Positions 1-36,795 of a stretch of DNA of 36,795 nucleotides are shown piece after piece (position 1 is the stretch's first letter; the number at the start of each line of letters is the position of its first letter). The notes below the pieces were generated by a model. That model did no database searches, was not told the origin of the DNA, and saw only the letters and a list, made by a program, of their open reading frames with translations. The translations under genes were made by a program, and so were the position numbers. Source of the DNA: Herpetosiphonaceae bacterium (GTDB lineage: Bacteria > Chloroflexota > Chloroflexia > Chloroflexales > Kallotenuaceae); contig DASUTC010000334.1 of the NCBI GenBank assembly GCA_036374795.1, forward strand, positions 1 through 36,795, written 5' to 3'.

Positions 1-37
1 TTTCACCTTCTACAATACGGCGCGTCCGCACCAAAGC

Positions 38-1330
38 TTAGCCTATCGGGTACCAGCGGTGGTGCATTTTCACGGCTAATCGGCTGACACGATCCACCTT
101 AAGGTCGCCGATTCGTGGTCTCATCCATTGGGGTAGCCACCGCTTATTGCGCTTCCAGATCAGGTTGTCGGCCACGCCGTACCTGACGATCGTCAGGGCG
201 ACCAGCGAGATCAGGTTGGACAGCAGATAGTACATGCCCAGGCCAGCCGTCAGCAGGTAGATCATCGGGCCGCGCAGCAGAAATGCCGCGTTGTTCATGA
301 ATAAAAAGAACACCAGCCGCAGCACCCGTCCGCGTGTCTGCTGCCGGTCGGAGAAGACCCAGTGCTCGGTGAGGGCAAAGTTCCAGATCGTCGATCCCTG
401 GGTGGCAAGCACCGCCGACAGCAGGTAGTGCAATCCGAGCAGCTCGGTCATGCCCGCCAGCAGCAGCAGATTGACGACGAGGCCGGAGATGCCGACCGTC
501 AGGAACCGCATGAAGCGCAGGGAATCGCCGCTCACCCGCAGACGATAGAGATGGCGCAGGTACTTGATCCCTTCCCTGAGCGACGCTTTACTTTCGCCCG
601 CATGCCTGCTGCCGAAGTGGAAGCCGACCTCGGCGATGCGTAGCTCCGGAGTCTGAACCAGGATCTCCAGCAGGATCTTAAAGCCATACGGTTTGAGCTG
701 ATCGACGTTCAGGGCCGTGCGGCGCACAACAAAAAAGCCGCTCATCGGATCACTCACCGCGCGCAGCCGCTTCGGAAACGTCACGCGCGCAGCCGTTGTC
801 GACGCGCGTGAGAGCGATGCCCGCAGCCGATTGAACTCGTTCGCGTCGCCCTGCTGGCAGTAGCGGCTGCCAATCACCAGATCGATGTCGCCCCGGCGGG
901 TGCGTTCGAGCATCTGCGGCACCAGCTCAGGCGGATGTTGCAGGTCGGCATCCATCACGCAGATCCACGGCGCTCGTGCCACCGTCATGCCCAGCACCAC
1001 GGCACCCGCAAGCCCGTCTTGCCGCTCACCGACAGGCCGATGGATCACACGGAGCGTACAGCGCGCCTTTTCCTGCATTGCCTCAATCGATCCAACCGTG
1101 TCGTCATCGCTATCGTCCATGAACACGACTTCAAACGGCACGTCCTGCAACGCCTGCTCAAGACGCTCGATCAGCGGCTCGATGTTGCCTGCCTCGTTCC
1201 TGGTTGGTACCACGATCGACACTGCTGGGGGGAGGTGGAGGTTTGCGGGCGAATCGGCCTTGTCACGAACAGCTCCCCAGGCTCCCGCACAGGCGCCATC
1301 CACGTCAATGCGATGCGATGGATGTACCAT
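38..1330 (-). CDS. GT2 polyprenyl-phosphate glycosyltransferase fused to a GtrA-like membrane domain
   Basis: The protein (430 aa) has an N-terminal GT-A domain of the dolichyl-phosphate mannose synthase type: VSIVVPTRNE near residues 38-47 and the metal-binding DAD of DADLQHPPE at 127-129. From about residue 274 a GtrA-like domain with four predicted membrane helices follows. Family knowledge: such enzymes move a sugar from an NDP-sugar to polyprenyl phosphate at the cytoplasmic face, and GtrA domains are linked to handling the lipid-linked sugar. The start chosen is the ATG at 1330, preceded by GAGAGGA at good spacing; the frame stays open to 1417 but the extra residues look unrelated to the family. 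Donor sugar and acceptor cannot be read from sequence. The gene is separate from the glycan cluster at 23-32 kb but could serve it. Confidence 0.88.
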   Translation of the reverse strand: MVHPSHRIDVDGACAGAWGAVRDKADSPANLHLPPAVSIVVPTRNEAGNIEPLIERLEQALQDVPFEVVFMDDSDDDTVGSIEAMQEKARCTLRVIHRPVGERQDGLAGAVVLGMTVARAPWICVMDADLQHPPELVPQMLERTRRGDIDLVIGSRYCQQGDANEFNRLRASLSRASTTAARVTFPKRLRAVSDPMSGFFVVRRTALNVDQLKPYGFKILLEILVQTPELRIAEVGFHFGSRHAGESKASLREGIKYLRHLYRLRVSGDSLRFMRFLTVGISGLVVNLLLLAGMTELLGLHYLLSAVLATQGSTIWNFALTEHWVFSDRQQTRGRVLRLVFFLFMNNAAFLLRGPMIYLLTAGLGMYYLLSNLISLVALTIVRYGVADNLIWKRNKRWLPQWMRPRIGDLKVDRVSRLAVKMHHRWYPIG

Positions 1331-1441
1331 AATTTCATGTCCTCTCGTAAGAACACTGCTCATACGGATGCTCGCTGCTACGGATCGCCGTTCTGGATGT
1401 TTGAGGAGAGTCCTCAAATACCTTTGTCGCCCCTAAGATGC

Positions 1442-1660
1442 TCAGCCTCCTTTGATCCACCGCCACGCCAGGCGGTAAAGCAGATAGCCAGAGAAACCAA
1501 GAGTCGGCACAGCAGATGACATGGTCGAGATGATCTTGGATGAAACCGTGCAACAGATAAAAAAGACCTCAAACCGTGGTTGAAGCAGCAGCGGTTCAGC
1601 GCTATCGCCCTGAGCGATAGAGTCTCGCGCATGGACGTTACTGCAACCAACGGAGTTGCG
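1442..1660 (-). other. possible gene relic: open frame ending in a membrane-protein-like C-terminus
   Basis: This frame is open for about 72 codons up to a TGA at 1444-1442, but has no ATG, GTG or TTG start until an ATG at 1522, which leaves only 26 codons. The end reads SGYLLYRLAWRWIKGG, resembling the C-terminal helix and basic tail of a polytopic membrane protein and using GC-rich codons, whereas the upstream part is less GC-rich and lacks a recognisable domain. It may be the 3' remnant of a deleted gene, or chance. No family can be named. Confidence 0.22.
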
Positions 1661-2548
1661 TCAGCCCACGCTCGTGGCTCGCCAAACCTCCCCATCCTGT
1701 TCGCTGGTCGACAACTGGTGGGAAAGCATGCTGGTGAGATAGAGCAGTGCTACCGATGTTGGTTGATCTGAAGCTGGGTGATGCACGTAGAGTAGATCGC
1801 TCTGGGAGTCTGGGAAGATGCCGTACAGTGCCGATCGTAACATTGGCGAGATGGTATGATCCAGCGACCTTAAGCACAAGATCTTGCGTGCTGCTGCGGA
1901 ACTGGCTCGTGTGGTCGTCGGCTGAATAGCACCCCAAATACTGTCCAGCTCTATTCTATAGATCGCGGTTGGTGTCTCCCCTCTAGCGCTGTGCCTTCAA
2001 CCTGCCTGGACGACCACATCGGCTGCTCCAATGAGGTCATACCAACCGGCTGCCAGTGCGCAAAAACACCCACCATGCATCAGTGATTCGTATCTGGCGT
2101 GCTCAGATGTCACCGGCACTCAACGAGTTAAGATGACAGCGTACGACTCCACGGGTGGGCGGCTGCATTACGCGGTTAGACAGGTTGGCTATTCCTTAGA
2201 AGACTGAATGATGTACCTAACGCCGCCCTCGGCGTTACTGTACCGGGCTGTGGAACCCGAAATGTATGTATTATGATGGAGTTAAGCCGTAGAACTCGCA
2301 ATACGTACATCTACGTACAAACAGCGGCGAGGCCCCGTATTTTGCCCAGTTTGCCTGGGGCTACGGCGGCACTCCTGCATCACCCACCGCGCTTTGGATG
2401 ACACGAGTCGCTCAGGGCTACTCATCCGAAGGACTTAAGTTTCCTTGCCAAAAACAGGCGATCCGCCTATCATCAACGTCCATACATCTTCACGCACCTT
2501 TTCTCGCACCGCTACGGCAACCAAGATCCATACTCAAGGAGAACCACG
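1661..2548. other. intergenic region without a supportable gene
   Basis: Short open frames occur on both strands but none has a good ribosome-binding site or recognisable domain, and base composition is less GC-rich than the neighbouring genes. It holds a perfect hairpin at 2218-2237 (TAACGCCG, 4-nt loop, CGGCGTTA) with no T-run, and a doubled ACGTAC palindrome near 2320. I see no tRNA, rRNA or transposase remnant. Confidence 0.4.
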
Positions 2549-2884
2549 ATGAGTCCGCTCGGAGGCCGCATCAAGGCCGATATTTCTGTCACCAGCATTC
2601 TTGGACATTGTGTGTTGTGGATCGTTCTTGGCATCGTTACGTTTGGCATCGCGCTTATGTTTTATCCCTACTCTTTCGCTAAATTGGCAATCAACCGCTG
2701 CTACATCCAAACGAGCGATAATAAGATTTCCCGGCTGCATTGTACCTTGAACGTATTCGATCAGATCGGTCATATCCTGCTCTGGTTGCTATTGACCGTC
2801 ATCACCTTCGGCCTGGCCTATCCTTTCTACCTCTACAAAGTGTGGAATTTTGCCTTGAATAACACGTCCCTGGAACAGGCATAA
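2549..2884 (+). CDS. small membrane protein made of two similar two-helix halves (DUF6693/DUF898-like)
   Basis: The protein (111 aa) has a strong ribosome-binding site (AAGGAGAACCACG) just before the ATG. It is an internal duplication: residues about 16-51 and 67-102 align, each with GH-x3-LW, a hydrophobic stretch containing VTFG, then FYPYSFAKLA in the first half and FYLYKVWNFA in the second. Each half gives one or two membrane helices. The pattern resembles small proteins annotated DUF6693 or the repeats of YjgN/DUF898; this assignment is from memory and untested. Function is unknown. It stands alone and is followed by a hairpin terminator. Confidence 0.75.
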   Translation: MSPLGGRIKADISVTSILGHCVLWIVLGIVTFGIALMFYPYSFAKLAINRCYIQTSDNKISRLHCTLNVFDQIGHILLWLLLTVITFGLAYPFYLYKVWNFALNNTSLEQA

Positions 2885-2908
2885 TTTCATCTCGCTCTGT
2901 TGATACGG

Positions 2909-2940
2909 CTGCCCGCTCCTAAAGCGGGCAGTTGTTGATC
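2909..2940 (+). terminator. intrinsic terminator after the small duplicated membrane protein
   Basis: A perfect 9-bp stem (CTGCCCGCT / AGCGGGCAG) with a 5-nt loop at 2909-2931 is followed by TTGTTGATCT, 24 bases after the stop codon at 2884. Confidence 0.75.
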
Positions 2941-3137
2941 TCTGGCGCGGCACGATAGCTCCGATGCGCATACCTTTCGATAGCCGTTCCATCCTTGCGA
3001 TCGTTCCTCATGTCCGACAGCATGCTGCACCCGACCGCATGCAGCGTGATCAGGGCGGCGGTTTTTCATGCCTGCTGGCATGCCATCGTCCGCGCCTGCT
3101 GACATGGAGGGCAGATGCGCTGCGACGCTCGGCGGTG

Positions 3138-3165
3138 TTGCAGCTTCACGGTGTTTCCGTATAAT
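3138..3165 (+). promoter_or_regulatory. predicted sigma70-type promoter of the monooxygenase-like gene
   Basis: TTGCAG and a perfect TATAAT are separated by 16 bp. The predicted start of transcription is near 3172, about 80 bases before the next gene. Confidence 0.55.
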
Positions 3166-3253
3166 GCGTGAGACTCGACGTTTTCTCCCGGTCAGCGGGC
3201 GGTAGCCAACAACGTCAGCCCCCGGCAGGGCTTTACCAGATGGAGCACGGACG

Positions 3254-3562
3254 ATGTACGGATTGATTGGGAAGCTGATCACGGTGCCTGGACAGCGGGA
3301 CGCATTGATCGCTATCTTGCTTGAAGGTGTCGCCAGCATGCCCGGCTGTCTCAGCTATATCGTGGCAAAGGATACGACTGACGCGGACGCGATTTGGATT
3401 ACTGAGGTCTGGGAGAGTCAGGCCAGCCACGAGGCGTCGCTGGCGCTTCCCGCTGTGCAGCAAGCCATAACACATGGCAAGCTCCTTATTGCGGGCTTCG
3501 GCGAGCGAATCGTTACCGAGCCAGTTGGGGGTCACGGCGTTGCATCTGCGCCAAATCACTAG
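3254..3562 (+). CDS. antibiotic biosynthesis monooxygenase (ABM) domain protein, YgiN-like
   Basis: This 102-aa protein matches the dimeric alpha+beta-barrel ABM fold: an N-terminal strand YGLIGKLITVPGQRDALI, the central MPGCLSYIVAKD strand, and WITEVWES followed by a helix carrying ASHEASLALPAVQQAI. Members include quinol monooxygenase YgiN and small haem- or quinone-handling enzymes, but many have no known substrate. GGAG lies 8 bases before the ATG and a consensus-like promoter is upstream. Its stop is 14 bases from the convergent stop of the next gene. The fold call is firm; the reaction is not predictable. Confidence 0.82.
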   Translation: MYGLIGKLITVPGQRDALIAILLEGVASMPGCLSYIVAKDTTDADAIWITEVWESQASHEASLALPAVQQAITHGKLLIAGFGERIVTEPVGGHGVASAPNH

Positions 3563-3576
3563 CCGATACCCGCCAT

Positions 3577-4650
3577 CTATTTTTTGATCGAACATCGCAC
3601 GGGCATTCCGACAAAATCCCCATACCTCCGAGCGGCGGCGACGATCGCGGCGTCCTCGGCATCTGTGCGCGCGGCAAACGGCGCGATTTCGATCTCCACC
3701 GTATCTTTCTTGAAGGCTCGCCGCCAGGTCCCCACGACACGGCCCCCGATCACGATCGTCGCGTCGAACACGATCTTTGGGCTGATCTCCTGCCCGCCTC
3801 TCCGCGATTTGTCGAACGACGAGAAGCCAACCAGGAATTCGTCATACGTCGGCAGGAGCCACGCTGTATCAGATGGCTGCGCGGCTGGCGACATCGACGC
3901 CGAGAAGTAGTAGCTCTGGCCGTCGATCACCGCATGGCCCAGCTCAGCGCCGACCAGCTCAAGGCCGGCCTTGGCATCGGCCACAGTCAGCCCCGACCAC
4001 CAGGTAAAATCGCGGACGGTGGCAGGGCCATGGCCGGTATAGTAGCGCCGTGTCAGCTCAGCCAATGCTTCTTCGCGCTGCAACCTCCGCGCATCAGGCG
4101 CGCGCTCATCCAGCAGCGCATACGTGAACTGCTTGCCGCGCCGGGGTCCGCTGCACACAATGCCATCCAGCTCGGCACGCATCACGATATGGCTGAGTCG
4201 CGAGCCCTCCGCCGCAATGTCGGCGGCTGCCAGCGCCGCGCCAAGCTCCGCGCGGGTGCGCAACTGACCACCCCGCAGCGTGTCGGTGATCACGGCGTTA
4301 CTGCGATCGATCAGTGCATCGTCGAGTTCGAGCTGACGATGCCTGTAGGCATTCGCGGCCTTGACGCGCGGAGCCGTGAGCTCAAGCAGCCAGCGAATGT
4401 CTGCGGGCGTGACAAAATGCCAGGTCGGACGCATCACGTGCGTGCGCAGGATCGTTCCATCGGCAAAAGCCTGCTCGACCGTCTCATCCGTCGCATCGCG
4501 CATCCGCAGGCCGAGCGCCCATTTCGCGCCCAGATAATCCTGCGCCTGCACCGCGCCCAGCCAGGCCACGACCTCATCCGGGCGATCAAACGGTTGCTGC
4601 GAAAGCCGCTGCCACGCGAGTCGTTGAAGGGCGATCACTGATGCGTTCAT
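3577..4650 (-). CDS. winged-helix DNA-binding protein of the HTH_42 / AlkZ-like DNA glycosylase family
   Basis: The protein (357 aa) begins at the ATG at 4650, preceded by CAGGAGT. Features seen: the N-terminal helix LQRLAWQRL, a VVAWLGAVQAQD segment with Q35-A-Q37, THVMRPTWHFV, tandem winged-helix-like segments, and GRVVGTWRR near the C-terminus. Family knowledge: in the HTH_42 superfamily, Streptomyces AlkZ unhooks azinomycin interstrand crosslinks and uses a Q-x-Q pair, while YcaQ-type members have a different pair. The QAQ here sits where that motif is expected, so an alkylation or crosslink DNA glycosylase role is plausible but unproven. It has its own promoter and is divergent from the RNA methyltransferase gene. 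Confidence 0.82.
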   Translation of the reverse strand: MNASVIALQRLAWQRLSQQPFDRPDEVVAWLGAVQAQDYLGAKWALGLRMRDATDETVEQAFADGTILRTHVMRPTWHFVTPADIRWLLELTAPRVKAANAYRHRQLELDDALIDRSNAVITDTLRGGQLRTRAELGAALAAADIAAEGSRLSHIVMRAELDGIVCSGPRRGKQFTYALLDERAPDARRLQREEALAELTRRYYTGHGPATVRDFTWWSGLTVADAKAGLELVGAELGHAVIDGQSYYFSASMSPAAQPSDTAWLLPTYDEFLVGFSSFDKSRRGGQEISPKIVFDATIVIGGRVVGTWRRAFKKDTVEIEIAPFAARTDAEDAAIVAAARRYGDFVGMPVRCSIKK

Positions 4651-4717
4651 GGTGTACTCCTGGCGTATCCGAGGCGTGGTCATCAGGCAAGGCCAGCCGT
4701 TCCCACGCACCCTGAAG

Positions 4718-4745
4718 ATTATATGGACGACTGTAAGATATGCAA
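4718..4745 (-). promoter_or_regulatory. predicted promoter of the AlkZ-like gene
   Basis: On the minus strand TTGCAT (4745-4740) and TATAAT (4723-4718) are separated by 16 bp, giving a leader of roughly 60 nt to the ATG at 4650. Confidence 0.55.
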
Positions 4746-4794
4746 TCGACGGAAGAACGAGCGCTCATCGTCGCACGGCACGTTGGGCGCTGAT

Positions 4795-4823
4795 TTGCTG
4801 ATTGTCGCCTCCTGGCCTAGAAT
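4795..4823 (+). promoter_or_regulatory. predicted promoter of the RlmI-like methyltransferase gene
   Basis: TTGCTG and TAGAAT are separated by 17 bp. The -10 lies about 25 bp upstream of the start codon, so the leader would be short. It is divergent from the promoter at 4718-4745. Confidence 0.5.
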
Positions 4824-4847
4824 GGGCCGCGAGCGAGAGTGGAGCTT

Positions 4848-6026
4848 ATGAGCAAACGACCGACGATTCAACTGCCACTGCATCTCAAGAAACATCTCAG
4901 CGCGGGCCATCCCTGGGTCTACCGCGATCATCTGCCGTCGGGGCTGCGCTATGAGAGCGGCACCTGGGTGCGCCTGACCTGCGGGCCGTGGACCGGCTTC
5001 GGGCTGTGGGACGCCACCAGCCCGATCGCGGTGCGGATCTTCAGCCAGCAGCAGGTGCCCAACGCCGACTGGCTGGCGGCACAGGTCGCGGCGGCCTGGG
5101 AATTGCGCGCGCCGATTCGTCAGGGCGCGACGACCGCCTACCGCGTCATCTTTGGCGAGGGCGATGGCCTGCCGGGCCTTACCGTCGATCTCTACGGCAG
5201 CTACGCCGTGATCGCCACCTACGCCGAAAGCGTCCGCACGCTCGTGCCGCAGATCGTCGCGGCGCTCCGTGAGGTCGCGCCCCTCGACGGCATCGTCGGG
5301 CGCGTGGCGCGGGACGAGGCCGAGACTGAGGGTAAGATCCGGCTGCTGTGGGGCCAGCTCCCACCGCCCGATCTGGTGATCGAGGAGCATGGACTGAAGT
5401 TCCGCGCCAATCTCTTCGCCGGGCAGAAGACCGGCCTCTTTCTCGATCATCGCGAGAATCGGCACTACCTCGAAGCGTGGAGCTACGGCAGGCATGTGCT
5501 TAACTGCTTTTCGTACACCGGCGGCTTCTCGGTCTATGCCGCGTGGGGCGGCGCGGCCAGCGTCGTCAGCTGCGATATTGCGCCCGCCGCCGCCGAGGAT
5601 GCTCGCGTGAACTTCGCGCTCAACGGCTTCAATCCCAACAGCTATGAGTTTGTGGTAGAAGATTGCTTCTCGCTGCTGGAGCGCTATGTCCGCGAAGGCC
5701 AGCAGTTCGATCTGGTGATCCTCGATCCGCCATCGTTCGCCACCGCCAAACGACAGGCCCATGCCGCCGTGCGCGCCTATACCCGGCTCAACCAGCTGGC
5801 GCTGCGCTGTGTCGCGCCGGGCGGCCTGCTGGCGTCGGCAAGCTGCACCAGCCAGGTATCGCCTGAGCACTTTCGGGCCATGCTGGCGGATGCCGCTCAG
5901 GGCGCGGGCGTGCGGCTCCAGATCCTCCACGATGCGGGACAGCCGCTCGATCATCTGGTGCCTGCCCACTTCCCCGAAGGCCGCTACCTCAAGTTTATGC
6001 TCTGCCGCGTCCGACCTGCGCTCTAG
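4848..6026 (+). CDS. class I rRNA methyltransferase, RlmI/RlmK-like (COG1092)
   Basis: The N-terminal 75 residues form a PUA-like RNA-binding domain (HLSAGHPWVYRDHL). It is followed by FGEGDGLPGLTVDLY, then the Rossmann methyltransferase domain: motif I VLNCFSYTGGFSVYAA with acidic CDI on the next strand, and motif IV DLVILDPPSFATAK. These are hallmarks of the COG1092 family, which makes 5-methylcytosine in 23S rRNA (RlmI, m5C1962 in E. coli) using S-adenosylmethionine. ATG 4848 has GGAG only 3 bases away; GTG 4839 is an alternative that adds three residues. Length (about 392 aa) fits the family. The exact target base is inferred. Confidence 0.9.
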   Translation: MSKRPTIQLPLHLKKHLSAGHPWVYRDHLPSGLRYESGTWVRLTCGPWTGFGLWDATSPIAVRIFSQQQVPNADWLAAQVAAAWELRAPIRQGATTAYRVIFGEGDGLPGLTVDLYGSYAVIATYAESVRTLVPQIVAALREVAPLDGIVGRVARDEAETEGKIRLLWGQLPPPDLVIEEHGLKFRANLFAGQKTGLFLDHRENRHYLEAWSYGRHVLNCFSYTGGFSVYAAWGGAASVVSCDIAPAAAEDARVNFALNGFNPNSYEFVVEDCFSLLERYVREGQQFDLVILDPPSFATAKRQAHAAVRAYTRLNQLALRCVAPGGLLASASCTSQVSPEHFRAMLADAAQGAGVRLQILHDAGQPLDHLVPAHFPEGRYLKFMLCRVRPAL

Positions 6027-6041
6027 CGCGACAGGCCGGAG

Positions 6042-6118
6042 AACTAAACGAACAAAGAACAAAAGTTTAACCCGCTTGTCCCCTTGCTCCCCTGCTCCCC
6101 TGCGCCTTGTTCCCAGGC
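6042..6118. repeat. degenerate 7-bp periodic repeat after the methyltransferase gene
   Basis: Starting 16 bases after the stop codon, units can be read in steps of seven: AACTAAA, CGAACAA, AGAACAA, AAGTTTA, ACCCGCT, TGTCCCC, TTGCTCC, CCTGCTC, CCCTGCG, CCTTGTT. It is one of at least seven copies of a spacer-located family, and among the most diverged. Confidence 0.45.
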
Positions 6119-6458
6119 ACTCGGCGCCCATGCCGCCTCGCGCTATCCGCCCGCCGCTGCACAGCCATGCGTGCCGAGCCGTGCGCTCTAGCAACATGTG
6201 TGTCTAGTCAACAAAGATACGGTCATATGGTATTGATGACGAATAGGGCATGGTTGTGAAGTACCAGAAATTTGTTCTTTCAAAATCAGGACTTAAGTTA
6301 GTACAAGAGTCGCAGACAATGGTGCGACAATTGGACATCCGAGGACATTAAGGAGGAATAAGGCAGCAACATGCACATCCAACCTCGCGGATGATGCCCT
6401 GGCGTACACCCCCCGTAGCACCACATGCATTGTGGTTCGTTTGGCAAGGAGAACCATC
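6119..6458. other. intergenic region upstream of the P450 gene, with a possible 7-codon leader ORF
   Basis: No gene is recognisable. A small ORF at 6371-6394 (MHIQPRG) lies after AAGGAGGAATAAGG and 64 bases before the P450 start; it could be a leader peptide but the spacing to AGGAGG is long. The rest is relatively AT-rich and probably contains the P450 promoter, which I could not place. Confidence 0.3.
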
Positions 6459-7694
6459 ATGTTTGACGCCAATTTCATCGCGAATCCGTATCCGGCATAC
6501 CAGGAGTTGCTGGCGACTGGCAGGATACATTGGGTAGAGTACCTTGGCGGCGCATGGCTCGTTCCACATTACGATGATGTCCTCACCCTACTGCGCGACC
6601 CCCGATTGTCGGCTGAGCGCTCAGGGGCCTATATGCAATGCTTCTCAGACGAGGAGCGGGCGACGCTTCAGCCGCTCCAGCGCTGCATGGATCTGTGGAT
6701 GGTTTCCATGGACGGCGCTCCGCACATGAATATCCGTCGGCGGCTAAGCAAAGCGTTCACGCCACGCACGATCGATAACCTACGCCCGCATATTCAAACG
6801 CTGACCAATACGCTGATCGACCGCATGATCGATCAGTCGGGCGGTACCGGCCAGATCGAGCTGATGCACCAGTTTGCCCATCCGCTCCCCGCGATGGTCA
6901 TCGCGCAGCTCCTCGGCGTTGCCAACGAAGATCAAGCCAAGTTCGTCCAATGGTCCGACGAACTGGCGGTCTTTATTTGCAGCGCCAATCCAACCTATGA
7001 GGAAGCCTGCCTGGGCCAGAACGCGATTCTGTCGATGATTGCCTACCTTGAGGATGTCGTCGCCGAGCGCCGTCAGCATCCCGGCGACGATCTGATCAGC
7101 CAGCTCGTCAACGTCGAGGATCACGATGATATGCTGACCGTGGAAGAGATCTTCTCGCAGTGCGTGCTCTTCCTGTTTGCAGGCCACGAAACCACCCGCA
7201 ACCTGATCGGCAACGGCTTGCAGACGCTGCTGCACCATCCCGATCAAGTGGCGCTGCTGCGGCGCAACCCGTCGCTGATAAAAGGCGCGCTCGAAGAGAT
7301 GGTGCGCTACGAATGCCCGGTCCAGCTGATCGCGCGCATTGCCATCGAAGATATGGAGATCCACGGCGCGCAGATCAAACGCGGCCAGACGGTGGCGGTG
7401 GTGCTGGGATCGGCTAACCGCGACCCGGAGCAGTTTAGCGATCCCGATCGCTTCGACATTACCCGGATCGGCAGCCGTCCGGTTTCCTTCGGCCATGGCG
7501 CGCATGTTTGCATCGGCATGGCGCTGGCATACGTCGAGGCCGGGGTCGCGCTCACCACGCTGCTGGAGCGGCTACCCAACTTGCGCCTCGTCAATGCGAC
7601 GCCGGATTGGTCGCCGACCTTCCTCTTCCGCAGCCTGCGCAGCCTGCCGCTGGCCTTCGAGCCACAAGACAGGGCGCTGGAGGTCGCGGCCTAG
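6459..7694 (+). CDS. cytochrome P450 monooxygenase
   Basis: This soluble 411-aa P450 has the oxygen-activation motif AGHETT (residues 241-246), the E-x-x-R pair (280-283), NRDPEQFSDPDRFDITR before the haem loop, and the haem loop FGHGAHVCIG with proximal Cys351. Length and lack of a membrane anchor fit class I bacterial P450s, which take electrons from a ferredoxin and its reductase; neither is encoded nearby. The start is the ATG at 6459, 8 bases after AAGGAGA. The gene stands alone, so substrate cannot be guessed from context. A double hairpin separates it from the convergent GH13 gene. Confidence 0.95.
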   Translation: MFDANFIANPYPAYQELLATGRIHWVEYLGGAWLVPHYDDVLTLLRDPRLSAERSGAYMQCFSDEERATLQPLQRCMDLWMVSMDGAPHMNIRRRLSKAFTPRTIDNLRPHIQTLTNTLIDRMIDQSGGTGQIELMHQFAHPLPAMVIAQLLGVANEDQAKFVQWSDELAVFICSANPTYEEACLGQNAILSMIAYLEDVVAERRQHPGDDLISQLVNVEDHDDMLTVEEIFSQCVLFLFAGHETTRNLIGNGLQTLLHHPDQVALLRRNPSLIKGALEEMVRYECPVQLIARIAIEDMEIHGAQIKRGQTVAVVLGSANRDPEQFSDPDRFDITRIGSRPVSFGHGAHVCIGMALAYVEAGVALTTLLERLPNLRLVNATPDWSPTFLFRSLRSLPLAFEPQDRALEVAA

Positions 7695-7752
7695 ACCATA
7701 CCGCTCCCTCGGCTCATCGATTGAGCCGCCAATCTGATCGACCGCTATGGCG

Positions 7753-7822
7753 CAGGGTGCTTAACCGGCACCCTGTAAACGTTTAAACACCGGGAGCGCA
7801 GGCGACATGTTGCCTGCGCTCC
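7753..7822. terminator. tandem hairpins between the convergent P450 and GH13 genes
   Basis: Two perfect hairpins occur: 7753-7775 (CAGGGTGC, 7-nt loop, GCACCCTG) and 7793-7822 (11-bp stem GGAGCGCAGGC / GCCTGCGCTCC, 8-nt loop). Between them lies TAAACGTTTAAAC, which holds the overlapping palindromes TAAACGTTTA and GTTTAAAC and gives short T-tracts on both strands. Placement fits bidirectional termination. Confidence 0.7.
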
Positions 7823-7847
7823 TGCTGGCGTTGATCGTCTGCGCGGG

Positions 7848-9644
7848 TTACGAGCCAGCCACGAACAGCGCGCCGCTGCACGGCGGCAGAGTCAACTGCT
7901 GACCCTGGTAGTCGACGCCCGTCTCGGTCCGCAGCGCCAGCGGCAGATCGCCGGACAGCGCGACCTGCTGCGCGACGCCGCTTCGATTGAGCGCGACGAT
8001 CGCGCTGCCCGCCGCGCTCTCGATCGCCACGACATACAGGCCAGCGTCGTGCAGGGCCAGTGCCCGCCTTGCGCCGCGCCACAGCGCGGGATGCTGCCGC
8101 CGGAGCGCGATCAGCTGCGTGTAAAACTGCAACACATCGCCGTTCTGCTCCGCGCCCCAGAGCATCGGCCCGCGCGCCTCTTCCATGCGCCGCGATCCAT
8201 CGGGATACTCCAGATCGTGCGTCTGGTTGAGGCCGACCTCGGTGCCGTAGTAGATGATCGGCGGATGCGGCAGCGTAAACTGGCACAGCGCGGCCAGCTT
8301 GAGCCGTCGCACGTCGCCGCCGACCACCCACAAGAAGCGGTTCATATCGTGGTTGTCGAGAAACGACGGCAGCACGAAATCGCCGGGGAAATAGGCCAGA
8401 TGGCGGCGCAGAAAGCTGTCGAAGGCGCTGGTATCGATCGTCTCGAAGGCGAAAAACGCGCGCATATGCTGCAGCAGCAGAAAATCGAGCACGCCGTCGA
8501 GCCGCCCCTGGTACGAGCGCTGTAGCTCAGCCGTCTCTACGATCTCGCCCACGGTAAACGAGCCGGGCTTGAGGGCGCGCGTGGCCGCCCGAAAATGCGT
8601 CCAGAAGCCGTGCGACGGGCCGTTGGCATAGTCCAGCCGAAAGCCGTCAGCGCCCTGCTCAAGCCAATACCTGGCCGCGCCGATGATATAGTCCCGCGCG
8701 CCGGGGCTTTCATTGTTAATCTGCGGCATCGACCTCACGCCGAAGAACGAGCGATACCGAGCGGGCCACTGCTCGAAGGTAAACCACGCGCGTTCGGGAG
8801 CGTCGGGATCGCTGATCGCCCGCTGGAAGGCCGGATGCTCGTCCGAGAGATGGTTGGCAACATAGTCGAGCAGCACGCGCATGCCGCGCTCATGCGCCGC
8901 CGCGAAGAGCTCGCGGAGATCGTCGTCGGTGCCCAGGCGCGGCTCGACATGCAGATAATCGGTCGCGTCGTAGCCGTGGTGCGTGGGCGACGGAAAGACC
9001 GGCGACAGCCAGAGGCAGTTAACGCCTAGCTCCTGTAAGTAGGGCAGCTTCTCGATCACGCCCCGCAGCGTGCCGCCCCAGATGGCGCCGAGCGACTGAG
9101 CGACATGCCAGCTTCGGCCAGCGCCGGGATTGAAGCGATCGACAAACACATGGTAGATCACCGCGTCGCGAATCCAATCCGGCACCCGCTCGCGATCGAC
9201 ATGATAGGCGAAGATGGCCGGCTCGCCGGTCAGCGGATCGGGATCGGCCCACGCCTGGCGTCCGGTGCGCGTCGCCGCCACGATCCGGTAGCGCACCAGC
9301 GTCCCCGCAGGCTGCGGCGGGATCATCCCCAGCCAGACCTGCCGGTAGCCCCACAGCAGCGTATCCCACAGCACCTCGCCGCGCTCAAGCTCAATCCGCG
9401 CCGACTCGGTCGTCGGATCGCTGCCGTCGAGCGTGTAGTAGGCCGTCACCGCGTCGGCGCTGACCTCCGTCCCAACCCGGACGCGCAGTTGCACCGGCTG
9501 CTCCGGCTCCGGGTCGACGGGCGTGATGTCGTGACCATGATGCACGCCGCGCCCCTGAGCCTGAAGCGCCGCCAGCCGCAGATCGTCGGTCGCCATCGTC
9601 CCAAAGATAAAATCTTGCGTAACGTTTGTCGGATTGTTCGTCAT
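7848..9644 (-). CDS. GH13 alpha-glucan hydrolase (maltogenic amylase / neopullulanase type)
   Basis: The protein (598 aa) has an N-terminal beta-sandwich domain (about 35-150; YTLDGSDPTTES), then a GH13 barrel: AVIYHVFVDRF, region I DYVANH, region II GFRLDYAN with nucleophile D338, region III VGEI with acid/base E367, and region IV FLDNHD with D433. A C-terminal beta domain ends at the TAA at 7848. No signal peptide is seen, so it probably acts on imported maltodextrin in the cytoplasm. It is the last gene of a minus-strand binding protein-permease-permease-hydrolase locus. The start used is ATG 9644; a 7-bp repeat tract lies directly upstream and there is only a weak ribosome-binding site. 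Confidence 0.92.
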   Translation of the reverse strand: MTNNPTNVTQDFIFGTMATDDLRLAALQAQGRGVHHGHDITPVDPEPEQPVQLRVRVGTEVSADAVTAYYTLDGSDPTTESARIELERGEVLWDTLLWGYRQVWLGMIPPQPAGTLVRYRIVAATRTGRQAWADPDPLTGEPAIFAYHVDRERVPDWIRDAVIYHVFVDRFNPGAGRSWHVAQSLGAIWGGTLRGVIEKLPYLQELGVNCLWLSPVFPSPTHHGYDATDYLHVEPRLGTDDDLRELFAAAHERGMRVLLDYVANHLSDEHPAFQRAISDPDAPERAWFTFEQWPARYRSFFGVRSMPQINNESPGARDYIIGAARYWLEQGADGFRLDYANGPSHGFWTHFRAATRALKPGSFTVGEIVETAELQRSYQGRLDGVLDFLLLQHMRAFFAFETIDTSAFDSFLRRHLAYFPGDFVLPSFLDNHDMNRFLWVVGGDVRRLKLAALCQFTLPHPPIIYYGTEVGLNQTHDLEYPDGSRRMEEARGPMLWGAEQNGDVLQFYTQLIALRRQHPALWRGARRALALHDAGLYVVAIESAAGSAIVALNRSGVAQQVALSGDLPLALRTETGVDYQGQQLTLPPCSGALFVAGS

Positions 9645-9651
9645 AGCATCC

Positions 9652-9721
9652 CAGTTCCGAGCTCCGAGTTCCACGTTTCAAGTTCGCTGGCTCTCGTTCT
9701 TGGTCCTTGGTCCCCCTTTGT
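9652..9721. repeat. 7-bp tandem repeat tract before the GH13 gene
   Basis: Ten contiguous 7-bp units are readable: CAGTTCC, GAGCTCC, GAGTTCC, ACGTTTC, AAGTTCG, CTGGCTC, TCGTTCT, TGGTCCT, TGGTCCC, CCTTTGT. Pattern similarity continues to about 9751. The tract lies between the malG-like stop and the GH13 start, 7 bases from the start codon. Confidence 0.7.
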
Positions 9722-9773
9722 TCCCTTCTCACCTTATTCCTTTGTTCTTCGACAGGCGAAGGGAGAAAGAGAG

Positions 9774-9811
9774 GATGGGGGCCAACCCCCACACCCCCGG
9801 CCTCACGGCGC
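9774..9811 (-). repeat. GC-rich 3'-end element (copy A) after the malG-like gene
   Basis: Read on the minus strand, the element follows the stop codon by 5 bases: GCGCCGTGAGGCC, then GGGGGTGTGGGGG, then TTGGCCCCCATC. It can form GGGGG-TTGG-CCCCC. Closely related copies lie at 26022-26060 and 19967-19991, all just 3' of a gene in the same orientation. Confidence 0.7.
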
Positions 9812-9816
9812 TAGCA

Positions 9817-10716
9817 CTAGCCCTTGACGCCGCCGACGGTCAGCCCTGAGACAAGATTGCGCTGCAACGCCAGGAACAGAATCATCACCGGCACCGAAAC
9901 CATCAGCGACCCGGCGGCGAAGTAGCCCCAGGGCACCGCTTTATCATTCTGGAGAATAAACAGACCCACCGGCGCGGTATACTCCGCGCTGCTGTTGAGG
10001 ATCGTCTGAGCGGTGATATACTCGTTCCATCCGGCCAGAAAGCTGAAGAGCGCTGTGATCGCCAGCACCGGACGCGCCAGCGGCAGCACCACGCGGAGGA
10101 ACGCCTGCGTCGGCGATGCGCCGTCGATCAGCGCGGCCTCGCCAAGCTCGATCGGGATCGTATCGAAGTAGCCTTTGGTATTCCAGATGTTGAAGACCAG
10201 CGCGCCCGCCGAGTAGGCCAGGATCAGGCCGGTGTGGTCGAGCATGCCAAGCCGTTGCAGCAGCAGATAGAGCGGCACCAGCGCCATCACTGCCGGGAAG
10301 GATTGCAGCGCCAGGAAGAGCAGCAGCAGACCGGAGCGGCCCGGAAAGCGGAAGCGCGAGAAGGCATAGGCCGCCGGAGTAGCGATAAACAGCGTCGCGA
10401 TCGTCGTCAGCGTGGCGATATAGAAGCTATTACGCACCCAGATGACAAAATCGGTTTTGGTCAGCATATACTGGTAGTTGCCCAGCGTCGTCTTGTCGGG
10501 CCACAGCGCAGTTGCCAGATTGGTCGAAAAGAGCGTCTGACCGGGCCGGACCGAGGCCGTTACCAAAAACCAGACCGGAAAGAGCGCAAAGAACACGGCG
10601 GCAATCAAGATCGCATAGACCACCACCATCTCAAGCACCGAGGCACGACGGCCAGAGCGAGCGCGTGCGCCAGGCAGCGACCGTTTCGCCGGTGTGACAT
10701 CACTGACAGTCGCCAC
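9817..10716 (-). CDS. carbohydrate ABC transporter permease, MalG-like
   Basis: The permease (299 aa) has six predicted membrane helices and the cytoplasmic EAA loop ELGEAALIDGASPTQAF with VVLPLARP, which docks onto the transport ATPase. It starts with GTG at 10716, preceded by AGGAGGT that overlaps the stop codon of the MalF-like gene (10 bases apart), so the two are translationally linked. Position after a MalE-like lipoprotein and before a GH13 hydrolase indicates maltose or maltodextrin import. The sugar is inferred from context. Confidence 0.92.
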   Translation of the reverse strand: MATVSDVTPAKRSLPGARARSGRRASVLEMVVVYAILIAAVFFALFPVWFLVTASVRPGQTLFSTNLATALWPDKTTLGNYQYMLTKTDFVIWVRNSFYIATLTTIATLFIATPAAYAFSRFRFPGRSGLLLLFLALQSFPAVMALVPLYLLLQRLGMLDHTGLILAYSAGALVFNIWNTKGYFDTIPIELGEAALIDGASPTQAFLRVVLPLARPVLAITALFSFLAGWNEYITAQTILNSSAEYTAPVGLFILQNDKAVPWGYFAAGSLMVSVPVMILFLALQRNLVSGLTVGGVKG

Positions 10717-10726
10717 AGCAGACCTC

Positions 10727-11695
10727 CTAGTCGTATGCGGATTGGGTGATCCGATTAATGCGATTGTTGATCAGCACGAGCGAGAACAACAGAATGAAGA
10801 CCAGCATGCCGAACGCCGCGCCGAGCGCAAAGAAGTTCTGACGGAAGGCCTGCTTATACACATACAGCATCACAAACTCGGTCGCGCCGGGCTGGCCCAC
10901 CCTGGTCTGCGGCCCGCCCTCGGTGATCAGCCAGACCGTATTGAACATCTGGAACGTCGTGATCGAGCTGAGGATGATCGCGGGCATGATCGCCGGGCGG
11001 AGCAGCGGCAGCGTAAGCTGGAAAAGCTGCGTGAAGCGGGGCGCGCCGTCCACGTCGGCGGCCTCGTAGATCTCGCGCGGGATCGATTGCAGCGCGCCGA
11101 GGATGATCATCATAAAGAAGGGATAGCTCAGCCACAGGTTGACGATCACCACGGCGATAAACGCCAGCGTCGGGTTTTGCAGCCAGGGAATATCGGCGGG
11201 CAGGCCAAAGGCACGCAGCGAGTTATTGATCGTGCCGAACTCCTGGTTATAGAAGAACTTCCAGATCAGCGCCGTGACATACGAGGGCACCGCCCAGGGC
11301 ACGATCAGCAGCACGCGCCAGATGCCTTTACCACGCACCGACTCGCTGTTGAGGATCAGCGCCAGGAACAGGCCGACCGCTAAAAAGAGCAAGACGCACA
11401 CGATCGTAAACAGAAAGGTGCGGCCCATCACGATATAAAAGCTGCCGTCGATGCTGCCGAGCAGCTTCTCGTAGTTGTCGAAGCCGACGACTTGATAGCG
11501 GCGCAGGCGAAACGCGCCGTTCCGATTGGTGAGCGAGATATACATCGTATAGATGATCGGCACCACGCTCAGGAGAAAGATGCCGATCAGCGCAGGCCCG
11601 ATGTAGAGCGTCGTTCGGCCAAGATCCATCCCGCGCGCAAACGGATCGCCGCCTCGCCCGGCCACGGCTGGTTTTACGGGCGTTTGAACAGCCAT
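10727..11695 (-). CDS. carbohydrate ABC transporter permease, MalF-like
   Basis: The permease (322 aa) starts with an N-terminal cytoplasmic segment and has six predicted helices, with the EAA loop EIYEAADVDGAPRFTQLF and LTLPLLRPAI. It lacks the large periplasmic P2 loop of E. coli MalF, like most Gram-positive-type maltodextrin permeases. The ATG at 11695 is preceded by AGGAAGGG. It lies 84 bases after the binding-protein gene and would pair with the MalG-like subunit in the membrane. Confidence 0.92.
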   Translation of the reverse strand: MAVQTPVKPAVAGRGGDPFARGMDLGRTTLYIGPALIGIFLLSVVPIIYTMYISLTNRNGAFRLRRYQVVGFDNYEKLLGSIDGSFYIVMGRTFLFTIVCVLLFLAVGLFLALILNSESVRGKGIWRVLLIVPWAVPSYVTALIWKFFYNQEFGTINNSLRAFGLPADIPWLQNPTLAFIAVVIVNLWLSYPFFMMIILGALQSIPREIYEAADVDGAPRFTQLFQLTLPLLRPAIMPAIILSSITTFQMFNTVWLITEGGPQTRVGQPGATEFVMLYVYKQAFRQNFFALGAAFGMLVFILLFSLVLINNRINRITQSAYD

Positions 11696-11779
11696 TGCGG
11701 TTGCCCTTCCTGATACAAAAGGCGGTGATCGAGGAGCAAGAACCCGGCTCCTCGATCGCCGCCTACCGACCCTTCTGCG

Positions 11780-13219
11780 TTACTCGCCCTTAATCGTGGC
11801 AACTTTCTCGCGAGCCGACTCGGCGGCAGCCTTGAGAGCCTCCTCGACCGGCTGATTGCCGGTCCAGATCGCGTTCTGCGCCTCGCCAGCCGGACCCCAC
11901 AGCGCGTCCATGTACGGCGTGTTCGGCAGCGGCACGCCGTTCGCGGTCTGCTGAATGAACGCGGCGATGATCGGATCGTCCTTGACCTGCTCCTGAGCGG
12001 CCTTGTTCGCTGGCACCTGCTTGTTGGCCTCGGCCAGCGCGCCCTGGAACTCGGCGCCGCCGTAGTGCTTCATCAGCGCAATCGCGGCCTCTTCGTTCTT
12101 CGCGCCCGCCGCCAGCATCATCGTCTTGACGCCGACGAACGGCCTCGCGGGCTGGCCGGTTTCGCTGATCGTCGGGATCGGCGCGACGCCGAAGTTGATG
12201 TTCGCCTTCTGCACGTCCGCAGTTGCCCACGGGCCGGTCAGCCAGATCGCGGCCTTGCCCTCGGTGAAGAGCGAGCGCGCCACGTCGGCATCGACCTCTT
12301 TGGGCATGATCGACGAGAACTTCTGGAAGAAGGTACCAGCCTTGATGCTCTCAGGCGTGTCCAGGCCGACCGTGCCGTCTTCGGCGACGTACTGCGCGCC
12401 GTAGCCGTACCACCACGGAGCATTGAAGTACGGCTCGCCGTTGGCGCTGCGCGCCTGATAGACGAAGTAGTAGCTACCCTGGTTGGCCTTGTTGAACGCC
12501 TCGGCCTTCTGGAAGAGCTCGTCGGTGTTCTTGGGCAGCTCGGCCTCCGGCACCAGATCCTTGTTGTAGAAGAGCGCAATCGCCTCCATCGACTCGGGCA
12601 CGCCCCAGATCTGATCCTCGAAGGTCATGGCGTTCACCGCCGTTTCGATGAAGTTCTCCTGAAGATACGCCTTGTCGATGCCCTTGTCGTCGAGCGGCTG
12701 GATCACCTCGGTCAGCGCGTTCTTGCCGATCTGGTCGTTGACCCACGCGATAATGTCGGGACCCTGGCCGGCTGGCACCGCGACATTGACCTTCTGGTTC
12801 AGGTCGGGCACGTTGAGCAGCTCAAGCGTGACGTTGTTGGCCGTGGCGTACTTGCCCAGCTCAGCTGTGATCGCCTCCAGGTAGCTGCCGCCCCACTGGT
12901 GCCAGATTACGACCTTCTGGCCGCCGGAGCCGAGCGAAACCGACGTCGGCGCAGCCGAGGCGGCTGGCGATTCTGCGGCGGCCTCGGATGGCGATGCTTC
13001 TGGTGATGCGGATGCTTCGGCTGAAGCAGAGGCTTCTGGTGATGGGGACGCTTCCGCTGAGGCGGCGGGCGATGCCGACGCGGCGGGCGATGCCGACGCG
13101 GCGGGCGACTCGGACGTGCCACCGGTGGTTGCGCTTGGTGCTGCGCCCTCGCCGCCCCCGCACGCGGCCAGGATCGAGGCGAGCATAATCAACAGGATCA
13201 AAGAAGCAATACGCTTCAT
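11780..13219 (-). CDS. sugar (maltodextrin-type) ABC transporter binding lipoprotein
   Basis: The N-terminus is a lipoprotein signal with lipobox LAAC, so Cys20 would be lipidated. Residues 21-99 are a long low-complexity Ala/Ser/Pro/Glu linker, part of it encoded by an 18-bp tandem DNA repeat, which would tether the binding domain away from the membrane. From about 101 a family 1 solute-binding fold begins (VVIWHQWGG), with PAGQGPDIIAWVNDQIG and GKAAIWLTGPWA typical of MalE-type proteins. AAGGAGAA precedes the ATG. It is the first transporter gene downstream of the ROK regulator; with the two permeases and the hydrolase it forms one locus. The ligand is inferred. Confidence 0.92.
   Translation of the reverse strand: MKRIASLILLIMLASILAACGGGEGAAPSATTGGTSESPAASASPAASASPAASAEASPSPEASASAEASASPEASPSEAAAESPAASAAPTSVSLGSGGQKVVIWHQWGGSYLEAITAELGKYATANNVTLELLNVPDLNQKVNVAVPAGQGPDIIAWVNDQIGKNALTEVIQPLDDKGIDKAYLQENFIETAVNAMTFEDQIWGVPESMEAIALFYNKDLVPEAELPKNTDELFQKAEAFNKANQGSYYFVYQARSANGEPYFNAPWWYGYGAQYVAEDGTVGLDTPESIKAGTFFQKFSSIMPKEVDADVARSLFTEGKAAIWLTGPWATADVQKANINFGVAPIPTISETGQPARPFVGVKTMMLAAGAKNEEAAIALMKHYGGAEFQGALAEANKQVPANKAAQEQVKDDPIIAAFIQQTANGVPLPNTPYMDALWGPAGEAQNAIWTGNQPVEEALKAAAESAREKVATIKGE
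13063..13116. repeat. 18-bp tandem repeat in the lipoprotein linker
   Basis: Three consecutive 18-bp units of the type CGGCGGGCGATGCCGACG: the first two are identical and the third has a few changes. They encode the SASPAA repeats of the linker, in frame, and could vary in number without breaking the gene. Confidence 0.85.
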
Positions 13220-13349
13220 GGGATCGTTTCTCCTTAGCGAATCAAATCCTAGATTCCGACGCGAACGATGCTCGAAGATTTACAGTCAGCGCTGGCACCC
13301 TCCTTCTTCTATTGAGCATACGGTTGTGAAACTGCGAGGGATAATCCAT

Positions 13350-14579
13350 CTAAAGCTGCCCGACCAACGTATCCAGGGCCGGGGGGCTAAAGACGGTTTG
13401 AATGATCTGGCCTGCCGCGCCGAGGGAAACCGCGTTCGTCCCCAGGCGTCCCGCGACAATATCACAATGCTCAAGCGTAATCGGCAGCGCCCGCTCACGA
13501 GCCGTAGCGCGCACCGTTTCCAGCAGCAGCTCGCCCGCCGCCGCCAGCGGCCCGCCCAGCACCACCAGGCCAGGATTGTACAGATTGAGCAGGCTCGCAA
13601 CGGCAACACCAAGATGTGTGCCCGCCCTGACAAAAAGATCGCGCGCAGCCTGATTCCCATTGTGCGCGTGCTCGATCAGTTGGTCAAGCGATCGGGGCTG
13701 CCCGTTGCCAAGCCGCGCGGCGGCCCGGAGGATCTGCGGCACACCGGCCATGGCTTCCAGACAGCCGTGCGAGCCACAGGAGCACAGCGGGCCATCCTCG
13801 TCGATCGTCAGGTGGCCGATCTCGCCCGCCGAGCCGATCTCGCCCCGGTAGATGCTCCCGTTCAGCACCAGCCCGGCGCCGATCCCGGTTGTGCCCAGGT
13901 AGATGTAGGCCATATTGCGGATGCTCGGAGCCACGCCCCAGCGATACTCCGCCAGCGCGCCGAGATTCGCGTCGTTGTCGACGTGGACCGGAAACGGCAG
14001 CGCCTCGCTGAAGCGATCGGGCAGGCACACGCCGCTCCAGCCCGGCATGATCGGCGGCGCGATCGTCTGGCCCGTGGCGTAGGTGATCGGGCCGGGAATG
14101 CCGATGCCCACGCCGGTCACTCTGGCCGTGTCGATCCCGGCGTCGCGCAGCGCGCGCTCTAGCACCTGCTGGACCAGATGCACGCCGTGATCAGGACCCG
14201 CCGTGATGTCGAACGGCTCGGTATGCTGGTATAAAATCTCCGCCTTGAGATCGGTGATCACCAGATGCAGAAACGTGGTCGCTAGCTCGATGCCAACACA
14301 GCAGTGCGAGCGGTAGTTTAGCTCCAGCAGAATAGGCCGCCGCCCGCCCCGCGACTCGCCCTTGTGGATCTCGCGGATGCGATCGGCCTCGATCAGCTCG
14401 TTGATGATATTGGAAACCGTGGAGCGGCTGAGATTGGTACGCTTGGCGATTTCCGCGCGCGAGATCTGGCCCTCCTGGCGCACGAGGTTGAGGATCAGCG
14501 CCTGGTTTAGCTCGCGCATGAGCGAAAGATCAGCCGTCAGTGGTACAGTTCCCATGCGCGCAATCATAGCCGAACTCAT
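13350..14579 (-). CDS. ROK-family transcriptional regulator, probable regulator of the maltodextrin locus
   Basis: An N-terminal winged helix-turn-helix (ISRAEIAKRTNLSRSTVSNI) is followed by a sugar-kinase-like ROK domain: VGIELATTFLHLVITD, GVGIGIPGPI, DNDANLGALAE, and the zinc signature CSCGSHGCLE. Family members such as NagC and XylR bind a sugar or sugar phosphate and release operator DNA. It lies directly upstream of the binding-protein gene on the same strand, 130 bases away, which suggests control of that transporter. The start is uncertain: ATG 14579 is used here, with ATG 14567, ATG 14555 and TTG 14603 as alternatives; none has a strong ribosome-binding site. An inverted repeat overlaps this region. 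Confidence 0.9.
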   Translation of the reverse strand: MSSAMIARMGTVPLTADLSLMRELNQALILNLVRQEGQISRAEIAKRTNLSRSTVSNIINELIEADRIREIHKGESRGGRRPILLELNYRSHCCVGIELATTFLHLVITDLKAEILYQHTEPFDITAGPDHGVHLVQQVLERALRDAGIDTARVTGVGIGIPGPITYATGQTIAPPIMPGWSGVCLPDRFSEALPFPVHVDNDANLGALAEYRWGVAPSIRNMAYIYLGTTGIGAGLVLNGSIYRGEIGSAGEIGHLTIDEDGPLCSCGSHGCLEAMAGVPQILRAAARLGNGQPRSLDQLIEHAHNGNQAARDLFVRAGTHLGVAVASLLNLYNPGLVVLGGPLAAAGELLLETVRATARERALPITLEHCDIVAGRLGTNAVSLGAAGQIIQTVFSPPALDTLVGQL

Positions 14580-14610
14580 TTCGTTCGTCAACTGAACGAT
14601 CAAACGAAAT
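14578..14610. promoter_or_regulatory. inverted repeat at the ROK gene start, candidate autoregulatory operator
   Basis: The arms ATTTCGTT (14578-14585) and AACGAAAT (14603-14610) are perfect inverted copies 17 bp apart, with a second nested pair GTTC / GAAC inside. Its position over the presumed start of a ROK repressor gene fits autoregulation. I found no convincing second copy in front of the binding-protein gene. Confidence 0.4.
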
Positions 14611-14678
14611 ACTCGGCTCTTTTTCGTCCATCTGAGGCTATGGGATGCGGATTCTTTGGACTTTCGGCAGGCCGCCGC

Positions 14679-15668
14679 TCAGCCTTGCCACGCCACACGC
14701 TCGAAGGCGGCGCGTGCCAGCAGCGCCGTTTCAGCGCTGGCCGCATAGCGCGCAAACCACCAGTCATAGTTGGGGCTACGCCAGCCGGGAGCAGCGACCA
14801 TCTGCGGCAGCTCGGCGGCCAGAAACGTCAGCGGGCGGAAGCGAATCGCATCGAACAGGCCGTCCAGCTCAGGCTGCGTCAGGCGATGGTGCTGGCCGTA
14901 GCCCGCGATCAGCGCATCGATCTGCGCGGCATCGGGCTTGTCGCCGTGCTCAGGATGGCACGAGCCGAGCAAAAAGCCAAGGTCGAGGATCGCAGGACAG
15001 GTGCCCGCGCCGTCCCAATCGATCACCGTGAGCGTCCCGTCGGGCAGCGCCAGCACGTTGCCGGGATGGAAATCGCTGTGGATCAGCGTGGCGGGCAGGT
15101 CTGTCCAGTGCTGCGTGGCATCGATCGCCGCGAGTAGCGCAGCATAGAGCGGCTGAAGTTGAGGCGGAACACGCCCCGCGATGCTGGCGAGATCGTCGAG
15201 CGCTAGGCTCATTTCCTGGGCAATGCTGCGCTCCGAGATCGGCAGCGCTTCGAGCAGCGGCGCGGCCTCGAACTGGGCGTGCAGGCGTCCCAGCAGCGCG
15301 CCGAGCCGTGTCAGCGTCGGCAGGTCGCGGCTCACAGGCATGCCCGCAACAAAGCGTGTCACCAGCAAACGCCAGCCGTCGCGAGCGGCAAAGGGCGCGT
15401 CATCAACGGTATGTACCAGCCGCTCAGCCGGATAGTCGGCCTCTTCCAGGGCGATCAGCACCCGCGCGGTGGCCGCGATGTCGCTCCTGGTATTCGCGGG
15501 CATGTACACGCGCACCACCCAGCGCGTCGCGTCGGGCAGCATCGCCAGATAGACCGGCTTATCGCCCTCGGTGCCGATCAGCCGCGTCAGCGCCACGGGC
15601 TGCACGTCGTAGGCGCTTCGGAGCGCCTCCCGCAGCATCGCGACGATGGTCGTGTCTTCGGCATCCAC
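14679..15668 (-). CDS. aminoglycoside phosphotransferase (APH) family kinase
   Basis: The protein has a protein-kinase-like fold of the APH/choline-kinase superfamily. The catalytic loop HSDFHPGN (D199, N204 counted from the start used) and the metal-binding IDWDGAG (D217) are intact, and VVRVYMP provides the N-lobe strand. The frame is open to 15728, but the GTG at 15668 has GGAGG 9 bases upstream and lies just downstream of the ppdK terminator, so it is preferred. Members phosphorylate antibiotics, homoserine, choline, sugars or other small molecules; the substrate cannot be told. It lies downstream of ppdK on the same strand. Confidence 0.85.
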   Translation of the reverse strand: MDAEDTTIVAMLREALRSAYDVQPVALTRLIGTEGDKPVYLAMLPDATRWVVRVYMPANTRSDIAATARVLIALEEADYPAERLVHTVDDAPFAARDGWRLLVTRFVAGMPVSRDLPTLTRLGALLGRLHAQFEAAPLLEALPISERSIAQEMSLALDDLASIAGRVPPQLQPLYAALLAAIDATQHWTDLPATLIHSDFHPGNVLALPDGTLTVIDWDGAGTCPAILDLGFLLGSCHPEHGDKPDAAQIDALIAGYGQHHRLTQPELDGLFDAIRFRPLTFLAAELPQMVAAPGWRSPNYDWWFARYAASAETALLARAAFERVAWQG

Positions 15669-15682
15669 CCGAAACGTCCTCC

Positions 15683-15716
15683 ACAACACAACAAGGGCGC
15701 TCCGTAGAACGCCCCT
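15683..15716 (-). terminator. intrinsic terminator of ppdK
   Basis: On the minus strand AGGGGCGTTC, loop TACG, GAGCGCCCTT form a 10-bp stem with two G-T pairs, followed by a TTGTTGTGTTG tract, 21 bases after the ppdK stop. It lies inside the longest version of the phosphotransferase frame, which argues for the later start of that gene. Confidence 0.7.
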
Positions 15717-15737
15717 GCCGGAAACCATCGAACGAGC

Positions 15738-18353
15738 TTACTTGTCGCGCCGGGCCTCGCCCAGCGCCGCCTGCGCCGCAGCCAGCCGCGCGATCGGCAC
15801 GCGGTACGGGCTGCACGAGACGTAGTCGAGGCCAACCTTGGCGCAGAAGACCACAGAGCTAGGCTCGCCGCCATGCTCGCCGCAGATCCCAACCTTCAGA
15901 TCGCTGCGGGTCTTGCGACCGCGCTCGGTGCCGATCTGTACCAGCTGCCCGACACCTTCCTGGTCGAGCACCTGGAACGGATCGTCACGGAAGATCTTTT
16001 CCTCGACGTACTTGGGCACAAAGCGCGCGCTGTCGTCGCGACTAATACCCATCGTGGTCTGCGTCAGGTCGTTGGTGCCGAACGAGAAGAACTCAGCAAC
16101 CTCGGCGATCTTATCGGCGACCAGCGCGGCGCGCGGCAGCTCGATCATCGTGCCGACCAGATAATCGCTAAAGCCGACCTCATCGGCCACGCGGCGCACG
16201 ATGTCGGCCTGACGGCGCAGCTCCTCTACGGTATTGACCAACGGTATCATCACCTCAGGCTGCACGTCGACGCCCTGCTCTTTGCACTCCTTGGCGGCGG
16301 TGAAGATCGCGCGGGCCTGCATCTCGGTGATCTCAGGATAGACCATGCCCAGGCGGCAGCCACGGAAGCCGAGCATCGGATTGGCCTCGCGCAGGCTTTC
16401 GACCTTGCTCTTCAGCCGCTCGAAGGGAATGCCCATCTTGCCGGCCAGATCGCGAATCTCCTCGTCCTCATGCGGCAAGAACTCGTGCAGCGGCGGATCG
16501 AGCGTGCGGATCGTCACCGGCAGGCCGTTCATCGCCTTGAAGATCCCGACGAAGTCTTCCTTCTGGTACGGCTCGATCTGCGCCAGGGCGGCCTTGCGCT
16601 CTTCCAGCGTCTCGGCGACGATCATCTCGCGCACGGCGTCGATGCGGTTGCCCTCGAAGAACATGTGCTCAGTGCGGCACAGCCCGATGCCCTCCGCGCC
16701 GAAGCCACGCGCCACCTCGGCATCATGCGGCGTGTCGGCGTTGGTGCGCACACCGATCTGCCGAACCTCGTCGGCCCAGGTCATCAGCGTCTGGAAGTCG
16801 GGGCCAAGCTCAGGATTCTGCGTGTCAAGCTTGCCCTGGAACACCTCGCCGGTCGTACCGTCGAGCGTGATGTACTCGCCCTTCTTGACGACCGTGCCGT
16901 TGACCGAGAACTCTTCGCTACGGTAGTTGATCCGAATATCGCCAGCGCCGGCCACGCAGGGCTTGCCCATACCACGCGCCACCACTGCCGCGTGCGAGGT
17001 CATACCGCCGCGCGCCGTGAGCACCGCCTGCGCCGCGACCATGCCGTGAAAGTCTTCGGGCGCGGTTTCGACACGCACCAGAATCACCTTCTCGCCGTTC
17101 TGAGCGCGCTGCTCGGCCTCGTCGGGATCGAAGATCACCTCGCCGCTGGCCGCGCCGGGCGACGCGGGCAGGCCCTTCGCCAGCATATTGGCACGGGCCT
17201 TCGCCGCAGGCGTGATCGTCGGGTGGAGCAACTGATCGAGCTGCGCAGGCTCAACACGCTGGACCGCCGTCGCCCTGTCGATCACACCCTCGTTGACCAG
17301 ATCGACCGCGATCGTGACCGCCGCCGCGCCCGTGCGCTTGCCGGTACGAGTCTGGAGCATGTAGAGCTTACCGCGCTCGACGGTAAACTCCATGTCCTGC
17401 ACGTCGCGGTAGTGCTGCTCAAGCTGCCGCGCGATCTGCGCGAACTGCTGATAGACCTCCGGCATATCCCGCTCCATCTCGGCGATCGGACGCGGCGTGC
17501 GCACACCGGCGACCACGTCTTCGCCCTGGGCGTTGACCAGATACTCGCCGTAGAGCACATTCTCGCCGGTCGATGGGTCGCGGCTAAAGGCCACGCCCGT
17601 GGCGCTATCGTTGCCCATGTTGCCGAAGACCATCGTCTGGACGTTCACGCCGGTGCCGAGATCGTCGGGAATCTTGTTCAGGCGGCGATAGTCGACGGCC
17701 CGCCTGCCGAACCACGAGCGGAACACAGCGGCGATCGACTCGCGGAGCTGCTCCATCGGGTCATCGGGGAACTCAACGCCCTTATCTTCCTTGATGATCT
17801 GCTTGAAGCGATCGGCGATCTGCAACAGCTCGTCCGCGCTGAGGTCGGTATCCTGGCGCTGGCCGTGGCCCTTGGCCTCGTCCATGACATGCTCGAACTT
17901 CTCGCCGTCCACGCCCAGCACGATCTTGCCGAAGAGCTGCACGAAGCGGCGATAAGCATCGGCGGCAAAGCGCGGATTGTCGGTGAGCCGGGCAATGCCC
18001 TCGCGGGTATCCTGGTTCAGGCCAAGGTTGAGCACCGTATCCATCATGCCGGGCATCGAGAACTTCGCGCCCGACCGCACCGATACGAGCAGCGGATTCG
18101 ACGGATCGCCAAACTTCTTGCCGGTCTGCTGCTCGACATCTTTGAGCGCGTCGAGCACCTGATCCCACAGACCTTCGGGGAACTGGCTGTCACTGGCGTA
18201 GTAGGCGTTACAGGCTTCGGTCGTGATCGTAAAGCCCGGAGGAACCGGCGCTCCCGATCGGGTCATCTCCGCCAGGCCGGCACCCTTACCGCCCAGCAAG
18301 TCACGCATTGAGGCGTCGCCCTCGCGGAAGAGGTACACGTACTTCTTAGACAT
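15738..18353 (-). CDS. ppdK: pyruvate, phosphate dikinase
   Basis: At 871 aa this is a full-length enzyme that interconverts ATP, phosphate and pyruvate with AMP, pyrophosphate and phosphoenolpyruvate. The N-terminal ATP-grasp domain begins GGKGAGLAEM and contains SVRSGAKFSMPGMMDT. The swivelling phosphohistidine domain has GGMTSHAAVVARG with catalytic His454, and the C-terminal PEP/pyruvate barrel has GICGEHGGEPSS with catalytic Cys824. AAGGAG lies before the ATG at 18353. It has its own consensus promoter, a structured leader and a terminator, so it appears monocistronic. In the cell it may act in gluconeogenesis or in PPi-linked glycolysis. Confidence 0.97.
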   Translation of the reverse strand: MSKKYVYLFREGDASMRDLLGGKGAGLAEMTRSGAPVPPGFTITTEACNAYYASDSQFPEGLWDQVLDALKDVEQQTGKKFGDPSNPLLVSVRSGAKFSMPGMMDTVLNLGLNQDTREGIARLTDNPRFAADAYRRFVQLFGKIVLGVDGEKFEHVMDEAKGHGQRQDTDLSADELLQIADRFKQIIKEDKGVEFPDDPMEQLRESIAAVFRSWFGRRAVDYRRLNKIPDDLGTGVNVQTMVFGNMGNDSATGVAFSRDPSTGENVLYGEYLVNAQGEDVVAGVRTPRPIAEMERDMPEVYQQFAQIARQLEQHYRDVQDMEFTVERGKLYMLQTRTGKRTGAAAVTIAVDLVNEGVIDRATAVQRVEPAQLDQLLHPTITPAAKARANMLAKGLPASPGAASGEVIFDPDEAEQRAQNGEKVILVRVETAPEDFHGMVAAQAVLTARGGMTSHAAVVARGMGKPCVAGAGDIRINYRSEEFSVNGTVVKKGEYITLDGTTGEVFQGKLDTQNPELGPDFQTLMTWADEVRQIGVRTNADTPHDAEVARGFGAEGIGLCRTEHMFFEGNRIDAVREMIVAETLEERKAALAQIEPYQKEDFVGIFKAMNGLPVTIRTLDPPLHEFLPHEDEEIRDLAGKMGIPFERLKSKVESLREANPMLGFRGCRLGMVYPEITEMQARAIFTAAKECKEQGVDVQPEVMIPLVNTVEELRRQADIVRRVADEVGFSDYLVGTMIELPRAALVADKIAEVAEFFSFGTNDLTQTTMGISRDDSARFVPKYVEEKIFRDDPFQVLDQEGVGQLVQIGTERGRKTRSDLKVGICGEHGGEPSSVVFCAKVGLDYVSCSPYRVPIARLAAAQAALGEARRDK

Positions 18354-18361
18354 TAACCGTA

Positions 18362-18450
18362 CTCCTTCTAGGAGAATTCACACAAAAAGGCGCAGCAACC
18401 GTGTGTCTGCGCATCATTGAGCAGGTATAACGGCAGCGTGCGCTCCTGCT
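18362..18450 (-). promoter_or_regulatory. structured ppdK leader RNA with terminator-like hairpin and occluded ribosome-binding site
   Basis: The roughly 95-nt leader contains three elements in RNA order. First, AGCAGG (18450-18445) can pair with CCTGCT (18425-18420). Second, GCGCAG (18412-18407) pairs with CTGCGC (18395-18390), followed by a CTTTTTG tract, like an intrinsic terminator. Third, CTCCT (18374-18370) pairs with AGGAG (18366-18362), which is the ribosome-binding site. An alternative pairing of ACACAC in the terminator loop with GTGTG after the T-tract is possible. It does not match a riboswitch class I know. Confidence 0.45.
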
Positions 18451-18453
18451 GCG

Positions 18454-18482
18454 ATTGTAGCGCGTTCGTCCGGCAGTGTCAA
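18454..18482 (-). promoter_or_regulatory. consensus sigma70-type promoter of ppdK
   Basis: On the minus strand TTGACA (18482-18477) and TACAAT (18459-18454) are separated by exactly 17 bp. The predicted transcription start is near 18447. Confidence 0.75.
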
Positions 18483-18562
18483 AAACACCCTGGGCTGCAC
18501 CTCCACTCTCCCGATCGAAACGCTTGCAGCAATCGCCGTGCAAGCAAAACTACGCTACAATC

Positions 18563-18633
18563 GAGAGAACAAGCGAGCAAGCGAACAAGGGAAGAACGAA
18601 CTTAAGCCAAGGCTTTTGGTGCTTGGTTCTTCG
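18563..18633. repeat. 7-bp periodic repeat upstream of the membrane-protein gene
   Basis: GAGAACA, AGCGAGC, AAGCGAA, CAAGGGA, AGAACGA and ACTTAAG read in steps of seven, followed by the inverted version TTGGTGCTTGGTTCTTCG. It precedes the membrane-protein start at 18655 and shares TTCTTCG-GACAGGCGA-GGGAGA with the tract near 9747-9772. Confidence 0.5.
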
Positions 18634-18654
18634 TGCGACAGGCGAGGGAGAGGC

Positions 18655-19941
18655 ATGGAGCAATCATATCTGAAGCGGCAACCGACGACGCTGGCGCAAG
18701 CGGAACGCCGCTGGCACTGGCTGCGGCACCGCCTGCTGCACTGGGAGCATCCGCTCTGGAGCGCGCTGCTTGCGATGGCAGCCTACACGATCATCGCCGC
18801 GAAGCACGGCTCGCTCTGGCATGCGTCGGAGTACGCCTATTTCAACTACCTCGCCGATGCGCTTCTGCACGGGCAGGTACATCTGCGGGTCACGCCAGCC
18901 AGCATCCACGATCTGAGCGTCTTCGGCGGGCGCTACTACCTCTACTGGCCGCCCTTCCCGGCGCTGGCGCTGCTGCCGTTCGTCGCGGTGTGGGGCGTGG
19001 GCGTCAGCGATATTCTGCTGACGATCGGCGTCGGCGGCCTCAACGTGGCGCTGGTCGCGCTGCTGCTGCGCCACGCCAGCGCGCGCGGTATCATCGCGCT
19101 GTCGTCGCTGCAACGCGGGCTGCTGGTGCTCTTCTTCGCGCTCGGCACGACACACACCGCTCTCGCGCCGTACGGGAGAGTCTGGTACACCGGCCAGCTT
19201 GTGGGCTTCGCGTGTGTGGCGCTGGCCTACCTGGCGGCGATCGATCTGCGGCGGTCGGTGGCGTTTCTCTGCGCGGGTCTGGCGCTCGGCGGCGCGCTGC
19301 TGACGCGCAACCATCTGGTCTTCGCCGGGCTGTGGCCCGCCTGCTACCTGCTGTGGCGGCACTGGCAGGAGCCGTCCGAGCGCGGCTGGCGCTTGTTCGG
19401 CTACGTCCTGATCGGGATCGGGCCGGTGATCCTGGCGGTCACGCTGCTGGGCATGTACAACTGGCTGCGCTTCGGCAGCGCGCTCGACAACGGGCTGGCC
19501 TATCACCGTATGTCGGCGTTCTTTGCGCGCGACTACCAGCGCTACGGCGCGTTCGATCTGCACTACCTGCCGATCAACCTCTTCTATCAATTCGTGGCCT
19601 ACCCGTTCCCGTGGCGACCGGGGAGCGACATGGGCGGCAGCCTGTTCGTGCTCAGCCCCGTCTTTTTCGCCGCGCTCTGGGGTATCGTCGTCGGGCGTCC
19701 GCGCTGGTCGGTCTGGGCGCTGCTCGCGACGATCCTGCTGGTGGCGGTGCCGATTTTATTGCTGATGGGCACCGGCTGGCGGCAGTTCGGCCCGCGCTAC
19801 ACGCTGGATTTTACGGTGCCGCTGCTGCTGCTGACCGCGCTTGGTATCCGGCGCTGGCCGCTCTGGCTCATCGGCCTGCTGACGGCGATCTCTGTGCTGC
19901 ACTACCTGATCGGCTCGGTCTATCTCGGCGATGTGATTTAA
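18655..19941 (+). CDS. polytopic membrane protein, possible GT-C type glycosyltransferase
   Basis: The protein (428 aa) starts at ATG 18655 with GGGAGAGG upstream. It has a short basic cytoplasmic N-terminus and about nine to ten membrane helices. After the first helix a periplasmic loop contains EYAYFNYLADALLHGQ and then GGRYYLYWPPFPALALLP, a layout seen in family 39-like GT-C mannosyltransferases. A clear DxD or other catalytic signature is not visible, so the function is only suggested. It is convergent with the small helical protein gene, and repeats of two families and a hairpin fill the space between them. Confidence 0.7.
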   Translation: MEQSYLKRQPTTLAQAERRWHWLRHRLLHWEHPLWSALLAMAAYTIIAAKHGSLWHASEYAYFNYLADALLHGQVHLRVTPASIHDLSVFGGRYYLYWPPFPALALLPFVAVWGVGVSDILLTIGVGGLNVALVALLLRHASARGIIALSSLQRGLLVLFFALGTTHTALAPYGRVWYTGQLVGFACVALAYLAAIDLRRSVAFLCAGLALGGALLTRNHLVFAGLWPACYLLWRHWQEPSERGWRLFGYVLIGIGPVILAVTLLGMYNWLRFGSALDNGLAYHRMSAFFARDYQRYGAFDLHYLPINLFYQFVAYPFPWRPGSDMGGSLFVLSPVFFAALWGIVVGRPRWSVWALLATILLVAVPILLLMGTGWRQFGPRYTLDFTVPLLLLTALGIRRWPLWLIGLLTAISVLHYLIGSVYLGDVI

Positions 19942-19991
19942 GCGAGCAAACAAAGAAGAAAGCGGCGCAAGGCCGGGGGTGTCCCCCATCA
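19942..19991 (+). repeat. 3'-end GC-rich element (copy C) preceded by 7-bp-type sequence
   Basis: Right after the stop codon come AGCGAGC, AAACAAA, GAAGAAA and then GCGCAAGGCC-GGGGGTGTCCCCC-ATC. The second part is the short form of the element found at 9774-9811 and 26022-26060, again downstream of a gene and in the same orientation relative to it. Confidence 0.6.
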
Positions 19992-20000
19992 ACGCTTACG

Positions 20001-20031
20001 CCCCCTCTCCTACCGCAGTGAGAGAGGGGGG
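20001..20031. terminator. GC-rich hairpin between convergent genes
   Basis: CCCCCTCTC and GAGAGGGGG form a perfect 9-bp stem with a 12-nt loop. Hairpins of this CCCTCTC type are dispersed in many bacterial genomes, so it may be a mobile REP-like element serving as a bidirectional terminator. Confidence 0.55.
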
Positions 20032-20040
20032 TGAGGGCCT

Positions 20041-20068
20041 GCAACCTGGAACTCGGAACTCGAAAGCC
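20041..20068. repeat. short 7-bp repeat tract
   Basis: Four units in register: GCAACCT, GGAACTC, GGAACTC, GAAAGCC. It lies 15 bases from the stop codon of the small helical protein on the other strand. Confidence 0.6.
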
Positions 20069-20082
20069 GTATGCTAGCGGGT

Positions 20083-20301
20083 CTACTGCTTGCCGAACAT
20101 ATCGCCAAGATTGCCGAGCATCTGCTGAGCCTGGCCCGCCAGATTCTCGCCGCCCTGACCGCTGAGGATCGCATCAACCTGAGCGGCTATCGGAGCGGGT
20201 AGCTGCGTTTTGATAAAGCCCGCGACCATCTGCACGGCCTCACGCGCCTGCGACTCGCTGATGCCGGTTCGTTCGGTGATCTGCTGAACCAACAAATCCA
20301 T
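20083..20301 (-). CDS. small helical protein, DUF2267/DUF2780-like
   Basis: The protein (72 aa) begins MDLLVQQITERTGI, with AAGGAGGA before the ATG at 20301. It consists of two or three amphipathic helices (SQAREAVQMVAGFIKTQLP, then APIAAQVDAILSG) and a Gly/Gln-rich C-terminus ending GNLGDMFGKQ. The helix pattern recalls short DUF2267- or DUF2780-type proteins; the assignment is tentative and the role unknown. No membrane segment or signal peptide. Confidence 0.72.
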   Translation of the reverse strand: MDLLVQQITERTGISESQAREAVQMVAGFIKTQLPAPIAAQVDAILSGQGGENLAGQAQQMLGNLGDMFGKQ

Positions 20302-20428
20302 GATTGTCCTCCTTCGTGAGCGATCTTGCTCAATGAGCACCGCAATCCTGCCGTGCTGGGCTCCTGCTCATCATCGCCATGCGAGCAGTTCGATACCGAT
20401 GTGTCCGAGGGCTGCAATCCGCCTCGGT

Positions 20429-20625
20429 GCTGGCCGCCGTGAGATAGATGATGCTGACCCACAGGCCGCGCGGCATGTGGTAGAAGAGCACCGGAAAAAC
20501 GATCGCGAAGATGATCAGCGTCGTCAGCAGCGGCAGGAGCGGCCCGCTGGCGAAGAGCCGCCCCGATGGCATTGGGGACAGCGCAGCCGCAGCCCATCGA
20601 GCAGTGCGTGCGGTATTCGTCGCAT
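20429..20625 (-). pseudogene. decayed DUF983 family gene
   Basis: An ATG at 20625, one base after the stop of the upstream gene, opens MRRIPHALLDGLRLRCPQCH, which looks like the start of a DUF983 protein (first CxxC zinc-ribbon half). After about 22 codons that frame runs into a stop, but the next frame continues with GRLFASG and then a membrane helix and FYHMPRGLWVSIIYLT, matching the expected end of the family. The second CxxC and the first membrane helix are missing, so the gene has a frameshift and an internal deletion. The DUF983 call is by eye. Confidence 0.55.
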
Positions 20626-20626
20626 G

Positions 20627-21757
20627 TTATCGCGGTGTGAACGCCGTGAACTTGGTGTAGGTAACACCCCGGTGAGTCACAACTGCCTCCACAGGGATCG
20701 TAACACCCGGCGCTTCCTCGTGAATATAGAAGATAAAGCTCGCCACACCGTCGAGGCCGGTCGATTGCGGGATCGATGGGCGACGCTCCTGGCCGATGTA
20801 GCGATAGGCCATCGACTGTGCGCCGTTCACGACGGTGCCGTTGACAATCAAGCGCACACAGGCGACCGCATCTTCGCCACGCGATGGGGTCGGATTGGTC
20901 ATCCAGACTTGCAGGCCCTCCACAGGCGACGGCACGTTGATATTGCACGGGATCGACGGCGGCGGCGCGCTCGGAGCCGCCGGCGCTGCAGCCTGCGGCG
21001 GTGTTGGCTCTGGCTCATCCGGCGTCTCATCGGGCTGCACGGGCACGATAGGGGCCACGCCCAGGATTTCGGAGCCGAGCAGGCCAAAGCGGACCGTGCC
21101 ATCCGGGTGCTGCTCGAAGCGCGCCCGCTCAAACCATTGCGTCATCACCGTTCCGGCATCGGTCGCAACCGGGATCTGGCTCGTCAGGGGCAAGCCCCAC
21201 AGCGCGAGCCGCTCGGCGTCGCTGAGACGTGGATCGTCGTCGATCTGCACGCCCTCGGAGCGCCACGCGGTCAGGAAGGTGCCGCAGACATTATGTTGCG
21301 TTTCAGGCCAGAACTGGCACGACTCGATCGGCGTTTCGGTTGCAAAATCGCTGAGGGACTGGCCTAGCGCCTGCAAGCGCTCGACGCCCAGGCGTCCCAG
21401 CAGGACATCGTAGGGCGGCTCATTCTCAGGATGCTGCTCGAAGCGCGCGCGCTCGAAGTACTGCGTGAGGAACGTACCATCGTCGGTGCTCTGTGCCCGG
21501 ACCGAGGTCAGCGGATAGCCAAAGACTTCAAGACCACCGTTCTCCTCCCAGAATTCGAGAAAACGGCCTCCAATACACGCCGTGACACCCGGCGCCTCGT
21601 CGTCAAAGCAGCGTTCTTCTTGTGCCTGGACATGAATGGCGGGCCGGACCAGGAGTGCCGCGCAGGCCAGCACCGGCAGCAGCACCAGACGAACTGACCG
21701 TTGAAACGTCGGCGTCCAGCGCCGTGTCGTAGCTCCGTTTGGAGTATCGTTAGCCAC
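20627..21757 (-). CDS. secreted protein with paired FERxRFExHPE repeats and a C-terminal Ig-like domain
   Basis: The start is GTG 21757 with AAGGTGG upstream. A basic N-terminus and hydrophobic stretch (LVLLPVLACAALLV) ending near VQAQ form a signal peptide. Two repeats follow, each with a FGYPLT- or WGLPLT-type motif and then FLTQYFERARFEQHP or VMTQWFERARFEQHP; they resemble LGFP-type repeats common in Chloroflexota secreted proteins. A Pro/Ala-rich linker leads to a beta-rich C-terminal domain (about 265-376) with the look of a bacterial Ig fold. Likely a surface or extracellular protein with a binding role; no catalytic motif is visible. The decayed DUF983 gene follows one base after its stop. 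Confidence 0.8.
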   Translation of the reverse strand: MANDTPNGATTRRWTPTFQRSVRLVLLPVLACAALLVRPAIHVQAQEERCFDDEAPGVTACIGGRFLEFWEENGGLEVFGYPLTSVRAQSTDDGTFLTQYFERARFEQHPENEPPYDVLLGRLGVERLQALGQSLSDFATETPIESCQFWPETQHNVCGTFLTAWRSEGVQIDDDPRLSDAERLALWGLPLTSQIPVATDAGTVMTQWFERARFEQHPDGTVRFGLLGSEILGVAPIVPVQPDETPDEPEPTPPQAAAPAAPSAPPPSIPCNINVPSPVEGLQVWMTNPTPSRGEDAVACVRLIVNGTVVNGAQSMAYRYIGQERRPSIPQSTGLDGVASFIFYIHEEAPGVTIPVEAVVTHRGVTYTKFTAFTPR

Positions 21758-21938
21758 AATCCACCTTCTCGCGATGATGATCAGCACGTGTACCGGAGTA
21801 TAGCAGAACCAGCAGATTTCCAACAAATCGATTGCAACAATCCGCGCGATCCAACAGACCTATGACGGCCTATGCCAGCGCCGCCGCCAAGATGCTCCTG
21901 TTTCTCCGCCGCCGCGCAAAACTCGCCTCAAACCGTAT

Positions 21939-21967
21939 TTGACAAATGCCGAAGCGCCCTGTATAAT
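21939..21967 (+). promoter_or_regulatory. perfect consensus promoter of tRNA-Asn
   Basis: TTGACA (21939-21944), 17 bp spacer and TATAAT (21962-21967): an exact sigma70 consensus, 28 bases before the tRNA. Confidence 0.9.
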
Positions 21968-21995
21968 CCCGCACGCAACGAGACAAATACAGCGA

Positions 21996-22070
21996 TCCCC
22001 GATAGCTCAATGGTAGAGCGGCTGACTGTTAATCAGTAGGTTCCAGGTTCGAGCCCTGGTCGGGGAGCCA
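21996..22070 (+). tRNA. tRNA-Asn (anticodon GTT)
   Basis: A full cloverleaf: acceptor TCCCCGA / TCGGGGA, D arm GCTC-GAGC, anticodon stem CTGA / TCAG with loop CTGTTAA (anticodon GTT at 22028-22030), T arm CCAGG-TTCGAGC-CCTGG, discriminator G, and encoded CCA. Confidence 0.97.
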
Positions 22071-22076
22071 CACTGC

Positions 22077-22114
22077 AAGCCCTCACGAACGGTAAACCGG
22101 CGTGAGGGCTTTGT
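22077..22114 (+). terminator. intrinsic terminator of tRNA-Asn
   Basis: AAGCCCTCACG and CGTGAGGGCTT form a perfect 11-bp stem followed by TTG; the loop carries a nested CGGT-AA-ACCG stem. Confidence 0.8.
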
Positions 22115-22176
22115 CAATCTATGCGTACGATGCTACCGTCAGCTCTTCGGCACCGTCCAGCCCTGGAGGCAACCCT

Positions 22177-22548
22177 ATGACCAACGACGACGCAGCGCAG
22201 ACTCCGGATCGATCATCTCCTGCTAAGGCACACATTGCCATCGCCGAAGCCTTACAACACCTGCCAGGGCCGGACGACGAGCGCTCGGCGCTCCTGTTCG
22301 AGCATGGCACGCTCCAGGTCAAAGTGTACGCCCCGCGCGGCACTGATCCGCAGACGCCGCATACCCGCGACGAGATCTATGTCGTGATGCAGGGCAGCGG
22401 CGTCTTCTACAACGGCCAGACCCGTCGCCCGTTCGCGCCCGGCGACTTTCTGTTTGCGCCTGCGGGGACGCTTCACCGCTTTGAAGATTTCAGCGATGAT
22501 TTCGCGGTGTGGGTGATGTATTTCGGGCCGGAGGGCGGCGAGACATAG
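22177..22548 (+). CDS. cupin domain protein
   Basis: The protein (123 aa) is a single cupin beta-barrel. Motif 1 is PHTRDEIYVVMQGSG, motif 2 is PGDFLFAPAGTLHRFED. The usual HxH of motif 1 is reduced to one His (PHTRDE), leaving His, Glu and the His of motif 2 as possible metal ligands. The ATG at 22177 has GGAGG 8 bases upstream. It lies between the two tRNA genes as a single gene. Substrate unknown; small cupins are often isomerases, dioxygenases or sugar- or signal-binding proteins. Confidence 0.88.
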   Translation: MTNDDAAQTPDRSSPAKAHIAIAEALQHLPGPDDERSALLFEHGTLQVKVYAPRGTDPQTPHTRDEIYVVMQGSGVFYNGQTRRPFAPGDFLFAPAGTLHRFEDFSDDFAVWVMYFGPEGGET

Positions 22549-22574
22549 CAGCTCATCGCGGCATCCGGCCGTAG

Positions 22575-22602
22575 TTGCGCTCGACCGCGCTTCTGGTATA
22601 AT
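22575..22602 (+). promoter_or_regulatory. predicted promoter of tRNA-Ser
   Basis: TTGCGC and a perfect TATAAT are separated by 16 bp, with the -10 ending 17 bases before the tRNA. Confidence 0.65.
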
Positions 22603-22619
22603 ATGCCCGTCACGACTCT

Positions 22620-22711
22620 GGAGGGATCGCATAGTCTGGCCTAGTGCGCGGCACTGGAAATGCCGTACGGCGGTAACGTCGTCGTGGGTTCGAATCCCAC
22701 TCCCTCCGCCA
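22620..22711 (+). tRNA. tRNA-Ser (anticodon GGA)
   Basis: Acceptor GGAGGGA / TCCCTCC, anticodon stem CGGCA / TGCCG with loop CTGGAAA (anticodon GGA at 22656-22658), the long variable arm expected of a class II tRNA (GGCGGTAACGTCGTC region), T arm GTGGG-TTCGAAT-CCCAC, discriminator G and encoded CCA. Confidence 0.97.
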
Positions 22712-22713
22712 CC

Positions 22714-22745
22714 AGCCGTTGTTGCAGATGCAGCAGCGGCTTTTG
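22714..22745 (+). terminator. intrinsic terminator of tRNA-Ser
   Basis: AGCCGTTGTTGC and GCAGCAGCGGCT form a 12-bp stem with two G-T pairs and loop AGAT, followed by TTT, starting 3 bases after the CCA. Confidence 0.8.
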
Positions 22746-22851
22746 CATGCCCGGCATCCGCATCCTGCTGCGGGATACGACACTCATGGCACGGCCTATG
22801 CTGCATAGGTTAGTACGGTTTGTGTGAGTATTCAACAACAAGGAGGTTGCT

Positions 22852-23166
22852 ATGACTCAACACAACTATCGCTGGGAAGATTACAGCGATCAGTACCGCA
22901 CGGATTGGGAGCGCTCCAATCCAAATCGGCCATGGAACGACATAGAGCACGGCTACCGCTACGGCTGGCAATCGGCAATGGATGACCGCTATCGTGGCCG
23001 CTCCTACACCGACATCGAGTCCGATTTGCAGCGCGGCTGGAACGATTACGATCGGACCTATCGCACGTCGACCGGCACACAGATGGAGCGCACCTGGGAC
23101 GACTTCAAAGATACTGTGCGCCAGGGCTGGGAGCGCGCGAAACAGCAGTTCCGCGATACCTTCTAG
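22852..23166 (+). CDS. small Trp/Tyr/Arg/Asp-rich hydrophilic protein of unknown function
   Basis: The protein (104 aa) has a strong ribosome-binding site (AAGGAGG) before the ATG. Composition is unusual: about ten Trp and many Arg, Asp and Tyr. A motif recurs: GYRYGWQSAMDDRYRGRSY, DLQRGWNDYDRTYR, and WDDFKDTVRQGWERAK at the C-terminus, each with an aromatic-Gly/Asp-Trp helix. I recall similar proteins in Chloroflexota, Cyanobacteria and Deinococcus stress loci, but know no function. No signal peptide or membrane segment. A strong hairpin follows. Confidence 0.8.
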   Translation: MTQHNYRWEDYSDQYRTDWERSNPNRPWNDIEHGYRYGWQSAMDDRYRGRSYTDIESDLQRGWNDYDRTYRTSTGTQMERTWDDFKDTVRQGWERAKQQFRDTF

Positions 23167-23185
23167 CCTGTCTTGCGCATGCTCC

Positions 23186-23214
23186 GGCGGCCCTTCCACG
23201 ATGGAAGGGCCGCC
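23186..23214. terminator. bidirectional terminator-like hairpin
   Basis: A perfect 13-bp stem (GGCGGCCCTTCCA / TGGAAGGGCCGCC) with a 3-nt loop lies between convergent genes, 20 bases from one stop codon and 25 from the other. T-tracts are short. Confidence 0.65.
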
Positions 23215-23238
23215 GCTTCTATGGGCCTGCACCAGGCG

Positions 23239-23847
23239 CTACCACTGCCGCGCCAGCACATACACGCCGTAGTCGCAGATGCCGGAGCGCATATGGTAGC
23301 TGCGCCGAACGCTGAAGTGCGGCGCGAACAGCGCGCGATAGTCCGCGTCGCTGCGGATATGATCGCCGCGATCAAGCCAGTGCATCAGATGGCCCGGCAG
23401 GTTCCAGATGCTTGGCGGCGGCACGTCTTCCATCACCAGCAGCGTCGCGCCCGGCTTGAGCACCCGGTGTAGCTCTCCGATGCTGTCGCGCACCAGTTGA
23501 TCCGGCAAATGGTGAAACACGCCCAGCACCAGCGCGGCGTCGAAGCTGGCATCCTCCAGACCCAGCGCGCTACCGTCCATCACACTGTACTGGCCCGGAC
23601 GAGTCGCACCCGCATACGCGATATAGGGCCTCGTCAGGTCCATGCCGACATAGCGATCCGCCGGAAAGTCGGCGGCAAACTGGCCCGTGCCGCAGCCAAA
23701 ATCTAAGAATCGCCGCTCCCGATCTTGGAAGGGCACCAGCTCTCTGGCGATCACCGCGTGCTCTCCACGAAAGCCAGCCTCGACCACCCAGCGCAGCAGA
23801 TTCCAAAGTTGAGGCGTGCGCGACACCCGATCAAGCATGTTTTGCAT
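23239..23847 (-). CDS. class I SAM-dependent methyltransferase (UbiE/MenG-like fold)
   Basis: The protein (202 aa) has motif I RFLDFGCGTGQF, acidic YVGMDLT at the end of strand 2, SVMDGSALGLEDASFDAALV (motifs II-III) and VLKPGATLLVMEDV (motif post-III). These mark a small-molecule methyltransferase of the Methyltransf_11 type. It is the most promoter-distal gene of the minus-strand glycan cluster, 69 bases after the preceding methyltransferase gene, so a lipid or sugar substrate is possible but not shown. No strong ribosome-binding site. Confidence 0.88.
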   Translation of the reverse strand: MQNMLDRVSRTPQLWNLLRWVVEAGFRGEHAVIARELVPFQDRERRFLDFGCGTGQFAADFPADRYVGMDLTRPYIAYAGATRPGQYSVMDGSALGLEDASFDAALVLGVFHHLPDQLVRDSIGELHRVLKPGATLLVMEDVPPPSIWNLPGHLMHWLDRGDHIRSDADYRALFAPHFSVRRSYHMRSGICDYGVYVLARQW

Positions 23848-23916
23848 ATCAATCCACTAATCTTTCAGTGTTGCTCAGAAAACTCAAGGAACAAAGCGCG
23901 TTGGCATCCTCGTGTG

Positions 23917-24663
23917 TCAAGCGCTTCTGCGCGCCAGCGCCAGCACCGACAGCCCGCACGGAAAGCGACCGCCACGCCGCAGCCAGGCCGCCTCTGTGTA
24001 CATTGCCGTTCCAAGCGCCGCGTTCAGCAGCGGGCTAGGCAGTTCGAGATCGGAGCCTGAGCGCTCCAGATCCGGCAGCACCCGCTCGACCAGCCGCTGA
24101 AGCACCGGGATCGGCAGCAGGAGGCTGTTGATGTACGATATGCGCTCCACCTGCAATCCCGCCTCCGTCAGCAGCGACCGCACCTCGCGCGCCGTGTAGC
24201 GGTGCCGCCCATGTACCGAGCGATCGTGCTTGGACGAGAGCCAGCGATAGGCCGGAAGCCGCACCAGGAAGCGACCGCCGTGCCGCAGCACGCGCACCGT
24301 TTCGCTGAGCGCCTCCCGCTCGTCGATCACCGCGCGATGGTACAGCACGTCGAACGATGTCACCAGATCAAATGCCTCGTCGGCAAATGGCAGCGCAACC
24401 ACCGAGCCGCGTGTCAGCCTGCCCGGCAGCCGACGCTGCCCGAACTGGATCGCCAGCGGTGCCAGATCCAGCCCCGCGACGCTGCCGTAGCGCTGGAGGA
24501 ACTCGCCGTTACCGCCCGTGCCGCAGCCCGTATCGAGGATTCGTAAATCGCGCCGCTGCTGGTAAGCCAGATCCAGCCAGGAGGCCGTGATCGCGCGCAT
24601 GCCCCGATACCACCAGTGCGCGTCTTCCACAGCGGCCATGATCTCGTATTCGATCTGTTCCAT
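23917..24663 (-). CDS. class I SAM-dependent methyltransferase with WWYRG motif
   Basis: The protein (248 aa) begins with the EDAHWWYRGMR signature often seen in methyltransferases of surface-glycan clusters. Motif I is RILDTGCGTGGNGEFL, then VAGLDLA, VALPFADEAFDLVTSFDVLYH and RVLRHGGRFLVRLPA. The C-terminal third has a weakly hydrophobic patch (INSLLLPIPVLQRLV). Placement after an aminotransferase and next to another methyltransferase suggests modification of an amino sugar or glycolipid; this is inference. A 158-base repeat-filled spacer separates it from the aminotransferase gene. Confidence 0.88.
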   Translation of the reverse strand: MEQIEYEIMAAVEDAHWWYRGMRAITASWLDLAYQQRRDLRILDTGCGTGGNGEFLQRYGSVAGLDLAPLAIQFGQRRLPGRLTRGSVVALPFADEAFDLVTSFDVLYHRAVIDEREALSETVRVLRHGGRFLVRLPAYRWLSSKHDRSVHGRHRYTAREVRSLLTEAGLQVERISYINSLLLPIPVLQRLVERVLPDLERSGSDLELPSPLLNAALGTAMYTEAAWLRRGGRFPCGLSVLALARRSA

Positions 24664-24664
24664 A

Positions 24665-24822
24665 CAATCTCAGAACACAGAGCCAAGAACCAAGGGAAAA
24701 CCAGGAACCGGGTGCCAGGCGGGTGCCCTGCGGGTGCCCTCTGGGCATGGGCACCCGGCATGGGCACCCGGCGCACCAAGAGCCGAAGATCGAAACTCTG
24801 AACTTGGAACTTGCAACTCCGT
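24665..24822. repeat. mixed repeat block: 7-bp tracts flanking GGGTGCC direct and inverted repeats
   Basis: Both ends read in 7-bp steps (GAACACA, GAGCCAA, GAACCAA, GGGAAAA; and GAAACTC, TGAACTT, GGAACTT, GCAACTC). The middle has three GGGTGCC copies (two of them GGGTGCCCT-type) and then two GGGCACCC copies in opposite orientation, able to form a strong stem. CCGGGTGCCAG is shared, inverted, with the spacer near 35650-35661. Confidence 0.6.
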
Positions 24823-25964
24823 TATTGCCCCATCACATCGCGAATCGCCGCCGCCACCGCCTCGACTTCCGCGCGCGTCAGCTCAGGGAAGCACGGCAGC
24901 GACAGCACCGTCTCGGCCAGCCGCTCCGTCACCGGCAGCTCGCCCGGCTCGTAGCCCAGATCCTCGAAGGCGGGCTGGAGATGCGTCGGTAGCGGATAGT
25001 GAATATCGGTGCCGATGCCGCGCTCCGTCAGTGCTTGGCGCAGCGCATCGCGCCGACCGCTATGCACCTGCACCACAAGCAGGTGATAAACATGTCCGGC
25101 GACATCTTCCGGCAGCGTCAGGCCGGACACGTCGCCCAGCAGCTCGCGGTACCAGGCCGCCCGCTCGCGGCGCAGATCATTCCAGCGCGTGAGATGCGGC
25201 AGCTTGCAGCGCAGCAGCGCCGCTTGCAGCTCGTCGAGCCGCGAGTTGATCCCGCCCGCCACGGTGCTATGGTACTTACGCTCCCAGCCGTAGACGCGCA
25301 GCTTGCGCAGCGTATCGGCCAGCGCGGCATCATCGGTGACGATCGCACCGCCGTCGCCGAGCGCGCCAAGGTTTTTGGTCGGGTAGAACGAGAAGCAGCC
25401 CAGCCGCCCGATCGTCCCGGTCATCCGTCCGCCGACGGTCGCGCCGTGCGATTGCGCGCAATCCTCAACTACTGGCAGGCCGTGGCGCTCCGCAACCGCC
25501 ATGATCTCGGCCATCGGCGCGGGATGGCCGTACAGATGCACCGGCATGATCGCTCTGGTACGCGGCGTGATCGTCGCCTCCAGCGAGCCAGGCGACAGCG
25601 CATGCGCCCGATCGTCCACGTCGGCGAAGCGCGGCGTTAGCCCCGCCTGCCGGACGGCAACCGCGCCGGGCACGCCCGCATTAGCGACCGTCACCACCTC
25701 GTCGCCGGGCTGCACGCCGAGCGCCCGCAGCGCCAGATGCAGCGCCTCGGTGCCGTTCCCGACCGAGACGCAGTGCGCGACGCCGCAGAACTGCGCAAAC
25801 TCGGCCTCGAACGCCTGCACCTCAGGCCCCAGAATATACCAGCCGCTCTTGAGCACCCGCGCCGCTGCGGCGTCAAGCTCGTGTTGCAGCGCCTGATACT
25901 GACGAACCGAGTCGCCGAAAGGCACGCGGCTTACGGATCGCTCTCGCGATGATTGTAGCGTCAT
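24822..25964 (-). CDS. DegT/DnrJ/EryC1/StrS family sugar aminotransferase
   Basis: The protein (380 aa) is a PLP enzyme that transaminates keto groups of nucleotide sugars. Seen are VGNGTEALHLALRALG (cofactor phosphate site), PVHLYGHPA, VVEDCAQSHGA with D168 contacting the PLP ring nitrogen, and SFYPTKNLGALGDGGAI with K197 as the Schiff-base lysine. NSRLDELQAALLRCKL and DIHYPLPTHLQPAF are typical of the family. ATG 25964 has AAGGTGG upstream. With the epimerase at 28069-29070 it could make an amino or deoxyamino NDP-sugar for the glycan cluster. Position of the amination is unknown. Confidence 0.94.
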   Translation of the reverse strand: MTLQSSRERSVSRVPFGDSVRQYQALQHELDAAAARVLKSGWYILGPEVQAFEAEFAQFCGVAHCVSVGNGTEALHLALRALGVQPGDEVVTVANAGVPGAVAVRQAGLTPRFADVDDRAHALSPGSLEATITPRTRAIMPVHLYGHPAPMAEIMAVAERHGLPVVEDCAQSHGATVGGRMTGTIGRLGCFSFYPTKNLGALGDGGAIVTDDAALADTLRKLRVYGWERKYHSTVAGGINSRLDELQAALLRCKLPHLTRWNDLRRERAAWYRELLGDVSGLTLPEDVAGHVYHLLVVQVHSGRRDALRQALTERGIGTDIHYPLPTHLQPAFEDLGYEPGELPVTERLAETVLSLPCFPELTRAEVEAVAAAIRDVMGQ

Positions 25965-26021
25965 GAATCTATCCACCTTGTACAGAATCAAGGAGCCTTG
26001 TCGGAATACAGGGGGGGAAAA

Positions 26022-26060
26022 TCATGGGGGCCACCCCCACACCCCCGGCCTGACGGCGCA
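26022..26060 (-). repeat. GC-rich 3'-end element (copy B) after the 677-aa membrane protein gene
   Basis: On the minus strand it begins directly after the stop codon: TGCGCCGTCAGGCC, GGGGGTGTGGGGG, TGGCCCCCATGAT. It can form GGGGG-TGG-CCCCC. It matches copy A (9774-9811) at nearly every position, although the genes upstream are unrelated. Confidence 0.75.
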
Positions 26061-28094
26061 TCAAAGCGGCGTGTGGCGTTTGATCAGCAGGTAGAAATGC
26101 CCGCGCTGCGCCACCTCAAACGCCAGAAAACACAGGACCATCAGCACCGCCGCGCGACCGGCCCAGCCGCGCCGCCACCAGCGGCTCAGCACATAGCCGG
26201 ACCAGATCGCCACCAGCGGCATCATAAAGAAGACATGTTTGAGCACCATATCGGCGACGAACGCGCTGACCAGGCTGTACAGCACAAAGATGCCCAGCCA
26301 CGCGCCCCAGATCGGCCACCAGCGCCGCGTGTGTGCCTGCTGCGCCAGCCCAAGCCCGCCCAGCCCGGTCAGCACCAGCAGCAGCGGCGTGAAATGCCCG
26401 ACCGTAAACTGATTGTTGGCGGCGAAGTTAGCCAGCGGATTTTCGCGCGCCTCGGCGGCGGCGTCGAGCGGATTGTCAGCCCGATCGGCGGTGCCCGAAA
26501 CGATCGCCGGAAGCGTGTCCATCACGATCGCCTCGGCAAACTGAACATGATAGATCGCGAAGCAGAGGAGCTCGGCTGCCAGCAGGCCGGTGACGATGAA
26601 GCGCAGCCGCTTACGGCCAAGGCCGCCGCGCTGAAATAGCCCAAAGATCCCGATCATCATAAAGAGCGTCACCGAGAAGACGCCCAGCACGGTGTAGGAG
26701 AGGATCGCCAGCGCCAGCAGCGCAACCCAGATCCCGAAGGTGCGCCACGAGATCGTATGCTGCGCGAAGCGCTGGTAATGCACCGCCAGAAACGCGGTCG
26801 CCAGCAGCGCCGCCCACAGGCCGAACTGCGTCGGATAGTTGCCCCACGACAGCAGAAAGTAGGGCATCGGCAGCAGGTTGTAGAGCGCGGCGGCATAGAG
26901 CGCCGTGCGCCGTGAGCTGGTGGTCACACGGGCGATCAGATGGATCGGGAAGAGCTTGGAGACATCCATCAGCGCGCTCAGGCCGTTGGTCGCATCCGGC
27001 AGCCCCAGGCCCAGGAACGAGAACGGCACCACGACGAGATACCACAGCGGCGAGTACGGAAACTGCCCGCCGCCCAGCCCGACCGTATCGCCCATGTACG
27101 AGGTATAGCCGGGCCGGTACAGCTCCATGAAGCGACCTTCCAGGAGCCAGTTCATGCGCAGCACATGCGCCGCCTCGTCAAAGATGATCACGTGGGGATA
27201 GAGCATCCCGCCAAGCTTGACCAGCGTCGCGGCGACGAAGATGCGCCACAGCCAGCGCTCCTCGTCGGCGGCCAGGGGCACATCGGCACGATCGTAGATC
27301 GCGCGTGCCACGCGGCGCAGCGGCCACAGCGCGACATGCAGGCCCAGCACGATCGCCAGCCAGTAGACCAGGCCGATCGTGATCAGCAGCCGGTTGGTAA
27401 ACAGGCCGTAGATCGCGCTTGAGACAATCAGCAGCGCCAGCAGCGCGCTCACATCTGGCCGCAGGGCCAGCCGCCGCGCCAGCCCGTACAGGCCCAGCGA
27501 GATCGCCAGGATCATCGCTGCCGCGCGCAGAGGCAGGCCCGGCGTGAGCGATCGGACGGCAAAGGTATCAACCGGAATGCCAAGCTGACGGGGATCACGC
27601 TCGCTAGGCTGGAACGGATTGGCGACAATCCGCGCGTCGAGATCGCCGCTGGTGGACGGCACCAGCACATGGTACGAGCGCAGGCCGTTCGAGGGCTTGA
27701 AGCCCACCGGCGTCTGCGGCGCGCCGAAGAAGACGCGCGCGGGGTCGGCCTCCGCCGGTCGCACGCCGTCGAAGCGTAGCGTCGTCGCGAACACGCCGCT
27801 GCCAGCGCCGCCAAGAAAGATCTGCGCGCGCGCGCCGCTGAAAGCGTAGTTGTAGTCCGCGTTCTTCTCCGGCTGGTTGAAGCCGCGCAGATAGGCGCGC
27901 GCATAGGTCGTGCCCAGATCGACCCGGAGCGTCTGCGGCAGGCGATAGACCAGCGCCAGCGCGAGCAGCACCCACGCCGCAATCAGCGCGACGCTCAGCA
28001 GATCGGGCTGCCAGGTCCAGCCACGTCTCGCGGCGGCGGCTCTGCGGTCGAGCGCATCGCGCGTCAGGCTACCAGTAAAACTGTCGGTGTTCAT
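26061..28094 (-). CDS. large polytopic membrane protein, GT-C-like, of the glycan cluster
   Basis: The protein (677 aa) has a basic N-terminus, a first helix near residues 31-50, an extracytoplasmic beta-rich segment to about 190, then roughly ten to twelve helices. The loop after helix 3 or 4 holds IFDEAAHVLRMNWLLEG and FPYSPLWYLVVVPF, and later comes SWGNYPTQFGLWAA and KHVFFMMPLVAIWSGY. These motifs recur in the 663-aa protein at 29165-31156, so the two are paralogues. The layout fits GT-C transferases or oligosaccharide-handling membrane proteins, but no catalytic residue is certain. Its start overlaps the end of the epimerase gene by 26 bases, indicating translational coupling. Confidence 0.78.
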   Translation of the reverse strand: MNTDSFTGSLTRDALDRRAAAARRGWTWQPDLLSVALIAAWVLLALALVYRLPQTLRVDLGTTYARAYLRGFNQPEKNADYNYAFSGARAQIFLGGAGSGVFATTLRFDGVRPAEADPARVFFGAPQTPVGFKPSNGLRSYHVLVPSTSGDLDARIVANPFQPSERDPRQLGIPVDTFAVRSLTPGLPLRAAAMILAISLGLYGLARRLALRPDVSALLALLIVSSAIYGLFTNRLLITIGLVYWLAIVLGLHVALWPLRRVARAIYDRADVPLAADEERWLWRIFVAATLVKLGGMLYPHVIIFDEAAHVLRMNWLLEGRFMELYRPGYTSYMGDTVGLGGGQFPYSPLWYLVVVPFSFLGLGLPDATNGLSALMDVSKLFPIHLIARVTTSSRRTALYAAALYNLLPMPYFLLSWGNYPTQFGLWAALLATAFLAVHYQRFAQHTISWRTFGIWVALLALAILSYTVLGVFSVTLFMMIGIFGLFQRGGLGRKRLRFIVTGLLAAELLCFAIYHVQFAEAIVMDTLPAIVSGTADRADNPLDAAAEARENPLANFAANNQFTVGHFTPLLLVLTGLGGLGLAQQAHTRRWWPIWGAWLGIFVLYSLVSAFVADMVLKHVFFMMPLVAIWSGYVLSRWWRRGWAGRAAVLMVLCFLAFEVAQRGHFYLLIKRHTPL

Positions 28095-29070
28095 GATAAA
28101 ACGCCAGGGTCCGCGCCAGACCTTCGCGCAGGTCGACCTGCGGACGCCAGCCGAGTCGTCCTTGAATCAGGCGGTAATCGCCGTAATAATCGCCGATGTC
28201 GATCGTCTTGCGGTCGGCTGGGAACGGAATCAGCTCATAGCTGCCGGAGCCGTTCAGCTCGATCAGCAGTTGGGCCAGATCGCGCAGGTTGATCGTCTCG
28301 TCCGCACCCAGGTTGAAGATCTGCCCGTTCACGCCGTCGGTCGCCGCCGCCAGCAGCAGCGCCTCGACCACGTCGTCCACATAGTTGAGATCGCGGATCT
28401 GCAAGCCGTCGCCAAAGACCTTGATCGGCTGCCCGTCGATCAACTGCTTGATCCAGATGCCCAAAAAGGTCTGCCGCGCATCCTTGACGCGCATCCGAGG
28501 GCCGTAGGTGTTGGTCAGGCGCAGCGCGCAGGCTTTGATGCCGTAGACGTTGTTATAGACGATGTGATACCACTCGCCGGCCATCTTGTTGATGCCGTTG
28601 ACATCGGTCGGGTGGAGCAGATGCCGCTCATCGACCGGCAGATAGTCGGGCTTGCCGTAGATCTGGCGCGTGCTGGCATAGACGATCCGCACATCGGGAT
28701 TATGCTTGCGACACGCCTCAAGAATACTAAGCTGCGCGCGGCAGTTGATCTCCAGATCGGTGTACGGATCGTGCATCGAGTCGAGATGGCTGGTCTGCCC
28801 CGCCAGATTGAAGAGATAGTCCTGGCCCTGCACGAGATAGTTCATCGAATACTCGTCGCGGACATCGGCGATGTTAATCCGCACCCGATCGCGGTCCAGA
28901 TGCTCGGCGTTGCGCAGGTTGCCGCCATACTCCGGGATCAGCGAGTCGACCAGCGTCACGTGTGCGCCTAGCTCCACGAGCCGCCCCGCCAGGTTCGAGC
29001 CGATAAAGCCCAGTCCGCCGGTGATCATGCAGCGCTTATCGGCAAACGATGTGTGCTCTGTGCTATTCAT
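28069..29070 (-). CDS. extended SDR NAD-dependent nucleotide-sugar epimerase/dehydratase-like protein lacking the catalytic Tyr
   Basis: The protein (333 aa) has the NAD-binding GGLGFIGSNLA (residues 18-28), acidic LVDS at strand 2, and NLAGQTSH. The family triad is altered: Ser is present (VYASTRQIYG), Lys162 is present (NGINKMAGE), but the YxxxK tyrosine is Asn158. LRLTNTYGPRMRVKDARQ and GQIFNLGADETINL fit sugar-nucleotide binding. I recall a conserved subfamily with VNGINKMAGEWYH, so the change is probably fixed in the lineage and not decay. Start is ATG 29070. It lies between the two paralogous membrane-protein genes in the cluster. Confidence 0.9.
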   Translation of the reverse strand: MNSTEHTSFADKRCMITGGLGFIGSNLAGRLVELGAHVTLVDSLIPEYGGNLRNAEHLDRDRVRINIADVRDEYSMNYLVQGQDYLFNLAGQTSHLDSMHDPYTDLEINCRAQLSILEACRKHNPDVRIVYASTRQIYGKPDYLPVDERHLLHPTDVNGINKMAGEWYHIVYNNVYGIKACALRLTNTYGPRMRVKDARQTFLGIWIKQLIDGQPIKVFGDGLQIRDLNYVDDVVEALLLAAATDGVNGQIFNLGADETINLRDLAQLLIELNGSGSYELIPFPADRKTIDIGDYYGDYRLIQGRLGWRPQVDLREGLARTLAFYHEHRQFYW

Positions 29071-29083
29071 AGGTGCTCGTACA

Positions 29084-29160
29084 AGGTTCCACGTTTCAAG
29101 TTCCACGTTTCAAGTTTCAAGTTTCAAGTTTCGAGTTCCAAGTTTCGAGTTCTTGGTTCT
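29084..29160. repeat. eleven contiguous 7-bp repeats (best copy of the family)
   Basis: Units in exact register: AGGTTCC, ACGTTTC, AAGTTCC, ACGTTTC, then AAGTTTC three times, GAGTTCC, AAGTTTC, GAGTTCT, TGGTTCT. Consensus is RNGTTYC, 77 bp in total. It fills almost the whole spacer between the 663-aa membrane protein stop (29165) and the epimerase start (29070). Confidence 0.95.
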
Positions 29161-29164
29161 CCGC

Positions 29165-31156
29165 TTACAACGTTTCCAGCGACCAGACATACCAGGCCAC
29201 GCGCAGCAGCCACGCGCCCAGGCTGGTCCACAGCAGGTACCCGAACAGCGCGAAGACCAGCGCACGACCCGCCCGGCCCCGGCGCTGTATCTGGCCGAGC
29301 AACGGCCCGGCGGCCAGGCACACGCCCGGCAGCGCGAAGTACATATGTTTATTCCACAGCCCGAAGCGCAGATCGGCGACGGCGGTCAGGATCAGAAAGA
29401 TACCATATGCCAGGGTAACATGCGTCAGCCAGCGATCGCGCCGGTGCAGCGCCAGGAGCACGCCGAGCGCCGCCAGCGCCGCGACGATCGCGCGGTAGTG
29501 GCCCCAGAGCTGCTGCCAGACATTGCCGAGCAGCGGACCCGGCAGCAGGCTCGCATCCCGGCCAACGCTGCCTCCCTGGCTCAGCGTGGCGATGTAGTTT
29601 GGGATCGTCCTGCCGATCAGTTCGGGAAGCTGCGCGCCGTAGTAGCCGAGCAGCGCCAGCGCGAAGCCAAGCGCCGCGCCCAGCCCGATCCGGCGGCTCA
29701 CCTGCCGCACCCGCCCGACGCCCCACAGCCACGCACTCGCCGCCGCCAGGCCAAGCACCGCAGGGACGAACGCGAGATGCGTCACGTACATCAGGATGCT
29801 GAGCGTGATCGTCGTTGTCGCCGCGGCCCACAGCCACCAGCGCGGACGATCGGCGAAGCGCGTCAGCAGCCAGAGCGCCACCACCATAATCCACACGCCG
29901 ATGATCGTCGGATAGCTGCCGTCGTGGAAGTAGAGATAGCCGACCGGCAGCGCCGCGAAGAGCGCCGCCGCCCACCAACTGCTGCGCGCGTCCAGGCCGC
30001 CGCGCCGGGCGATCCCCCACAGCAGCAGCACCACGCTGGCATCCAGCGCCGAGGTAACACCTTCGACCGCCGCCAGCAGTTGCGGTGTTGACAGCCAGCG
30101 AGCCAGCGGCACGAACAGATCGTAGCTCAGCAGCGAGTAGGGCACGACAACGTCGCTGCCCCACTCGTACTGCTGGCTCAACTGCGCCTGCACCCGCGCG
30201 CGACCACCACCGGCCATCGCCTTGATCTGATTCACCCGCAGCGTATGATCGATCTGGACGAACTGCGGATGCTGCATGCCCACAAAGCGCACGACAAACA
30301 AGCCCAGCGCCACGACGGCGACCGCTCGCGCCCAGGGCCGTGCCCGTGGATCTTGCCGACGCAGCCATAGCCACAGCGGAGGCAGTGCGATCAGACTCAG
30401 CGGCAGCGTCCGGTTGAGCAGCGGCAGCGCGATCAGCAGATCGATCCGCAGCCAGGCTAGCAGCAGCAGGGCCAGCAGCAGCAGCGCCCCAACGCCGAGG
30501 CCAGTCCAGCGCGTCGGCGTGCCGAGCAAGCGCAGCGGAACCACCAGCAGCAGCAGACACAGCGCCACACTCCACTGCACATTGGTTGGTGGCTGCGCGG
30601 CGCTGAGCTGCTCCAGCCACAGCCCGCGCACAGCAATGCCCAGCCTGCGACTCCCGGCATCCAGCGGCGGCTCGGCCCGTATGGTCAGATCGAGATCGCC
30701 GCTCGTGCCGTCGATCAGCGCCGCAGGCAGCGCGATCGACACCTGCTGCCAGCCGGGCCGCAGCGCGTAGGCTCCAAGCTGGTGCTTGCCGACGCCAACC
30801 GTGAGCGTGCGCGGCGGATCGACGCTCGGATTATGAAAGAGCAGCGTCACCTGATAGCCTGCCCGCCCAACGCCCGGAAAGCGGATCAGCGTTGAGGGCG
30901 CGCTCCAGCGATGCCAGCCGTTCCCGCTCGACTCGGCCTCGCCCAGTCCGCTCCGATGCAGCCCGTCGTGGTGCTCGATCGGCAGCGCGTACGCCAAACG
31001 CTGGCGATAGCTCCATGTGCTGCCGACGATCAGCAGCAGCGTCAGGCTCAGCGCCAGCAGCAGATCGGCGGCCAGGCTGCGCGCCAGGGTAGGCCGGTGG
31101 ATCTGTGGGCGGACGAGACGCATAGCTGAGCGGCTGATTGATCGACCTTCGCTCAT
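29165..31156 (-). CDS. large polytopic membrane protein, GT-C-like, paralogue of the 677-aa protein
   Basis: The protein (663 aa) has one helix at about 29-48, an extracytoplasmic beta-rich domain to about 205, then eleven or so helices. Shared with the protein at 26061-28094 are HTLRVNQIKAMAGG (HVLRMNWLLEG there), YSLLSYDLFVPL (YSPLWYLVVVPF), AAALFAALPVGYLYFHDGSYPT (the other has AAALYNLLP and GNYPT), and KHMYFALPGVCLAAG followed by RRGRAGRA. It probably acts on lipid-linked sugars or glycan transfer in the membrane. Fifteen bases separate it from the GT2 stop. The function is inferred from layout and context only. Confidence 0.78.
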   Translation of the reverse strand: MSEGRSISRSAMRLVRPQIHRPTLARSLAADLLLALSLTLLLIVGSTWSYRQRLAYALPIEHHDGLHRSGLGEAESSGNGWHRWSAPSTLIRFPGVGRAGYQVTLLFHNPSVDPPRTLTVGVGKHQLGAYALRPGWQQVSIALPAALIDGTSGDLDLTIRAEPPLDAGSRRLGIAVRGLWLEQLSAAQPPTNVQWSVALCLLLLVVPLRLLGTPTRWTGLGVGALLLLALLLLAWLRIDLLIALPLLNRTLPLSLIALPPLWLWLRRQDPRARPWARAVAVVALGLFVVRFVGMQHPQFVQIDHTLRVNQIKAMAGGGRARVQAQLSQQYEWGSDVVVPYSLLSYDLFVPLARWLSTPQLLAAVEGVTSALDASVVLLLWGIARRGGLDARSSWWAAALFAALPVGYLYFHDGSYPTIIGVWIMVVALWLLTRFADRPRWWLWAAATTTITLSILMYVTHLAFVPAVLGLAAASAWLWGVGRVRQVSRRIGLGAALGFALALLGYYGAQLPELIGRTIPNYIATLSQGGSVGRDASLLPGPLLGNVWQQLWGHYRAIVAALAALGVLLALHRRDRWLTHVTLAYGIFLILTAVADLRFGLWNKHMYFALPGVCLAAGPLLGQIQRRGRAGRALVFALFGYLLWTSLGAWLLRVAWYVWSLETL

Positions 31157-31171
31157 GAACCTGGCACGTCG

Positions 31172-31960
31172 CTAGCCATTGCTCGTCGTCGCCTCAAGCG
31201 CGGCGAGACGCTCGCGGATGCGCTGAAGATGCTCGCGGCGAATCACCAGCTTCCACCAGAGCTTGATCAACTGCGGAGGAATCCGGCGCAGCCGCCGAAA
31301 GTTGAAAAATTGCGACGTGCCGTAGGTTCGATGGTAATGATGCACGGGCACCTCCGCGAAGCGGAATCCGGCGTCTTGCAGCTTTTTAACCAGCTCCAGA
31401 CAGATCGTGCCGTCGGGCGACTCCAGATCGATCACGTCGAACACCTGACGCCGGATCAGCCGGAAATCACAGTCGACATCGCGCAGCCTAAAGCCAAACA
31501 TCAGCTTGACGCCGTGATGATAGAGCCGCCCGATGATCTTGCGGTGCAGCGGGTCTGAGCGGCTGATCTTGTAGCCATTGACCACATCGACGCCTGGCTG
31601 CATCTGCGGCACCAGCAGCTTCAGCTCGCGCGGATCGTACTGTGCGTCGCCGTCGGTATAGAAGATCAGATCCTTGGTAGCGCTGGCAAAGCCCACGCGC
31701 AGCGCGCCGCCGTAGCCCAGGCTGTAGCGATGCGTCAGCACCCGCAGCCGATCGTACTGCTGCGCCAGATCCTCAAGCACCTCGACGGTGTAATCGGTGC
31801 TGCCGTTCTCCACCACAATCACTTCGTAATCGTCGGTCAGCTCTGCCAGGGTATGCAGCGTCGTCACGACCAGGCTGCCGATCGTGCCGCCGTCGTTGTA
31901 GGCCGGGAAAAACGCCGTGATGCTTGGGCGTTTGGCATCAGAAAGATTCGCTGTCGTCAT
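31172..31960 (-). CDS. GT2 glycosyltransferase, polyprenyl-phosphate sugar synthase-like
   Basis: The protein (262 aa) is a GT-A transferase: ITAFFPAYNDGGTIG, VIVVENGSTDYT, LIFYTDGDAQYDPREL with the DxD-type metal site, DVVNGYKISRSDPLHRKIIG and DVDCDFRLIRR. No C-terminal membrane domain is present, though a basic C-terminal tail may attach to the membrane. The start is ATG 31960; the frame is open to 32134 but those residues look non-family. A TATAAT (31976-31971) ends 10 bases from the ATG, so the mRNA may be nearly leaderless. It is the first gene of the minus-strand glycan cluster and likely loads the first sugar on a lipid carrier. Confidence 0.9.
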   Translation of the reverse strand: MTTANLSDAKRPSITAFFPAYNDGGTIGSLVVTTLHTLAELTDDYEVIVVENGSTDYTVEVLEDLAQQYDRLRVLTHRYSLGYGGALRVGFASATKDLIFYTDGDAQYDPRELKLLVPQMQPGVDVVNGYKISRSDPLHRKIIGRLYHHGVKLMFGFRLRDVDCDFRLIRRQVFDVIDLESPDGTICLELVKKLQDAGFRFAEVPVHHYHRTYGTSQFFNFRRLRRIPPQLIKLWWKLVIRREHLQRIRERLAALEATTSNG

Positions 31961-31970
31961 AACGCGGCGG

Positions 31971-31976
31971 ATTATA
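31971..31976 (-). promoter_or_regulatory. -10 element of the glycan cluster promoter, possibly leaderless
   Basis: TATAAT on the minus strand ends 10 bases before the ATG at 31960, placing the expected transcription start within a few bases of the start codon. No ribosome-binding site is seen. No strong -35 is visible. Confidence 0.4.
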
Positions 31977-32120
31977 TCATGCAATCCGCCGTCAGGCTGC
32001 GGCGCTCGACAAGCGCTGTCGGTTGAACGATCACGTTTCAAGTTTGGCAGCCGCGCCGGGTCGAACCTGAGCAGGCAGGTGGGACACGCTTGGCGTGTCC
32101 CTAGCCACGAATCATCGCTC

Positions 32121-32480
32121 CTAAAGTGCCGCACGAAGCGTTGACACCAGCACCTCGGTCGCGACGTGCTTTAGGAGATAGGCTTCAGCGCCTGCACGCA
32201 GCCCTTCAAGCACATAACCATCGCGGTCACAACTCGTGAAAAGCACAATCGGGAGATCCGGATAGACCGCGCGCATCTGCCTGGTGGTCGCAACGCCATC
32301 CAGAATCGGCATGTACACGTCCATCAGCACGACATCGGGCTGGACCTGCATCACCAGGTCCATCGCCTCGGCCCCATTGCTGGCCTCGCCAACCACAGCC
32401 ATGTCGGCGTGGAGCGAGAGCAGACGACGAGTCATCTGCCGAATCACCGGGTAATCATCGACAAGCAGGATACGGATTGT
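32121..32480 (-). pseudogene. response-regulator receiver domain remnant without a usable start
   Basis: Frame reads TIRILLVDDYPVIRQM, phospho-acceptor VVLMDVYMPILDG, VLFTSCDRDG and LLKHVA, i.e. a complete receiver domain with acidic pair, phospho-Asp, Thr and Lys. No ATG, GTG or TTG lies in this frame upstream before a stop; the first is GTG 32447, which would remove the first strand and the acidic pair. Preceding residues read RLPFPTGGHLAEAQADLQ, a possible histidine-kinase tail. No output domain follows. It overlaps the end of the lectin frame by 37 bases and is probably the 3' part of a disrupted two-component gene. Confidence 0.6.
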
Positions 32481-33097
32481 CGCGTCCTGTAGATCAGCTT
32501 GAGCCTCGGCGAGATGACCTCCGGTTGGGAACGGTAGCCGATCGCCCGCACTAAAATGTTGAGGCCCACATGATTATCATCCGGGTCCAGCACGTACCAC
32601 TCGCTGTTGTGCCAGGTATCGAATTCAATACCAACACTGGGATTGAGTCCCTCATAGGCCATGCCTCCAAACGAAACCGCCGTGTTTGAGATCGGCTGGA
32701 GGGTGAAGACCAGCCCATCGGCGCCGCTCTGACCATAGGGAGTACCTGGGTCGGAGATTTGCATCTCGAAGTACGCATTGAATGAGCGATCCTCGGCCAG
32801 CGTGACCCGATCTCGCAAGAAGGCGCTACCCGCTCGCGAAGGTACCGGGCGGTTTTCAGTCAGCGGCGTCAGGCGGAGCGCATCCCCGCTGTGGAGCGCA
32901 TGGTGATTAAGCTGCCATTTGCCGATGTTGTCGGCGGTGAACTTGGGCATCGCGGCGGTGATGGTATACGTTGCCGCGTGAACTGGCGCGCTGTTGAGCG
33001 GGAGCAGCGTTGTCAGCACTGCCCATAGGAGCGTGAGCGAAACCCATCGCGGGACGATGTGCGTGCGGCGATGGCGGCTGAAGCGTGTTGTATCCAT
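32444..33097 (-). pseudogene. truncated secreted L-type (legume-like) lectin gene
   Basis: From ATG 33097 (with CGGAGAG upstream) the protein has a signal peptide ending near SAPVHAA, then an L-type lectin domain: WQLNHHALHSGDALRLTP, RSFNAYFEMQISDPG, SGADGLVFTLQ and VGIEFDTWHNSEW with DPDDNHVGLNI (metal-binding region). Homology stops at about 32555; the remaining 36 residues are not lectin-like and the expected second half of the sandwich is missing. So a full-length lectin (about 230 aa or more) was cut and joined to the two-component remnant. A short secreted fragment could still be made, but a folded lectin is unlikely. Confidence 0.65.
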
Positions 33098-33118
33098 GAG
33101 AATCTCTCCGATTTGCAA

Positions 33119-33899
33119 TACGTATCAGGTGAGTGTGATACAGGTGCGTGACGATGAACGTGCGGTAATGGTTGTGTTGTTACGGACAGATATGGGGGTG
33201 TCCGTAGGAGATCATCATAGCTGGCGCTCGACGATACGATATGCTCTTGGTGAGCAGCAGGGATGGTGTCCCTGCTGCCAGGCACCATACGTTGCTTCCT
33301 GCTGATAGGAGAGTTGCTTCAACGGGTTGGAGTCGTCCAACGTGACGAACCTGATCAAGCGATCCGTTGACTCGCTTACTGGACTCGTTGATGACAGGTG
33401 TACACTTCTAGATCATGTCAGCCTCTTTATCCTCATCAGGTGCAGACCAACTTGGTGCAGCACTATGCCTGACTGTATTTGACCACGTCCATGAGGTGGT
33501 GGTGTATCGGTTTTCGGTAGAAAAATCGATAACTCGAAGCAATCCTGGCCGTATCATCATTTGGGTGTCGTCCTTTCCGAGCCGGCAAAGTCTGAGAGAG
33601 GCCATTCCTCGGAAAGATATGGTTCAACGAACAAAACGTGTGTCAGTTAAACCCTAACGTCGCCGGGACCCCAGGCTTACCGGCAGATCCCAGGGACGTG
33701 ATACAATCGCCATAGTCGCCGTCGCTCATGCTCGACGTCGATCGTGGTATTGCTCGTAGAGCAGCAGGTACACGCACCAAAAAAGCGCCCGCTATTCATC
33801 GTCCAGCCCGATCGATAGCACCCGCCTCGACGATCGGTAGAGAGCATTCAACGCTTGTCCAGCATAGGCTCACAGACTTAGCGAAAGGAACAGCCGCTC
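33119..33899. other. intergenic region with an isolated strong hairpin, no supportable gene
   Basis: Small open frames on both strands at 33408-33657 overlap each other and lack recognisable domains and ribosome-binding sites. A perfect 10-bp hairpin (GCAGCAGGGA, 5-nt loop, TCCCTGCTGC) lies at 33254-33278. A TACAAT near 33704 may be the -10 of the peptidase gene, about 190 bases upstream of its start, but no good -35 is seen. Confidence 0.4.
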
Positions 33900-35627
33900 A
33901 TGGAATCGCGTACGTCGGACAATCAGGCAGGCTTCGTCGTGCCAACCGGTATTCTTACATTCGTGCTGCTGGCCGCTCTGGCATTCCTGGGCATGTACCA
34001 GATGGAGCCGCCCAGAGCAGCCAGCCTGGATGCCGCGCCGACCGAGTTTTCAGCCGCGCGAGCGCTCCAACATCTTGAGATCATTGCCCAACATCCCCGT
34101 CCGGTCGGCTCAGCAGAAAACACCAAAGCCCGTGAGTATATCGCCGCGGAGTTGACGAAGCAGGGCCTCCAGCCGGAGTTTCAGACCGCCACCGTCACGC
34201 GCACGCTGCGCAACGGTCAGGAATCTTCCGCTACGATCGAGAACGTGATGGCGCGGCTCGAAGGCACGGGCGGCGGCAACAATGCCGTAATGATCGCGGG
34301 CCACTACGACAGCGTCCAGCGCGGGCCGGGCGCGAGCGATGATATGTCCGCCATCGCCGCGATGCTCGAAACGCTCCGCGCGCTGCGCGTCGGCCAGGCC
34401 CCGGCTAACGATGTCATCTTCCTGTTCACCGATGGCGAAGAGCGCGGGCTGCTGGGCGCGAAAGCGTTCGTGGAGGAGCATCCCTGGGCAGATGATGTGA
34501 ACGTCGTGATGAACTTCGAGGCGCGCGGCACGACCGGCCCGTCCTATATGTTCGAGACGAGCGACAACAACGGCTGGCTGATCAGCCAGTTTGCCAAGTC
34601 GCCGTATCCCGTGGGCTACTCGTTCACCTACGACATCTATCAACTGCTGCCGAACGATACGGATCTCACCATGTTCCGCCAGGCGAACATGCCGGGCTTT
34701 GGCTTTGCCTTTATCGACGGCTTCGTCCACTACCACATGCCGACCGACAGCGTCGCCAACCTGAACCCGCGCACCTTGCAGCACCACGGATCGTATATGC
34801 TGGGCCTCGCCCGGCAGCTTGCGAATACCAGCCTCGACAACACCAGCGCGCCCAACCGCACCTACTTTAACATCCTGGGCTTTGTCGTCCACTACTCGCA
34901 GGCGCTCAATCTACCGCTGATGATCCTGACGGCGATCCTCTTTGTCGGCGTGATCGTGCTCGGCTTCCGGCGTGGGCGGCTGACCATCAGAGGCGTGATC
35001 GGCGGCTTCTTTATCTTTTTACTGGTCCTGATCGCCAGCCTGCTGGGCGTGTACGCGCTCTCGTTCCTGCTGCTGCTGATGAACGCACAGCCGATCAACA
35101 TGCTCAACGGCGCGACCTACAACTGGCAATACTTCACCATCAGCTATATCGCCCTGGCGCTCGCGATCACCTCGGCGCTCTACGTCTGGCTCCGCAGGCG
35201 CGTCCTGCTGAACAATCTGATCGTCGGCGCGTGGCTGTGGTGGCTGATCGTCCTGGTAGCCACCACGTTTGCGCTGCCAGGCACCAGCTATCTGTTCACC
35301 TGGCCGCTGATCTTTGGTCTGATCGCGCTGGCGGTTAAGTTCACGGCGCGCGATGAGGATGCGCCCAGAGTTACGCTGCTGCTGGTGCTGCTCCCGGCGA
35401 TCAGCGGTCTGCTGCTGCTGACGCCGCTGATCCGTGGCCTCTTCGTGGCGCTGTTCCTGCCGCTGTACGTGCCGGTGCTGTTCTTTGTGGTGCTGCTCTT
35501 CGGGCTGCTGCTGCCGCACCTGATGCTGATGACCAGCCGCAGCCGGTGGGTGCTGCCGATCGTATCGGCGCTGGTGGGCCTGAATCTGCTGATCTTCGCA
35601 GGCCTGACCGCTGGCGCGGGTGTGTAA
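33900..35627 (+). CDS. M28 family metallopeptidase with a C-terminal multi-helix membrane domain (ERMP1-like layout)
   Basis: The protein (575 aa) has an N-terminal helix (about 14-33), then an extracytoplasmic M28 domain: AGHYDSVQRGPGASDD (H135, D147), TDGEERGLLGA (E180, E181), NFEARG (E207) and HYHMPTD (H279). All residues expected for a two-zinc aminopeptidase are present. From about 340 to the end there are some eight membrane helices. The same order (anchor helix, M28, membrane domain) is known from eukaryotic ERMP1/Fxna. AAAGGAAC precedes the ATG. It may degrade peptides at the outer face of the membrane; the role of the membrane domain is unknown. Confidence 0.92.
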   Translation: MESRTSDNQAGFVVPTGILTFVLLAALAFLGMYQMEPPRAASLDAAPTEFSAARALQHLEIIAQHPRPVGSAENTKAREYIAAELTKQGLQPEFQTATVTRTLRNGQESSATIENVMARLEGTGGGNNAVMIAGHYDSVQRGPGASDDMSAIAAMLETLRALRVGQAPANDVIFLFTDGEERGLLGAKAFVEEHPWADDVNVVMNFEARGTTGPSYMFETSDNNGWLISQFAKSPYPVGYSFTYDIYQLLPNDTDLTMFRQANMPGFGFAFIDGFVHYHMPTDSVANLNPRTLQHHGSYMLGLARQLANTSLDNTSAPNRTYFNILGFVVHYSQALNLPLMILTAILFVGVIVLGFRRGRLTIRGVIGGFFIFLLVLIASLLGVYALSFLLLLMNAQPINMLNGATYNWQYFTISYIALALAITSALYVWLRRRVLLNNLIVGAWLWWLIVLVATTFALPGTSYLFTWPLIFGLIALAVKFTARDEDAPRVTLLLVLLPAISGLLLLTPLIRGLFVALFLPLYVPVLFFVVLLFGLLLPHLMLMTSRSRWVLPIVSALVGLNLLIFAGLTAGAGV

Positions 35628-35675
35628 GGGGACGAAAGAGCAAGTGGGTCTGGCACCCGGCCTTGGTTGAGGGCC

Positions 35676-35710
35676 GCAACTCGAAACTCGAAACCAGGAG
35701 CAAGGAGCAT
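35676..35710. repeat. 7-bp repeat tract that overlaps the next start codon
   Basis: Units GCAACTC, GAAACTC, GAAACCA, GGAGCAA, GGAGCAT read in register; the last includes the A and T of the reductase ATG at 35709. The GGAG motifs in the last two units are the only ribosome-binding sites available. Confidence 0.75.
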
Positions 35711-36494
35711 GCAGCAGCTATCGCGCATCGCGGTTGTCACCGCAGCCGCAGGCGGCATCGGACGAGCGACCGTCCGGCGCTTGCTGGCGGATCGATTCGC
35801 CGTCGTCGCCGTGGACGTGGATGCCGCCGCGCTGGACGAGCTGAAGGCCGCCGCGTCCACGGACGCGCTCCAGACCATCGTCGGCGACATGACCAGCGAG
35901 CACGATGTCGCGCGCGTCTTTGGGCAGGTGGCGCAGGCCGGGCCATTGGCGGCGCTGATCAACGGCGTTGGATCGACCTGTAGCAGCGAGCTGCGCGCGC
36001 TTTCGCTTGACGACTGGCAGCGGCTCTTCGCGCTCAACCTGACCAGCGTCTTTTTGTGTACGCGGGCGGCGCTGCCGCTGCTCGAAGCGGCCAGCGGCGA
36101 TCGGGTCATCGTCAACCTCTCGTCGACCCTGGCGCAGGTCGCCGATCCGCAAACCCTCGCCTATGGCGCCTTCAAGGCCGCGCTGGAACACCTGACGCGC
36201 GCGCTGGCGTTGGAGGTCGCGCCGAGCGGCATTCGCGCGATTAACGTCGCGCCGGGTCCCGTGGCGGCCACAGGCGGCGAGGCCGCCTTTGAAACCGACG
36301 ACTTCGCGCGGCTCAACCCGCTTGGCCGCTTCGCCACCGTCGACGAGATCGCGGCAGTGATCGCGTTTCTAGCCTCGCCGGACGCGGCCTACATCACCGG
36401 CACCACCATTCGCGTCGACGGCGGCGACTCGGCGCTGGGCGCTGGCTGGGGTCCGCTCCAGGCAGTGCGGAGCGCGCGGCGACAGCGCGATTGA
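35709..36494 (+). CDS. short-chain dehydrogenase/reductase (FabG-like SDR)
   Basis: The protein (261 aa) is a classical SDR: VTAAAGGIGRATVRRL (the usual TGxxxGIG with its first Gly changed to Ala), VDVDAAALDEL, INGVGS in place of NNAG, catalytic Ser in NLSSTLAQ, and Y-G-A-F-K in LAYGAFKAALEHL. The C-terminus reads ITGTTIRVDGGDSALG, like 3-oxoacyl-ACP reductases. An acidic residue after strand 2 suggests NAD(H) preference. The substrate is unknown. It lies 81 bases after the peptidase stop; its ribosome-binding site lies in a 7-bp repeat tract. Confidence 0.92.
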   Translation: MQQLSRIAVVTAAAGGIGRATVRRLLADRFAVVAVDVDAAALDELKAAASTDALQTIVGDMTSEHDVARVFGQVAQAGPLAALINGVGSTCSSELRALSLDDWQRLFALNLTSVFLCTRAALPLLEAASGDRVIVNLSSTLAQVADPQTLAYGAFKAALEHLTRALALEVAPSGIRAINVAPGPVAATGGEAAFETDDFARLNPLGRFATVDEIAAVIAFLASPDAAYITGTTIRVDGGDSALGAGWGPLQAVRSARRQRD

Positions 36495-36574
36495 AGGCAG
36501 ACGAGCCGAGCGCTGCAACATCGCCTCCCGCCAGCGCGTCACATCAACGCTTGATTTGCTGAAAGGAGCGGCGC

Positions 36575-36784
36575 ATGGAAACGCGAAGATTACAGCGATC
36601 CACCACCAACCGTATCATCGCGGGCGTGTGTGGAGGACTTGGCGAGTATTTCGGCATCGATCCGGTGATCATCCGGTTTCTCTTTATCCTGATGCTGCTG
36701 CCCGGCGGCGTGCCCGGACTCCTGCCGTACGTCATCTTGTGGCTGGTGATGCCTGAGGAGCGCTACAGCGGACAGCATCATTGA
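36575..36784 (+). CDS. PspC domain protein
   Basis: The protein (69 aa) is a single PspC domain: RSTTNRIIAGVCGGLGEYFGIDP, then VIIRFLFILMLL and a second hydrophobic stretch LLPYVILWLVMPEE. GAAAGGAGCGGCGC precedes the ATG. In enterobacteria PspC is a membrane sensor of the phage-shock response; stand-alone short forms are common in other phyla, often of unknown role. No other psp gene is visible. Confidence 0.92.
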   Translation: METRRLQRSTTNRIIAGVCGGLGEYFGIDPVIIRFLFILMLLPGGVPGLLPYVILWLVMPEERYSGQHH

Positions 36785-36795
36785 GCCGACCAGTC

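Follow-up and report, generated by a model that had tools for sequence, protein, structure and literature searches.

We found that the short tandem arrays at gene junctions of this Herpetosiphonaceae genome are best read as dispersed insertion-type repeats that have been remodelled by slippage and are tolerated at junctions, a reading to which we give a probability of about 0.55. By period, placement and occurrence at many loci the arrays belong to the bacterial intergenic heptanucleotide repeats, a class already known from cyanobacteria, Xanthomonas and Beggiatoaceae. New in them are the anchor, a spacing of 7 or 8, composites with palindromes, the lack of orientation bias and a species-specific unit. 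Heptanucleotide repeats are known from scattered bacterial groups and have no agreed origin. The clade studied here offers a comparative test, with congeners carrying different heptamers, an array-poor relative of the same family and shared ribosomal-operon junctions, so that the constant part (the 7-nt step and the placement at junctions) can be separated from the changing part (the unit). The question raised is how a single unit came to occupy hundreds of loci within a species.

Repeat arrays in the window

The window, that is, the whole 36,795-nt stretch of DNA that was analysed, contains the following arrays.

29084-29160, minus strand: target array of eleven 7-bp units, reading GTTYC on the plus and RAAC on the minus strand
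24665-24822, plus strand: composite element in which the GC-rich palindrome H2 (about 24708-24774) has GAACC-type units on its left and RAACTTG units on its right
9652-9721, minus strand: array of GTTYC and CTTGGTC units upstream of gene 7848-9644 (minus strand)
6042-6118, no strand assigned: degenerate GAACAAA-type units, then an inverted CTTGTTC/CCTTGCTC part, directly after the stop of 4848-6026 (plus strand)
18563-18633, no strand assigned: upstream of 18655-19941 (plus strand), 8-bp units GAACAAGC followed by TTGGTGC/TTGGTTC units in inverted orientation
20041-20068, plus strand: short GGAACTC array after 18655-19941 (plus strand)
35676-35710, plus strand: AACTCGA array between 33900-35627 and 35709-36494 (both plus strand)

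The target array takes up the 94-nt spacer that separates genes 28069-29070 and 29165-31123 (both minus strand); it is made of block C units (defined below) and ends on the right in a single block-B unit. It had been recognized from the sequence alone as a 7-bp tandem array, and this was confirmed by TRF (period 7, 8.4 copies, at 29093-29151) and by a maximum lag-7 identity of 30/35. The composite element fills the spacer between 23917-24663 and 24822-25925 (both minus strand), and its H2 core has copies elsewhere in the genome at 80-94% identity. The same junction holds a different composite in the congener G304 and plain spacers in the relatives G303, G302 and G150. All seven regions of the window beat 2000 dinucleotide shuffles (p ~0.0005 each) when 19942-19962 and 20041-20068 were scored jointly as 19942-20068. 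The further tracts listed in the sequence-only reading were thereby upheld, except that 19942-19962, near 20041-20068, is weak when taken alone. For 6042-6118 and 18563-18633 the best score was at lag 8, not 7. The window also holds 18-bp tandem repeats at 12993-13108, inside the coding region 11780-13219 (minus strand), and two tRNA genes, at 21996-22067 (Rfam RF00005, 71.9 bits) and 22620-22708 (RF00005, 53.3 bits).

A shared anchor across the genome

Our genome comprises 7.75 Mb in 373 contigs, and the triple (RNGTTYC)x3 matched it 397 times, against 7 matches for the reversed control pattern. A fragmented assembly might suggest chance low-complexity sequence or an assembly artefact; this is scarcely credible in view of the excess over the control, the shuffle results and comparable structures in the separate assemblies G304, G233 and G225. 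A motif-free period search over 743 kb, on contigs picked for having matches, gave 77 regions at lag 7, 30 at lag 8 and 0-10 at each of lags 5, 6, 9, 10, 12 and 13; the sample is biased to array-bearing contigs, and the comparisons used are internal to it. The periodicity found against shuffled sequence in the window was accompanied by a lag-7 excess in this larger sample.

The anchor RAAC (GTTY on the other strand) was shared at spacing 7 by 76 of the 77 period-7 regions, and anchor-to-anchor spacing in the genome sample was 7 in 453 cases and 8 in 157. Because RAAC is carried by 76/77 regions and recurs at a spacing of 7 or 8, we take it to be the constant part of the unit; the variable part, NNN, differs from array to array. 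The consensus RNGTTYC drawn from the window does recur genome-wide, with only the tetramer RAAC/GTTY invariant in it, and the statement that the period is kept holds for the maintenance of a step, which is 7 or 8 and not always 7. Reversal of the sequence gave no useful control for RAAC chains, since RAAC is still present in GAACAAA when it is read backwards. Arrays range from about 20 to 170 bp and are built from 7-8 bp tandem units that fall into block A (GAACAAA/GAACAAGG), block B (GAACCAA/GAACCGA) and block C (RAACTTG/RAACTCG).

Neighbouring units are homogenized: within arrays, NNN identity falls from 0.72 between neighbours to 0.40 at unit distance 6, a decay consistent with the expectation for slippage. 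Purely local replication slippage, in which every array expanded at its own site from a small seed without copying between loci, would produce such a decay, and a preference of polymerase slippage for the 7-nt step is a proposal cited in PMC4679880 and PMC4692102. As a complete account it is unlikely: independent seeds should yield many units per genome, yet 76/77 regions share one anchor. Furthermore, congeners share other units genome-wide, and the composites with palindromes have a fixed order.

Placement at junctions and in coding linkers

The arrays sit where extra DNA is tolerated, namely in spacers and in a few in-frame protein linkers. The proposed family at gene junctions proved to be genome-wide, with 68 of the 77 motif-free period-7 regions intergenic; regions at lags 6, 9 and 12 were nearly all coding. 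Among 180 anchored arrays, 161 were intergenic and 19 lay mostly in called genes, as judged by a simple home-made gene caller, for which reason start codons are uncertain. The sequence-only reading had placed all tracts between genes and none inside, which is true of the window; genome-wide, these 19 depart from it. In our genome, the linkers of nonribosomal peptide synthetase (NRPS) adenylation domains contain at least two in-frame arrays, and a carbon-nitrogen hydrolase gene contains one, at the position that an array has in G304 too. In two NRPS adenylation domains the array-derived peptide lies between RLVAY and a DYMVPSAF-type motif, within AMP-binding_C. The in-frame repeat elements in NRPS adenylation domains of our genome and G304 are as follows.

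L170:442-533
L170:3780-3856
L224, near 8811

Arrays were present at 14 of 79 divergent, 16 of 78 convergent and 74 of 406 tandem junctions, with no difference between these classes (chi2 p = 0.88). Their orientation relative to flanking tandem genes was 42:32 (p = 0.30), that is, unbiased, and their distance to stop and start codons was often tens of bases. In ribosomal operons, arrays were found after L2 and at the S3-L16, L6-L18 and S13-S11 junctions. A role as terminators was rejected, as arrays are not commoner at convergent junctions and sit inside ribosomal operons.

Spacer gain at conserved junctions

The arrays add length at conserved junctions. Compared with G150, the array-poor relative of the same family, of which 1.2 Mb was sampled, array spacers were longer in our genome by a median of 40 nt over the only 14 informative conserved junctions with arrays, against a median of +2 nt for array-free spacers (n = 59; one-sided p = 0.0008). 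Neither RNGTTYC nor RAACCRA had a match in G150, and another heptamer had only 4. The clearest gain was a 96-nt spacer filled by 12 units in our genome versus a 9-nt gap in G150. In this form, as longer spacers at conserved junctions, occupied and empty sites are seen between relatives. At L166:13829-14019, the cleanest case, neither a target-site duplication nor a terminal inverted repeat was seen, and flanks have usually diverged. It counts against insertion that, at several junctions in ribosomal operons, relatives without the RNGTTYC-type unit have hairpin spacers of similar length; some of the turnover may thus reflect replacement and not insertion.

The target junction is a breakpoint, because the epimerase gene adjoins the gene at 31172 in G304, G303, G302 and G150, and gene 29165-31123 intervenes between them only in our genome. 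This intervening gene is PMT_2-like, with a Pfam match below the cut-off. A general tie of arrays to synteny breaks was rejected, adjacency being kept at 14/15 array and 59/61 array-free junctions (Fisher p = 0.49).

Turnover of the unit between species

The unit differed between species, each represented by one genome; G302 and G303 were compared mainly over ribosomal operons, and the G304 assembly has 1240 contigs and is 80% complete. Triples of RNGTTYC numbered 397 in our genome, 2 in G302 and 0 in G303 and G304. Triples of RAACCRA numbered 48 in G304, 32 in our genome and 0 in the others, and those of GCTGANN 53 in G302, 5 in G303, 4 in G150 and 0 in our genome, G304 and controls. At S3-L16, GAACAAA in our genome stood against AGCTGAA/AGCTGAT units in G302 and G303, and at L6-L18 we found AAGGATG units in G303 and GAACCTA/GAACCAA in G304. 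Two genomes from another class of the phylum, G233 and G225, use GGAACNN and GGAACTT, respectively, in many cases as inverted pairs; G145 and G161, which belong to the genus of G233, are array-poor.

The sequence-only reading had suggested constraint on spacing, on a bound protein or on an RNA fold. A platform for a heptamer-reading protein (or small RNA), its spacing kept for cooperative binding, would fit the strong conservation of the anchor inside the species. We consider it very unlikely, because the unit is replaced between congeners, neither orientation (42:32) nor junction type (p = 0.88) is preferred, and arrays also occur in coding linkers. A step that stays constant while the unit changes speaks against a fixed binding protein, and the use of other words by related species at comparable sites makes the arrays look like a spreading, tolerated filler and not like binding sites of one protein.

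Palindrome composites and RNA folding

The blocks GAACAAA, GAACCAA and RAACTTG/RAACTCG occur singly, in inverted pairs or combined with GC-rich palindromes. A frequent composite has A or B, a GC-rich palindrome and then C on one strand; alternatively, A is combined with inverted A. Spacers with arrays are enriched in two kinds of palindrome, H1 (GGGTGAGGGCC type) and H2 (GGGTGCC...GGCACCC type), and palindrome cores are dispersed in the genome at 80-94% identity. In G304 an array lay within 150 nt of H1 in 13/13 cases, 12 of them in the same orientation, where ~6% is expected by position alone; the association held in 13/20 cases in our genome. H1 copies numbered 37 in our genome, 94 in G304, 7 in G301 and 2 in G150. 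The inner H1 hairpin varies in sequence yet keeps its self-complementarity, and both H1 and H2 adjoin heptamer arrays in fixed orientation.

Strong folding was seen in inverted pairs (n = 11, mean z -3.6) but neither in direct composites (n = 15, mean z 0.1) nor in the target spacer (z 0.09). The suggestion of constraint from an RNA fold was not borne out as a general rule, strong folding being confined to inverted pairs. More broadly, the arrays could be arms of intercistronic RNA hairpins that serve processing, stabilization or termination, with the stem selected, the sequence turning over and the heptamers as building material. The folding of inverted pairs agrees with this, and at L6-L18, S13-S11 and S3-L16 the corresponding position in relatives is occupied by inverted repeats whose sequences are unrelated; the arrays of G233 and G225 also come as inverted pairs. 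In a further case, listed here, a variable part of a leader holds an inverted A/A' array, the place of which is taken in G150 by a GC-rich hairpin:

L158:1345-1696: T-box-like pheS leader (36 bits with RF00230, short of the Rfam cut-off of 93)

We nevertheless regard hairpin arms as a doubtful account of the arrays at large. Array and non-array spacers overall did not differ in fold scores (p = 0.32), convergent junctions are not preferred, and the unfolded direct composites and target leave hairpins unsupported as a general function. Mirrored co-expansion of the two arms was also rejected, as arm units were no more alike within loci than between them. Because folding is strong in inverted pairs and absent from direct composites and the target, a hairpin role is possible for the inverted subset only, which may have been retained as intercistronic hairpins.

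The S13-S11 spacer, L166:13829-14019, with orthologs in L328, L334, L336 and G150, has a conserved outer inverted repeat (CGCAGTTCTCAGTTC.CAATCCACAAGTGG ... GATTTGTGAATTGTGAA.TGCG) around a variable middle. This outer repeat, common to our genome, G302, G303, G304 and G150, is partly heptameric and may serve the S11 gene as a structured leader.

Proposed dispersal of the unit

Hundreds of loci share one unit per species and congeners share another, and from this we infer copying between loci. Under the preferred reading of dispersed repeats, the unit would have been copied from locus to locus, either by mobilization in trans or through template switching or gene conversion. The copies would then have been remodelled by replication slippage with its preferred 7-nt step, and would persist through near-neutrality at junctions. 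Reverse transcriptase and RAYT were rejected as drivers of dispersal. RVT_1 (PF00078) had no match in our genome or G304, with which other polymerases remain compatible, and intact Y1_Tnp (PF01797) was absent from our genome, which has only a 52-aa fragment; G304 has a full match.

Since independent slippage alone is insufficient, the choice is between copying and a sequence-specific mutational activity. A bolder reading has a candidate sequence-specific activity that writes or spreads a species-specific heptamer (RAAC-NNN; GCTGA-NN in a congener) into hundreds of junctions, with the word swapped between congeners and the 7-nt step kept, as if by a templated or enzyme-defined repeat-writing system. 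We hold this idea to be speculative and distinctly unlikely.

Relation to known repeats

The short tandemly repeated repetitive (STRR) sequences of heterocystous cyanobacteria are degenerate 7-bp tandem units between genes. The suggested kinship with them holds in kind: both are degenerate intergenic tandem arrays of 7-bp units, the units differ, and we know of no palindrome composites in STRR. We also found no literature description of an RNGTTYC unit in Chloroflexota, as had been stated, although this is weak evidence of absence. Eukaryotic foldback elements have a middle part flanked by inverted arms that consist of short tandem subrepeats. The arrays of G233 and G225 and our inverted type likewise have subrepeat arms around a middle, but our arrays are far smaller, with no target duplications or transposase shown. 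The integron attC core, RYYYAAC, is a misfit, as the base before AAC in our arrays is a purine.

TAACTGA heptamers, mostly intergenic 7-nt direct repeats, occur in marine Beggiatoaceae, some cyanobacteria and Bacteroidetes, with 169 sets in one draft genome, and in Beggiatoaceae most sets are directed at the start codon (PMC4679880). Our arrays resemble them as 7-nt direct, mostly intergenic repeats that are patchy across phyla with many sets per genome. They differ in the unit RAACNNN, the absence of orientation bias (42:32, p = 0.30), the 7/8 spacing and the palindrome composites; on unit and orientation, membership in the TAACTGA family was rejected. The GGGAATC repeats of Xanthomonas and GGGGA(T/C)T of Nostoc are intergenic, over-represented, G-rich and G-quadruplex-forming (PMC4692102), and work cited there reports heptanucleotide over-representation among long SSRs. 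Our arrays share with these the over-representation of intergenic heptamers and a length that varies between close relatives at the same junctions, but their unit is not G-rich and changes between congeners. The H1/H2 cores resemble in kind the REP/BIME elements with RAYT (PMC3733652), which are small dispersed intergenic palindromes in many copies; unlike in that system, our genome has no intact Y1 transposase, and heptamer arrays are not part of REPs.

No H1-type palindrome lay near cross-phylum AAACTTG arrays (0/119 loci), which rules out spread of the whole composite across phyla and indicates that only heptamers recur. The AAACTTG unit itself recurs across bacteria, among them Desulfonema, Rhodopirellula, Flavobacterium and Acidobacteria. 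Loci L031-L149 hold it in unrelated phyla, with many arrays in Desulfonema magnum and others in Rhodopirellula, Stieleria, Flavobacterium, Acidobacteria and Catenovulum, and several of these loci contain other heptamers too, such as AATTCTC and AATTATC.
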